From assembly GCA_949710005.1 (NCBI GenBank), contig OX453287.1, positions 9,968,805-10,032,804 of the forward strand: a stretch of DNA of 64,000 nucleotides, in the 5' to 3' direction. Below are positions 1 to 64,000 of this stretch, piece by piece. Both the position numbers and the translations under genes were made by a program. The stretch's first letter is position 1. Every line of letters starts with the position of its first letter. Origin of the DNA: Ricordea florida (Eukaryota > Cnidaria > Anthozoa > Corallimorpharia > Ricordeidae). The notes beneath the pieces were generated by a model, which was not told the DNA's origin, searched no databases, and saw only the letters and a list, made by a program, of their open reading frames with translations.

Positions 1-414
1 TAGCTTCTTCTTAAGGCCTCTTAGTCTCTTAGTCACGGCCCTCTTGATTGGGTCTGGGACGTAAGATCCTATCCAATCCACAATCTTCTTAATTTCATTC
101 TTGGCCAAATCAATGACCTTCCTATTTGAGGCACGAGCAGGCTTTGTTATGGGCCTAATGGGTTTTGAAATTGGGATATTAACCTCAGATGCTGATGTGG
201 ATCTAACAACATTGATAAGTTCTGTTTTACGCATCTTAGCATAGCCTTTTGTACCAAGTTTCTTGGATATGATTCTTAGTACCCTCACCGATAAATTCTC
301 TGGCTGAACATCAGCCAACACTTCAAGTAGCTCAGCCTTTCTGAATTTACTATAACTCTTCACTCCAGCTTTTTTAGCAATTGCTCTCAGCTCTTTCACT
401 GGTAAGTTTTCCAT
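1..414 (-). CDS. N-terminal part of a Polinton-type DNA polymerase protein (partial, runs off left edge)
   Basis: An open frame of 138 codons starts at the ATG at 414 and continues without a stop to the window edge. The product is basic and begins MENLPVKELRAIAKKAG. Residues 4-34 and 42-70 form two similar SAP-like helix-extended-loop-helix units (LPVKELRAIAKKAG and LSVRVLRIISKKLG, each followed by a K/R-rich second helix), which usually mean DNA or chromatin binding. Long polymerase proteins of cnidarian Polinton/adintovirus elements often open this way, and the intact polymerase at 50,976 also begins MENL, so this is probably the start of another such polymerase transcribed leftwards. The catalytic part lies outside the window. 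It could instead be a stand-alone SAP protein. The frame and start are clear; the identity is inferred. Confidence 0.6.
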   Translation of the reverse strand, partial: MENLPVKELRAIAKKAGVKSYSKFRKAELLEVLADVQPENLSVRVLRIISKKLGTKGYAKMRKTELINVVRSTSASEVNIPISKPIRPITKPARASNRKVIDLAKNEIKKIVDWIGSYVPDPIKRAVTKRLRGLKKKL

Positions 415-834
415 AACCCCACTTGTGAAAAAAAACTGATACCTTTAAAGCATTTTCAGTAGTAGTGGTTTCACCTTTTTCAAAAATAAAAAATTGGTCA
501 CGTGACTAACCATCAACATTCCATTTGAGGGCGTTGGCCATTTATAAAATCATTAAATATAAAAATGGCATCCTGAGATTACAAAAACCACTTTGAGCCA
601 GAATCCGGACTTTTCAACTACTGCTTGCCATATTGAATTTTCTTATTTGGTCGCCATTTCGATTTATTACTCACTCGCCACATTTAATCTTATTATTTGG
701 TCGCCATTTTGAATTTGATACTTGCTTGCCATATTGAATTTATTACTCGGTTGCCATGTTAAATTTGTACTGTTTTAACACTGTTAATTATGGAGAAAAG
801 AATATTTTGTTAGGAGGAAGATGAGGCGTGTCTA
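415..834. other. Spacer between divergent Polinton-type genes
   Basis: I see no gene here. The spacer separates the leftward SAP-type gene from the rightward broken polymerase. Its right half is filled by degenerate repeats of about 25 bp, described separately. Confidence 0.5.
621..770 (+). repeat. Degenerate ~25-bp tandem repeat built on GCCATATTGAAT
   Basis: GCCA occurs at 627, 653, 677, 703, 728 and 753, each time followed by a version of TATTGAATTT and preceded by TT or TC. Spacing is 24-26 bp. The array sits about 80 bp before the polymerase pseudogene. A related array is found at 49,150-49,275. Confidence 0.75.
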
Positions 835-3800
835 TTGCCGGAAGAGCAAACTGGGGCGGGGCAGAACACGTGGAGGGCAGAACATTTTTACACGTTACGC
901 GAGATCACAACTCGACAAAACAAAAAATTTAAAACGAAAGCAACTGACTTTCACCTGACTTTTCACTCACAACCAGACGGTTTGCCGCTAATGGATCAGT
1001 TGAATAACATCTTTAACACCATGGTTCAAGATATGACCAGGGGCATGGCTGACAAAGATCTAGTTCGTTTCATCCTTCAAAGCCGTTCCCTCAGTTATCC
1101 CATAGCAATACCCTTCATGGCTCGCCTCGAATTAACCGGCAAAAGAATTATGGTGGATGTGCAGCGTGTGTTGCAATCAAATACATGTTCACATTATGCA
1201 CGTGGTTATGCCAGAGGGGGGAGTGGCAATCCGGAAAAGAAAACATTATGGGTTCAAACTATCCAAGTTTCTTGAAGTCAAAAAGAGAGTAATACGCATC
1301 AACAACAAAGATAGCCTCTGTCTGGCAAGAGCTTTAGTCACAGACATGGCGCAGCAAGAACAACATCCTGAGTGGCATTCCATACGTCTGGGGCGTCGGA
1401 TGCAGACAGTGCTAGCTCAAGACCTCCACCGACAAGCCAACATCCCCGAAGGTCCCTGTGGTTTACCAGAAGTTGACGCATTTCAGAAAACAATCCAGTA
1501 CTACCAAATCGTCGTCTTATCTGCAGAACATTTCAACGCTATCATCTATGAGGGGCCTACAAGAGAAAAAATCTACCTCTACAATCATTACAATCATTTT
1601 GACATGATCACTTCCGTTTCTACCTTCCTGGGAAAGAGCAATTGGTTACTGATGTGTAAGAAGGGATTTGATAAGATGGAGCAACATTATTGCAGCCAAG
1701 TGTGTCGAAGCTGCTACACAGAGTGTTGTTCGGGAGAAGTGAACCAAGCATCGTGGCGAGAATGTGGCAGCTGTCATAGAATGTTCCGTGGGGATGCGTG
1801 TTACGAGAACCAGTGTCTCCAATGTAAGAAAATTATGTCCTACCAAAGACGAAAACCAGAAGATCACCAATGCGGGGAGACAATATGTCAAACCTGCAAT
1901 CAGTTCGTGGATCCAAACACTCACTACTATTATATGCAGCCAATTGAATCAGAGTCAGAAAAATTAGAAAAGAGGAAGAAAAATAAAACTCGTGGCCAAA
2001 AACGTCAAAGAAGGGCTAACGAACTTGTAGATGATAGGGCAGAAGAAGGAGAAGAGGGGAGCGAAGAGGATGAAGTCGAACAAGAACAAGAATACCTGTT
2101 CTTTGACAGAGTCCAGACAAGACCAAGGTCGCCATATTGCCAATCTGCTAATCGTACATAACCACCATGGCACAGAGTGGGTGTTTGAGGGGGACAATTG
2201 CGTGGACCAGTTCGACACGAGGTCACTCGACGGTTCCCATGAAGGCAGCATTGTCATCGCACATAATCGCCGAGGATATGACGGTTACATTCTTCTTGAG
2301 TGGTTTTATAGCCAATTCCTCCTCCCCAAGCTCGTTAATGGCGCCAAAATCATGTCCATGGAGCTTCAGGCCGCCAATATCAAGTTTCGGGACTTCCTCA
2401 ACTTTCTTCCCATGCCTCTGAAGGCCCTGCCCAAGACCTTTGGATTAACTGAACTGAAAAATGGCTACTTCCCCCTAGAAAACCACCCCTAGAAACCTAC
2501 GACCCTGACAGCATGAGTGCCAAAGAGCGACAAGACTTCCTTATCTGGTATGAAGATCTTGCGAATGCAGACTAAGTGTTTGATTTCAAGAAAGAAATCT
2601 CAGATTATTGCCGCAGTGATGTAGATATTCTACGTCGTTGTTGTTTAAAATGCAAAGAACTAATGCAAGAAACCTGTGATCTTGATCCATTCCTTCACGG
2701 TATCACTATAGCCTCAGCCTGCAACCGTGTGTTCCGCCAACAGTTTCTCCAAGAACAAACCATTGGTCTCATCCCACCCCAAGGTTACCAGCCAGCCCGA
2801 AAGTATTCTGTTTTGTCAATAAAGTGGCTATCATGGATTCAGAACCAGACTGGTCACCTTATCCTCCATGCTTTGAACAGCGTATTGCAGGTAATTACGT
2901 CGATGGTTACGATCCACAGCATAGAATCGTCTATGAGTTTATGGGCTGTTTGTGGCATGGAAGCGAGAAGTGCTACCTTCCCGAGACTATCAACCCAATG
3001 AATAACACCTCCATGGTAGAACTGAGGGAAGAGACCACGCGAAAAGTAGACAAATTCAAACGGTTGGGGTATCAAGTGGAGGTGTTGTGGGAGTGTGAGT
3101 TCCGTGAACAGTTGGCAAACAACCCAGACATGGCCTTTTTCATTCATTCGTTGGAACCAAGAGTTGCTTTCTCCTGAGGACGAACAAATGCTGTCTGTCT
3201 TTACAAGTAGGTGTCAGAAGACGGGAAAATCCATTACGTTGACTTCACCTCGCTCTACCCCCTGGACCAACAAATACAGAACGTATCCTATTGGCCACCC
3301 AGAGATTCTATCAAGCGAGGCGTTGGTAAATCACTCATCCCAAGAATTCAATGGTTTGATTAAGTGTGATATCCTTCCGCCTTATTTCCTTTTCCATCCA
3401 GTCCTTCACTACCGTACCCAAGGTAAACTGATGTTTCCTCTATGTCGCCCCTGTGCCGAAACATTACAACAAACACCGGGTGACCATATTGATGAAGAAC
3501 GCATGCTGTGTGGAACCTGGTGTTCTATCAAAATCGAGAAGGCCAGGGAACTAGGATACAGGGTGATCCGTATGGTGGAGGTATGGCATTTCCCAGAAAA
3601 ATCGTCAGAACTCTTCACGGAATACATTGACACCTTCCTGAAAATTAAGCAAGAGGCAAGTGGGTGGCCTTCTTGGTGTGATGTGGAGGAGAAGAAGAGT
3701 CACTACATTAGGCAATACCAAGTAAAAGAGGACATCACCCTGGACCCTGCCAAAGTACAGAGAAACCCTGGCCTGCGTTCCCTCGCAAAACACATGCTAA

Positions 3801-4485
3801 ATTCGTTCTGGGGAAACTTTGGTCAACGTGAAAATATGCCCCAGGTCGAACTAGTGAAGGATCCTGAACGCTACTTTCGTCTTCTGACTTGCCAGTCCAC
3901 GCAGGTGAGCCATATTCAATTTGTCAATGACGAGTACATTGAAATGCAATACACGCTTGAGGATGGATTCGTTACACCATCGGACAAAACTGATGTGGTG
4001 ATTGCAGCCTTCACAACCGCACAGGCACGGCTGAAGCTATATTCTGTCTTGGAACGTCTACAACAGCGAGTTCTCTACTTTGATACTGATTCTGTCATTT
4101 TCACCAGTCAACCAGACGAGTGGGTGCCTCCTCTGGGTAACTACTTAGGCGAACTTACCAAGGAACTGGACGATGATGATTAATCATCACGTTCGTCTCT
4201 GGAGGCCCAAAGAACTATGCCTACCAGACCAAAAATGGTAAGACAACGTGTAAAGTCCGAGGCTTTACTCTTAACTACCGTGGTTCCGAGAAACTCAATT
4301 TCTCTATTATGTGTGCCCATGTTCCTGGAAAATCCACATTTCATCAAACGCAACTCTAAAGACAAGACCCTTGAAACTTGAGTCTAACCAAACAATACAA
4401 GCTGGTTTATGAAAAACGAGTGGCACCTTTCCCTATGGATACCGTTAATGAACCAGAGTACTGTGGAGGCACTGGATGGCTATAA
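835..4485 (+). pseudogene. Polinton/Maverick family B DNA polymerase, multiply frameshifted
   Basis: A protein-primed type B DNA polymerase (DNA_pol_B_2) that would have replicated a Polinton element. Homologous stretches run in order across the region but hop between frames. The N-terminal region is at 835-1275, then a cysteine-rich region at 1157-2100 with paired C-x2-C motifs. Exonuclease motifs follow: FDTRSLDG and IVIAHNRRGYDG near 2205-2285, and YCRSDVDILRRC near 2610-2645. Polymerase motif A (VDFTSLYP) lies near 3239-3262, motif B-like LNSFWGNFGQ near 3797-3826 and motif C (YFDTDSVIF) near 4078-4104. The conserved tail continues past the stop at 4183 to a TAA at 4483-4485. Breaks include frame changes near 1200, 2150, 2820, 3180 and 3270 and stops near 2490, 2574, 3177 and 4183. 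It cannot make an enzyme. Family assignment is firm; the exact indel positions are approximate. Confidence 0.88.
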
Positions 4486-5040
4486 AGGGAGGTTTGGAGG
4501 CCATCATCCGTCATTTCAATCTTACCATGGACTGGTTGTAGTTTTCCTTGGTGCGTGGTTGTGCGAAATGTTGCATTCCCTATTCAAACGAGAATCTGCG
4601 TAACGTGCCCTGCGAACAGTGGTCGTTACACCTCAAACATGTAGAACCTATACACTGGGGACAGTTATTGAGCTTTTACAGCTACATGGATTAGAGCCAC
4701 GCCCCTTGGAGACAGCAATACACCTTTCATTCCAAGCTTCGAACCTTGTATCCAAGTCATTATCCGTCTGCTTGGTGGATGGCTGGTCAACTTGTAAAAG
4801 GTGTGTGCATAAGCTTTCTTTCCATTTTATGTCAGGCAATGGGAAGTTTCGCAAGTCGTCTATGTGCAAGCTCCACACCTACATAGTCCTTAAGAGGTTT
4901 GTGTGAGAGAATGCGCTGTTTAGTTGCCTGTTGTGGTAGCGAAGTACACATTGATTACAGAACTGAAAACGAAGAAAACGAAGAACAACACAACGAAAAA
5001 CAAAACGTCACAAAAGACACTGAGCCGCCTGTTGGAGACA
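4486..5040. other. No recognisable gene
   Basis: About 550 bases between the polymerase and integrase remnants. Short open stretches occur in several frames, none with a motif I recognise. It is probably decayed Polinton sequence. Confidence 0.4.
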
Positions 5041-5332
5041 CTGTATTTTGATTCCAACCGTCCTTCGGCCTTAGGAGGTGTGAACAAGTTGTATCGAGCA
5101 GCACGTCCCTTTCGTTACTTGGTTGATACAACAACCTAGATATAGCCTACACAAGCTGCTCGTAGAGGAGCTGCAGAAAGTGATTGAAAAGTCGGATCAT
5201 CTGTTTCGCTTGAAAAAAGTGCGACGCCGTCGCGGCAAAGGAGCGCAAGCAGAAGTCTTGGTTCACTGGAAAGGGTGGCCTAAGAAATACGATAGTTGGA
5301 TTCCTGCTGGTCAAGTGGTGTCTCTACAGTGA
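5041..5332 (+). pseudogene. Polinton integrase remnant: N-terminal piece joined to chromodomain, catalytic core missing
   Basis: Two frames together hold both ends of a Polinton (retroviral-type, DDE) integrase. At 5041-5136 is the characteristic start region (SNRPSALGGVNKLYRAA), ending at a TAG. At about 5136-5332, in another frame, come YSLHK, the EELQKV segment that normally follows the catalytic core, and a chromodomain with VLVHWKGWPKKYDSWIPA. Polinton integrases normally have roughly 200 residues of DDE core between these pieces. Here they are adjacent, so the core has been deleted. Chromodomains of this type are thought to guide integration by binding histone tails. The gene cannot be functional. 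It lies between the polymerase and a structural gene, as in other Polintons. Confidence 0.75.
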
Positions 5333-5356
5333 TTCAAGATAACGATTTTTTACGTG

Positions 5357-6184
5357 ATGCTTCCCAGCAATGCTAGTACGAATCTATTTCCTATCAATTC
5401 CAAGTCTCATTACCGTGTGGCCCTACCTGGACAAATACGACTGAAGGATGAAGAAGACTGGGAGGTTGGTTTGTATTACGCGGTTTACCCGTTGTCGTGG
5501 TTTGACATCCCCAAGAACTGCATGCATTCCCATATCATGGTTCAACGCTCTGGCGATCTTGAGCTTTTCACTTTAACAGAGGGCAGGTATCAAACTGCTT
5601 TGGACGTTGTAGAGGGAATGTTACAGTGCCTGAGCGCATGTAACCCTCCACCTCAATACAAGATCATTGCAAATGACAATTGGAATCCTACCCATACATC
5701 TCCTCATGAATTGTTATTGATCACCGAGTCGGTAGCTCAAGCCCTTGGTTGGATTACACAAGATCATAGCACAAGACCTGATGTACATTTGGATATGAAC
5801 GTCAGTCTGATTCCAACCCCTAAATTTGACTTCGTGTGGTACGCTATACCACCCAAGACATCTGTTTCATTCCCTGGAGATTTCATTATTCCACCTGCCG
5901 TTTCTCTTTGTCCATGCAAACACAGAGTGGTTCAAGTGCAAACCAATCTTGTGGAGCCCTGGCAGGTGGGTGAGGAATGTTTACCATTGTTGCATGAAAT
6001 GGTGCCTCGAGGTGTGTTTCGCGAGACAGTGCTTGAGGAGGGAGAGCACGTATATTACCTACCACTACGAACAAAAACGTTTCAAACCATTGACATCTAT
6101 TTACCAAACGGATGTGGTCAACTGCTGTCATTTCTGGACGGTATCGTGAACGTGGTACTTCATTTTCGGCGCCAAGTGCAATGA
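5357..6184 (+). CDS. Polinton-associated structural-type protein (275 aa)
   Basis: An intact frame starting at ATG 5357, the first ATG in the frame. The product begins MLPSNASTNLFPINSK, followed by an alternating hydrophobic region with WEVGLYYAVYPLSWFDI. Proteins with an LPSNAS..(F/Y)P.N start and a WEVGL..(I/V).YP..W segment recur in cnidarian Polinton elements and are generally treated as capsid-associated beta-rich proteins. I infer a structural role, possibly a minor capsid or penton-type protein, without proof. There is no signal peptide or membrane segment. The stop overlaps the ATG of the next frame (ATGA at 6181-6184). It is the only long intact gene of this Polinton; its neighbours are broken, so it may be open only by chance or recency. 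Confidence 0.55.
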   Translation: MLPSNASTNLFPINSKSHYRVALPGQIRLKDEEDWEVGLYYAVYPLSWFDIPKNCMHSHIMVQRSGDLELFTLTEGRYQTALDVVEGMLQCLSACNPPPQYKIIANDNWNPTHTSPHELLLITESVAQALGWITQDHSTRPDVHLDMNVSLIPTPKFDFVWYAIPPKTSVSFPGDFIIPPAVSLCPCKHRVVQVQTNLVEPWQVGEECLPLLHEMVPRGVFRETVLEEGEHVYYLPLRTKTFQTIDIYLPNGCGQLLSFLDGIVNVVLHFRRQVQ

Positions 6185-6300
6185 CCAACAGTTTTTACAT
6201 CGTATTGAACAGCGATGCAGGCAGGGAGCAACACCCTGATAACAAAGCAGCAGACTTAAAGATGCATTTACCGGCTCAAGTACATCTAAGTCAAGACTAG
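6181..6300 (+). pseudogene. Truncated second structural-type gene of the same Polinton family
   Basis: This 39-residue frame begins with the ATG that overlaps the previous stop. Its product (SFYIVLNSDAGREQHPDNKA, then LPAQVHL) repeats the start pattern of the preceding gene: a short beta strand, S-x-A/D, P-D-N, then L-P-x-x-V-x-L. It ends in a TAG at 6298. Downstream, other frames carry weak traces of the expected continuation to about 6475. I read it as the decayed start of a paralogous capsid-associated gene. Confidence 0.4.
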
Positions 6301-7040
6301 TAAGTGGCCATGACGCATATCATCTACTTCTACACCTGGCACAATCTTCAGGACTATCAATTATCGTACACTCTACACTGGCTGTGGTCATTATCGCAGA
6401 CATATCAAGAATTACCTTCATCTCCCAGAAGGGAGTTTGAAACTCCAGTGACCAGCAATATTGCTAAACTGGAATAATGCTTTATTCAGGTGTAACAGTA
6501 GTTTTACACCTCTACCCCGCCACCCCCCCCCCCCCTCCAAAAAAAAACAGTAAATGTTAGAAGTCGTGTTCATCTTTACATAGAACGTCAATTAAACTTT
6601 GTGTGCTAGAATTGACCTTGTTTGCTTGTACATTCTGTTTTCCCAATACAGATCATATGACAATACTCAGGAGGTTTGTCTTGTCTTTGTCAAGAGTGTA
6701 TGCAGACATATTCATACTTCATGCACGCTTGTTAATGAACAAGACAAAGGAACAAATCTCTTGAGTATCATCACATGATATGTATTGGGAAACCAAAGTG
6801 TACAAGCAAATAAGGTCTATTGTTTACAAATACCTGGTCTAACATTTGTAACACAAAAGATTAATAAAGTTCCTTTTTGTAAGTAAGATATGGAAAACAA
6901 TACTTTTAATATCAATACAATTTTAGCGTTAAACTTCCGCGCTAAGTTTTTGTCTAGTAAAGGCAATGTATAAACAGTTAACAAGGCAATGAAATAACAG
7001 TGACAACAAGTACTGTAACATTCATTTGGACTTGGTTTAC
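6301..7040. other. Noncoding stretch with poly-C/poly-A run and a foldback element
   Basis: No gene is visible. A homopolymer C run followed by A (about 6519-6547) precedes an imperfect palindromic element at about 6590-6870. Confidence 0.5.
6590..6870. repeat. MITE-like foldback element
   Basis: The two halves are imperfect inverted copies. Left CTTGTTTGCTTGTACA pairs with right TGTACAAGCAAATAAG; left TTTTCCCAATACA pairs with TGTATTGGGAAA; left ATACTCAGGAG pairs with TCTTGAGTAT; left TTTGTCTTGTC pairs with AGACAAAG. This is typical of a small non-autonomous DNA transposon. I could not fix the target duplication. Confidence 0.6.
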
Positions 7041-8165
7041 TTAGCTCAACTGTGTGTACCCTGATATTCCATCAGGGCTTATTGAGGAATAGTAACTTGT
7101 GGAATCAGTTTCCGAAGGCATACTATATAAATCATGCTGGAGCTGAGGAGAGACGTGTGATGTTCCAGATGTAAAAGCCAGCAAAGATGAACTGTGGGAT
7201 CTCTGCTCCTGGAAGGGGTAATACTGCTGTGAGGACGGTGGTAGGCTTTGACTAGGGACTTTTTGCAAAACTAACTGCATCATCAGTTGTTCATGTCGCC
7301 TATTTGCTTCTGCCTGTTCTTGTTGAAACTTCAAGAACACTTCATCACGTTTTCGGTATGCTTCCTAAATCCTGTTCAAACTATAATCTTGAGCTTGTTT
7401 TACACTCGGTGAATATGTTTCCATAGTTTTACACAGCTGAAGTACTGCTGCCGTCTGGTTCGTAGGATTTATGTCTCGCTTAGGATATAATCCTATCTTG
7501 GACTTTTTAGCCACTTTTACCTTCTTTTCCATTTTCCCCTCATTACTTTCACCTTCAATAACTTTTCTTATATCACTGCCATGATGATCCTCAAACTTGT
7601 TGTCACCTTCAGGGACTGAGACTGGTGTTCTTGATCTTTTCTCATCACAGCTTTCATCACTGCTGGAGTGACCCATTTCTCCTTCCCCAGAGCTTGCATG
7701 CACTGCGGCGGAACTGATAGAACCTTCATCGGCTATGTTGCCAGCAGAACAAGCTACATCGGTAAATTCATCTACCCCAGGATTAAGAATATCGTACCAC
7801 CTTCTACTTTCATTTTCTGGGTCAGTTTCTTTCGATAAAAGCCCACTTCCAACCTTGATTTATTATGGATGTGTTTCCACTCTTGTTTAACCCACTTCTA
7901 TTTTGACCTTAACCGTTCAACTGTAAACTCTTTGACTTCCATCTCTCATGCCTGAAATTCCTTCTTCAATGCTTTTTGAATTTCTTCAAATATCTTTGCA
8001 TTTGAGGACTTTTCAGTAATGTAGCCCAACCAACGATGGAATCACTTCCTCTATATATTATATATCAAATATAACTTCCGCGAAGACGTCCGCGTCTTCA
8101 TCTGTCCAAGTCAACTTTGTTTTCCCTTTCTTTTTCGACGAAGAAGTTGCTTTACTGGACGCCAT
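7041..8165 (-). pseudogene. Myb/SANT-like DNA-binding protein (Harbinger-associated type), broken
   Basis: Reading from ATG 8165, the first 35 codons give a basic N-terminus and then KLTWTDEDADVFAEVI, the first helix of a Myb/SANT-like domain (W-T-D-E-D). Stops and frame changes then follow between about 8060 and 7860. The frame recovers at 7860-7365 with an acidic/serine-rich linker and KSKIGLYPKRDINPT, and again at 7340-7041 with a helical tail (FQQEQAEANRRHEQLMMQL). This layout (N-terminal trihelix, acidic linker, C-terminal coiled coil) is that of the Myb-like partner protein of PIF/Harbinger transposons and of host genes derived from it. A host gene with introns is possible, but in-frame stops inside the Myb domain argue for a pseudogene. 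Confidence 0.6.
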
Positions 8166-8880
8166 CTTGAAACAGGAATCCCAGGAAACCCTGCGAAAAT
8201 ATAGAAACCAGTCCCTCTCATGTGGAAACGTCGTCAAAAAACCGTCTACGTTTCCGTGTAGATATAAATTTAGAGACGGATCATCCGTCGAAGACGATTT
8301 ATCCGTTTGTTACCACCTCTTCAAGACGTGCTCAAAGACGAATAAGCGTGAGACGAATTTTGCTCCATAATTCGTCTTCGTACCGAATTTATACTTAGAC
8401 GGATAATTCGTCTCTAATTCGTCTCATTGCTGAATCAAATCCAGCTTTTTCTCCAATTACTGTTGTTGAACCAGTGCATGTTACAAATGCCCAAAACAAT
8501 CAGACTGGACACTTAGATGAACTTCATTGTTTCCATAGTGGAAAACAAATAAGAGACAACAGTAAACAACAAAAAATGCAGATGAAATGTTCTGTCACGT
8601 AGAGTGCGTTAGAAATACCCCTTTAGTGTGTTAGTCATTGCATTATATCACGCACGCATCACGGGGTCCGGTCATACCATGTACGGATCACATGCTCGGT
8701 TTTTTTTTCATGGGAATTGGAGTTAGTTTTGCTCGTCGGTTGAAAGCATTCTCGTTTCACCGTGAAATTTTAGTTTAATTAAGCCGGTTACACTCCTGAT
8801 GAAGGACCTCACGTCTCACTAATGGATCAAGGTTCGAAGGATTAGAATATGAAGACAAACAAGTTTATGACAGTGAAAAA
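8166..8880. other. Noncoding, rich in GACG/CGTC repeats; one short open stretch
   Basis: From 8230 to 8445 the motifs GACGGAT, ATTCGTC and CGTC recur in both orientations, which looks like the decayed terminal region of the adjoining Harbinger-type element. A plus-strand open stretch at about 8420-8602 (LDELHCFHSGKQIRDNSKQQ) has no motif I recognise. Confidence 0.4.
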
Positions 8881-8904
8881 CGTAAAGCTAACAGAAGGAA
8901 ATAC

Positions 8905-9189
8905 ATGAGAGAATACATGAAAGACAGAAGAGCTAATAATAACTTAACAAAAAATGATAATCAAAAACGAGTGCAAGACTGCAACATTAATAGCAAAACG
9001 AATAGGAACAAGAAACTCCAGGCTGCTAAAAGAAAAAAATTGCACCCAGAACATGTCAGAGAAATTGAGCGGCGCTCCTCAGTTCAGAAAACGAAAAGCA
9101 GAGAACCTGCAGTACATAAGACAAACAAACAGTCAGTACGAAAAAGACGAAAGGCTAGGGGCTTGGCAAGTGTATCGCAAATGAAGTAG
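8905..9189 (+). CDS. Small very basic protein of unknown function
   Basis: A 94-residue frame from ATG 8905; the same frame is open upstream (SEKRKANRRKYM). The product is lysine/arginine rich (RRKYMREYMKDRRANNN, RKRRKARGLA) with no hydrophobic segment, so it would bind nucleic acid if made. Similar short basic repeats occur next to Helitron and Polinton genes in cnidarian DNA, and the 152-residue protein at 38,824 has a comparable composition. I do not recognise a family. It may be an exon fragment of a mobile element. Confidence 0.3.
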   Translation: MREYMKDRRANNNLTKNDNQKRVQDCNINSKTNRNKKLQAAKRKKLHPEHVREIERRSSVQKTKSREPAVHKTNKQSVRKRRKARGLASVSQMK

Positions 9190-9417
9190 TATCAATGGAG
9201 GAATTAACCACACGAAATTCTTAAGCATAAAAAAATGAGGCTATAACTTCTCTTTTAGAGTTTTACGCCTAAATTTTTCTATTTTTTTTTTATGTCGTCT
9301 TCCAAAGTTAATGAAGACAATTAATCTCGAAAAAATTTTCATACCCCGTGTGACCATTTCAAAAATTTACAAACCTAAAAAATGAGATCAAAACTAGTCC
9401 AAGGGGGTTTACACGTA

Positions 9418-9790
9418 AAGTGGATTAGAGGCGGATTGAGTGAAAGTGGATTAGAGGCGGATTGAGTGAAAGTGGATGAGGTGTGGATTACGTGAAAGTG
9501 GATTAGAGGCGGATTGAGTGAAAGTGGATTAGAGGCGGATTGAGTGAAAGTGGATGAGGTGTGGATTACGTGAAAGTGGATTAGAGGCGGATTGAGTGAA
9601 AGGGGATTACAGGCGGATTGAGTGAAAGTGGATGAGGGATGGATTAAGTTGGATTACCTGAGTTGGATTACCAGAGTTGGATTGAGTTGGATTACGCGAG
9701 TTGGGTTGGATTGAGTTGAGTTGACCCGAGTAGGATTTAGATGGATCCCCCGAGTTGGATTTAGTTGGATTCCCGAAAGTGGTTCAATTA
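9418..9790 (+). repeat. Minisatellite of GTGGATTAGAGGCGGATTGA-type units
   Basis: Units of about 25-29 bp combine GTGGATTAGAGGCGGATTGA with GTGGATGAGGTGTGGATTAC, in a higher-order order (two of the first, one of the second), repeated at 9418-9640. The array then decays into shorter GAGTTGGATTAC-type units up to about 9790. Confidence 0.85.
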
Positions 9791-10004
9791 CTGACAAACA
9801 CAACTAGGTCTTTCCGGTTCAGTTGGTCCCTCGCTCATATACGTCTCAACAACACTTAGTGGTCGTCGAACGAATCGTGATTTCTTTGCACTGCAATCCG
9901 CGCACTTAGAATACATAATTGTCCTACCATTCTGGGCTCTCTCGTATCGTTCAGAACCGGGTACGTCTTCGATATAGCTTTTCTTTAACACAAAACGACT
10001 TCAT
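9788..10004 (-). pseudogene. DUF5679-like zinc-ribbon remnant of a Polinton/adintovirus-type element
   Basis: From ATG 10004 the frame reads MKSFCVKEK and then shifts by one base into the frame 9991-9788, which has NGRTIMYSKCADCSAKKSRF. Small proteins of the DUF5679 type found in large DNA viruses and Polinton/adintovirus elements share this plan: a first (Y/F)C-x-x-(C/K) near the start, NGR in the middle, then K-C-x-x-C-x-x-K-x-(S/T)-R-F. The second cysteine of the first pair is lysine here. Their role is unknown; a zinc-binding structural role is assumed. It abuts the truncated L1-like copy that starts at about 10,017. The frameshift makes it non-functional. Confidence 0.6.
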
Positions 10005-10016
10005 TTATATTAAATA

Positions 10017-10388
10017 ATGAAAGAATGCCTAGAAGCTATAAAAAGCATGGAATCAGAAAAAACCCCTGGTATTGACGGTTTACCGGCGGAATTTTATAAG
10101 AGGTTTTGGCCAGATATATCAATTCCCCTTGTTAATGCCCTAAATCACGCTTATGAAACAGACCAACTTTCAAGAACGCAGAAGCGAGGAATCATTAAAC
10201 TCATTCCCAAAAAAGACGCAGAACCGTATTTTATTAAGAATTGGCGACCCTTAACCCTTCTAAATTGTGATTACAAAATAGCAGCCAAGGCTATTGCTAA
10301 TAGACTAAAAGATGTTCTACCCACTCTTATCAATCATGACCAGACTGGTTTTTTGAAAGGCAGATTTATAGGGGAAAACATACGACTT
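10017..10388 (+). pseudogene. Non-LTR (L1/Tx1-like) reverse transcriptase, 5'-truncated part 1
   Basis: This is the fingers region of an L1-type reverse transcriptase (EKTPGIDGLPAEFYKRF, IKLIPKKDAEPYFIKNWRPL, NHDQTGFLKGRFIGENIRL). The same segment occurs in the more complete copy at about 46,360-46,745. It starts abruptly, lacking endonuclease and the upstream part, and is cut at IRLI by inserted sequence at about 10,389. The reading resumes at about 12,751. Confidence 0.88.
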
Positions 10389-10499
10389 ATTCCTCGCGAA
10401 GCGAGGTCGAAGGCCGAGCGTAGCGAGGTTACTAATCGTGTCGCCTTCGGTCAGACCACGTGGCTCGCAAGCCCGGGTAAATCGAGCCGAGAGTTTTTA

Positions 10500-10550
<51 letters not shown>

Positions 10551-12750
10551 GGTGTCCGTTCGCAGGCCAGGTTACCTGGCAACATTACTTCATGTGAATT
10601 TCCGCCATTAGGAATTCCGTGAATCATGTTTTGAAAATAATGTGAATTTTGTGGAAACCGATTTTTCTAATACTGGAAGTACATCCTAGCAAGAAGATCT
10701 CCGAGATGCACAAGTAAGAGTGGCGAGAGATTGTCGACGAGTAAGTTTGAATGCCGCAAAAATCAGCACACGGGAAGCGGCGCCTCAAAGCAGAGATTGA
10801 GAAACTGCAGTTAAGGGACGATAATATAATAAGAGGCATCGCAGCAAAGACAACAACTTTTCGCTCAAAAACGGCAAAGGAAACAGCAAGGAAAACGACC
10901 AGGAATACAATCAAGTTAGATTGGAAATTGATTTTGTTATCGATAGAAACAAAGACTCGTTTTAGCTATACAGCATTCAGAATTTAAGGAAAATTATGGC
11001 AACAGCATACAGACAGAATCAGAAGACGACCGACAGAACAGATTGCCATATCGTCGTGAAAAAAAGTGCCAGGAAAGGGGAAACAGAAACCAACCGCAAA
11101 GAAATGAAAGATTACAGTCACGTAGTCTCAATACGGCAAGGACAATGCAAGTAGGTATTTTTCGTACTAAAACGATAGCTATCCATTTTGAAGAAATTCC
11201 CAATACAGAGACTGCAGTTGTGATAGCAATTATTTATAATTATGTGACCTGATATCATTGCAACAGTGAAAATATATTGTAGATTTGTCTGTTGTAGCAG
11301 TTATGTTCAGCATTTTCAACAGAAAAGATACTTAACAATCAGTGACTGGTTCTGCAATATTATCAGTGAACAATGCAATTCTTTGAAAATAAAGCAGATG
11401 GTATTTATTACTGACTTCTGAGTAGTATTGCTCTTTTCTATATATATATATCTTTGCTAAATATATGTATTAAGTAATTAATTAAAAGGTTTCGTTGGGA
11501 CTGACAAGTTCCATAGCCTTTTGTAAATGGATTTTACCTTTGAGTTCCAGGTATCCCTGGGAATTAGTCTCTTAGCTCCCACCCTTTGCCCACAAATGAA
11601 AATTTAAGCCCTACTTTGCAAAATTAGGCATAACATCTTAACCTTTTTCCTTAATGCTGTTTAATTCACTTTTACGATGTCAAATACAAATATTTAATAA
11701 CATCCACAATATACAGTTGACATTTTACATTAAAAAAACTCACTCCACAAAGGAGAAACTAAAGTTTGTAATGCCAAAATTTTTATGATCTTTTTTATGT
11801 ATTCATTCCAAGGTTGCTATATGTAATAACAAGTCTTTGAAGTTTCCTAAATGCCCTATGCTTTCAATCATGATTTTCCACACTAACTGTATGGACAAAT
11901 GACTGCACTAGCATGATTGCTATAGGTCAGGAAATGGTGAGGGAAAAAAAAACTTCAAGCAAGGGAAAAGTCAGGGAATTTCATTTCGAGTAAGGGAAAG
12001 TTTAAGTCTTTGAGAGAAGTCAGGAAAAAGTGAAATTTAAGAGTTCTAATTTATTTATTTGGTGTAATTAAGAATTAACATGAAATGTGTTGGAGTGGTA
12101 GAATTAAATGACAAGCTGGTTTTGGATTGCCTAGAAAATCAATTCTTTTTCCATGACTTTGTTACCTTAAGAAACTATCAATCCATATGCACTGTATGTG
12201 ACTTTTTGAGCATATTAAATAAATGGGTGGATAGGTTTGCTGTGAGGTGAGGTTGGAGGCCATTACCAGGAGTAATTTAGTTGGTAAGGGGAATTTTACA
12301 TTTGTCAGGGAAAAGTAAGGGAATTTCAAGATCCTGTGGCTGTGGCAACCATGACTAGATTCTAAGCCGAAAAGAAGAAATGGTATTGTTTAGAGATGAG
12401 TAATTTTTACCACAACTAATACAAACCCTATTCAGAAAACTGTATTGCCTGTAGTAGTAGAGGAACTATACCTTTACCCAGATTAGGACATACACCCCCA
12501 CCCCATAACAGTATATTATGTCAAGCATAAAAAAATAACAATGATAATAATATCAATACCAGCAATAATAATAATAATGGTAATAATACAATAATAATCA
12601 TGATAATAATTACAAGAACTGAGAAAGTAAAAAAAGTGACGATATAATAAGTAAATAGTTACATAAATTGGGGTTCTAATTCTCATGGGAAAAACCATCA
12701 TGAGTTCTTAAAAACTAGCTTCGCGAGGTTTTGCGGGAGTCGTATTTCTA
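10389..12750. mobile_element. 2.36-kb insertion inside the L1-like copy, type unknown
   Basis: The reverse transcriptase reading stops at 10,388 and resumes in the same order at about 12,751, so everything between was inserted. The left end carries a perfect triloop hairpin (CCTCGC-GAA-GCGAGG at 10,392-10,406). Inside are an (AT)n tract at about 10,502-10,547, a (TAA)n-like tract at 12,535-12,610, and loose repeats of GTCAGGGAATTT at 11,935-12,330. Several open stretches (for example 10,751-10,987) are basic but unrecognised. I found no transposase and no certain target duplication, so it may be a composite of several insertions. Confidence 0.6.
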
Positions 12751-14460
12751 GTAGATAGTATCATTTGCTATGCAAGAGAGAACAACATACCTGGCTTACT
12801 TCTGTTCCTGGATTTCGAAAAAGCCACAATAGAATGGTCTTTCATACGAGACACACTTAAGTATTTCGGTTTTGGCATCGGAATCATAAAATGGATGAAT
12901 CTGTTTTACGGCCGCCCGGAAAGCTGTATTTTGAACAATGGATGGGCTAGCGATTTCTTTGAAACCCGAAGAGGTGTTAGACAGGGCTGCCCTCTCTCGC
13001 CTTTTCGTTTTAGCAGCGGAAGTGCTGGCTAAGGCCTTGCGGAAAAACAAAGATATCAGAGGTATCCACGTCAACGAAAAAGAAATTAAGCTCAGTCAAT
13101 ATGCAGACGATACAACCCTTATACTAGAAGGATCAAAGAAATCTGTGCTATCCTCCCTGAGATTATTAGATGATTTCCATAAAGCGTCTGGCTTCAAACT
13201 AAATGACAAAAGACAGTAGCATTCTGGATTGGGACAAACTGCGGGAAGGAGGAAATCACACTTCCTGGAAGAAATTTCAAATGGCCCAAATTTAAGGTTA
13301 AAGCTTGAGGTGTTTGGTTCGACCCAGAAATAGCCACAGACCTAAACTATCACGAAAAATTGAATAATGTTCGAAACATATTAAATGCTTGGAAATATCG
13401 CAGGCTGACTTTGGTTGGCAAAATTGCTGTTCTAAAGAGACTAGCCGCCTCTCAGCTTGTATATGTGTTATCTCCTCTATGTACAAATGAAAAAGTTATC
13501 AAAGAAGTCAATAATATCTTCTACTCGTTCCGCTGGAATCAAAAAGGAGATAAAATAAAACGCAACGTAATGATTAACGATTACTCAAACGGAGGCCTTA
13601 AAATGATAGATATCCAATCTTTCAACAAGTCCCTGAAAGCCATGTGGATCAAAAAGTATTTAGACTCGGGAAACCACGGAAAGTTGGAAACTTTTTTTCG
13701 ATCTTGAACTAGGAAAAAGTGTTGAAAAAACTGCTCTGACCGGCAACCTAAGCCAACAGGACATTACCAAAATTATAGCGACCAAGAATAGCTTCCTTAG
13801 AGAGGTACTTACAATCTGTGCAGAGATAAATTTCGAGAAACAAATTACATCTAAAACGCAATTTCTTTCTCGAAGCATATGGCATAATTCTCTTATAAGG
13901 ATTGCTAATTATCCTGTTTTCTTTCCTGACTGGTTTAACAAAGGTGTTAAAAAAGTTAAGGACTTGAAAGATGACTCAGATAACTTTTTAAGTTTCAACG
14001 AATTTCAGATTAAATTTAATCTCAAAGCTTGCCCTTTAAAATACTATGGTCTCCTTTCTGCACTCAAGTCTCTTTGGAGCACCTGTCAAAACAACTCTAA
14101 CAATAATTCTGTATACGAAAGCTTCTCTTCAAAGATCTGGTAGTCGGCTAATATATAAGAAGCTTTTATCCAGCAAATGCATCACCCCACCATCTCAAAA
14201 CAAATTAATGGCTTAAAGACTTTACTGATAAACGTGACCATGAACATTTTAAGTGGCACGAGACCTACCTACTAGCTTCTAAACATACCAAAAGTACAAA
14301 ACTGATAGATTTTCAATTCAAATTTCTGCACAGGAGAATAGCAACTAATAATTTTCTAACAAAAATTGGAATAAAGGACTGTCCTAACTGTATTTTCTGT
14401 GGAAACGAACTGGAAACACTTCTCCATCTTTTCTGGTACAGTCCTAACGTTTCATCCTTT
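12751..14460 (+). pseudogene. Non-LTR (L1/Tx1-like) reverse transcriptase, part 2
   Basis: Continues the reading interrupted at 10,388: LLLFLDFEKA (motif A, with a gap relative to the related copy), RRGVRQGCPLSPF (motif B), SQYADDTTLIL (motif C), then thumb and the C-terminal region with LVGKIAVLKRLAASQLVYVL and a C-x2-C...H-x4-C-type zinc knuckle area near 14,380-14,450. Frames change near 13,030, 13,220, 13,700 and 14,140, and stops are present, so it is dead. It ends at 14,460, exactly where the BEL LTR starts. Confidence 0.85.
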
Positions 14461-14685
14461 TGTAACTCATTGACTATAAGGCTGACCATTCGATAAAAAG
14501 GAAACGTAGTCGATGATCGCGCGTTATCGATTTATTCTCGTTCTCACTCAGAGTAACGTTGATTACATGCGTTCATATATACAACAGATCAAATTTAAGA
14601 TCACATGACATATGTACAAACAAAACAAGGGCGTGACAAGAGCGTGACCGTGGATTATGTAACACACGTTGTGTGATTTGTTACA
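14461..14685 (-). repeat. BEL/Pao long terminal repeat (3' LTR)
   Basis: On the minus strand this 225-bp segment begins TGTAACA and ends GTTACA, giving 6-bp inverted ends and the TG..CA termini expected of an LTR. It contains an AATAAA signal near 14,530. It is preceded immediately by a polypurine tract (AGGGGGAG, 14,693-14,686), the usual primer site for plus-strand synthesis. No second copy is present, because the 5' side of the element is lost. Confidence 0.75.
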
Positions 14686-14693
14686 CTCCCCCT
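14686..14693 (-). other. Polypurine tract of the BEL/Pao element
   Basis: AGGGGGAG on the minus strand directly abuts the LTR start TGTAACA, as required for plus-strand priming. Confidence 0.7.
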
Positions 14694-14744
14694 AGTTGTT
14701 CACGTAGTGAATCAACTACACCGAAAAAATAAAAAAATATAAAG

Positions 14745-16107
14745 TCATATAAGTTCTCCGTTCGTATTATTTACAAGAAAATGATGAGAGGTTGCATGGA
14801 CTCGACTCAGCGTTTCACTTCTCCGGGACAGTCTCCATAATTCCGGGGGGGTTAGGCTGCGAATTTCATCCACTCGTAAACCAACGTACTGCTTCCATAG
14901 TCGTTCATTCTTGATCCAGCTTAGTGCAACTGTTGAGTCACTCCACAGAACCGTTCGAAACTCTGTTCCGATTGATTTCAACTTCGTCACTAGTCTGGCT
15001 AAGATAAGAGCTCCTAATAACTCTAACCGAGGAATTGTTTGCTTCTTGATGGGAGCAACTCTTGATTTTGACGCGACAAGTCTAATTTGGACGTGTCCAT
15101 CGCTGTACCTGTTTAGGATATAAACAGCTGCGGCGTAAGCGCGTTCTGATGCGTCTCCGAACCCGTGTACTTGACTGTCTACAGGTTTTCTTGAGAAGTA
15201 GCACCTTGGAATGCGGTAGCGATCGATCATCTTGAGCTCTGCGAGAAAAGACTTCCACTGACGACGTGAGTTTCCCTGTAACTCGGAATCCCAACTTGTT
15301 TTCTCTATGCAAAGTTCTTGAAACAAGATTTTCATCCCTACCGTCAGCGGTGTAAGGAATCCCATGGGATCAAAAATCTTTGCCGTTGCCTTGAGAAGGG
15401 ATCTCTTGGTGAGCGGAAGACAACTAACATATGCATTCAATTCAGAAAAGTTGAAGAAAATTTCGTCAGTGCGCGTGTCCCAGTTCAGGCCTAGTACTTT
15501 AACGAACGAATCTTCATCGTTTAAGGATGAAAAGAGACCAGTGTTAGATTTCGCGTACGACTCGTCGTCTTCTTTGCTTGTCGCGGTCCTATGGACGTCG
15601 ATAGATGCTGGTTTGCCTTCAATTAGTGAGATCTCCTTTTGCACATTCGGTGAGTTGGATCTCCATTTTCTGAGATTAAATCCTCCTTCGGACATGATTT
15701 TCTTCGTTCGATGGTAAATGGCGAGGACCTTTTCTTCAGTTGACTCCCCCGTCAAGAGATCGTCTACATAAAAAGACTTTTCCAGTAGCTCTGCCATCTC
15801 TGGGTCACTTTGTTTGGACAGCTTTAAGTGGTGCAAAATTGTCGCTCCTAAAATAGAGGGCGAAGGTCGTAAGCCAAACACAAGTCGAGTGAATCTGTAC
15901 TGTACAATCGGAGGTTTCTCGAGATGTGGGTCATCAAACCACAAGAAGCGAAGATAATCTCGATGTTCTTCTTGAATGCCAACCATGAGGAAAGCCGTTT
16001 CGATATCAGCTGTGAGGGCCACTTCGTTCTTTCGAAAATTCGCTAACATGTCGAAAACATGCGGTATGAAGTTTGGGCCTGTTTCAAGACAATCATTCAA
16101 TGATTTT
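14745..16107 (-). pseudogene. BEL/Pao pol: reverse transcriptase and RNase H, 5'- and internally truncated
   Basis: The frame reads from SLNDCLETGPNFIP (a BEL landmark) through ALTADIETAFLMV (RT motif A), YRFTRLVFGLRPSP (motif B) and SFYVDDLLTG (YVDD catalytic motif), followed by AKIFDPMGFLTP and the Pao-type RNase H region (GFGDASERAYAAAVY, LWSDSTVALSWI). Near 14,850 the frame shifts in the LTPPELWR region, and the polypurine tract follows about 160 bases later. Most of the C-terminal pol, including the integrase, is therefore deleted. The 5' part (gag, protease, LTR) is also missing: the open frame upstream of about 16,108 is Harbinger sequence read out of frame. It is a dead fragment. Confidence 0.85.
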
Positions 16108-16877
16108 CCTTGCATCCCCAATAAGGTGAGTATTGCCTGGGAACAGGTGCTGGGGATCTTCCTCAGCATCCATAAAGAAGGGAGAATTTCGAAACACGCG
16201 AGCATCGTGAACCGACCCTGGAAATCCACAAAATACGTCCGTAAACCGCATACTCGTGTCACAAATAACTTGTAGTTGAATGGAGTGGTAGCCTTTCCTG
16301 TTGATTTATAGCTCAGGATTTTTCCTAGGCGCCTTGATAGGATTGTGACAGCCGTCGATCGCTCCCATCACTCCAGGAAAACCTCTCGTTTCTTCAAATT
16401 TTTCACTTTCCTCTCTCGCCCTTGCCCCACTAGGAAACTGGATAAATCGCCGAGACAGATGAACTTCAATCGCTTTAAAAATACGTCTATAAACACGATA
16501 GGCACTGGATCTTGTTACATTAAATCGATCTGCGACAGATCTTAGACTCTCTTGATTGCCTAAAACCCATAAAGTAAGGATTTGCCTCCGAAGTGGTATA
16601 GGGGGTCTTCCACCCTGTTTCGGCTCATGTGGCAAGCCGGGTAGCACAGCCAGGAAGCCTTCGAGGAACTCAAGCGGAAGTGGCTACGAAACGTGTCTAA
16701 GCTATACTGAGGAACGATAATCTCTGCATAATGTTCTACTCTAACGCGCCTCTTTCTCTGTTTGTGTCCTACTAGCGCCAGGACACTATTTGAATCGCTG
16801 ATCAGAAAATGCTCCATGGTATCATCGCATACTTCTTCAAGCAAGAGAAACCACATCATTTCTTTTGCGGCCGCCAT
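16108..16877 (-). pseudogene. PIF/Harbinger (HARBI1-like) transposase, frameshifted and 3'-truncated
   Basis: Starts at ATG 16,877 (MAAAKEMMWFLLLEE). A frameshift near 16,650 leads into a helix-turn-helix region (LRSVADRFNVTRSSAYRVYR) and then the DDE nuclease with FPGVMGAIDGCHNPIKAP, whose D is the first catalytic aspartate. A TAA at about 16,308 interrupts it. The same frame then continues with INRKGYHSIQLQVICDT, GFPGSVHDARVFRNSP and HLIGDAR, whose D is the second catalytic aspartate. At about 16,108 the sequence switches to BEL/Pao pol, so the last third, with the catalytic glutamate, is gone. It would have partnered a Myb-like protein such as the one at 7-8 kb, but no link between them is shown. 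Confidence 0.88.
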
Positions 16878-18144
16878 ATTGAACGTATTTACAAAAGGTT
16901 ACCAAGGTTACAGATCCAATTTCGGATTTCGTGTTCCTTTCGGCCACGAAATCTGGTAAACCTCAGATCCAAAATCCGTTTTTGGATTCACCGAAAGGAA
17001 CACACCCTATGTTTGTCAGCCCGAATTCCCTCGGGCCTCTTTTCAAAATCATGTCCGGATCTTTTCTTATTCAAACTCAAGTTTTTTTCCTGCGTGGTCG
17101 TGTGGAAAGACATCAGCGGGAACAGGGCCAATAAGGCTAAATCGGAAGAATAGTATATCCGATTGAGGAGTAATATTGTTTTTTTTTTTCCACACATCGC
17201 TTCTTCGCCTTCGATAACTTGGAATCGCGATGAATGGCATCAAGTTTCACAGTTGTTTTTCCACCGTGGAAACCAAGAAAACTGATAGGTCAAGCTTAAT
17301 CCGATTACGATTAGTAAACAAACCCAATTATCACTGAAATTTGTGTAAAACTTAAGAAATATTTCTGATAAAATCGCTCAGCCTATACACGACGTCGACA
17401 AGAATTGCGGTTCGATATTATATACAGTCTGGTAGGTTTTTTGTGGTCGTGGAACCAGCCATATAGTATACAACATATACAAACCTTCGACGTAAACTGA
17501 CATTCACGTTTGTTCGAAGCCGTATTATAAAGTGTAGCCCGAGTGAAAGCTCCCGAGAGCGTCTAGTTTAAATTTAATTTACTTAACGAGTTACAATACA
17601 ACGTAATTATTTAAATATAGAAAAAAACCAACGAACAAGCTTAAAAAAGACCTCGCAACAAGTTACTAAGGGAAACACCTTAAATGGTGAGAAGGAATTT
17701 TCACTTCTTCTGAAATTCCCTTTCACCATTCAACGTCGCAGCAATTTATTTTTTATCTCGATTTTATCCTGCACAAATAAGATGAAGTCGCTGAAAACGA
17801 ACATATTATTTAGAGTTTAGATATAAAGAAAGTAGTTGCCTGGCATAATGAGGTGGTTCAGGGTCAAACGGGTGAGTACAGGGACGAGTGATTCCAAATA
17901 ATACCTCTGCCTCGGAGAGAAGAAAACTCGCTTTACTTACGGCAGAATACCAACTTGGAACTTATACCAAATACAGAGGAATTAATTACAATACAATATA
18001 AAAAGATTCCTTAATTGTCCTCGAAATTTCGAGTCATGCCGGTCTCACGTAAATGCCTAACATTTCACACCGGTCTCATGTAAACAGCTGTTACCGGCCC
18101 AAGTTCATGCCGGTCTGAGTTCGTACCGGTCCCATGTAATCACC
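16878..18144. other. Noncoding stretch with several inverted repeats
   Basis: No gene is seen. Pairs of inverted sequences around TTCCTTTCGG and CCGAAAGGAA (16,935-17,005) may be the terminal region of the Harbinger element. A hairpin with arms AAATGGTGAGAAGGAATTT and AAATTCCCTTTCACCATT lies at about 17,682-17,741. A CCGGTCTCATGTAA repeat cluster ends the stretch. Confidence 0.5.
18028..18142 (+). repeat. Short-period CCGGTCTCATGTAA repeats
   Basis: Versions of CCGGTCTCAYGTAA recur at about 18,039, 18,070, 18,107 and 18,126, separated by short variable pieces. No encoded product. Confidence 0.65.
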
Positions 18145-18304
18145 GCCCAAGATTATCACCTACGCAGATGATACAGTCATTTTCAAATCCTCGAAAGATC
18201 TGGAAACTATCTAGCACAATCTAGGCGAAGACATCAGTAGTCTCGTAAATTGGCTTCGAGAAAGCGAACTTCTTATAAATCTGAATCAAAGTAGGACTAT
18301 GGTG
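18145..18304 (+). pseudogene. Non-LTR reverse transcriptase fragment (palm), part 1
   Basis: Encodes ITYADDTVIFKSS, the catalytic YADD motif C of a non-LTR reverse transcriptase of another family (RTE/jockey-like), followed by a helix and LVNWLRESELLINLN. A TAG interrupts it. It stops where a sequence with a 12-bp terminal inverted repeat begins; the continuation is found at 20,196. Confidence 0.75.
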
Positions 18305-20195
18305 AACTCGTGGATATGTTTACAAAACAGAGAAAAAGAAATAATTTAAAAATTAACGAGGTGTTTTTTCAGAGTTGTGATTGAATGAAATTGAAGATAA
18401 TTTTAATAATCTATAATCACAACATAAAAGTGACCAGGGAGCTGAGTAGCTTTTTCAAATAAACATACAGTGAGTACATGACGCCAATCATTTGACTACA
18501 CTAGGCATCAGTTATAAGGCAGGTGGCAAGCATGCAGTTGTTAAAAAATTTGATAACTTAACATAAGGGTACAGGATTAAATGGCACCGAAACCAAAAGT
18601 AGTTCTGGTATCCTGTTGCTCACTGTCTGTGAGTTCAAAGTTTCTAACACATGTAACAGGGTCCTTCTGAATAAGGTCTGAATTTTGTTGCCATGACATT
18701 GTCAATTTTATCATCATTATAGTTTTTGTTGTCTACAAGTCTATTCAATGTTTTCAACAGAAATATCCACCTTGATTCTGCAGCTGATAATGAACAAAAC
18801 CATGTAGGATTGCCCAGCTGACGAATCATACCAAACAAGTCTTTCTTGCATTTTTGCAAAGTATGTTAGTGATGATCTTAAAATCCTTAAGACTCTCAAT
18901 CCTTTATCAAGTTGAATTAGTTTATTTACATTATCATCTCATTTTAGGTTATCATACATTCATGTATATATATTCAGGGTTGCACTTAAAAGGCTGAATC
19001 ACACTTACCATCATTAATACAGCAATACATCTTTGTTTTTATCCTTATAACTTCTTGTTTTTACAATGTAAATATGATGAGTCACACAACAGTAAGCAAA
19101 ACAGGTAAGCCTATTTTCCAAGATGTCTACCTCAACACAATCTAGTTCACTTCAAGGTAAATTCGGAAATCAATAGACAGAAAACTTTTCATTGTAACGG
19201 CTTGTGGTGTATTATATATAATATAACGCTTAATACATTTTGTACATGACTTACTCTTTTCGAACCCTTTAATGACTTTCTTACATTGTAATCTTCATGG
19301 TTCTCCGTCACGGCATGCGCCTCCATATTTAATGGTAAACGTTCACATACTTCTTGACCGTCCCAATACTTCTCCAACTCCATTCCTGTTAGTACTAACA
19401 CTTAAATCAGTAGAAAAGTCCTCCATGCGATGTTTCTTATCCTGGTTGGCGACAGAAGTTCTTCGATTTCACATCATGGATTCGTCAATTTATTCTGTTT
19501 TCAGTCAGAGTCGTTTCGTTTAACAACAAGTGCTCATTTCGCTCATATAAGTTCTCATTCAAGTGCTCATTTCGCTCTATGAGTTCTCAGCAAAGCTTAC
19601 TACATTAGCAAGAGATTTTCTCATCTTCAGATCACTTTCGAGCCAACTGAAATTCATATACTGCTTGTCAACGTCGGAAGAGCGAATAGTTATCATCTGG
19701 TCACGTTTAACGCCTGGCCGAGTCAAAGGCTCGTAAAATTCAGTCTCCAAGTTGGCCATTGTCCTAACTGGAAACATTTAAGCTCCTTTTGATTTTAGTA
19801 AGACCGCTAATGAGGCCCTGTTAGTGAGGTTCTTTATGTCGCGCGTCTGAGTTTCAAACCTTTTCATGTCGCAATTTCCGAAGGTCGAAGGTCGCTGTCG
19901 TAATTTCCGTGAGCGGCTCGTCTTTCGTCGCCATTTCAGCTCCTTCATGTTGCCGTTTCAAGGCCATGTCGCTTGTCGAAATTTACCCGTAATAGGGCCT
20001 CGCTAATCGTCCTCTTAAGCGTGAACTTTGGTCAGTAGACTTCGGTGACGACAATTGTCGTCTTCATATCAGTGCTCCCGAGTTCTTTCCGACTAATTAC
20101 GAAGAGTGTCTACACTGGAGTGAGTGAGTGAGTGACAATTTGCATATCGGAGTCCCCACAAAAACTCGCAAATACGCTTCGCGTATCCACGAGTT
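18305..20195. mobile_element. 1.89-kb insertion with 12-bp terminal inverted repeats
   Basis: The ends AACTCGTGGATA (18,305-18,316) and TATCCACGAGTT (20,184-20,195) are perfect inverted copies, and the reverse transcriptase reading is split exactly across it. A triloop palindrome (ATACGC-TTC-GCGTAT, 20,172-20,186) adjoins the right end. Inside are a Helitron Rep remnant and two minus-strand open stretches (19,401-19,189 and 19,777-19,577) that I do not recognise. The terminal inverted repeat is unlike a Helitron, so the Rep piece may be a captured or nested fragment. Confidence 0.6.
18575..18859 (-). pseudogene. Helitron Rep/helicase protein fragment
   Basis: The minus frame from 18,859 reads KCKKDLFGMIRQLGNPTWF and FCSLSAAESRW, a highly conserved part of the Helitron-like N-terminal domain upstream of the rolling-circle replication motifs. 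A frameshift near 18,680 is followed in the next frame by LIQKDPVTCVRNF, the next conserved block. Only this small piece exists, so it is an inactive fragment. Confidence 0.75.
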
Positions 20196-20690
20196 AAAAA
20201 GGAAAAACTGAAGTAATGCTATTTGGAACAGGAAAAAGATTAAACAGGTTCGATGGTACAGAACCAAACCTCTCAGTAAATGGATCGCATATCAACACAA
20301 CAAGATACAAATACCTTGGCGTGCATCTAGACCCTACACTAAATCTCGACACACACTTTTTTAAACATACAAGAAAGCTGCAGGGAGAGTGAACTTATTA
20401 TGACGAGTCCGTTCTAACATTGACACCTTTAGCGCTGAACGAATCTACAAAACAATGATAATGCCTATTTTCACTTACTGTAACCAACACATGCTTGGTT
20501 GGTCTGAGACACGCAAGTGCCAAATCCGAAATCTGGAACAACAAAGCCACAGGACTATTCTGCCTTATCCCAAATATCTGAACTGTGAAATCCGCCTACC
20601 CACAATTCAAAACATTTTAAAGAAAAAAGGCCTGTCAATTTTAAAACAATTTTTGTATTCCTTTTAAAAACTTTTTTTCGATTTTTTAAA
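20196..20690 (+). pseudogene. Non-LTR reverse transcriptase fragment, part 2
   Basis: Continues the reading broken at 18,304: KTEVMLFGTGKRLNR, then TTRYKYLGVHLDPTLNLDTH, the conserved KYLGV..D..L segment after the palm of RTE/jockey-type reverse transcriptases. Further stops and frame changes follow through about 20,690, with the familiar basic C-terminal region in frame at 20,455-20,667. Confidence 0.75.
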
Positions 20691-21317
20691 CCCACAATGT
20701 AAACACAAGAAACAGTTTGGCCTCCGTCGTTCTCCGAAAAGTGAAACTTGGCTTTGCACGTAAAAGTTTTTATTTTTTAGGTGCTTCAACTTTTATTTTT
20801 TTTATCTTTATAACGAGGCTAATTAGCAGTAGGGTATTATTTAGGGAGTCTCTAAATGAATTTTTTAGTGTAGTTGGCTAGCATAAAGTTACAAAGTCAT
20901 TTTTGTCTTATTTTTTTACCATTTGCCTTTATAATGTTTATTATAATATTTATGTTTATAGTATTTTAAACAGGAGACCATTGATAACAATACTTTCGCA
21001 CCGAAGGGCTATCCTGTATATAAATATTCCTTATTACTAATATTATTATTATTATTATTACTATTATTGTCATTGTCATTGTTATTGTTATTATTATTAA
21101 GAGATTCGTGGTGTTCAATCCACTGTAACTGACGGGACCATAATTTACTAAAACATAACAGGGATATTTATCCAGGAGATCTTGGGGAACCAAAATCTGA
21201 GGAATGCATATTAGAATCATTATAGAACTAACTTCTAAGTCAATAGGAAGAAAACGATGATCTCAGACCTCCAGTTGAACCGCAGTCCACTATGTACAAT
21301 TATTAACTTGCGGTCCT
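20691..21317. other. Noncoding, with a TTA/TTG microsatellite
   Basis: AT-rich, with a TTATTA/TTGTTA microsatellite at about 21,038-21,100. I see no gene. Confidence 0.5.
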
Positions 21318-22311
21318 TTAAGGAGGGAATCTGGTTGAAATTTCGAGTTGAATTGAGAACTCGGTCAATTTTTTCTTTTAGTCTCCATTAGACAGAAAAA
21401 TTATAAAACAATAAAGTCTGAACATTTTTTTTGCTAAAAGTTACAGCGAAAAGAGACTCAGGAAGAATTAAAAAAAACAGAGAATAGGATTCAGGAGCAG
21501 CATAAGTACAGAGTTGCTCGAAGGCAGGCAGGACAAAGAGACGAGGAACGGCAGCGACAAAGGGAAGGCACAACATACAGCGCTGGTGCATTCAATGAAC
21601 TTACTGTCACCACAGAACCAGCTAGGAAAAGAAAAAAGAAATAGAAATTGTGACATTTTACAAGAAAATGATTTCTTGATACTGTAATGAGGCTACTTGT
21701 ATGAGTTTCTTAGTGGTAGCTTACCTTATTGATGGTTTCACCACTGATTTTGCTTTGCAAATGTTCAACCGCCTTTTTCTCAAAACAGCAATTTTTGGGT
21801 AGAATTTAGCTGCCCACAATATGTTTTTTCCTTTATATTTATCCTTTTGCCATCAAATTTGGCTCAGTTACTCATGGGAGGCTTCTCTACAAACCTATTG
21901 ACGCTTTTTTTATTTTGATAAATATTGCTGAAGTTATTCCAAGCTAAACTTTTTGTATAATCATTTTGTGGCTATGGCAACGTAATTTGCCAAAAACCAA
22001 AATTGCCCAATAGGTTTGTAGAGGTGTGTATGTGGTATCATTGCATGAAATATTACGCTTCCAATGTAAATAGAATTGAAAAAAAGCATGGGGGGCATGA
22101 AATTAATACAAAAACAGCAGTTCAAATAGTTTTGTTAATAATTAACCAGGATTTGCATATTATGGTATGTTGCCCGTTGTCATGATAGCTTATGTTCTAC
22201 TTTAACTTCATGCAAAATTCTGTATCGATACATTACATAGCCGTAAAGTTTCATGAGCTTTACAATTTGATACACATTTGGGCTCAAAATCTAACCAGAC
22301 TCCCCCCTTAA
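21318..22311. mobile_element. TTAA-bounded element with inverted ends (piggyBac-like non-autonomous?)
   Basis: TTAA at 21,318-21,321 is followed by GGAGGGAATCTGGTT, and AACCAGACTCCCCCC is followed by TTAA at 22,308-22,311. The 15-bp ends match inversely at 13 positions. TTAA duplication with such ends is the hallmark of piggyBac-type insertion. The interior has only a short basic open stretch (about 21,470-21,654; RRQAGQRDEERQRQREG then PARKRKKK) and no transposase. Confidence 0.45.
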
Positions 22312-25300
22312 GAAATTAAAATGCCAGTCAGCTACTAAAGGGCTAAGACAAAACAATGTTGATTTTTAACTAAGTAGGCAGCGATTAACACTTTAACATG
22401 CTGTGGACAAAGCAATTGCAAATAATCTCACTGTCTCGCAATTCGCTTCGTCGACTTCCGGCTCTAAACAAAAGTACAGAGTCCTGAACAATGCATTGGT
22501 ACAAATCAGTACCTTATCTCTACATAAAGTTTAATTTCTCTTCTGCCGTGATAGCTAATGCTGAATCTATTCCACGATACTCTGAATTTTCTTACAGAAC
22601 GTGAGCCTTTAGTAGAGAGATTATATGTGTTTTTTTCTTGGAACGAGGCCACTTATGTATGGCTAGAGAAAAGTTCCTTATGTCAGTAACAACTGGGCCT
22701 AGTATATCGGGCAGTCTCTCCATATCCACAACGGGATTCGATCGTGACTTCGTGGCAGTGCACTTTATACTCGCTCGCTACCATCTGAAAAATTGCTTGT
22801 TATTTAACTGAGGTGGGATGATAGAAGGGTGCGATATATATCGGCCTCATCATCACATTTCTTTTCCAGTCTTTATCAAAGATAACCCTAGAAGAATATT
22901 TTCTTAATTATAGAACATCCACTTTTTTCCCCAGCCTTTTGATCCTGTGAGGCCAGGTGTAAAGAAATTTCTTCTGTTAGATACATGCGACTAAACAAGT
23001 TAGTTCCAAAAGCTTTCTATTTCTCCCCTCAAGTCAATAATTTATGTTTTCCCCAGAAATGCAAGAGTCATTAAACAGTTCAATTACATTATTTTTTAGT
23101 ATATTCCTGTTCTATAATTTTAATAGCGTCCAATGAGTGAAGCTATGAGCTGACAAGATTTATATATCGCTGTGACATTGATAAACCCATGGTCTATTCC
23201 TGGAAGTTTGCGTTCCTAGAAAATGAAAGTATGAATAATTCAGTACTTTTATTGCATGAACTCTTATTTGAATATTAAAACACGAAAATTTAGAATTGAT
23301 CTGTTATTTTAAGGTTGTAGTGAGAACGATGATATACTTTCAATGGAACCATGCCTTTGTTATTTCATTCTCTTTTTTCGAAGTACTGGTTTTAATGGTT
23401 TCTTATGAGAGATACTGCCAAATAAAAAAAATTGTTATTCATATCAGTGAAAATTCTCATGCCCTGAGCAAGGGAATCAAAGGTTTTAACAAGACATAAT
23501 CTTGTTACTTTACCACCTATGGTTGTCTTAAACGAACAGCCAAAAAAAGGTTGGAGGTTGAAATAACTGAATAAATAAATGCGGTATTCATGAAAAAAGC
23601 ATTATCGCGAGAGGATTAATCACGGGGAAATACAGCAAAATTTTACATGTATACTTCGACATGGAAGATTCCTAAACTAAACTGTTAACTATAATGGTCG
23701 TTACATTTCTCCCTCCTTGACAAGTTTCCGATCGGAACCTGTAACTAACGCGGCTAGACAAAATTAAAGCATGACAACATTTTATAGCGAAACTTGAATA
23801 TTTTTCCTACCTGGCGTCAAATTGAAGAAAAGTTAAACGGCAGCAAAATCTTGTACTAGTAGGTCAAGTTTTAAAGTAAAGTCGCATTTCCGTAATCCCA
23901 ACTTTCTTAAAAAAATAGGTTTGGTGCTACTCGCACTCAAAGAAGAGACTAACTATATTTTACGTACACTATTGTAATTGCGCCAAGGTAATGTTTTCCA
24001 TTTTAGTCTATGCATTATTTGCATAAAAATGACACTCGCATTTGACAGCTCTTCATTGGGTATGCTTACGACACGATAACAATTTCAAGGTCTTAAAACT
24101 CATAATGTTGCTCTACAATAATTACTATCCTCCTAATTCGTGGAATATCATGAGATTAGGAAATAATCGGCGACTTTTGTCAAGCACATTGCGAGCACTT
24201 TTATCCCTGACAGTCGAAATGAAGAAGACCCATTACTCGTAGCTTTCATTTGTAACAAGTATTAAAACTTACGACACTTCATAATGTTTGCATGTCCGTC
24301 GCAACGATGTTATAGTTAGTTTTCAGTCCTCAGCCTGAGAGCACTACAATGTTTCATCGATAGATCCATCAAGTCCTTCTGTCATGGTAGCCATAATACC
24401 AAATCCAGCTAGCTGAGAACATAGTGTGTCACGTGATCATAATTAAAATACTTTGAAGAAACCAGCTCTAGTCCGCCTTCAATTTCCGCTACCAAATAGA
24501 TTGAGCCAGAACGGAAGACTTGATCATGATTGTTTCTTAATTTCAAAAGACCAATGTCTAAGCTATATATAGACTATTTTATTTGTGCCTTCTATAGATT
24601 TCCACTGAGCAAGTGTTAAGAAATTAACGACAAAGGTTAAACTGAAGGTAAATTATTTCATTGATAAGATAACAACTCAGAATCTCTAATACTACGTTAG
24701 GTCGAAATAAACCTGTTAACGTGGACAACTTTAACGCTCTCATAGCAATGCACTTTTATAAATTTATAACATTGCAAATCACACAACTTCTGTTCATAAT
24801 CTACGCAATAATGCACTTCCGATCCAAAAATTGCAATCTTGTCTGAATGGAAAAGAAAAGAAATACTGTAGAAAGTAGATAAACAAATGCGATAAGAAAT
24901 GACAGTGTTGTTACAAACGGGGACGACAGAAGAAGTGTGACCAGATCAAATAGAGCTGTAAATAAAAATTGCTTGAAAAAAATATATTTCCATCTGTCAT
25001 TAAATTCATCGGTAGCGTTGATTTTAGGACTTCAAGTTGCTATGTGAGAACTTTCCTACTTAACTATAGTTTGTAAAGAAAACCTTTTACAACAAGGAGG
25101 GCGAACTTTGTTTTATTGTATCAATCTGCGAAGGAGGAACAAATACTGGATTGATTCTCTAGATATACTGTTGTTAAATCACTATGCGCAAAATACGTCT
25201 TACAATACAGGACAGAAGATCAATCTATCAACATTTGGTGTTAGGTTTGTGCCTGCGTTACGACTGTACAAGTTGCCCCTATTTCTAGTACTCATTTTAG

Positions 25301-26114
25301 CTTTCATGAGTTTTATTTGGTGAAGAACATGTTTTGATTTACATTAAGGAAGCCTGAATTTCCCAGTAGAATATACAGTGAATTCAAACTATTTTACTTC
25401 ATACAGTAGTTTTTTAAAACACCAAGATAAACTGTAATTCCAGTCAGGTAAGTAACAAGAGCAAGTCAGCTATATTTGAAAATGCAGTTAAATTGGCAAC
25501 TCGTGTATCCTGCATGAGCACCTTATTCGTAGCTAAAAAAGTAAATCCATTAGAAAGGTAACAACTCACGCCAAGGCAATACTGTTCACTGCATACTCAA
25601 AAACAAATATTCTAAAGTGTTTAATAGAAAACTTTTAAATTCGAACAATGACAAAATAATTCACAGAAAACCAAACTCACGTTTTGTAATTTCCTTAGCT
25701 TGTTTTTATGCTTAAAATATTTTTGACCACATTTGCAGAAGTAATACATAGGAACTCAAAGATTATTTCGATGTTTTTACCTTACAAGTTGCTATGATAC
25801 AAAGAAAAATGTATTCCTCTTAGAATGTGAAAAAGGAATGGTAAAATTTCAAAGATTCGTCACAAGAAGGCACCAAACAGCAACAAATCTGTACTTACTT
25901 AGGACTTAAAGTAAGCTTAAGTATATTTTGAAGGAGTAATTTTGTATAGGGCTATTTCTGTATTAGAAAACCGTACATCATTTGGCCATTTTGAATAAAG
26001 TCAAGTCTGTAGCACCAAACTTCCGCTTGAATGCACGGGGAGAACCAGTGATCCAATACATCTATTTATTTCATATTAATACGAAATGATTTATTTCCAC
26101 GGATTCTGGATGGA
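22312..26114. other. Host intergenic sequence, no supported gene
   Basis: About 3.8 kb of AT-rich sequence without convincing exons. A plus-strand stretch at 24,042-24,242 contains LTALHWVCLRHDN, which resembles the start of an ankyrin repeat, but there is no second repeat and no clean splice context. Other open frames are short and compositionally random. Confidence 0.5.
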
Positions 26115-26120
26115 TATAAA
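26115..26120 (+). promoter_or_regulatory. TATA box of the secreted helical protein gene
   Basis: TATAAA at 26,115-26,120 lies 79 bases before the ATG at 26,194. Transcription would start near 26,145, giving a 5' leader of about 50 nt, typical of an inducible TATA-driven gene. Confidence 0.6.
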
Positions 26121-26193
26121 AGTTCACCGACTGTCCGTATCTTCACTTCAAGAAGAGAAACGTTTCACTGAAAGTTCAAAACAGGATTTTAAA

Positions 26194-27731
26194 ATGAAAG
26201 GTAAGTGCTATAACTGGATTTGTATCTTGGACAAGAACATTTACAGTTTTGAGTAGGGGCGTATTTTAGAATTCTAAACTATTGTGATTTTCACAGTGTG
26301 CCAGTTAGCACTCCTCCTGGCTCTCATGGGCTCCATTTCACTGTGTCTGTCCATCAGCCGGGCCTCCTCCTGTCGAAATAACGGAACATTAAAACTATTA
26401 ATGAAACAGTTACTACCTTTAGCACGCGGTCTGGGACGACACGCGGTAAAAGCCAAAAATATGATTGTAAGTATTTAACACCATACAAACATTATTTTCT
26501 TGTTTTCTTTAAACGAAAAATAATCACAGTATTTATTGAACATGAGAATGATATTAAAAAGGAAAGCAAGAAGTAACAGTGCCCTAAGTAACGTTTATTT
26601 AGACGAGTAAAATAGGACCTTTCAGTACCGAGGCACTGTCATCAAGTGCAACGGAGGTTTAATCTCAACCAAGTCTCTAGACGTTGGTTGAAATACAAGT
26701 ACAAAAAAGGCAGCAACATGTATTCTGTAACATAACCAAGCATGTGTGACTTTACAGTCTAACCGATGGCTGACAACCCAAGACAAATATGCACAGGCGG
26801 ACATTCAGCTACCGATGATTTCAAGACCGACAAATCGCAATGAAACTAAGGTAAGAAACTTTCGACTCTAGGAATAGTTTGTAAATACTTCAAGGTTTCA
26901 ATATTTAACAATTCAATCACTGCCAGCAAGCTGTTATCTTCCGGCATTCTAGTTATCAGTGTGAATATGATGACAATACAGAAATCGATTAAAAACGTCT
27001 TGTATATAAAAGACGTCATGCAGTCCCACTGGCAATCAAGTTGCAGCCGAGAGTATTATTTTTTAATCTTTGCAATTAAGTGAAGAAAAGTAATTATTAT
27101 TGTTTTTCACAGCCTTTGTCCGTCTTAAAAAACAACCGCCAAGTTCTAGAGGCATTTCTCCCTTATATCGAGGACGTTAAGAAAGAGTTCCAAGTATTCT
27201 CCTCTGCAAAGGAACTTGAAAGCGAACTTAAAGAAGTAATCTGGAATTCCAGAGTCCTTGTCTTCGTACTAGACGGGATGCAAGCTGCTTTACGAGGAGT
27301 GAGTAGGGTTACGTAATTTGCTACCCAATGTTAGACTCTCCAGTACTAAGAATGTTAGGATAGCAATTTCTCAGAAACGTTGACTATTTTTATCTGCATA
27401 TAACAGTGAAAATCACGATTAAGGCAAGGTTATGCCACAGCCAAAAAGTTGTTTTTCGCTTTATGAAATGAGTAGCCTGACGTTCTAACAGCTTTCCTTG
27501 TTTTTACAGCATTCATTAACCAACGTTGATGGGTTGAAACCATCAGAGAGCGCACTAAACATGACAACGTCAAGCATCAACCAGTCTAATTACCAAGCCA
27601 CCGGCACAAGGCTCGCTTTCCCGGGATCTGGTCTCTGTCTCAACGCCTCAGCCATATTGGATGAGCTTTATGGCGACGTATTACAGATGCAAGTCGAGTT
27701 TAACAAGATAGCCAAACAAATTTGTTCATAA
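26194..27731 (+). CDS. Five-exon gene for a secreted four-helix protein, class I cytokine-like (candidate)
   Basis: Coding exons: 26,194-26,200, 26,297-26,466, 26,758-26,850, 27,113-27,298 and 27,510-27,731; all introns begin GT and end AG. Total 225 residues plus TAA. Residues 1-25 form a signal peptide (MKVCQLALLLALMGS). The mature chain has a helix at about 31-59, an extended loop at 60-90, a helix at about 92-118, a helix at about 122-151, a long loop at 152-196 and a helix at about 198-224. Mature cysteines are C28, C195 and C224; N-glycosylation sites are N31, N87, N169, N176 and N197. Intron phases are 1,0,0,0. The helix lengths, long AB and CD loops and exon partition (signal+A / loop / B+C / loop+D) match long-chain class I cytokine genes such as IL6, CSF3 and EPO. 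Sequence alone does not prove homology; another secreted helical protein is possible. Gene model confidence is high, cytokine identity moderate. Confidence 0.8.
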
Positions 27732-29249
27732 AAGACCGTTATAGTTTATTTAATAGGGTAGAGGCTGTTGTGGCGCGTAAATTAATTTCAAAAATAGGCC
27801 CAACATGATTTATGGCGGTTGTATCATTTTCCCTAACAAACGGCTCTAAAAGTTAAGATATGTTACGTTGAGATATATTAACTCAAGGCTGACTTCATTT
27901 AGAAGATTTATGATTAAAATAGGATTGAATAGAGTCCAATCCCATCTGCACTCAAAGTGATTACAAAGTCACGTGACCACGGGGCGGGAGTGCGATCTAT
28001 CAGGAATTTTCACGCCCGGTTAGCAAATAATCCAGCAATTTTGGGGGACAAAATAAAGAACGAAAGTAAGTAAAGAAGTATCATTAATACCAACAATAGC
28101 AACCAACTAATAAAACTTTTACAATTTCGGCAAAAGTTCCACCTTTGAAGATAAGTTACAGGTGATAAGCTTAAGTGATTGTAAGCGATGTTGTAGTAAT
28201 GGTTTGATTTTCCTCAGAGCAAAGAAAATGATTGGCGTATTTAACTGTCCAATCACAACCGTTTCACTGCAAGCAACAGTAATATTTCACTACCGGAAAA
28301 GAAATTTGTAGATTAATCAGTGAAATTGCATCGCAAATTTAAATGTTTGGTTAAGTTTAAGAAGTAAAAGGGTATTTAGGATAACTCTCTTTCATGAAAA
28401 TCAGAAAAAGAACACATTTGATTGATTGCTTTTTTCTGTTACTACCTTCAACAGTTTCACATGTGAACTATGGTAACGGTCACAAGTCTTTTCAATTTAT
28501 ACGAAACAAATAAAATATTTTTGAAACCATTTTTGCTTTTGATGTTTCAACTTGACAACAGCAACAAAGCAATTGTGCCAAAATGCACCAGTTCTTCACT
28601 GTTATATACAACTTTCCCACCCATGGTAGACGAATAGTGGTGAATATATAGAGAATAATACATGGGCGGGCGAAGTTTCTCTTCGAGTCTTCAAGTTGAG
28701 ATCCCACAGGTGGGCGCAGCGAACGAGTTAGATATCGATTTGAAAACGAGAAAAAAAATCGATATCTCTAGGCATCCAGGTATTATTCTGTTTATTAAAT
28801 AAACAAACACCCGTTATTTAATTGAACACGTCGTGAAATTCTCATACTTGTGGCAGAAACTTCTGTAAAACACTGTATTCTTATGCTAAACGTGGAGATA
28901 TACTCCATCGATACAGCAAGGCTTCAGTTTGAGATATTCCCGTTAAAATCCAACTCTCAGTTAAGTCATTCATATGCTTAGCTAAATTCCTTGAGGGCTT
29001 CCATAGCATTTTTTATTAAATTATAGCTACATGAAGCATCGGTCACGTATTCTTTACGGTACATTTACGCACACCAAAAATGACGTTAGAGTATATTACT
29101 CGTGAAATAACCCGTGCTGCAAATTAACGCCCTTTATTTCTGGACCCTCAATATAAAAAAAAAACATTTACCGGCTTGCAAACCTAGCTCTCAGGTCGCT
29201 TTTCATCTTACGTGTTGTCTGCGTTTGATAATGGTATTGGTTAATGATA

Positions 29250-29282
<33 letters not shown>

Positions 29283-29476
29283 CGTGAGAAGTTGTAGAAA
29301 ACACTGCTGAATAGTGCTCAATACACATTTGTGTAGAGCGGTATATATTAAATCGCGGTATATATTAAATATATTAAATATATTAAATTATTATATTAAA
29401 TCTGCCTGATGAGTGCGTAAGCACGAAACTCAGAGTTGCAGGGAATTATGTGTGTTTTCATTTAGTAACCCAATTC

Positions 29477-29507
<31 letters not shown>

Positions 29508-30146
29508 CATGACGATAACAGTAGTAATAACGATAATAAAGGTAATGATAATATTTATATATATAACAAGATGAAAAAAAGTCCATTTTTACTAGATGTT
29601 ATAACAGAAGAACTTCCTTCTTTTTGCACAATAAGATGGACTCAGTTTTCTGCATATCGGATTATTAAAATCGTTGGGTACCCGATATGTTAGCTTCTCT
29701 TTCACCCAGTTCGTCTTGGGAGCAAAAACGTGGAGTTTATGATACAGACGGGTACTGCAAATATGAAAGATAGTATTGCGTTTACAGCGGTGATCATATT
29801 GGCGTAAACACCTAAAATATGTCTGGAATGTTTATTGTGATGTAAGCAATCACAGACGAGATCATCACACCAAAGAAACCACAGGCAAAGAACGGTTTCC
29901 TATCTGTCACGGAACAAATTATTTTCATTTTGTTTTTACATTCAGTCTTTTTACAAGTAAACAATTGCTTTTCCTTCCTATTTGTTTACAGTATTTGCTG
30001 TAATAGCGAAGAATACAGGTTTGAGCGATTTTGAAATAAAGTACAAAGCCGATATGCCGGGCCTACGCACGCGACGGTTTGGCGCGCGAGTTTTTCAACT
30101 TTTTGTAACGATCTAAATCGGTAGTTACGCCTGATCGCAAGTTACA
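27732..30146. other. Host intergenic sequence with microsatellites and a palindrome
   Basis: No gene is seen. Notable are a perfect hairpin (AGATATCGATTT / AAATCGATATCT, 28,730-28,767), (TAA)n tracts at about 29,247-29,281 and 29,479-29,506, and TATATTAAA-type repeats at 29,340-29,400. Confidence 0.5.
28052..28057 (+). terminator. Possible polyadenylation signal of the secreted protein gene
   Basis: AATAAA at 28,052, 321 bases after the stop, is the first consensus signal downstream on the plus strand. Confidence 0.35.
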
Positions 30147-30677
30147 ATGTTGCAAGGTAAGCCGCTAGAGTTTTCTTATTTCCATCGCTTCGCAGCTAAT
30201 GCAGTAAGCGTAAACACTTTTTTGTTAGGTGAGGGAGATTTACTATTTTGGTAATTTATTTATGTTTTTTTGGTAGCTAATGTACGCGTGCGGGAGAATC
30301 GACATGGCCAAATCTACGACATGGGGAAACCTTATCCTCAAGTAATCCGGGAAAACGTTTTAGATCTTCACAACAACGGTTTGTCAATCAGACAAATAAG
30401 CGCTCAAGAACGAGTAAGTACCGGATTTGTTACGAAAGTTATAAAGGAATATAATGAAAACAATTATTCTGTCCCGCGAAGGGCTCTAAGTGGACGTAAG
30501 GAGTCAGTTCTAACCGAAAATGTGCGCTCTTACCTGGAGGTTGAAAAGCTATGCAGGGGTGGATCCAGAGTAGTTCAAGTGATTTCCAGAAATCACTCAA
30601 ATGTTTCCGAACCTGCGTTTGTTATTTCTAGGGTTCTTCCTTGTAGCTCACGAAATCAATTATCCTTCTTGTTGTAG
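30147..30677 (+). CDS. Paired-like helix-turn-helix protein, probably transposase-derived
   Basis: A tiny first exon (30,147-30,156, ATGTTGCAAG, phase 1) joins by a GT..AG intron (30,157-30,276) to an exon open to the TAG at 30,675. The product starts MLQANVRVRENRHG. Residues of the second exon, GKPYPQVIRENVLDLHNNGL then SIRQISAQERVSTGFVTKVI, form the first helix-turn-helix of a paired (PRD-like) domain, followed by a basic linker and a second helical segment (LTENVRSYLEVEKLC). Paired-like domains of this kind occur in PAX proteins and in DNA-binding regions of Tc1/mariner-type transposases. No catalytic domain follows; the region after residue about 95 looks random and the DIRS element starts just downstream, so the 3' part may be displaced or a splice donor missed. 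Confidence 0.55.
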
Positions 30678-30731
30678 TGTTTATTATGAAATAAAACAAA
30701 GAAAAAAGGCGTCGAATCTCGTTATACCGTC

Positions 30732-30895
30732 GATTGGACATCATTATACTCGTCTCGATATAACAATGTAAATGCCTTTCTTTTGCTTCAATGACAGCAT
30801 TTTTAAAGCTTACAACTCTGAAAAACAGCTTAAAACTGAAAACGAGGCCACCCTGCTATATCTGCCGGCGCCCCTTAGTACCCTCGCCTTTTTGC
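30732..30895 (+). repeat. DIRS left inverted terminal repeat and complementary region
   Basis: ATACTCGTCTCGATATAACA (30,746-30,765) is inverted at 35,070-35,098, and 30,755-30,890 is inverted at 41,445-41,575 with few mismatches. Confidence 0.75.
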
Positions 30896-30905
30896 TTCGC
30901 TCAAC

Positions 30906-32104
30906 ATGGCAGCAACGGGTGGAAGAGAAGCCGATGTCCAAATAATCGCCCAGAATCCTGAGTCATCTCAAGGTAAATCCATGAATTCTGACAGAAATAA
31001 TACAGCAGAGGTTATTTCCAAAATGATTCAGAGCCAATTAGCAGAGATGCTGCCCACTATGATTCACGAAACCATGCAAAGAAAAACCTCGAGGGAACTG
31101 CCTCGAGCTCACAAACTTTGAACACCAGTTCAAATTAATAATAATAATAATGAACTTTATTTGAGTGTCAACTGTTAGCCGCCGGGTCAACACAAGGCTC
31201 AAATGATTCTGTAGCTGGCCGGTTAGCCGCCGGGTCAACACAAGGCTTTAATAATGGTCACGTTGAAATCAGTCACCCACCTTTGAAGAAAGCAAAGGTG
31301 TCAGAGGCAAACGAGGATGTCAGTGATGATCTCACAATTCCCGCTGGACGTTGGGAGGCGTCCGAGGAACTGCCGAGCTTTCTAGACGTTATGTTTGCGG
31401 ATAGACCGCTGTCTGTGTATGACAGGAAACAAATTACAAAAGATTTTCCTCGTCCCAATGTTGAGTCAGTATTTACTCCAGTGCTTGATGACTATTTAGG
31501 CTCCCTTGTTACTGGGGCGAAAGGAGTTGACAAAGAAACAAAGAAATTCCAAGACCAGCTCTTGGACATTGTTGGCCCAGTAAGCATGGCCCTTGAACAC
31601 GTCTCCAACTGGCACGAAAGCGAGGATAATCCAGGTTCTGTTATTCTATCCACACAAGATGTAGGTGGCCTGTATACATGTTTGTCCAAGGCCCTTACTC
31701 TACTGGGATCTGTCAATGCCCAGCTTAAAGTTCATAGACGGAAACAAGTGTTGGATAAACTGAACCCTCAGATGAGCTCATTAGCTTCTGAGCCATTCCC
31801 AGAGGCAGGCAAGAATCTGTTTGGTCCATCCTTTGAAGAAAAAGTGAAGAAAAGGAATGAAACAGTGAAGATCCTTTCTAAGGCAGCCCCTAAGAAGCCA
31901 AACATGCAGTTTTTTCGAAGAGGGACCTCCTCCCAATTCAGGCCAGGGCGAGGGGGTCAGTTTGCTAAAAAATGGTCCAATCACCTACCAAGCTTCCCAA
32001 CCAGAGGAAAAAACTCATATTACAGGGGCAGGGGCCGGAGCAGGAGAAGGTTCTCAACTGCTCAACCAGGTCAGAACTATGTTCCACCCCAAAGTTCCCA
32101 GTAG
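30906..32104 (+). pseudogene. DIRS gag-like protein, split by a small repeat insertion
   Basis: ATG 30,906 opens MAATGGREADVQIIAQ and a helical segment (SKMIQSQLAEMLPTMIHETM) up to a TGA at 31,119. Repeat sequence with TAA units and GAACTTTATTTGAGTGTCAA follows. The gag-type frame then continues from 31,283 (ATG-less start region) to 32,104 with LPSFLDVMFADRPLSVYDRK and an Arg/Gly-rich tail (RRGTSSQFRPGRGG, YYRGRGRSRRR) that would bind RNA. DIRS gag proteins are poorly conserved; position before the reverse transcriptase and the RGG-like tail support the call. The last 130 bases overlap the RT frame. Confidence 0.65.
31134..31250 (+). repeat. Short interspersed insertion within DIRS gag
   Basis: TAA-type repeats followed by GAACTTTATTTGAGTGTCAA, then two copies of TTAGCCGCCGGGTCAACACA. 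The first part recurs at about 45,232-45,283 inside another retroelement, so it is a mobile short repeat. Confidence 0.65.
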
Positions 32105-34226
32105 CAGTTGCAAGCCAAACAAATGCAGGTATGCTACCATTAAAAGAGAATTTAAACCTTCCATTAATAAAGTCGTTTTTAAGCAGTTTAGGCCTTTCTA
32201 CAATAGAAGCCAGCCACTTACCCACAGCAGGTCGCTTACAACACTTCATAAAAAACTGGCAAGCAGTAACAAACGACCCTTGGGTCCTTTCAGCTATTCC
32301 AGGGTACCATATTCCCTTTACAATCTTACCACACCAAGATTTTCTTCCCTCCCACAGAGTATCGGGGGAGGACGAAAATTTGATAGACAAAGAACTAGGA
32401 GAGCGTATTCAAAAACAGGCAATCCATCTGGTTTCAGAACACGATTACAACGTGGGATTTGTCAGCAACCTGTTTGTAATCCCCAAAAAGGGAGGCGGAC
32501 AAAGACCAGTCTTCAACCTCCGCCAATTAAATCAATTTATCCAATACGAACACTTCAAAATGGAAGGCATACGTATGCTCAAAGACCTACTGAAACCAAA
32601 CGATTTCATGGCGAAGATCGATTTGAAAGATGCCTATTTTACAGTTCCAATTTGGAAAGGTCACCAGAAATTCCTCCGGTTTCTTTGGAAGGGTACCCAA
32701 TGGGAGTTTGCATGCCTCCCATTTGGAATAGCAAGTGCCCCCAGAGTCTTTACCAAGATTCTAAAACCGGTAATAGGTCTGTTAAGAAAGTAAGGAATTC
32801 GTCTGATCATTTATTTAGACAATTTTTTACTGATGTCCTCCACCGAAGAAACTCTAACATACTATGTCTCATTGACAGTCACCCTTCTAGAGATGTTAGG
32901 GTCAATTACCAAAAATCCCAGCTAAATCCTACACAGTCAATAGAGTTTCTGGGTTTCCGTATAAATTCAGTTACGTTAAACATCAGCCTTCCCTTGGACA
33001 AAGTAAAGAGTATCAGAAGAGAGTGTCAGAACGTTCTGGAAAATCCAGACATCACGATCAGGGAGCTAGCTCGGCTCCTAGGGAAACTAAGTGCTTCTAT
33101 CCAGGCAGTGTTCCCAGCACCCGTTCATTATCGTTACATCCAAGCAGTCAAAAACCGCAATCTAACTCTTCATGGGGGCTACGAGTCCCCAGTATGCTGG
33201 ACAGAGGAAGCCCTCGAGGAACTAAAATGGTGGAGAGACCACCTTTCTGCTTGGAACGGGAGAGCAATTTTAAGAACCCTTCCTCTTTTGACAATCGAAA
33301 CAGATGCTTCCTCAATGGGATTGGGAGCATGTTGTGGAAGCCTCCAGACCAGAGGGCTTTGGTCTCTGTCAAAAAGGCTATTATACATAAATTGTTTAGA
33401 ACTTCTAGCAGGCGGTTTTGCCCTGAAGCCATTTCTAAAAAACAAGTGCAGCATCCATGTAAAGTTAATGATGGACAATACAACAGCAATAAGTTATATA
33501 AACAAAATGGGCGGGCCAACATCACTGGTCTTGTCAAGCCTAGCCTTCGACCTTTGGCAGTGGTGTCTAGAACGGGCTATTACAGTCGAAGCTCACCATT
33601 TGCCGGGGCGACTAAACATTGTGGCCGATTTCGAATCCCGAGTTCATCCAGATTCCAGCGACTGGCAACTGGAAACGTCCATCTTTCAGGGGATCAACAA
33701 CAAATGGGGCCCCTTCACAATAGATCTTTTTGCAAGCAGACTGACAACACAGTTACCCAGGTTTGTGAGTTGGAAGCCAGATCCAGAGGCAAAGGCAGTG
33801 GATGCCTTCACTCTGGATTGGAACCAGCTCAAGGGATACGCATTCCATCCATTTGCCCTGATAGGGCGGTGTCTAAAGCAAGTTCTGCGACAGTCAGTCT
33901 CTCAGTTGACAATTGTGACTCCAGTGTGGGAAACCCAACCATGGTACCAATTGTTGTTAGAAATGACAATAGACAATCCCATATTGCTCCCATCGTTCCC
34001 AGGGCTACTGAGACGAGAGAACGAGTTACATCCTCTTGCTCACCTTCAACTAGCCGCATGGCTAGTCTCAGGAGTCGATACGAAGGTACAACAGTTTCAC
34101 TGCCAGCTCAAAGCCTGCTCCTGGCTGCATGGAGAACCAGGACTGAAAAAACTTATTCTTCAGCCTGGAGAAAGTGGACTTGTTGGTGTCGTGAACAACA
34201 AGTCAATCCCCTTTCAGCATCTTTAG
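31972..34226 (+). pseudogene. DIRS reverse transcriptase / RNase H, one nonsense and frame breaks
   Basis: Reverse transcriptase motifs appear in order: KKGGGQRPVFNLRQLNQF, MAKIDLKDAYFTVPI (motif A), FACLPFGIASAPRVFTK (motif B). A TAA at 32,791 is followed in the same frame by RLIIYLDNFLLMS (motif C, YLDN in place of YxDD). Near 32,890 the reading moves to the frame that holds YQKSQLNPTQSIEFLGF, then the RNase H-like part (LTIETDASSMGLGACC, INCLELLAGGFAL, LMMDNTTAISYINKMGG) and the conserved DIRS tail to 34,226. The gene overlaps the recombinase frame on its 3' side, as in other DIRS elements. The stop and frame change make it inactive. Confidence 0.85.
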
Positions 34227-35054
34227 ATTCAGTTTTAAACTTCCTGGCCAGTCAATTTGAAGCAGGCCTGAAATATCGTACTCTAAATGTGTATCGCTTT
34301 GTCTGCAACACACCCACAAATTGAAGGTTACAATGTTGGTGAACATCCCCTAGTAGTTCAGCTATTAAAAGGGATTTTCAATTCCCGTCCACCAGTACCA
34401 AGATACACATCTACATGGGATGTTAGCAAAGTTACGAGTTATTTGGAAGGTTTGGGTTCGAATGAGCAACTATCATTAAAGCAACTTAGTAAAAAACTGG
34501 CATTTTTGCTTGCTATTACTTCTGCGAAGAGGGGCTCTGAATTAATAGCCCATGATTTACGTTTCAAACGATTTCATCCAGAAGGTGTTTTTTTTAACCT
34601 CCCAGAACTTACCAAAGGGGTTCGGGTTGGAAAACCTTTAAAGACCTCCTTTCACTCTAATTTCCCAGAAAATGATTTGCTATGCCCATGCTCATGTCTT
34701 AAAGAGTATGAAACGCGTACACAGGCCTTTAGGCCAGAATCAGTTTCTGAACCAAACAGGTTATTTCTCTCTGTAAATAACCCTCATAAGCCTGTGAGTT
34801 CTGCTACCCTGTCTCATTGGGTTAAGAACTGTCTGTTGGAAGCGGGAATTGATAACAAAGTGTTCAAGGCTCACTCCACTCGTGGAGCAGCTACTTCTGC
34901 ACCACTGAGAGCAGGCATCTCTATTCCAGAAATAGTCCGCCTAGCTGATTGGACAAATGAGACCACTTTCATGAAGTTTTATTATCGTCCTGTTTGGAAT
35001 GCTAGTGTTGGCCGCTCTGTTTTAGCTAGTGCTGCAGTTGAACCAGGGTCTTGA
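34090..35054 (+). pseudogene. DIRS tyrosine recombinase, single frameshift
   Basis: The SAM-like arm-binding part (SLLLAAWRTRTEKTYSSAW, WRKWTCWCREQ, LDSVLNFLASQFEAGLKYRT) lies in one frame up to about 34,300. A one-base shift then leads into the catalytic part ending at 35,054. That part has ITSAKRGSELIAHDLR (first arginine), KAHSTRGAATSAPL (H-x-x-R) and TFMKFYYRPV (a Y of the last motif is the nucleophile candidate). This enzyme inserts DIRS circles by strand exchange without target duplication. The gene overlaps the end of the RT/RNase H frame. Apart from the frameshift the domain is complete. Confidence 0.85.
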
Positions 35055-35168
35055 AGCTTTGAACATACATTGTTATATCGAGACGAGTATTATGATGTAC
35101 AGTTAGAGATTATGCAAGGGCTGCTTGCAGCCTGAAGTATAAGTATAACTGTACGAATAATAGGAGGC

Positions 35169-35174
35169 GAGATA
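35169..35174. other. Target-site duplication, left copy (GAGATA)
   Basis: GAGATA directly before the Polinton end AGTAGTATAGCACGC; identical to 41,333-41,338. Six bases is the Polinton duplication length. Confidence 0.9.
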
Positions 35175-36639
35175 AGTAGTATAGCACGCTTATAGGGGCC
35201 GTAACCAATCAGGAGCCGAGAAAGACAATAGCCTATTGTTTGGAGAACAATGGATGCTATTGTTTGCCAAATCCAAAATGGCCGCCACAAATTTGAGCCA
35301 ATCAGGAGCCGAATTAAGGATTCAAGATGGCGGCGCTCATGGGGCCGTTAACCAATCAAGAGCCAGGATTTGTACCACGTGACCAACAAGAACAATGGGG
35401 TTCTATTGTTTTCAATCGAGAATGGCTACCACAAATGTCAACCAATCAGGAGTCGAATTAAGGATTCAAAATGGCTTATGCAAATGAAGGTCAGCCATGT
35501 TGGAAAACAGCCCACCAGCCTCGACAGAGGTCCTGGGATCGGTCTCACAGATTTCCATGGCAACTCAATCAATAATACTTACAGTGTCCTGTGCCCCCAA
35601 AATTCGTAGAAGTCCTTCCTGCTAGCGGTCATGGTAAAGACTGAGAGACTTGGGTCCAAGCCTAGGCTATGTAGGGTGTGGCAAGGCATCAGGGGGCGAT
35701 GACATCATCAAGAACCAATCCGAATGAAGAAAAATCAGCATGAATTAAAGTACTTACAGCGGGGTTCCCCAGTCCCCCTCTCTTAAGGAGAGCATTAAAC
35801 CCTGGAATCTCACCTTTGTGAGGCACTCCCCGAGGGTTGGTTACCTCGGCTCGTGTTGGAAAAATCCCTGACAGCGGTGAAACTCCGATTTCCTTGTGCT
35901 TTGATGTCCCCATGGCTATCCAGAATACTATGCGCTAAATGAATAGGTCTACCTACCATCCCATGTCGGTAGTTTGTTTCCTTGAACATATTAAAAGACT
36001 CCAGAATACTACGCGCTAAATGAATAGGTCTACCTACCATCCCATGTCGGTAGATTGTTTCCTTGAACATATTAAAAGACTTGTTTAGTATCCTTTTCAA
36101 CCATATTGTAATCACATTCAATTGATCTATCGACAAGCTTAGTAATGCCTACCAGTGCCGAGAAATCCAGAGAAAGATTGAAGAAATGGAGGAAAAAAAA
36201 TCTTGAACTATGCATTGGAGAATAACATCAAAGGAATTTCAAGCAAACTTTTCGAGCTTGAAATAAAGATCTAACTAAATTTACAAGCACTGCAAAGCGT
36301 ACCACTCTAATTCATTGACATTGCGAATTATAAGCAGTTTTCGACGGGAATAAAACCAATTACATTAATCATAGCCCTTAGTTCTTGGAGAAAAGAGAAT
36401 TGCGTGTTGCTTTCTCATTTCTTCATCCAAAATGAGAAGAAAGAGTTAAAAGAGAAAAAATACAATTGAAATACTTCAAGTGGAAATGAATTGCTAATGA
36501 ATCTAAAGGCCTTGATCTCGACTGTTCCCTTGAGAAAAGCATCATTCAAAGGAATCTTAAACAAATAAAGTACATTTTGAGCGACCGTTAAATAATTAAC
36601 ATAATTAGTCAGACATGAACCGTGAGATGAATTAAGATC
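35175..36639. repeat. Left terminal inverted repeat of the short Polinton
   Basis: Matches 41,332-39,870 in inverse orientation, diverging inward after GAATTAAGA. It contains four copies of a CCAATCAGGAGCCGA-type motif near its outer end (CCAAT at 35,205, 35,298, 35,352 and 35,442) and two tandem copies of a block of roughly 80 bp (CTACCTACCATCCCATGTCG) at about 35,918-36,080. Confidence 0.92.
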
Positions 36640-36642
36640 CCA

Positions 36643-37206
36643 CCACTTACACCACCACCACCACCACATACACCACCACCACCACCACATACACCACCAC
36701 CACCACATACACAACCACCACCACATACACAACCACCACCACCACCACCACCACCACCACCACATACACCACCACCACCACCACCACCACCACCACCACA
36801 TACACCACCACCACCACCACCACATACACCACCACCACCACCACCACATACACCACCACCACCACCACATACACCACCACCACCATCACATACAACACCA
36901 CCACCACATACACCACATACACCACCACCACATACACCACCACCACATACACCACCACCACCACATACACCACCACCACCACATACACCACCACCACATA
37001 CACCACTACCACCACCACATACACCACCACCACATACACCACCACCACATACACCACCACCACCACATACACCACCACATACACCACCACCATATACATC
37101 ACCACCACCATATACATCACCAACACCACATACACCACCACCACCACCACCACCACCACATACACCACCACCACCACCACATACACGAGTACCTCCACCA
37201 CCACTA
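36643..37206. repeat. CACCACCACATA-type satellite, about 560 bp
   Basis: Arrays of CCA triplets interrupted by CATA, giving units such as CACATACACCACCACCACCA. Long open frames across it (Gly/Cys/Val or Trp runs) are artefacts of the triplet repeat. Confidence 0.95.
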
Positions 37207-37291
37207 CCTCCACAAACTCTATCCATCAACCATCTATAAAAAGTAGGCTTTAACTGCCTCTGCTCATTTTGAATCAAACTAGCAAGGAGTC

Positions 37292-38116
37292 GTGTCCCTT
37301 TATTGTCGATATTATCATAGACTATTCTCTCGTACAGACAGTAGAATTCGTCACGAGAAACATAGTTGTCAAAGCAGTGGGTCAGAAAAAACACGAGATG
37401 TCCCAAATATCACATTTCCTACCGAAAAGCACCATGGGATCCCTAGTGGAATAGAATTGGGGGAAGCGTTTCGGTTCAAGACCCCCTCCAGTATTTTGAT
37501 CGTGGGTCCCTCTGGTTGCGGCAAGACTTGTTCTACCGAGTCGTTACTCTTGGATCACTTGGACGAATTGTTTGTAAGTCCTCCTCCCGCAGTTCATTAT
37601 TGTTACGGGGCGTGGCAAGACGGATTTCAAGACATGCAAGAGGCTGGTGTGCAATTTCACGAAGGGATTCCCGCGTCACACCATCTCAAGGCATGGTTTC
37701 CAAAGGGTGGATTACTCGTGTTAGACGATTTGATGGCAGAGGGAGGTGAGGACAAAGAGTTGTTGGACTTATTCACCAAACACTCTCACCATCAAAACAT
37801 CACCGTGCTGTACTTGTGTCAGGACATGTTTCCACCAGGGAAATACGCTAAGAGTATTTCCAGGAACGCCCACTACATCGTAGCGTTCAAAAATCCAAGA
37901 GATCAATTAGGGATAAGGAATTTACTGCTTCAAGCTTTTCCCACTTGTTGGCAAGACATGACGGATGTGTATCAAAAAGTGACCGAACGACCGTTTGGGT
38001 ACACGGTCTTGGATCTACACCCCGCCAGTGATGACAAGAGACGCGTGTTTAGTCACCTCTTGACGCACGAAGGATACCCGCGTTGGCATCGAAGAATTAA
38101 GAGAGAGGATGTTTGA
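37292..38116 (+). CDS. Polinton packaging ATPase (FtsK/HerA family) with N-terminal zinc-finger-like region; start codon lost?
   Basis: A 274-residue frame. Residues 3-26 (LYCRYYHRLFSRTDSRIRHE..C) look like a C2H2-type finger with one cysteine replaced by tyrosine. The ATPase follows: Walker A GPSGCGKT at about 72-79, Walker B LLVLDDLMAE at about 141-150, and an LYLCQDMFPPG segment (glutamine sensor) near 165-175. FtsK/HerA-type ATPases of this group pump DNA into icosahedral capsids of Polintons, adintoviruses and many large DNA viruses. The frame has no ATG before the ATPase domain: a stop lies 15 bases upstream of 37,292 and the expected start codon is GTG. So either the ATG mutated to GTG or the start is non-canonical. 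The rest is uninterrupted. Confidence 0.8.
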   Translation: MSLYCRYYHRLFSRTDSRIRHEKHSCQSSGSEKTRDVPNITFPTEKHHGIPSGIELGEAFRFKTPSSILIVGPSGCGKTCSTESLLLDHLDELFVSPPPAVHYCYGAWQDGFQDMQEAGVQFHEGIPASHHLKAWFPKGGLLVLDDLMAEGGEDKELLDLFTKHSHHQNITVLYLCQDMFPPGKYAKSISRNAHYIVAFKNPRDQLGIRNLLLQAFPTCWQDMTDVYQKVTERPFGYTVLDLHPASDDKRRVFSHLLTHEGYPRWHRRIKREDV

Positions 38117-38204
38117 TCATTTACTAAAACAGTATATTAAATATTAGTTTAATAGACTCGGCTCATTTGAAGCACGCTGTCTTTGGTGAAGGTCGACCAG
38201 AATC

Positions 38205-38753
38205 ATGGGTGATCATTCAACAGACATTTTTGGCCCCGTAGAAGATAACAGTGATGTAAAGGAAGAAGAAGAAGAGGAGGTTGAAGAAGAGGAGCCTGAA
38301 GAGGAACAGGACGAAGAGGATAGTAGTAGCTCTGAAGAGGAAGAAGAAGCGAATGATGATGAACCAGATCCGTGGACTCCGTTACGTCAAAACGTCGGGG
38401 AAGATCTCAAAGAAACCTACCTGAAAGAGCTCCAGCAGTTCCTAGATAAGGGAAAATCTCAACACTATGCCGAAAATGCTGCGTTCAATGCCCTATTGCC
38501 TGTAAGTAGAAGAAGGCTACGAAGGACTTACTTAGAGCGTCTAAAATGGACTCACCGTATCAAACACGATGCAATACACCGTAAAGTCATGAAGACGCTT
38601 CGACGCTTTATTGAGGAAGATGACATGGATTTTGACGAAGCGGCCGAGTCTGCAGTAGCAAAGAGGAAATTCCTGTTGAACAGACTAATGCATGAGAAGT
38701 TACTCCCCAAGGAAAATGACGACGAGGAAATAGAAGAAGAGGTTGAAACCTGA
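38205..38753 (+). CDS. Acidic-then-basic helical protein of a Polinton, function unknown
   Basis: ATG 38,205, 182 residues. Residues 19-52 are almost all Glu/Asp/Ser; residues 60-160 are a basic helical region (SRRRLRRTYLERLKWTHRIK, MKTLRRFIEEDDMDFDEAA); the tail is acidic again. No membrane segment. It lies 88 bases after the ATPase on the same strand, so it is probably expressed with the virion-type genes, perhaps as a core or scaffold-like protein. I do not recognise the family. The frame is intact. Confidence 0.6.
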   Translation: MGDHSTDIFGPVEDNSDVKEEEEEEVEEEEPEEEQDEEDSSSSEEEEEANDDEPDPWTPLRQNVGEDLKETYLKELQQFLDKGKSQHYAENAAFNALLPVSRRRLRRTYLERLKWTHRIKHDAIHRKVMKTLRRFIEEDDMDFDEAAESAVAKRKFLLNRLMHEKLLPKENDDEEIEEEVET

Positions 38754-38823
38754 ATTAGCCATGTGACTCTTATAAGAGTGTGTGATTACAGAGTTTTAGT
38801 CATTATTTGTAAGACGCCACAAG

Positions 38824-39282
38824 ATGAATTGCTTCAATCCACTGTCAGGAAATGACCAGAGGGTTATCTGTAAAAGGACCTACCACAAAAACTATTATGC
38901 AAAGAACAGAGAGCGAATCCTTGCCCAACAAAAAAGATATCGTGCAGAGAACGTTGAGATTCTCAAAACCCGTCGTAAAAGATGGTATGAAGTTAACAAG
39001 GAAAGACTCGCCAGCACTCAGAGAGCCTATTGTCAACAGAACAAGGAGCACATCAGAAATTACCGAAGACAATACTGTAAAAACAACAGGGAACGGATAA
39101 ACGAATATTGGAGATGTTATTATGCGAAGAATAAGGAACGGATCAGGCAAAGACTTTGGGACCAAAAGCAAAGAAAAATAGACAAAAATATCGTGCGTTT
39201 TGGGGCCAAGGAACAAGAGTCTGAGAAACTGGAAACGAGTCTAGTTCCCAACACCAACGACGGTCAAGACTTTAAGATTTAA
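38824..39282 (+). CDS. Very basic repeat protein of the short Polinton (putative DNA-condensing)
   Basis: ATG 38,824, 152 residues. The chain is built of repeated units of about 12-13 residues of the form Y-(Y/C)-x-K-N-(R/K)-E-R-I: YYAKNRERILAQQKRY, YEVNKERLASTQRAY, YCQQNKEHIRNYRRQY, YCKNNRERINEYWRCY, YYAKNKERIRQRL. Such Lys/Arg/Tyr-rich arrays bind nucleic acid and are found in cnidarian mobile elements. A core-protein role for packaged DNA is inferred from charge and position. The frame is intact and begins 70 bases after the acidic gene. Confidence 0.6.
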   Translation: MNCFNPLSGNDQRVICKRTYHKNYYAKNRERILAQQKRYRAENVEILKTRRKRWYEVNKERLASTQRAYCQQNKEHIRNYRRQYCKNNRERINEYWRCYYAKNKERIRQRLWDQKQRKIDKNIVRFGAKEQESEKLETSLVPNTNDGQDFKI

Positions 39283-39869
39283 AATTCTCCCTACGGATTT
39301 CATGTTATGATTATTCAATAAAAGTTATAAAGTAAGCATCACGACTCTTTGTTTTGTTTTAAGGACAAATGGTACCGCAGGGAATATCGAGTACATCTTA
39401 CCCCCACGTCATCTCCTTGGTTCTTAACCAAAACGTTTGTCACGTTGATGACTAGGTGTACCCCACATCCCCCCATCATCTTATTGGTTGTTAACCGACC
39501 ATTGTTTATTCTTTTATGAATACACTTTTATTAATCAAGCGTTGTAAGCAAAATCATTTTACTTGTGTGAGTTCGTTCAGCGTGCGTCGGTCTTGGTACA
39601 TATATTTTTCTCCCCTGTCTTGGTGAAATGGAATGAAGTGAACAAGAGATGTGTGGCGCATTGGAAAAAAGGACTATATTTAATGTAAGTGTTTTACTCT
39701 TGTCGAAAACTGCTTATAATTCGAGCGGCTGTTTTACTTGAAGGGAACAGTTTGCAGTGTTTGCTAGATCTACACTTTGAACGCGAAGAGTTTGTTTGAA
39801 ATGCCTTTGATTTTTTTCCTAAAGGAAACAGTCTAACATGATTTTAGCTTCTAAACATGTGTTTTTCGG
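39283..39869. other. Noncoding right core of the short Polinton, with a diverged duplicate
   Basis: No gene. AATAAA at about 39,318 could end the transcript of the basic gene. The stretch 39,688-39,840 (TGTCGAAAACTGCTTATAAT onward) is a diverged copy of a segment inside the right arm (about 40,150-40,310). Confidence 0.6.
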
Positions 39870-41332
39870 TCTTAATTCATTTCACCGTTCATGTCTGACT
39901 AATTATGTTAATTATTCAACGGTCGCTCAAAATGTACTTTATTTGTTTAAGATTCCTTTGAATGATGCTTTTCTCAAGGGAACAGTCGAGATCAAGGCCT
40001 TTAGATTCATTAGCAATTCATTTCCACTTGAAGTATTTCAATTGTATTTTTTCTCTTTTAACTCTTTCTTCTCATTTTGGATGAAGAAATGAGAAAGCAA
40101 CACGCAATTCTCTTTTCTCCAAGAACTAAGGGCTATGATTAATGTAATTGGTTTTATTCCCGTCGAAAACTGCTTATAATTCGCAATGTCAATGAATTAG
40201 AGTGGTACGCTTTGCAGTGCTTGTAAATTTAGTTAGATCTTTATTTCAAGCTCGAAAAGTTTGCTTGAAATTCCTTTGATGTTATTCTCCAATGCATAGT
40301 TCAAGATTTTTTTTCCTCCATTTCTTCAATCTTTCTCTGGATTTCTCGGCACTGGTAGGCATTACTAAGCTTGTCGATAGATCAATTGAATGTGATTACA
40401 ATATGGTTGAAAAGGATACTAAACAAGTCTTTTAATATGTTCAAGGAAACAATCTACCGACATGGGATGGTAGGTAGACCTATTCATTTAGCGCGTAGTA
40501 TTCTGGAGTCTTTTAATATGTTCAAGGAAACAAACTACCGACATGGGATGGTAGGTAGACCTATTCATTTAGCGCATAGTATTCTGGATAGCCATGGGGA
40601 CATCAAAGCACAAGGAAATCGGAGTTTCACCGCTGTCAGGGATTTTTCCAACACGAGCCGAGGTAACCAACCCTCGGGGAGTGCCCCACAAAGGTGAGAT
40701 TCCAGGGTTTAATGCTCTCCTTAAGAGAGGGGGACTGGGGAACCCCGCTGTAAGTACTTTAATTCATGCTGATTTTTCTTCATTCGGATTGGTTCTTGAT
40801 GATGTCATCGCCCCCTGATGCCTTGCCACACCCTACATAGCCTAGGCTTGGACCCAAGTCTCTCAGTCTTTACCATGACCGCTAGCAGGAAGGACTTCTA
40901 CGAATTTTGGGGGCACAGGACACTGTAAGTATTATTGATTGAGTTGCCATGGAAATCTGTGAGACCGATCCCAGGACCTCTGTCGAGGCTGGTGGGCTGT
41001 TTTCCAACATGGCTGACCTTCATTTGCATAAGCCATTTTGAATCCTTAATTCGACTCCTGATTGGTTGACATTTGTGGTAGCCATTCTCGATTGAAAACA
41101 ATAGAACCCCATTGTTCTTGTTGGTCACGTGGTACAAATCCTGGCTCTTGATTGGTTAACGGCCCCATGAGCGCCGCCATCTTGAATCCTTAATTCGGCT
41201 CCTGATTGGCTCAAATTTGTGGCGGCCATTTTGGATTTGGCAAACAATAGCATCCATTGTTCTCCAAACAATAGGCTATTGTCTTTCTCGGCTCCTGATT
41301 GGTTACGGTTCCTATAAGCGTGCTATACTACT
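39870..41332. repeat. Right terminal inverted repeat of the short Polinton
   Basis: Inverse copy of the left arm with only scattered differences (for example near 41,310 and at 40,682), and with the same internal tandem duplication at about 40,427-40,590. Confidence 0.92.
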
Positions 41333-41338
41333 GAGATA
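41333..41338. other. Target-site duplication, right copy (GAGATA)
   Basis: GAGATA follows the Polinton end ACTACT; identical to 35,169-35,174. Confidence 0.9.
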
Positions 41339-41650
41339 TAACAATGTAACTCCGTCCCGCCGCTTCCCTTTTATGTATGTTTAATGTTGATGTTCTAATT
41401 TCTTTACAGATTGTTTGCCATTACCAGTTGTTATGCTCCACAAGAAGGCGAGGGTACTAAGGGGCGCCGGCAGATACAGCAGGGTGGCCTCGTTTTGAGT
41501 TTTAAGCTGTTTTTTTTGAGAGTTGTAAGCTTTAAAAATGCTGTCATTGAAGCAAAATAAGGGCATTTACATTGTTATATCTCGCCTCTTATTATTTGTA
41601 CAATTATACTTATACTTCAGGCTGCAAGCAGCCCTTGCATAATCTCTAAT
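41339..41650. repeat. DIRS right end: terminal repeat and internal complementary region
   Basis: 41,445-41,575 is the reverse complement of the DIRS left region 30,755-30,890, and 41,566-41,648 is the reverse complement of 35,104-35,174 joined to 41,339-41,352. The second match shows that the DIRS repeat was continuous before the Polinton inserted. Confidence 0.8.
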
Positions 41651-42037
41651 TACATAGCAAACCCAGTCCTTTCCGAGCGAATTCGACGAGTCTCCGTTCG
41701 CGCGCTTTCGTCCTTTGCCGAGACTTCCGAGAATACCACGAAAAAAATCGTAGGCTCGACCGGACAAAATTTTCACGCAGTGGGTGGGACTGGATGGTTT
41801 ATGGATCTTTTCACAAATCACTCAAAACCCTCTTCTATTGGCCAGAATTACTCACATTGTCTTGCGAACTACTCAAACTCGGTTATGATTGGCTATCCAG
41901 GACGCAAACTACCCGTGCAAACTACTGACAATCGTATATAAATGGAACCCTCTCCCCGACAGTCCCGTCGTTTGTTCTTGTTCCGATTAGAGTTCATTCG
42001 TTAACTTGCTACGGATGAAGACAGGGGGATTTAAATT
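41651..42037. other. Spacer without recognised gene
   Basis: About 390 bases between the DIRS right end and the hAT remnant. A TATATAAA sequence near 41,935 could have served as the promoter of the hAT gene. Confidence 0.4.
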
Positions 42038-42625
42038 ATGGTTCGAGGCGATCCAGTTTGTCGGAAGGCGGACTGTTCTCAGTATGGTGTTGGCTTGGTT
42101 TTCAAGGGAATCAGCTCATATTCTGACCAGGACAAGCTCAAGTTCATAGAAATCGTGTGGAAACCAGGTGAGCTATTTGACTTCCCAGCGTCAGTGGAAT
42201 GTTCGAATTCTAACGTCATTTTGTGTGGAGCTGGCTGAAAAGATTTCCCTGACTAGCATACTCTAAATATGTCGATGGTGTATTTTGTTTACCGTGTGTT
42301 TGTTTTGGAGCCCAGTGTTGGCGAAATACGAGTAATAGACTAATACAATTAATACGAATAATACGAGTAATACGAGAAATACGAGTACTAGACAAATTGC
42401 CACTTACATTTTGGACTTCTGACATTTCACGTCTTACCAAACACGCGAGCGGGAAATGTGAGATGCATAATTTTGCAGTGATCGCAATGGAGAATTTTGT
42501 GAGAAATGAAGCGGTCCCAATTGATCAGCAGATCAACAACTTACTTCAACAGCAAATCAATAGAAATCACGAAATTCCGAAACCCCTTTTAATGTGTGTC
42601 GAACAAGGTGGATTGATGGTATGGA
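42038..42625 (+). pseudogene. hAT-family (ZMYM1-like) transposase, N-terminal TTF-type zinc finger remnant
   Basis: In successive frames: KLKFIEIVWKPGELFDFPAS, then LAYSKYVDGVFCLPCVCFGA with its zinc-binding cysteines (about 42,245-42,330, after an in-frame TGA), then LTFWTSDISRLTKHASGKCE and MHNFAVIAMENF, then DQQINNLLQQQI..NHEI (42,397-42,590). This is the order of the TTF-type zinc finger and the start of the DUF4371 region in ZMYM1-like hAT transposases. The catalytic region is missing. Stops and frame changes show it is dead. Confidence 0.75.
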
Positions 42626-43701
42626 CCGAATCGTCTAGCTTCTTCACCCAGTTGTGGCTACACTAAAGTCTTCAGTCGTCAACGAAATTTCCCGCCAAAA
42701 ATATGCGGGCTACCAGAACAGCTTCCAAATAAATCACGTCACCTCGATGAGTTGACACATGAGCCCACAATATGGTCATGTGATGCTGGTCAGTGGCTAT
42801 CCCGTTTTGACAGCTGTCAATTGACCATATTGTGAATGTCCAATATAAAAGATGTGGATTTGCCAAGACAAGCCTGAGATACCCCTCCCTTCCTTTTGAT
42901 AGTCTCCCCTACCCTACCCGTACAATCTATACACGCGTACGGACGTACGTACGTACGCTCGGTCAGTCACGTGACAACCAAAAGAAAAGAGGTTGACCAT
43001 ATTCCATGAGTATGGGGCTCTGCTCCACGCGCGCTTCGCGCGCGGGAGCCCCGCTAAAAAGATTGCCGATTAATCACGCTGTATTACATTTTTTTTTTCT
43101 TTTTTTCTTTTCCTCTCCCTTCCCCCCCCTTCTTCCCTCTCCTTTCCCCCTACGATAACTAGCATCACAGTACTAATTTTTTTTTTTTAAATTTCGTTTT
43201 GAACTTACAATGTACTTACAAATATGAATGAATAATTCTGTATACTAAATTGGATATCGCTCACTGTATTAGTTTATTCTACTACTAGGAGAAGGCAAAA
43301 AAGAAGCGAAAGAGAAAGTAAGATAACAAGTAAAATAAGTTTATAAAGAGAAAAAAAAAAGTCAAACAAAAATAATAAAAAAGACGAGCAAATAGTGGCA
43401 TAACCTCTGGGGCGAATATTTGAGGGGAGCTCATGTGCAAAGTGTTCTCCATTTTGATCTGAATTTCATCATAGTATTATTTTAAACAGCAATTGTACGT
43501 TCATATAAGATCTTTTCGTTGAGTAAAAGAAGGAAGATATCAAGACTTGGAGATACCATATTCAGCCAGGACAGAAAAATGTGATACTTAGCGATAATAA
43601 GGAAATGATTCAGGAGACTGGACCGAGTAATGGCCGCGTGAAGACGCTCGACGCGACCATCCGCAAATTTTATAGTATATGAGTACTCCCTGTAGCGGTT
43701 G
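42626..43701. other. Noncoding: palindromes, then the leader of the L1-like element
   Basis: Contains inverted CAATATGGTCA / TGACCATATTGTG (42,756-42,835), a long GC hairpin with a TTC loop (43,028-43,044), pyrimidine-rich and A-rich tracts (43,085-43,190, 43,340-43,385), and probably the 5' untranslated region of the L1-like element from about 43,400. Confidence 0.5.
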
Positions 43702-44613
43702 ATGGCCGAAATTATTAGTCAGTTGCCAAGCAGAAGGAGAAACAGATCGTCTGCCAATTCAGACGATTCAGTCTCTTCACCCGAGAGCAAAAAAACTAGG
43801 AAGACCGATTCATCGACTGAAGAAGACGACGAAATCTGGACCGCACTCAATATCTCGCATAATTTAGCAGGAAAGCTTGAAGAAATCTTAGAGAAGCTAA
43901 AGAAGCTTGACGTGATAGAATCTTCCGTCAAGAACATCGAGGCAAAACTTAAGAGCCTACAAGAGCGCACTGATGTCTTGGAAAACTTCAGACAAACAGC
44001 AGAGAAAGATATCAATGATCTCAAAGATGGCACAAATTTCACCAGCGCTTAGCTAAATGAACAAACGAAAGATTTAGCAAAAGCTCAAGCTGAGCTCGCC
44101 GGCCTAAAGGAAACAGTAAAGGCGAACGAGGAGGGGATGAAAGAAGCGGCGACAAAACTCTTGTACTTGGAGGCTTATTCAAGAAGGGAGAATGTCAGGT
44201 TTATGAATATCGCACAAGATGGCCAAACAGAGGAGCCTGAAAATGTCGAAGAAACTTTGAGAACGTTCTTAGAACGCGACTTGGGCTTCCTAGACGCTGG
44301 ATCTGTAGAAATCCAACGAGTTCACCGCAACGGAAAGGCGAAAGATGGAAATCCTCGACCAATTTTGGCTCGCTTTCTGCGATACAAAGATGTGCAAAAA
44401 ATATTTTCACTTGGGCACCGATTGAAAGACACGAATTTCCAAATGTTCCGTGATTACCCCACAGAAATTGTCAAACGACGCAAAGAGCAGATGAAAACCT
44501 TCAAAGAGGCTAGAAGAAATGGAATCCCTGCGTCGTTCAGCCGATCTCAACCAGATAAGTTGTTTATTAGAGGACGTTTTTGGCCAGTAGGCAAAGAATT
44601 AATCATTAGTTAA
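43702..44613 (+). pseudogene. L1/Tx1-like ORF1 protein, one stop codon
   Basis: ATG 43,702 (MAEIISQLPSRRRNRSS). Residues 1-45 are Ser/Arg-rich, about 50-150 form a coiled coil (LEEILEKLKKLDVIESSV, LEAYSRRE). The RRM-like and C-terminal domains follow: RRENVRFMNIAQDG, IQRVHRNGKAKDGNPRP and FRDYPTEIVKRRK, landmarks of L1 ORF1p, an RNA-binding chaperone that packages its own transcript. A TAG at 44,050 interrupts the coiled coil, so the full protein of about 303 residues cannot be made. ORF2 follows about 315 bases downstream. Confidence 0.85.
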
Positions 44614-44927
44614 GTCCCCATCAGACCTTTTGCCGCTTTGTAGTACTTTTTTCTTTTGACACTACGGGAGCTTTTAATGTATCTTGCTGTGCTTTTGCGC
44701 AAAATTTGCGGCTAGTTGCCTTTCCAGATGCATAAAGTCAACCCAGTTAGGAAATGGTTTTTACTAAGTAAGCATAAATTCGTTCTGTGTGTTTTTTCGT
44801 TTTTCTGTCTCCAGGGCATTGAACGTTATCCAAGTAACAATAGTCTAAAGGCATGTGGCCATTCAGTACCTTTAACTGTGAAAATGCAGATTTATCAACT
44901 CGATCTCTTTTCACTGCTCACAATACA

Positions 44928-47900
44928 ATGGATTTGAAAATAGCCTCCCTTAACGTCAGGGGATTAGGAAACAATACTAAAAGAAGAGAGGTGTTTAATT
45001 GGCTGAGAGCGAAAAAGAAATCTATATATATGCTGCAAGAAGTTCATTGTTCTGAAGATACTACAAACATATGGGCTAGTGAGTGGGGATACAAAGCGCT
45101 CTTCAGCTGCTGTTGTTCCAATAAAGCGGGTGTTTGTATTCTTTTCAATAACAATTTTAATTTTCAGATTCACAAGGTTTTCTCGGATCCGAATGGTAGG
45201 TTTTTAACATGTGATATCGTTACTAATAGCAAATAATAATAATAATAATAATAATAATGAACTTTATTTGAGTGTCAAGTGTATGAGTGTATGTATAAGT
45301 GTATGGCAAGTGTCTGACTGTGGCTAATATCTACGCCCCTAATGAAGTTGATCCAAATTTCTTTCTGGTGTTTTTTGATCATTCATCAAGCTTTAAATGT
45401 GAGGAGATTATAATTGGTGGGGATTTTAATTTAGTTCTAAATGTTGGATTAGACAAAAGGGGTGGTCTTGTTAGAACACACAAAAATGCCTTAAAAGTGA
45501 TCCAAAACGTTTCCGAAAATCTTGGTTTGTCTGACGTTTGGAGAATCATCAATCCGGAGGCAAGGAGGTATACTTGGCGTCAAAACCAGCCCGCCATTCA
45601 CTGCCGGCTCGATTTCTTTTTAGCTAGTGAATCTTCTTTATGTGATGTCACTCACGCAGATATCGTGCCTGGCTTCAAAACTGATCACTCAATGATTACT
45701 CTGGACTTATCTTTGCATTCTAACCCCAGAGGTAAAGGTTTTTGGAAATTGAACACTTCTCTACTATCCGAAATGGAATATATCGAGGGAATCAAAACAA
45801 CAATAGAATGCACTGTGAACCAATACAAGGACGACACCTCGGTGAGCCCAGTTCTACTTTGGGAGATGATTAAATTAAAGGTGCGTGAAAAATCATTATC
45901 TTATGCCGCTTACAAAAACGCGGCTTCAAAGAAACGATAAGAAATATTAGAACGCGAAATCGCCTCATTAGAAAAACAACTTGATAATGCCAATAATGAC
46001 ACCCCGTCATACCATATTTTTTTAGAAAGAATTATTTCCTTAAAAAAAGAACTAGAAAAAATTTTTGAGTATCGTACTCAAGGTGCAATCATCAGGTCAA
46101 AGTCGCAATGGTATAATGAGGGCGAAAAGAACTCCAGGTATTTTCTCAATCTTGAAAAGAGAAACTGTAAACAGGGAACAATTAGTCAATTAAAAGTTAA
46201 TGAAACCGATTTCGTCACCACGGATACAGATATTCTGTCTGAATGTATGGCTTTCTATAAGAATCTCTACACGTCAAAAAGTTCAGACTGCCCTGAACCA
46301 TCATTGTTCTCGCAAGTGAACACGACTTCTTTGACCAAAGAACAGCAAACAATTTGTGAGGGTGTCTTAACTGAAAAAGAATGTTTTGAAGCCCTTAAGA
46401 ACATGGATTCCGACAAAACGCCAGGCACGGATGGACTACCTGCCGAATTCTATAAAGTTTTTTGGAAAGACGTCTCTCCTTTTTTAATCCCCGCTCTCAA
46501 CTTTGCTTTTGAATCAGGCTACCTCTCAGTTACACAAAGACGAGGAGTTATAAAACTAATCCCAAAAAAGGATGCAGAACCTTATTTTATTAAAAATTGG
46601 CGGCCTATTACTCTTTTGAATACTGATTACAAAATTGCTGCCAAAACTATTGCAAACCGAATTAAACTCCTACTTCCAAGTCTTATCAACCACGACCAAA
46701 CAGGATTTTTGAAGGGTAGATTTATAGGCGAAAATATTCGGCTTATTGATTGCGTTATTCAATATGCCACAGAGAAGAATATCCCGGAATTGTTCCTGTT
46801 TATAGACTTTAAAAAGGCTTTTGACTCTCTTGAATGGACCTTCATACTTAGCACATTAAGACCCTTCGGTTTCGGTACTTCGCTAATAAACTGGGTGAAA
46901 ACGCTATATAGCCATACCGAGAGTTGTATTCTGAATAATGGATGAGCAAGCAATTTTTTTGAGATCCAAAGAGGTGTTAGACAAGGCTGCCCCCTGTCTC
47001 CTTATTTATTTATCCTTTCAGCAGAGGTGTTAGCCACAGCAATCAGGAATAATACTAAAGTAAAGGGAATTTCTGTTAACAATGAAGAAATCAAAATAAG
47101 TCAATACGCGGACGACACAACACTTATCCTCGATGGGTCACGTGAATCTCTCCTAGCATCCCTAAAAGTGCTAGATGATTTCAGCAAAGTATCTGGCCTC
47201 AGACTTAACGATAAGAAAACGGAAGCTCTATGGATTGGCGCAAGTATTGGAAATGAAAAAATCATGTTACCTGGAAAGGAACTGAAATGGCCAAAAGAAA
47301 AGGTAAAATCCCTTGGGCTATGGATCTCAACAAATCCTGAACTATCCGCATCTTTAAACTACAGCGAGAAACTTGAAAAAGTCAAGGAAATCTTAAGGTG
47401 CTGGAAATACCGCAGACTCACCTTGTTAGGCAAAATCACTGTAATCAGAGCATTAGTGGTCTCACAATTGGTTTATTTACTCTCACCCCTTTGTTCAAAC
47501 TACACGGTCTTAAATGAAATAAACAATTTACTTTACAACTTTCTCTGGAATGGTAAAAGCGACAAGATAAAGCGCAAAGTTATGATAAATGATTTCCGCG
47601 ATGGTGGCCTAAAAATGATTGACCTTATCTCCTTCAATAAATCTCTTAAGACCACATGGATTAAAAAATACTTAGATAACAGTAACAGCGGGAAATGGAA
47701 AATTTTCTTTGATATGGCCCTCAAAAAGTTTGGCTGCCAAAATCTTTTTTCTTGTAACCTTAATATCAGAGACACCTTGGCAACATTAACAACTTTGGAT
47801 GCCTTTCTAAAAGAAATATTAGAAATTTGGGCAGAGGTTAACTTCGACTCCAAAATAACATCTAAAGATCAATTCTTGGTTCAACCTCTTTGGCATAATT

Positions 47901-48775
47901 CCTTAATAAAAATAGCAAACAAGCCAGTATTTTTGAAAGACTGGTGCACGAAAGGAATAATTATGGTAAAACATTTTTTAGGACCGGACAATGACACCTT
48001 TCTCTCGTTAAAGGACTTTCGCTCAAAGTTTGATTTTGACCCTCCCCCTCTCACCTTCTATGGATTAATATCTGCTGTAAAGTCTCTTCGGATCAAGTCA
48101 AACTTTCAAGATGTCCCGAACACCAATTATGAACATGAGCCGCTTTCAACAAAAATTTTGCAGGTTCAAAAAGCAACTAAATTATTATACCAAAGACTGA
48201 TCAATAGCAAGAGTTTAACCCCAGAATCAAGTCAAAAGGAATGGACAGAGGACTGTTGCCTACCAACTAACGATAATATAAATTGGACCGCCGCCTACGT
48301 TTTGGCGAAAAAGTGCACCAAGAGCACAAAGCTGATCGAATTTCAGTATAAATTTTTACATAGACGCATCTCAACGAATAGTTTTTTATTTAGAATAGGT
48401 GTCCAGGCTAATGAAAACTGCAGCTTCTGTCATACCTCCACAGAGTCATTAATTCATCTTTTTTGGTCATGCGATAAGACATCATATTTTTGGAATGAAG
48501 TCACTGGATGGCTACAAAACTTAAATTTACTACCTAAAGAATATACTTTGACAAATGTTACTGCTTTGGGTCTGAGGCCAGATGTTTCTCAATTTGCACT
48601 TCTCATCAATTACTGCTTCCTGTTCGCACGATATCACATATGGCTTGCTAAATTGAAAGAAAATTCCCCTAACCTTATACATTTCGTATGTCTATTAAAA
48701 TCACAATATGAAATAGAAACAAAAAAGGGAGACGCAAGGAAATGGAAACCTCTTGCAGGATATATAAATGTTTGA
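44928..48775 (+). pseudogene. L1/Tx1-like ORF2: AP endonuclease, reverse transcriptase, C-terminal zinc knuckle; three lesions
   Basis: ATG 44,928. The endonuclease has LKIASLNVRGLG, YMLQEVHC, then IYAPNE, IIIGGDFNLVL and GFKTDHSMITLDL (AP-endonuclease-like motifs). The reverse transcriptase has KTPGTDGLPAEFYKVF, LFIDFKKAFDSLEW (motif A), RGVRQGCPLSPYLF (motif B) and QYADDTTLILDG (motif C). The C-terminal part has a C-x2-C..H-x4-C knuckle (NCSFCHTSTESLIHLFWSC). Lesions: a short repeat insertion at about 45,232-45,303 that shifts the frame, a TAA at 45,938 and a TGA at 46,943 where TGG is expected. Otherwise uninterrupted to 48,775. The related copy at 10-14 kb is more decayed. Fairly recent but inactive. 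Confidence 0.9.
45232..45303 (+). repeat. Short interspersed repeat inserted in the endonuclease region
   Basis: (AAT)n, then GAACTTTATTTGAGTGTCAA and a GTGTATGAGTGTATGTATAA tail, breaking the endonuclease frame. The same GAACTTTATTTGAGTGTCAA core lies in the DIRS gag at about 31,149. Confidence 0.75.
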
Positions 48776-49149
48776 TTAAATATCTTTTCTCCAGCTTTAT
48801 TTGTCCCTTTTTAATTCTCATCTCCTGACAGGACCATATCTAAATTCATCTGAGTATTTCACATGCCTTTGTTTCTTATATCACTTCAACAATATAAAAA
48901 GTATATAACCGTATGTGTTATTGATTTTTACTCCTACTCCTTTCTTTGCCCTTATTTGTAACTCTAAGTGGATTGCTAGTTGTACTTAAGTGTTAATTTT
49001 GTAACCAGATCTATTTCATGTATGTAGCGTAAGTAGACCCTAGCGTTATAAGTAGTGTAAGTAGATTAGACGGCGTTCTAGACCAGAGAGCGGGGCTTGG
49101 GCCTAGTAGGGAGAACAAGGACATATGCATATAATGAACCAGGTTGGAG

Positions 49150-49275
49150 TTGGTCGCCATATTGAATGACTTTACGACCACCATATTGAATGTTTTACGT
49201 TGTGATGGCCATATGGAATATATGACTTTAAGGTTGCCATGTTGAATGGATTACGTTATAGTCGCCATATTGAGT
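49150..49275 (+). repeat. Degenerate ~24-28-bp tandem repeat of GTCGCCATATTGAATG type
   Basis: Five copies with spacing 24-28 bp, closely similar in unit and period to the array at 621-770. Confidence 0.7.
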
Positions 49276-49459
49276 TCATAAACAGCGCCGGAAAAAGGGG
49301 TATAAATTACAGTAAACGCCCGAGAAAATCGCTGTCCTCTTAAAGGAAATTATGCATGCGGGCCGGGCATGTTGAGGCGCGCATACAGTAAGGCACTAAT
49401 ATACTGAATATACCTTTACATTAACCACACAACGCATATGTTCACGTTTAAAAAAATAG

Positions 49460-49465
49460 TTTATT
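49460..49465 (-). terminator. Polyadenylation signal of the minus-strand host gene
   Basis: AATAAA on the minus strand, 40 bases after the stop codon at 49,505. Confidence 0.6.
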
Positions 49466-49504
49466 GTTCACACAAATAAAAATACAGTTCAGTAACACTG
49501 TCCT

Positions 49505-49678
49505 TCAATTATAGTAAAATGAGACTCCAGTGTCCTTGTCTGTAGCTTGATATAATGATGGAATGTCCTTTTTGACATCTTCTATGACGGCAAATTGTCT
49601 CTGTAGCTTGGGCTTTATCGGTTGTTGGTTGTTGGACTGCCCGTGATGAGATGTGTAATGAGGCTCCTCATCTGCCAA
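49505..49678 (-). CDS. Last exon of an unidentified host gene
   Basis: On the minus strand a pyrimidine-containing acceptor (TTCGAATTTCAG) at 49,679-49,690 precedes 58 codons in phase 0, from LADEEPHYTSHHGQSNNQQP through IEDVKKDIPSLYQATDKDTG to a TGA at 49,505. AATAAA follows 40 bases later. Composition is that of a hydrophilic cytoplasmic tail or C-terminus. No domain recognised. Upstream exons would lie at higher coordinates; I could not identify one before 50,976, so the adintovirus-like element may have landed in this gene or its intron. Confidence 0.5.
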   Translation of the reverse strand: MADEEPHYTSHHGQSNNQQPIKPKLQRQFAVIEDVKKDIPSLYQATDKDTGVSFYYN

Positions 49679-50790
49679 CTGAAATTCGAAGGCAAGGAGT
49701 AGTCAATGCGTGTTTGTCACGCTCCGTTAGTCAGTCGTTCGGTATGTTAATATATGTTGCTTGCGGGTATTTGAATTGTGTGATTCAAATGTTTGAATTT
49801 GCATGAAGGATTAACACACCCTTTTGTTTAAGGCGTAAATCATAGAGAACAAGCTTTTAGAAACATTACGATGAAAGACAACAAGAGTTGTCGAGTAATG
49901 AAAAGAGTAATTGTAGTGACGCAAGATACACCTCTTTTCAAGTACATGGCTTCACATGTGCAATATGTGAATAGTATGTGAATCGGATGCAGTAGTTTTT
50001 ATTTAAAACAAAACGTGCCTGGACTTGTCATGTTCTCAAGAGAAAATGAACAGAGACGTTAAGCTTATTTGCAGGTGGTGGATATATTTTGGCTCACCAA
50101 TGCGATTCAAAGTGATAGTACCAAGAATCCTGTCCTATTGTTTATGTTGTAAAAGCACCTATGAAAGCAATGCAATCCTAGTAAGGAGTTATAACTTACA
50201 TTCTGTGCGGATAGCAGTAACTTTGAACAGAACACATGAACATGTTCACGAGCGCTGTCGGCGATACCGTTTAACGGTGTCGTATTCACATTAAGAGGGT
50301 TGAGATCCCATTTCTTTAGCAAGCCAACATCCAGAAATATATGATGAAATGATCATGGACTAATTGTTTAAAAGAAGCTGTGGTCATCAAGGAAATTATT
50401 TGACATAAAGGAGAAACGTATTTGAAAAGAAGTATTGAATTTGCGTGTTCTCAATAAAAATGGTTGTGGTCCTCAGGGAAATTATTCGATATTAAAAGAC
50501 AGATTTGAAAAGAGGTATTGAAATAAAACGAACAACGTGTTTAAAATTTCGGTTTAAGTGTCGAAGATCTAAGCGCTGAGCACTTCCAGTCTTTTACCGG
50601 CGATTTAATTAGCGGTTGTGAAGCAAAACAGGCCGAATCAGGTCCAACAAAAACTAATAATAAACCTGTCAACAAACAGCGTGGGAACAGTGAACAATCA
50701 TTGGTGCATTTTTTTTACCGGATTATATTGCTTTGTTTTGTTACCTATAAGAGATATGTAAATCACGGTTTCGGGGACAGAAAAAAATGT

Positions 50791-50911
50791 TCAAGAATTT
50801 ATCAGAAAATTAAACAGAGATTTTTTTCCCGTTTACAAAAGTATCCGCAAAATCCGCAAAATACGCAAAATTATTCAAGGATTTATCAGAAAATTAACCA
50901 GAGATTTTTAC
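50791..50911 (+). repeat. 35-bp direct repeat pair with CCGCAAAAT tandem between
   Basis: TCAAGAATTTATCAGAAAAT (50,791) and TCAAGGATTTATCAGAAAAT (50,876) continue alike through AGAGATTTTT. Between them lies CCGCAAAATCCGCAAAATACG (unit about 9 bp). Located just before the polymerase gene; could belong to the terminal repeat or a replication region. Confidence 0.7.
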
Positions 50912-50947
50912 TAAGAAAGAAAATAAATTTTGAATTTTTCATGTTAA

Positions 50948-50955
50948 TTTAAAGA
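50948..50955 (+). promoter_or_regulatory. TTTAAAGA motif before the polymerase
   Basis: TTTAAAGA 28 bases before the ATG at 50,976; same motif before most genes of this element. Confidence 0.55.
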
Positions 50956-50975
50956 ATTACTTTAAGAAAGTATAA

Positions 50976-53900
50976 ATGGAGAATCTACTAAATTTGAAAC
51001 ATGATGAATTGAAATTATATGGGGAACGGTATGCTATTACAAAATGGAGAAGAACTAGAAAAGCAACACTAGCTGAAAAGTTATCTAATATTCCTAAATT
51101 CATGGAAAAGTTTAATAAAATTACTGATAATCTTACACAAGAGCAAAGACTGATGATAATATTAAATGATGAAGAAATTCCGAAACCTGAAAATATACCA
51201 ACCCAATACGCAGAATTAAATTTTATTGATGATAATCCAGAAGATGATGAATGGGAAAAAATTAAACAAAATGTAAAATCTCATAAGGGACAAAAAAAGT
51301 ATCATAGTGAAAAAAGCTATGAAAGAAATTATGAAAAAGAGGGTGTAAGACCAAAAACAAAAATAGTTCCTAGAAAAAATATTATAAAAAGAAAACTAGC
51401 ACCCAATTTTATAAAACCACAAAAACCATCAAACAAAATTTTTAATTGGGGAAATTATTCATTTAAAGTGATGGATAAAGATGAGTTTTCAAAAAAACTT
51501 GTAGATTTAACCAATAAAAATATTATAAAATTTACTAATAACAAACAAACAAAACCAAAACCTAGAAAAGAGGTAAATATATCTGATAGTGTGAGAGATG
51601 AATTGGCTGAAGAAGAATTCAATATAATAGAACGAGAGACAGCATTGAATGGATATTTGAAAGTATATAGGATAAATGGAAGGAAAGGGTATGATCCTTT
51701 AAGATATCTAAATAAAATAAAAGAAAAAGTTATAGATCTAATTAAACAGAAAAAGAAACCAATTAAGGTAAAATTTATGTTAACATGTAATATGATAAAA
51801 GAGTCTTTAATTGAAAATGATATTGTGGAAGAAATTGAAGCATACTTTAACTCAAAAGCGGAAATAATTACTGATTCTGATGATTTAAGTTGGATGTTTG
51901 ATATTATGAAAAATGATATACTAAAGAAGTATGAAGAATTTTTACCCAAACCATCATCACCATCAGGGATATTTGATAATGTGAAAAATTTTGATATTGG
52001 TATAGTACCATATAACCCACTTAGAGGAAGTTCATATATTCCTTTACCAACAGAATTAGCTGCCAAACAAGGGATTATTAATCCAAAGAATTATAATGAT
52101 AATGAATGTTTTAAGTGGGCAATAATGATATATATAATGATATATAAATATGGAAAAGATGTTCATTTGGAGAGAATAACTAAGGAAATGAGAGAAAGAT
52201 CAAATGAATTAAACTGGTTGGGGATAGAGTTTCCTGTTTCAGTGTTTGGGACAAATCAGATAAAAAAGTTTGAAAGTCAAAATCCATATGGTATTAATGT
52301 TTTTTCTTATGAAAAAGGAGAGTTAAAAATAATTAATAGAAGTAAAAAATTAGACGTTGAAAAGATAAATTTGCTTTTTTTAACAGAGGGTGAAAAAACA
52401 CATTTCTGTTTTATTAAAAATATTGGAAGGATAAATAATAAAAATTATAACAATAATAAGTGTGCTCGTTTCTATTGTGATAATTGTCTAAATTCATTTT
52501 ATTCAGAACAGACATTGGAAGAACATAAAATAATTTGTTATAATAATGAAGAAGTTATGATAAAAATGCCAAAGAATGAAGATGGGAGTCCAAAGCATAT
52601 TGAATTCAATAAATTTAATAGAAAAATGAAAGTACCTTTTTGTATATATGCAGATCTTGAGTGTATTAATGAAAAAATAGATTCATGCACTCCAGATAAA
52701 AGTAAAAGTTATACTGAAAAATATCAGAAGCATAAAATGTCAGGATTTAGTTATCTTACAAAATTTTTTGATGATAAAATATATAAACCTAGTCTTAAAA
52801 AATATACCGCTAAGTCCTCAGATGATAATGTAGGAAAGAAACTTGTATTATCATTAGAGAAAGAAGCAAAGAAAATTTATGAAATTACCAAATCCAGAGG
52901 TAAAGAATATTATAAAAAGGTGGTTATGAGTGAAGAAGATAAAATAGATTATGAATATGCTACTCACTGTCATATTTGTGAGAATAAATTAGGAGAAGAT
53001 AAGGTATTAGATCATTGTCACCTAACAGGAAAATATAGAGGAGCTGCACATAAAAAATGCAACTTGGATTATAAAATTCCTAAATTCATTCCAGTATTAT
53101 TTCACAACTTATCTAGGTATGATTCACATTTTGTTATAAATCCTCTTGGATTAACAGAAGGTAAAATAGACTGTATACCAAAAAATGAGGAAAATTATAT
53201 TTATTTCAAAAAAGATGTTGTGGTAGATAGTTATATTGATAAAAATGGTAAGCAACAACCAATAACAATAGAATTAAGATTCATAGATTCATTTAAATTT
53301 ATGTCAAGTAGTCTTAGTAATTTAGTTGATAACCTTACAAAATGTGGAAAGTGTGATGCATGTAAACCAGGGGATTGTTTAATGAGATACATAAAAGATG
53401 GAAAAGTTATTCAGTATAAAGGTATTGGAAAGTGCGGTCAATGTAAAAATTGTAAATTAGCTGAAAGTAAGTGTATTTCACCAACAGATGAGAAACTAAC
53501 TCTTACTAGAAAATATTTCAAAGAAAAAACCTGGATTATGCTTGGAAAGGGTATTTTCTTTTACGATAACTTTGATAGTCTTGATAAACTAAATGAAACT
53601 GAACTTCCGCCAAAGGAGGCATTTTACTCAAAATTAAACGATGAACATATAACAGAAGATGATTACCAACGTGCTAAAAAAGTGTGTGAAATATTTAATA
53701 TAAAAACAATGAGAGAATATCACGATCTATATCTAAAATCGGATGTATTACTCTTAGCAGATGTATTCGAAAACTTTATAAATGTTTGTATTAAAAACTA
53801 TGGATTAGATCCTGCCTGGTATTTTACTGCACCTTCACTAGCCTGGGATGCAATGTTAAAGTTAACTAAAGTAAAATTAGAGTTACTAACTGACATTGAT

Positions 53901-55281
53901 ATGTTACTTATGTTTGAACAAGGTGTTCGAGGGGGTGTTTCTCAAATATCAAATAGATATGCTAAAGCTAATAATCCATACATGGAAAACTTTATATCAG
54001 GTATAATCAAATCATATATTGTATATCTAGATGCAAATAATCTATATGGTGGAGCAATGAGTGAAAAACTACCCACACATGGTTTTGGTTGGGTGAAAAA
54101 AGAAGAGCTTAAAAACTGGAGAAATATACCAGGTGTATATAAGGTTGATTTGGAATATCCTAGACATCTTCATGATTTACATAATGATTATCCTCTTGCT
54201 CCAGAGAAAATTACAGTTAATAAAGTTAAGAAATTAATTCCAAACCTTTTTGATAAGAAAGAATATGTAGTTCATTATAAAACCTTGAAACTTTATGAAA
54301 GTCTAGGATTAAAAATAACAAAAATTCATAAAGGTATTAAATTTGAAGAGTCTGCATTTTTAAAACCTTACATTGATTTGAATACTAAATTAAGATCTCA
54401 AGCAAAGAATGATTTTGATAAGGATTTTTTCAAACTAATGAATAACTCTGTGTTTGGTAAAACAATGGAAAATATTAGAAAAAGGGTAGACATTCGTTTA
54501 GTTACTAATAAAAAAGATGCAAAAAAATTAACAACAAAACCTAACTTTCATCATTTTACCATTTTTTCTGAAAATTTAGCGGCAATACATATGAAGAAAA
54601 CATCATTAATATTCAATAAACCTGTTTACTTAGGTATGTGTATTTTAGATTTGAGTAAAACAATAATGTATGATTTTCATTATAATTATATAAAACCCAA
54701 ATATGGAAAAAAAGCAAAATTACTTATGACAGATACAGATAGTCTTGTTTATCATATAGAAACAGAAGATTTTTTATATAAGTCCAGATGTTATAGATAA
54801 GTTTGACACAAGCAACTTTCCTAAAAACCATCCATCTGGTATTGAGACTGGTGTGAATAAAAAAGTTGTTAATATGTTTAAAGATGAAGCCGGCGGAATG
54901 ATAATAAAGGAGTTTGTTGGCTTGAGAGCAAAGTTATACTCTTATCTAATGGAGGGTGGTGATGAAATAAAGAAATGTAAAGGAATGAAGATAGTAGTTA
55001 TAAAAAAGAAAATAATATTTAATCATTATAAGGATTGTCTGTTTACTGGAGAAAAACAATTTAGAAAGATGAATGTTTTTAAAAGCTATAAGCATGAAGT
55101 TTATACAACAACAATTAATAAAATTGCTTTATCTTCTGATGATCATAAGAGAATAATTTGTGAAAATAAAATGGATACTTTTGCATATGGACATTATCTT
55201 TCCGAAATAAAATTAGATGATAATATGAACATTATTTTTCCAAAACAGAATCTGGTGGAAGTTCTGTATCATAAGGAATAA
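50976..55281 (+). CDS. Protein-primed type family B DNA polymerase, one frameshift near the end
   Basis: ATG 50,976, the first in frame, 28 bases after TTTAAAGA. The N-terminus (about 1-40) is SAP-like; a C2H2-like finger is near 496-521 (CARFYCDNCLNSF). Exonuclease motif I is FCIYADLECI (about 556-565). An endonuclease VII-like HNH insert follows at about 664-700 (HCHICENKLGED, LDHCHLTGKYRGAAH), then exonuclease II HNLSRYDSHF (about 710), a four-pair cysteine cluster (about 788-833) and exonuclease III YLKSDVLLLADVF (about 918-930). Motif A is YLDANNLYGGAM, motif B KLMNNSVFGKTMENIRKR, motif C MTDTDSLVYH (about 1249-1258). All catalytic residues are present. One extra T in the T6 run at 54,770-54,775 shifts the frame, giving a stop at 54,800; the rest of the conserved C-terminus continues in the next frame to 55,281. 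It would replicate the element. Confidence 0.92.
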
Positions 55282-56218
55282 CCTGTAATTCTTCCCTTAC
55301 AAACCCTCGTCTTGGACCATCCACTAAATAATATAAAACTGGTTGATTAGGTGAAACTGTACTTCTAGAAATATAATAAATCTTAATACTCCAAATAGGA
55401 TCAGTAGCTCTTCTTATTTCACCACCTTCAAGCTCACCGGGAAATAACAAATATCTAACTTTAACACCAGGTAGTATCCTAACCTCATAAAGCCCAACAA
55501 CTCGATTATACTTTTTAGGTTCAATATCAACCTCTTTCATTCTTATAACATCATCAGGTTCTTTACCAGTTATTCTAGTTGGTGTATTATTCAAAGTTTT
55601 CAAAATATATGGTAATCGTTTCACCCATACTCTTGATCTTTCATTTCCAACCATTTCTTGTGCATATTGATGACTAAATAATCTTTCACCCAATATTCTG
55701 TTTGCGTTTTCTACAAATGCTTGAGCTCTATGATTTCCAGCTTCACTTATTTGTATTTTTACATTATGATAATTCATAAGTTTTGAAACTTCACCCATAA
55801 ATTCTTTTCCAGGATCAACCATTAATGTTTTGGGATATTTTAATTTTCTAGAATATATTTTTTCAAAAGCATTTGAAATTTCTCGACTTTCTTTTGAGGT
55901 TAATGGCTCAGCATCTTTGTATCTTGAGGCGACATCAACCACAACTAATGCATATTTATATGTTTTTCTCCCAACTCTATCATGTGGTAAAAATAATAAA
56001 TCTGCTTGGTGAATCTGATTAGGTTTATCCACAGTCCAGTGTGGTCTTGGAATATATTTTGGGGGTGGTAGATAGATTTGCCATAAAGCCTGTTTCTCAA
56101 GCCATCTTTTAGCCTCATATTCGCTTACTTTTGCTTTATCAGCTAATTTATGGATTGCAGAATATCCTTTCCAATATCCCAAAGTTGAATAATATATTTT
56201 TGATAGGGTAGAACTCAT
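55232..56218 (-). CDS. Retroviral-type DDE integrase of the element
   Basis: ATG 56,218, 328 residues. Residues 1-60 are an N-terminal helical domain (YSAIHKLADKAKVSEYEAKR). The catalytic core has HQADLLFLP (D73), KTLMVDPGKEFMG (D135) and HRAQAFVENANRILG (E170), with 34 residues between the second D and the E; YKYALVVVDVASRY is the usual beta-strand region. The C-terminus ends in a small beta domain and FVREELQVIPYD, corresponding to the EELQ segment that precedes the chromodomain in classical Polinton integrases, but no chromodomain follows. The enzyme would join element ends to host DNA with a short duplication. The gene is intact, its tail overlaps the polymerase tail by 50 bases, and it shares a 34-bp intergenic region with the divergent capsid gene. 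Confidence 0.92.
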   Translation of the reverse strand: MSSTLSKIYYSTLGYWKGYSAIHKLADKAKVSEYEAKRWLEKQALWQIYLPPPKYIPRPHWTVDKPNQIHQADLLFLPHDRVGRKTYKYALVVVDVASRYKDAEPLTSKESREISNAFEKIYSRKLKYPKTLMVDPGKEFMGEVSKLMNYHNVKIQISEAGNHRAQAFVENANRILGERLFSHQYAQEMVGNERSRVWVKRLPYILKTLNNTPTRITGKEPDDVIRMKEVDIEPKKYNRVVGLYEVRILPGVKVRYLLFPGELEGGEIRRATDPIWSIKIYYISRSTVSPNQPVLYYLVDGPRRGFVREELQVIPYDTELPPDSVLEK

Positions 56219-56225
56219 TTAAAGA
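56218..56225 (+). promoter_or_regulatory. TTTAAAGA motif before the capsid-type gene
   Basis: TTTAAAGA 35 bases before ATG 56,253; its first base is also the A of the integrase start codon on the other strand. Confidence 0.55.
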
Positions 56226-56252
56226 TTAACCAAAGTATCTTATAAATCAAAT

Positions 56253-57515
56253 ATGACGTCTGAAAAAATTAATCCAAATAGAATTCCACGAGAGCCATTT
56301 GGTTTGAAAGCAGAATCAACAATGAATCGAATTACTCTCAATCCATCCTCAGCCAGTCCTGGAGAAACATTATATATAAATATTCCAAAACTTTCTGAGA
56401 ATTTAGTGATTGTACCAGGAAGTGTATCTCTACTATTTGATTTAGATGTAGATGGGCATGCTAATAATACACTTGTGAATAATGTAGGCAGTAATCTTGT
56501 ATCTAGATTAAGGGTTCTTTTTGGAGGTGAAACATTACAGGATACTCAAAGATATGATCTATTTCAAACCTATCACGACTTATTCTTAACAGATGAAGAA
56601 CGTGAAGATAGATTAAAACAAGGCATTTCCTCAGTAAACATGAGAAAACTTAGAACAAAAGCAGGTGATGGGAAAACACAAGATACAAAGGAAGTGGATC
56701 TTTCAAAAGTACATAACACTAAGTATCGCATACCAATAAACCACCCTATTCTAAACGATCATGGGGTTTTCTATCCAAAGGCACTAGATAATCATCTAAT
56801 CTTTGAGATTACACTTGCTCCAGTTAATGATATTGTTGTTTATTCTGACACTACTAAGACTCCATCTTATTCAATCAAAAACCTTGAGTTAGAATATTCT
56901 TCAATTTCAAGTGAATACTTGGCTCGTGAGGCTCAGGCTGCTTATCAAGTTGGTAAAGGATTCTTTTATGAAAATGTCACTCTACACAAAACTTTTACCT
57001 TTTCCATAGGCGGTGATGGTGTTATAAATCAACATATTAATCTACCCAGAAGATCAATGACGGGGATATTATGTTTGTTTACATTACCAACTGCAGCAGG
57101 AGCACGTAACTCTGAGAATTTTTACAATCCAGGTATCACCTCGATTAATATAGATGTTGATGGTGTTCCAAATCGTTTATACTCTAAAGGAATGATACCA
57201 TCAGATCTCTGGGAGTCGGTGAAGAAACGTTTTGGGAGAGAGACTGGTCACTCCCGTTGGTCTGATTCCTCCCGCTGGTCGGTAAAGGAAAAGGATTTTT
57301 ATGCTGATAAGTTTGCTCTTTGGGTTGATATGAGAACACACCCTGATAATGGTATTCATGGTGGAGGTCTAGCATTAAACAATACACAAGATGGTGTAAA
57401 ACTAGAAATTAAAAGAAAACAAAGTGGAACTGGAACTATAACCTGTCATATGTTTGTTGTGGCTGATGCAATGATGGAGATTATGAATTCAAGTTTGCGG
57501 TCTATTAAGTACTAA
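56253..57515 (+). CDS. Putative major capsid protein (double jelly-roll type), 420 aa
   Basis: ATG 56,253, intact. Predominantly beta-strand pattern without membrane segments: MNRITLNPSSASPGE, then LYINIPKLSENLVIVPGS, SLLFDLDV, RLRVLFGGETL and YRIPINHPIL; in the second half FFYENVTLHKTFTFSI, DGVPNRLYSKGMIP and FALWVDMRTHPD, ending IMNSSLRSIKY. Position directly before the packaging ATPase, length and strand pattern fit a capsid protein, and close relatives recur as multicopy genes in cnidarian genomes. The double jelly-roll assignment is inference from context, since such proteins hardly share sequence motifs. Three lines of GC-rich hairpin sequence follow its stop. Confidence 0.6.
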   Translation: MTSEKINPNRIPREPFGLKAESTMNRITLNPSSASPGETLYINIPKLSENLVIVPGSVSLLFDLDVDGHANNTLVNNVGSNLVSRLRVLFGGETLQDTQRYDLFQTYHDLFLTDEEREDRLKQGISSVNMRKLRTKAGDGKTQDTKEVDLSKVHNTKYRIPINHPILNDHGVFYPKALDNHLIFEITLAPVNDIVVYSDTTKTPSYSIKNLELEYSSISSEYLAREAQAAYQVGKGFFYENVTLHKTFTFSIGGDGVINQHINLPRRSMTGILCLFTLPTAAGARNSENFYNPGITSINIDVDGVPNRLYSKGMIPSDLWESVKKRFGRETGHSRWSDSSRWSVKEKDFYADKFALWVDMRTHPDNGIHGGGLALNNTQDGVKLEIKRKQSGTGTITCHMFVVADAMMEIMNSSLRSIKY

Positions 57516-57535
57516 AACCCTCTAGACACGCGATC

Positions 57536-57562
57536 GGGCGGAGCCCTCCCCAGCGAAGCTGG
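57536..57562 (+). terminator. Pair of triloop hairpins after the capsid-type gene
   Basis: GGGC-GGA-GCCC (57,536-57,546) and CCAGC-GAA-GCTGG (57,550-57,562), starting 20 bases after the stop. GC-rich in an AT-rich element. Confidence 0.5.
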
Positions 57563-57594
57563 AAGCGACTTAAAAACTTATGTTATGATACAAG

Positions 57595-57602
57595 TCTAAA
57601 GA
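57595..57602 (+). promoter_or_regulatory. TCTAAAGA motif before the packaging ATPase
   Basis: TCTAAAGA 29 bases before ATG 57,624. Confidence 0.55.
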
Positions 57603-57623
57603 CCAACATACGTTGAAAAAATT

Positions 57624-58247
57624 ATGGAAGAATTACGAGAAAAAATACCATTCCATTGTATCATAACTGGACCAACAAATTGTGGTAAAACAAAGTATAT
57701 CATTGATCAATTAAGAGGACCATTCCTAAAAATTTTCGGTTACATTTTTTTAATATGCCCGACTTATTCTAAAAATAAAACATATCATAATTTTGCAAAT
57801 AAAGATAAACGTTTCTATGTATGCTCCCCCGATTCAAGTAACATTGATGAGATTGATGAATTGTTAACTGCTTGTCAAACTTTATTTTCTGGAACAAATA
57901 CATTAATAATTTTAGATGATTGTGCTGTTTCGAATGATCTTAAGAAACGATCTAATAAGTTTATAGATTTAGCATTCTCTGGAAGACATCATGGTTTATC
58001 AGTGTGGGTTCTAACTCAACAGTTAACATCCATAGCAAAACCATTCCGTGAAAATGTAGCTTGTGTTGTTTCATTCCATAATCCATCACAGAAAGGTATG
58101 AAGATGCTTTTAGAAGATTATGGGGGTGATTTAGACTCTGAAACTAGTAAAAAGTTTGTACAACTCCTGAAAACTGAAAAATATTCTAGACTTTGTTTAT
58201 CTTTACGTCACCCATTTAATTGCTATTTGGAGATACCTTCGGGGTAG
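57624..58247 (+). CDS. Genome-packaging ATPase (A32/FtsK-HerA-like)
   Basis: ATG 57,624, 207 residues, about the usual size for Polinton and virophage packaging ATPases. Walker A is GPTNCGKTK (residues 16-24), Walker B is TLIILDDCAV with D98-D99, and a conserved SGRHHGLSVWVLTQQL segment (about 117-132) supplies the sensor glutamine. Residues after about 130 hold an arginine-bearing strand (PFRENVACVVSF). It would drive DNA into the capsid made by the preceding gene. No N-terminal zinc finger, unlike the ATPase of the short Polinton at 37,292, and the two proteins share little beyond the catalytic motifs, so they belong to different lineages. The gene is intact. Confidence 0.9.
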   Translation: MEELREKIPFHCIITGPTNCGKTKYIIDQLRGPFLKIFGYIFLICPTYSKNKTYHNFANKDKRFYVCSPDSSNIDEIDELLTACQTLFSGTNTLIILDDCAVSNDLKKRSNKFIDLAFSGRHHGLSVWVLTQQLTSIAKPFRENVACVVSFHNPSQKGMKMLLEDYGGDLDSETSKKFVQLLKTEKYSRLCLSLRHPFNCYLEIPSG

Positions 58248-58251
58248 GCTT

Positions 58252-58274
58252 CACTTCGTGGGAGGGCTTTGCCC
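58252..58274 (+). terminator. Triloop hairpins after the packaging ATPase
   Basis: CAC-TTC-GTG (58,252-58,260) and GGGC-TTT-GCCC (58,264-58,274), just after the stop at 58,245-58,247. Confidence 0.5.
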
Positions 58275-58275
58275 G

Positions 58276-58283
58276 TTTAAAGA
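58276..58283 (+). promoter_or_regulatory. TTTAAAGA motif before the 181-residue gene
   Basis: TTTAAAGA 34 bases before ATG 58,310, two bases after the hairpin. Confidence 0.55.
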
Positions 58284-58309
58284 CCTAGCAGTAGAAAGAA
58301 AATTGCAAG

Positions 58310-58855
58310 ATGACAGAAGTTGAAGATTATATTAGTGATGTAAAAGATGAGGTAAAAAATGAGGTAAAAGATGATAATGAACTTGAAATAAAACAAGAAT
58401 CACTAGCTATTCTCGCAGCTCTTGGAACCACAAAGGAATATTTAGGTGTTGATATGAGTCTAGGTGATATAAAAAAATTATCAGTTAAAGATGTTGAAAA
58501 ATATTATAATCGGTACCAAGCAGTATTAGGTAAGAAAATTAATGGTGGGTTAGTAGATTCATCTCTTCAATTAATTTCTAAAGTTATTTCTTACATGGTT
58601 CCTGTAGATGATATAAAAGCTCTTTGTGATGATTTGAAAAATGATGATTTAGTTAATCGTGAACTAACAAACATTGTAGGCCTCTTAGCATTGAAAGCGG
58701 GAAGATTGGCAGCACTTGCTAGTGGACTATTCCAGGTTGCTAAGCATGTTAAAATAGGTAAAATACAAGAGGTTCAAAGGAATGAATCAAATAATGTTAG
58801 CACAACTGAGCAGGGTACTAAGCAATCTATTGATGGGTATGATACTGTTTACTAA
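58310..58855 (+). CDS. Helical protein of unknown function, 181 aa
   Basis: ATG 58,310. Residues 1-28 are acidic repeats (DVKDEVKNEVKDDNELEIK). The middle is helical, with two amphipathic to hydrophobic stretches (SLQLISKVISYMVP, about 82-95; LTNIVGLLALKAGRLAALA, about 118-136). The tail is polar. No recognised domain; not clearly transmembrane. It is the first of a run of small genes between the ATPase and the 516-residue protein, where Polinton-like viruses keep minor virion proteins, so a structural or internal virion role is plausible. Confidence 0.6.
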   Translation: MTEVEDYISDVKDEVKNEVKDDNELEIKQESLAILAALGTTKEYLGVDMSLGDIKKLSVKDVEKYYNRYQAVLGKKINGGLVDSSLQLISKVISYMVPVDDIKALCDDLKNDDLVNRELTNIVGLLALKAGRLAALASGLFQVAKHVKIGKIQEVQRNESNNVSTTEQGTKQSIDGYDTVY

Positions 58856-58894
58856 TAATGATGTTATTTTATTTTACATATCAATCCTAAGAGG

Positions 58895-58902
58895 TCTAAA
58901 GA
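58895..58902 (+). promoter_or_regulatory. TCTAAAGA motif before the 154-residue gene
   Basis: TCTAAAGA 30 bases before ATG 58,925. The upstream in-frame ATG at 58,910 would leave only 15 bases, so 58,925 is preferred. Confidence 0.55.
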
Positions 58903-58924
58903 TTTATTAATGATATGTAAAATA

Positions 58925-59389
58925 ATGTCTGAAGAAGTAGAAGAGCAAATTACTAGGGATCCACCAAAAGAAGAACAAAAAACAGCAAATAATGTTTCAA
59001 AAAAGAAAGACCCTAAAAAGGTTGCTGCTGGTAAAAAATTAGCTGAATATAATAAAAAAGCAAAAGAAGCATTAGCTAGGGAGCAAATTAGAGCTGCGGA
59101 ACAAATGAAACAGGAAGAAGAACAAAATTCAAATGAAGGAGAAAATACAAAGGCTTGGCTTCCAGAGCTATCTTTTACTACTGTATTATCCATTATTGGA
59201 ATAGGGTTTACAGCGTTTGATATGTTTATGAGATACCGACAAAGTAATTATGATAAAAACAGAATAAATGATTGTTCTACAGTATCACAAGTTACAACTA
59301 ATGTTTCAAAAATTCCTATACCACAAACACCAACCACACAAATTCCAAAATCTGTAGGACCAGTTTCGATGAAAATGGGAATGATATGA
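58925..59389 (+). CDS. Single-pass membrane protein with basic coiled coil, 154 aa
   Basis: Start chosen at 58,925 because of the motif spacing. Residues 1-75 are a highly charged helix (KKKDPKKVAAGKKLAEYNKK, ALAREQIRAAEQMKQEEEQ), about 83-102 a membrane segment (TTVLSIIGIGFTAFDMFM), and the tail is Thr/Pro-rich (PIPQTPTTQIPKSVGP). No family recognised. A small virion or membrane-associated protein is the likely role given the neighbours. Confidence 0.6.
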   Translation: MSEEVEEQITRDPPKEEQKTANNVSKKKDPKKVAAGKKLAEYNKKAKEALAREQIRAAEQMKQEEEQNSNEGENTKAWLPELSFTTVLSIIGIGFTAFDMFMRYRQSNYDKNRINDCSTVSQVTTNVSKIPIPQTPTTQIPKSVGPVSMKMGMI

Positions 59390-59404
59390 GTATGTATGAT
59401 GTGA

Positions 59405-59412
59405 TTTAAAGA
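59405..59412 (+). promoter_or_regulatory. TTTAAAGA motif before the 72-residue gene
   Basis: TTTAAAGA followed by TTTCTTACTG, 33 bases before ATG 59,438; the same extended sequence TAAAGATTTCTTACT recurs at 60,096. Confidence 0.6.
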
Positions 59413-59437
59413 TTTCTTACTGATACAGTAAAAAATT

Positions 59438-59656
59438 ATGTCATCCGAAAACAAACTTGTGAAAACTGTTACTGATTCTGCAGTTCTTATAGGATTAGCA
59501 GCTGGTGTTGGTTATGTAGCTAAAAAGGTTATGAAAGAATCATTTTTGAATGATCCATCCTCAAGTATTACAAATTATGCTAAATGGGTTGCTGTACTTT
59601 CCGGTAGTATGTATCTAAAAACATATTTAGAGGATCAAAAGATTTTACCAAATTAA
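59438..59656 (+). CDS. Small two-segment membrane protein, 72 aa
   Basis: ATG 59,438. Hydrophobic segments at about 14-28 (SAVLIGLAAGVGYVA) and 47-62 (YAKWVAVLSGSMYLKT), joined by a polar loop. No family recognised. The following gene starts three bases after its stop, so the two are probably on one transcript. Confidence 0.6.
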   Translation: MSSENKLVKTVTDSAVLIGLAAGVGYVAKKVMKESFLNDPSSSITNYAKWVAVLSGSMYLKTYLEDQKILPN

Positions 59657-59659
59657 AAC

Positions 59660-60052
59660 ATGGCAGCAATAGCAATGATGTTAGGAGGAGCTATATTGAA
59701 TGCATCTGCATTCGTTGGTGGATCATATCTTGCAAAATATCTATCAGGTGATAAAACAGATACAGAAAAAATACGACATGATAAAGCATTAGAAAAATAT
59801 CAAAAAGATTATGCAGAATATCAGGAAAAAAGACAGAAATTAATCGATTGGAAAGTACAAAAAAAAGATGCAAAATATCAAGCATCACAAAACTTTTCAA
59901 AAACAGATGAAGCTTTTAAATTTTACAGTCAAATGCATGAACCAAAATTTTCAGATTATTATAGACCAAGCGAAAATCAAAAGAAAGGAGAAATAGCATA
60001 TGTGGGCATTGGTATGTTATCGTTAGGTTATATAGTTAGTAAATTATTTTAG
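59660..60052 (+). CDS. Membrane protein with hydrophobic ends and charged middle, 130 aa
   Basis: ATG 59,660, three bases after the previous stop. Residues 1-28 are hydrophobic (MAAIAMMLGGAILNASAFVG), 30-105 a charged helix (KIRHDKALEKYQKDYAEYQE), and 110-130 hydrophobic (GEIAYVGIGMLSLGYIVSKL). No good motif of its own, only a weak TCAAAAGA 25 bases upstream, so it probably depends on the promoter of the 72-residue gene. Function unknown. Confidence 0.55.
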   Translation: MAAIAMMLGGAILNASAFVGGSYLAKYLSGDKTDTEKIRHDKALEKYQKDYAEYQEKRQKLIDWKVQKKDAKYQASQNFSKTDEAFKFYSQMHEPKFSDYYRPSENQKKGEIAYVGIGMLSLGYIVSKLF

Positions 60053-60064
60053 GTAATTGTATGT

Positions 60065-60085
60065 TCCGCAGATTTGCTTCGCGGA
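60065..60085 (+). terminator. Hairpin after the 130-residue gene
   Basis: TCCGC (60,065-60,069) pairs with GCGGA (60,081-60,085); the loop includes GC-TTC-GC. Confidence 0.4.
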
Positions 60086-60094
60086 CCTAAGGGG

Positions 60095-60102
60095 TCTAAA
60101 GA
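60095..60102 (+). promoter_or_regulatory. TCTAAAGA motif before the 323-residue gene
   Basis: TCTAAAGATTTCTTACTAAT begins 32 bases before ATG 60,127. Confidence 0.6.
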
Positions 60103-60126
60103 TTTCTTACTAATTGGTAAAAAATC

Positions 60127-61098
60127 ATGGCAGAAGGAGGATATTTACCAGAAGATTTAGATCCAACTGGACTAAATGAATCAAAAGATGATGATGATGG
60201 TGGTAATAATGATACAATTTATTTATCCCCAAAAACATCAACCTCTATTCCAACTTACCCCGATGATGAGATGGCAGAAACTTCATTTGGCGGTGTTGAT
60301 GAAAAAACGGGGTTGTTAGATGATTATGAAGATAATTTGAATGATACTGAAAAAGAAATAAAAAGATACTATCCTAGAGCAAAATTTAAAAGTTTTATAA
60401 CATTTTTAAAAGATATTGGGGCGGGAATAAAATTACCTGCTGTTAGATTGAACAGAGAAAAAGCTGCTGAATATGTTCTTTTTAATGGCGAATTTAAAAA
60501 TTTTAAAACTAACTCTAAAAAATTTTCTTCTTTTGAATTAAAAAATTCTTTAGGTCCAAGAGCAGAAGAAATTTTAGAAGAAAATAATCGTGAGATTGAT
60601 AAGATAAAAGAATTACAAAACAAAAAGAAGGAGGAGAAAAAATTCCTTGAGGATAAACCACTTAACACTCCTGAGGAAAGTAACCGAATAGATACTTTAG
60701 ATAGAGAAATTGCTGAGGATGATGAAGAAATAGCAAACCGTGAGATAGAGAATGAGGGGATACAAAATAGAATGTCATTACGTGACCGTTTGAAGGCTAT
60801 ATTCAAAAAGTATGGTTTTACAGTCTTTGCTGTTATTAGTGCAGTTAGCGTTATAATTGGTGTTATAGTTTCTAATCTTTCTAAAGGTCTAACAACATTA
60901 GGTAAAGGTATTGGTAATGGTTTAAAAACTATAGGTAAAAAACTGGGTGAAATATTACCAGGAATGATTGGTGCAATAGTTAGCTTCCTATTCAAAACAG
61001 CTGGCGAGGTTATTGGATTTTTGGGTAAGAATGCTTGGCTGTTAATAATGGCAGTAGTTCTATATTTTGTGGAACAGTTTAAAAAGAAAAGTAAATAG
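60127..61098 (+). CDS. Coiled-coil membrane protein, 323 aa
   Basis: ATG 60,127. Residues 1-80 are acidic and disordered, 85-140 basic (RAKFKSFITFLKD), 145-215 a coiled coil (REIDKIKELQNKKKEEKKFL, REIAEDDEEIANREIE). The C-terminal third is membrane-seeking: FTVFAVISAVSVIIGVIV (231-248), a glycine/lysine amphipathic stretch (GKGIGNGLKTIGKKLGEI) and AWLLIMAVVLYFVEQF (303-318). The amphipathic glycine repeats resemble membrane-lytic minor virion proteins. No database family is claimed. Confidence 0.6.
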   Translation: MAEGGYLPEDLDPTGLNESKDDDDGGNNDTIYLSPKTSTSIPTYPDDEMAETSFGGVDEKTGLLDDYEDNLNDTEKEIKRYYPRAKFKSFITFLKDIGAGIKLPAVRLNREKAAEYVLFNGEFKNFKTNSKKFSSFELKNSLGPRAEEILEENNREIDKIKELQNKKKEEKKFLEDKPLNTPEESNRIDTLDREIAEDDEEIANREIENEGIQNRMSLRDRLKAIFKKYGFTVFAVISAVSVIIGVIVSNLSKGLTTLGKGIGNGLKTIGKKLGEILPGMIGAIVSFLFKTAGEVIGFLGKNAWLLIMAVVLYFVEQFKKKSK

Positions 61099-61116
61099 AT
61101 CTAAAAATAAAAAAAA

Positions 61117-61518
61117 ATGGATTGTCGATGTAATGATGATATAATAACTTTTTTATCCATAACAATGTTAACTACAGAAACAACAATTTATCTAGATCCA
61201 CCATTATATAATGTAAAAGAGATACAAATGCTAGATTTTTCTGGTACTAATGCAAAATCTGAAAATCCTTTGTACTTAATGTGTGATCTTATTGAACCAA
61301 AGTCTTCATATTACAATCGTATACCTGGTAGTGGAAATTTGGAACTCAACCCCTCTCAACTACTAGCTGTTATTCCTTCTAAAAAGTACCCAATTTTAAG
61401 AATCACAAAAACCAAAAATCCTGTTAATAACTTTAAATTATGGATTCTTGATAAAAATGGAACAAAGATAATTTCTAATACAGTTCGCATTCGTATCAAT
61501 TTAAAGATAACATGTTGA
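61117..61518 (+). CDS. Small beta-rich protein, possible minor capsid/penton-type, 133 aa
   Basis: ATG 61,117, with an alternative start at 61,165 (MLTTETTIYLDPP) that would remove an odd cysteine-rich leader. The pattern is beta strands and turns: YLDPPLYNVKEIQMLDFSG, then LYLMCDLIEPKSSYYN, LLAVIPSKKYPILRI and FKLWILDKNGT. A short beta-rich protein with a (Y/H)xxCDLI block followed by LAVI resembles structural proteins of other cnidarian Polintons; a penton-like single jelly roll is possible but unproven. A TCTAAAAA lies 17 bases before the ATG, a poorer fit than elsewhere. Confidence 0.5.
   Translation: MDCRCNDDIITFLSITMLTTETTIYLDPPLYNVKEIQMLDFSGTNAKSENPLYLMCDLIEPKSSYYNRIPGSGNLELNPSQLLAVIPSKKYPILRITKTKNPVNNFKLWILDKNGTKIISNTVRIRINLKITC
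61500..61507 (+). promoter_or_regulatory. TTTAAAGA motif before the 204-residue gene
   Basis: TTTAAAGA 29 bases before ATG 61,529, lying inside the last codons of the preceding gene. Confidence 0.5.
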
Positions 61519-61528
61519 GTAGTAAAAA

Positions 61529-62143
61529 ATGGGAGATTATAATGGCATATATCCACAATTGAATAATAATTCAGATCCAATCAATTTCAGACTTCAAAAA
61601 TCGAGTGAAGTATTACAAAATCTTGAAAGAGAGATTAAACATTATGAAGATGTAAGGAAAAAATACAATAGAGCAAGAGGAATACTTACAAAAATAAGTA
61701 TTTGTGGCGGAATGATTTCAGTTATTCTATCTGCAAGCGGCCTTGGAACTTCTCTTACTGGTTTTGGTGCTATTGTCGGTGTTCCCTTAGGTGTTGTTGG
61801 AGGAATTTTTGGTGGAGTATCTGTTATATTTGGCGCAATATCAAAAAGACTTTCAAATAAAGTTAGCAAACATGAACAGACTGCTTCCATAGCGAAATCA
61901 AAATTAAATACCATTAACGACTTGGTTTCAAAGGCTTTGAAAGATAATGTTATATCTGATCAAGAATTTTCCATAATTTTAGCAGAGTTGGAAAAGTTTC
62001 AAAAACTAAAACTAGAAGTTCGTCAAAAATTTAGGAGAGACACTGAAAAAAACTTAGACATGTCTCAGATAAGAAGAGAAGTTCGAGCAGATCTATTAAA
62101 AGAGTTAGTCAGAGAGCCCCAAAGGGGAACCACTCCAGCTTAG
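61529..62143 (+). CDS. Membrane-active glycine-rich protein (virion type), 204 aa
   Basis: ATG 61,529. Residues 24-50 form a helix, 51-104 a long Gly/Ala/Val/Ile region (GILTKISICGGMISVILSAS, GAIVGVPLGVVGGIFGGVSV), then a charged helix (SKHEQTASIAKSKLNTINDL, VISDQEFSIILAELEKF). Proteins with this hydrophobic glycine-rich hairpin followed by VISDxEF..IL.E are multicopy in cnidarian Polinton-like elements. A role in penetrating or anchoring to membranes is inferred from the sequence. Its stop codon lies within a hairpin. Confidence 0.6.
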   Translation: MGDYNGIYPQLNNNSDPINFRLQKSSEVLQNLEREIKHYEDVRKKYNRARGILTKISICGGMISVILSASGLGTSLTGFGAIVGVPLGVVGGIFGGVSVIFGAISKRLSNKVSKHEQTASIAKSKLNTINDLVSKALKDNVISDQEFSIILAELEKFQKLKLEVRQKFRRDTEKNLDMSQIRREVRADLLKELVREPQRGTTPA

Positions 62144-62161
62144 CTGGGGAGGGCTACGCCC
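62117..62161 (+). terminator. Three triloop hairpins at the end of the 204-residue gene
   Basis: CCCC-AAA-GGGG (62,117-62,127), CCAGC-TTA-GCTGG (62,135-62,147, includes the stop codon) and GGGC-TAC-GCCC (62,151-62,161). Confidence 0.55.
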
Positions 62162-62244
62162 GATCCCGCACATTAAAAATTTCATATGAGAGAACTGATG
62201 TAGGATGTAATTGTTTTGCAGGTATTAGAAAAGAGGTTATATAA

Positions 62245-62250
62245 TCTAAA
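62245..62250 (+). promoter_or_regulatory. TCTAAA(GG) motif before the 516-residue gene
   Basis: TCTAAAGG 37 bases before ATG 62,282; supports that ATG rather than the upstream TTG-led extension. Confidence 0.45.
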
Positions 62251-62281
62251 GGTTTTTCATCTTATTCTAAAAAGTAATAAA

Positions 62282-63832
62282 ATGACACTATGGATTGATT
62301 TCAAAAATAGATACCCAAATGCTGATCTAAGTAAATTTACATTTGTGAATGATTCATATGGAGGATATATTAAGTGGAAAGTTAATGGAACAACAATCAT
62401 GTCAAATGATGATCTTACTGGAAAAACATGGACTGATGATCTTCCTTCTAATTTGAAAAAACTTTTATGGGAAAATTTAGGCTTATCATTAGTTGAAGTG
62501 AGTTCTTTTCCAAAAAGTTTATCCATAACTAATCAATCTTACCCAATACCTGCTATTAATTTTGATGATTTTGCAACTGATGTAACAAAAATGCTAACAT
62601 TTCTAGATATATACGTTTCAAATACTAAAAAATTCACAGCAAAAATGCGTAATGTTTTTACCAATCAAGTTGTTACTTTCAAATTTGGAAAGCAGAGTAA
62701 AAAATGGTTGAATGCTCCTGATATGAATTATTGGCCACAGCAACTTAATTTTGCAGTATGGTGTGCTACATCTGGGTGTGGAATAAGTCCTTTTGAAAGT
62801 TTAAATTACCCAAAAGTAGTGAACAGCTTTCTAAAGTTTCATATATATTTCACAATAAGGAGGATATTACATGAATTAAGTCTTCCCTTACCTAATGAAC
62901 AACCATTTGTAATAAATAATAATCCTTATAGTAAAGTAGCATATCAACGTTTGTGTGCAGAATTTAACATATCAAAAAACTCAGATTTCAGATGGAAAGG
63001 TGGTAGAAACGAAGGATTAGGAGATATATTCCTTGATTATGGTGCAGGTTACAATGGTAAAGGTGGTGGATATCAAAATGTACATATTGTAAGAAATTAT
63101 GATGTTGATGCGGATAAATATCCTGGTGAAGGTGGTAAATTTGCTGATGAAGGTGGAAAGAAAGAAATGGGTAATTTAATTTCATTCATACGTAATGATG
63201 ACTTTGCTGATTTTAAATATGCATGGTTTATACCAACAGGCGGTCATGGTCTCACTAAAGCTGGACTCGGTAGATTGAATCAATCCGTTGAAGCTTTTGT
63301 TTACTGTATATTAGGGGCACAAGTTAATACTAGAAATTCTATTTATGGCAATGGTGGGGGAGCTTTTGAAACACAACAAGAATTTTTACATTTATTTGAA
63401 AAAAGTGTTTTAGAAGATGATATTTCTAATTCAATTAAAAGATATCAATTAGCTGTACAGGAATCTAAATTACGACTTGATTTAGCTATTGCTCCTGGTG
63501 TATGGTTGATGCCAAGTAATATGATTATAAACACAGAGAGTATAGTTGGTTATAATAACAAACTTATGAAAGCGACAGATGATATGAAATTTGGAGTTAA
63601 TAATTCATTAAACACAGAATCAAAACCAGTTGGAATAAACCATAACTTAGGATCTTCAAAAGTAAATTTACCACATATACCAGAAACTAAACCAAAAACA
63701 CTAACGAAAACAGACTCAACACAAATAGATCTAATCAAAAATGAAAATAATATTGACTCAACAGAACATGAAAAGAATTTATTAACATTTATACTTATAG
63801 GAGGTTCAATAGCTTGGTATCTATTTCGTTAA
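62282..63832 (+). CDS. Large virion-type protein with C-terminal membrane anchor, 516 aa
   Basis: Start at ATG 62,282 (MTLWIDFKNRYPNADLSKF). The upstream in-frame extension lacks an ATG. Residues about 1-230 are mixed alpha/beta with many aromatics (YGGYIKWKVNGTTIMSNDDL, WPQQLNFAVWCATSGCGI). Residues 260-310 are a glycine-rich low-complexity part (YGAGYNGKGGGYQN, YPGEGGKFADEGGKKE), about 400-500 polar, and 500-516 a membrane anchor (LLTFILIGGSIAWYLF). I do not recognise a family. It is the largest gene after the polymerase, placed among structural genes; attachment or entry-related surface protein is one possibility, not shown. Confidence 0.6.
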   Translation: MTLWIDFKNRYPNADLSKFTFVNDSYGGYIKWKVNGTTIMSNDDLTGKTWTDDLPSNLKKLLWENLGLSLVEVSSFPKSLSITNQSYPIPAINFDDFATDVTKMLTFLDIYVSNTKKFTAKMRNVFTNQVVTFKFGKQSKKWLNAPDMNYWPQQLNFAVWCATSGCGISPFESLNYPKVVNSFLKFHIYFTIRRILHELSLPLPNEQPFVINNNPYSKVAYQRLCAEFNISKNSDFRWKGGRNEGLGDIFLDYGAGYNGKGGGYQNVHIVRNYDVDADKYPGEGGKFADEGGKKEMGNLISFIRNDDFADFKYAWFIPTGGHGLTKAGLGRLNQSVEAFVYCILGAQVNTRNSIYGNGGGAFETQQEFLHLFEKSVLEDDISNSIKRYQLAVQESKLRLDLAIAPGVWLMPSNMIINTESIVGYNNKLMKATDDMKFGVNNSLNTESKPVGINHNLGSSKVNLPHIPETKPKTLTKTDSTQIDLIKNENNIDSTEHEKNLLTFILIGGSIAWYLFR

Positions 63833-63888
63833 ATTTTATATATTTTGTTATGTAACACTTATTTGTGTTATACAACATAATCTTCTTA

Positions 63889-64000
63889 TCACAACTCTCC
63901 CCATCGTTCTTTCAAATCCCTTGACTCTTCAAAATCAAGACACCAATCCATATATCTATCTGGATGCCATGCTATAGACATTATTTCTTCATGTAGGTCT
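63889..64000 (-). CDS. C-terminal end of a leftward viral-type gene (partial)
   Basis: On the minus strand a frame open from the window edge encodes 36 residues: DLHEEIMSIAWHPDRYMDWC, then a short acidic/basic tail ending ERWGEL and a TGA at 63,889-63,891. An AWHPxRxxxWC block near the C-terminus is seen in assorted proteins of large DNA viruses and their relatives, but I cannot name the function from this piece. It converges on the 516-residue gene with a 56-bp gap. Confidence 0.5.
   Translation of the reverse strand, partial: DLHEEIMSIAWHPDRYMDWCLDFEESRDLKERWGEL

Follow-up and report, generated by a model that had tools for sequence, protein, structure and literature searches.

Class I helical cytokines govern blood formation, growth and immunity in vertebrates, and their origin has been obscured by fast sequence drift. 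Among the long-chain members, a gene plan of five coding exons with intron phases 1-0-0-0 is common, not universal: the coding exons measure 13/146/87/180/156 nt in human EPO, 19/191/114/147/168 nt in IL6 and 10/161/120/165/198 nt in GH1, with phases 1-0-0-0 in each case. These three sets of sizes sum correctly, and each yields 1-0-0-0 when the phases are computed. When the junction probes given for EPO are read in its coding frame, introns 2 and 3 come out as compatible with phase 0 (PMC12832296), and a five-exon G-CSF gene is common to carp, human and mouse (PMC6389648). Among insects, Drosophila Unpaired-3 has been described as IL6-like (PMC8226699), and a putative Drosophila helical cytokine has also been described (PMC2248247; PMC4172062).

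Class I cytokines act through WSXWS receptors, with activation of JAK/STAT. On the receptor side, CRLF3 is described as a class I receptor that falls into a group with the EPO and prolactin receptors (PMC12409108). It has been reported from cnidarians to mammals, its native ligand is referred to as a knowledge gap, and the insect protein acts as a receptor for human EPO (PMC6797617; PMC12026705). This taxonomic range, the response of an insect CRLF3 to EPO, the grouping with the EPO and prolactin receptors and the gap on the ligand side make CRLF3 the natural candidate receptor for a factor of this kind if its host is a cnidarian. According to one of these articles, the pathway may have acquired JAK and the cytokine receptor only in Bilateria, and the four-helix bundle is stated, with reference to other work, to have been present already in cnidarian ancestors (PMC6797617). 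A hormone design like that of EPO or IL-6 would be surprising in a lineage as old as corals, and the surprise is somewhat lower given this early presence of the bundle. Among the articles in the searched literature that mention both helical cytokine and cnidaria, none announces a cnidarian cytokine by its title.

Here, we describe a locus in a 64,000-nt stretch of DNA (the window) that looks like a functional animal gene encoding a small helical protein of the secreted type, and compare it with these systems. The preliminary description had proposed a five-exon gene for 225 residues with GT..AG introns and phases 1-0-0-0, and a spliced frame rebuilt from the window reproduced it: exons of 7/170/93/186/222 nt join into 226 codons including the stop, four of four introns run from GT to AG, and the phases are 1-0-0-0. 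The coding exons are as follows.

26194..26200, plus strand: coding exon 1, encoding M, K and one further base, with a phase 1 donor (AAG/GTAAGT)
26297..26466, plus strand: coding exon 2, encoding the probable signal peptide, Cys28 and putative helix A (about residues 32-59); phase 0
26758..26850, plus strand: coding exon 3, encoding the predicted AB connection, residues 60-90, with no helix past residue 63 in the helix scan; phase 0
27113..27298, plus strand: coding exon 4, encoding residues 91-152 with predicted helices B (92-117) and C (123-151) and a short turn between them; phase 0
27510..27731, plus strand: coding exon 5, encoding the predicted CD connection (153-197), tentative helix D (198-223), Cys195, Cys224 and the stop

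The G+C content is 43-48% in exons 2-5, 29% in the 7-nt exon 1 and 33-37% in the introns. Of the eight splice sites, four stand out within 4 kb (25000-29000) and the other four are ordinary. Ranked among the 228 GT sites of this region, the donor of exon 1 is 2nd, that of exon 3 is 4th and that of exon 4 is 9th, and that of exon 2 lies outside the best 12; among its 267 acceptors, exon 5 has the 1st and exon 4 the 2nd, and those of exons 2 and 3 lie outside the best 14. A branch-point-like motif YTNAY is located at the usual distance, 20-45 bases before the acceptor, in intron 4 and was not found at that distance in introns 1-3.

By computation, the spliced reading frame is non-random. A small dynamic-programming gene finder, which used generic splice matrices and codon scores with hand-picked intron costs and was not supplied with the model, returned over 25901-28100 a best path (score 31.2) containing exons 2-5 exact to the base and the exact donor of exon 1. 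The exact five-exon model scored 27.5 in this confined search, a value reached by none of 1000 dinucleotide shuffles of the region, the best of which attained 14.1; the minus strand of the region gave 9.5, and no score above 12.3 was obtained in 12 strand-scans covering six real control stretches. Over 13 kb (17201-30200), the exact five-exon model was not returned, and three of the five exons were recovered exactly. With an intron cost of -16, the best path reached 32.2, whereas none of 200 shuffles exceeded 15.8, and this path had exons 3-5 exact, exon 2 opened by another acceptor (26358) and spurious upstream exons; with a cost of -13, it scored 70.6 against at most 55.7 in 200 shuffles, with exons 2-4 exact and extra exons on either side. 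A setting with both intron cost and start cost at -8 chained exons in a run-on fashion and was dropped.

The flanks of the coding region contain the following elements.

26115..26122, plus strand: TATA box TATAAAAG, the only TATAAA in 26000-26194
26143..26149, plus strand: initiator-like TCACTTC, the only match to YYANWYY in 26125-26194, with a predicted transcript start at A26145
26164..26172, plus strand: STAT-type site TTCNNNGAA in the predicted 5′ UTR, weak and perhaps a chance match
27746..27754, plus strand: AU-rich-element nonamer TTATTTAAT in the predicted 3′ UTR, weak and perhaps a chance match
28052..28057, plus strand: candidate poly(A) signal AATAAA, the first on this strand past the stop

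A TATA box had been claimed upstream of the gene, and it does lie there, 30 bases before the initiator-like A26145. TATA box, initiator and ATG follow one another in the layout of a TATA-type promoter, from which the transcript start is predicted. The TATA octamer has five copies in the window on both strands together, one of them inside intron 3. In the search confined to 25901-28100, the gene finder preferred an upstream in-frame ATG at 26110 over that at 26194, and from it 28 in-frame codons (26110-26193) are open before the signal peptide; this upstream ATG lies just 5′ of the TATA box, and a transcript starting at 26145 would exclude it and leave 49 bases before the ATG at 26194. STAT-type sites number 42 in the window against 31.4 expected, and as many are found in 4 of 100 shuffles, whereas the AU-rich nonamer occurs 12 times against 11.6 expected. 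The candidate poly(A) signal is weak because AATAAA occurs about as often as expected in the window (134 against 122.7).

The rebuilt translation contains the three mature cysteines and five N-glycosylation sites that the preliminary description had listed: cysteines are at 4, 19, 28, 195 and 224, three of the five in the mature chain, and sequons are at 31, 87, 169, 176 and 197. The N-terminus is hydrophobic (residues 6-20), and inspection of the translation suggests a plausible signal-peptide cut between A25 and S26. AlphaFold2 was run on exon 4 and exon 5 as separate chains, without an alignment. Exon 4 (91-152) folded, in the best of five models, into a two-helix hairpin of 92-117 and 123-151 with a five-residue turn; its mean pLDDT was 88.7 and its pTM 0.69, the second model reached a mean pLDDT of 88.3, and the others 66.4, 62.0 and 57.7. 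Helices B and C are predicted with confidence in this exon as two long helices joined by a short loop, an arrangement expected of long-chain class I cytokines. For exon 5 (153-225), the best model (mean pLDDT 59.5, pTM 0.32; the other four 37.5-52.6) has coil to residue 185, a weak beta hairpin (186-189/194-197) and a helix at 198-223; the two blocks of ten residues contained entirely in this helix have pLDDT values of 73 and 83. Helix D is predicted tentatively, from moderate confidence in this one model.

Helix A, at about 32-59, is suggested tentatively by amphipathicity. When hydrophobic moments were compared with those of shuffles of each segment's own residues, p was 0.005 for A, 0.023 for B and 0.018 for D, and 0.43 and 0.84 for the two loops; for helix C, the moment taken at 100 degrees was not significant (p 0.18). 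A scan combining amphipathicity and helix propensity, which was blind to the exons and used a hand-set threshold, marked 32-63, 92-151 and 197-225. The total amphipathic content is unremarkable, being equally high in 18 of 300 shuffles, and a cruder propensity line is patchy, above all in helix A, which holds P43, G47 and G49. Of the four helices placed in the preliminary description, B and C are borne out with confidence and D tentatively, at nearly the same residues, with the correction that C starts at 123 rather than 122; the claim of one short and two long connections between helices is also supported.

The exon plan can be set against these helices. The protein is interrupted by introns after residues 59, 90 and 152, which divides it into A / AB loop / B+C / CD loop+D. 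In about 1.0 million trials of random placement, all three introns came to lie no more than 4 residues from the corresponding edges of the scan segments in 0.12% of cases, and in 1.8% under a looser rule; the tolerances were set by hand after the data had been seen. Five coding exons, phases 1-0-0-0 and the A / AB / BC / CD+D partition are all found together here, a result that leans on the helix assignments and on the reference exon sizes given above. The preliminary description had likened the plan to that of IL6, CSF3 and EPO, and the computed plan does match in phases and partition that of EPO, IL6 and growth hormone.

Relatives of the protein were sought with three queries, namely the whole chain, which covers exons 2 and 3, and the separate products of exons 4 and 5. 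An hmmscan of Pfam-A to E 10 returned no cytokine family; the single match, TAF1D (E 0.2), is below its cut-off and is attributable to chance, and the profiles of the cytokine families (EPO/TPO, IL6/GCSF, hormone and LIF/OSM) gave no match above cut-off. PDB sequences gave three chance matches and no relative. Among 5.8 billion proteins, the whole chain drew 1419 candidates, none at E ≤10, and exon 4 and exon 5 (with seven upstream codons) drew none with three common words. In IMG/VR, there were 3 pattern matches for the whole chain, 47 for exon 4 and 20 for exon 5, with none confirmed, and in GTDB contigs none of 41 pattern matches of the whole chain was confirmed. The collections searched are built around microbes, viruses and metagenomes, so that a missing homologue is weak evidence either way. 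A tblastn search of the window found no paralogue, the best match beyond the gene's own exons having an E value of 0.84.

The window also contains ORFs and elements of other kinds. Near its left edge are a Rho_N ORF (1-444, minus strand) and a separate, second DNA polymerase B fragment (DNA_pol_B_2, 3050-4183), followed by a Bel-Pao retroelement fragment (14745-16367, minus strand) with Peptidase_A17 and with RVT_1 below its cut-off. To the right of the gene, an ORF with a PAX-like helix-turn-helix (30255-30677), which may be of transposase type, opens a series of ORFs (30255-35054) that ends with a Phage_integrase-family tyrosine recombinase (34287-35054), as in DIRS-type elements. A 6.2-kb element (35175-41332) ends on either side in a perfect inverted repeat of 1463 nt (35175-36637 and 39870-41332). 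It also holds a long repeat of short period, between about 36547 and 37400, and an ORF (37283-38116) with a P-loop-like motif recognized by eye; at E 0.001, this ORF matched neither Pfam nor PHROG. L1-like ORFs follow at 45299-48775 (plus strand), with endonuclease and RT recognized by eye and no Pfam match in the part 45299-45940. A Maverick/Polinton-like block (50976-63832) contains a long ORF with an endonuclease VII match, an rve integrase on the minus strand, an A32-type ATPase, a capsid-like ORF with Capsid_N just below its cut-off, and several further ORFs. The Bel-Pao fragment, the tyrosine-recombinase element, the Maverick-like block and the L1-like ORFs are compatible with an animal genome. 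No tRNA or Rfam match was obtained in the window.

What, then, does the gene encode? On balance, it probably encodes a secreted, glycosylated four-helix factor that acts like a long-chain class I helical cytokine, the bundle being a prediction. The main rival, which we consider unlikely, is some other secreted helical protein whose helices run up-down-up-down or lie open and whose exon plan is coincidental; lineage-specific proteins of matrix, gland, egg or sperm would be examples. Such a protein would fit the failure of every collection searched to yield a homologue or a family match; loop lengths do not fix the topology, a disulfide linking the beginning of helix A with the end of helix D is by reasoning compatible with both topologies, and phases of 1-0-0-0, expected by chance at about 3% from intron phase frequencies, are unexceptional among many genes. 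Against coincidence, the phases, the tiny first exon, the exon sizes and the helix partition are jointly rarer than the phases alone.

Placement elsewhere among the helical cytokines is very improbable. Class II members (IL-10 / interferon type) and short-chain class I members are likewise secreted helical bundles, and the weak beta hairpin before helix D resembles the beta strands of short-chain members; the predicted helices of 26-29 residues are nevertheless of long-chain size. Class II cytokine genes have intron phases 0-0-0-0, and class II membership was rejected on the phases 1-0-0-0 found here. No more credit is due to a gene that is decaying or mis-assembled, or to open frames chained by chance, for which speak a neighbourhood rich in transposable elements, several weak splice sites and the lack of a homologue in the collections searched, and against which stand the intact frame, the contrast in G+C between exons and introns, the promoter layout, and the failure of all 1000 shuffles and all 12 control scans to reach the model score.

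If the gene does encode a factor of the long-chain class I type, its four helices would pack up-up-down-down with two overhand loops, with which the loop lengths are compatible, and a disulfide between C28 and C224 would tie both ends of the protein together. The protein may be released from stressed, wounded or infected cells and bridge two receptor chains on neighbouring cells, with STAT as the likely output; the downstream route may differ, given that JAK and the cytokine receptor are perhaps bilaterian additions. Should the host be a cnidarian, CRLF3 is our best guess for the receptor, as a candidate partner only. Homology to the vertebrate cytokines is possible, and either common descent or convergence could be the source of the likeness. 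The strongest version, in which a cnidarian gene shares ancestry with EPO, growth hormone and IL-6, has kept the plan intact and also encodes the native ligand of CRLF3, is distinctly doubtful, more so than the unrelated secreted protein. Were it true, helical cytokine signalling would be older than the cnidarian-bilaterian split, and an ancient orphan receptor would at last have its missing ligand. A cnidarian gene with its exon plan intact would date the family and supply a testable candidate ligand for CRLF3, and it would mean that gene structure can reveal cytokines where sequence searches fail.

Among the known systems, Drosophila Unpaired-3 and the putative Drosophila helical cytokine are invertebrate factors too, but they are from an insect and are likened here by description. 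Growth hormone and prolactin share long helices with the present protein and, in the case of GH1, a tiny first exon with phase 1 followed by 0-0-0, whereas they differ in their disulfides and their Pfam family gives no match. With IL-6 and G-CSF (Pfam IL6/GCSF/MGF), the likeness lies in the five exons, described for G-CSF (PMC6389648). It extends to the partition of helices and, by the exon sizes of IL6, to the phases 1-0-0-0, in contrast to a different cysteine layout and the lack of a Pfam match. EPO differs from the present protein in having three sequons where five are found here, in an AB-loop disulfide that has no counterpart here and in a CD connection shorter than the one of about 46 residues here, and no sequence match to EPO was obtained in Pfam or PDB. 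The two genes nevertheless agree in the number of coding exons (five) and their approximate sizes, in the phases 1-0-0-0 and in the placing of B and C on exon 4, and their products would share N-glycosylation and possibly the disulfide that in EPO joins the start of helix A to the end of helix D.
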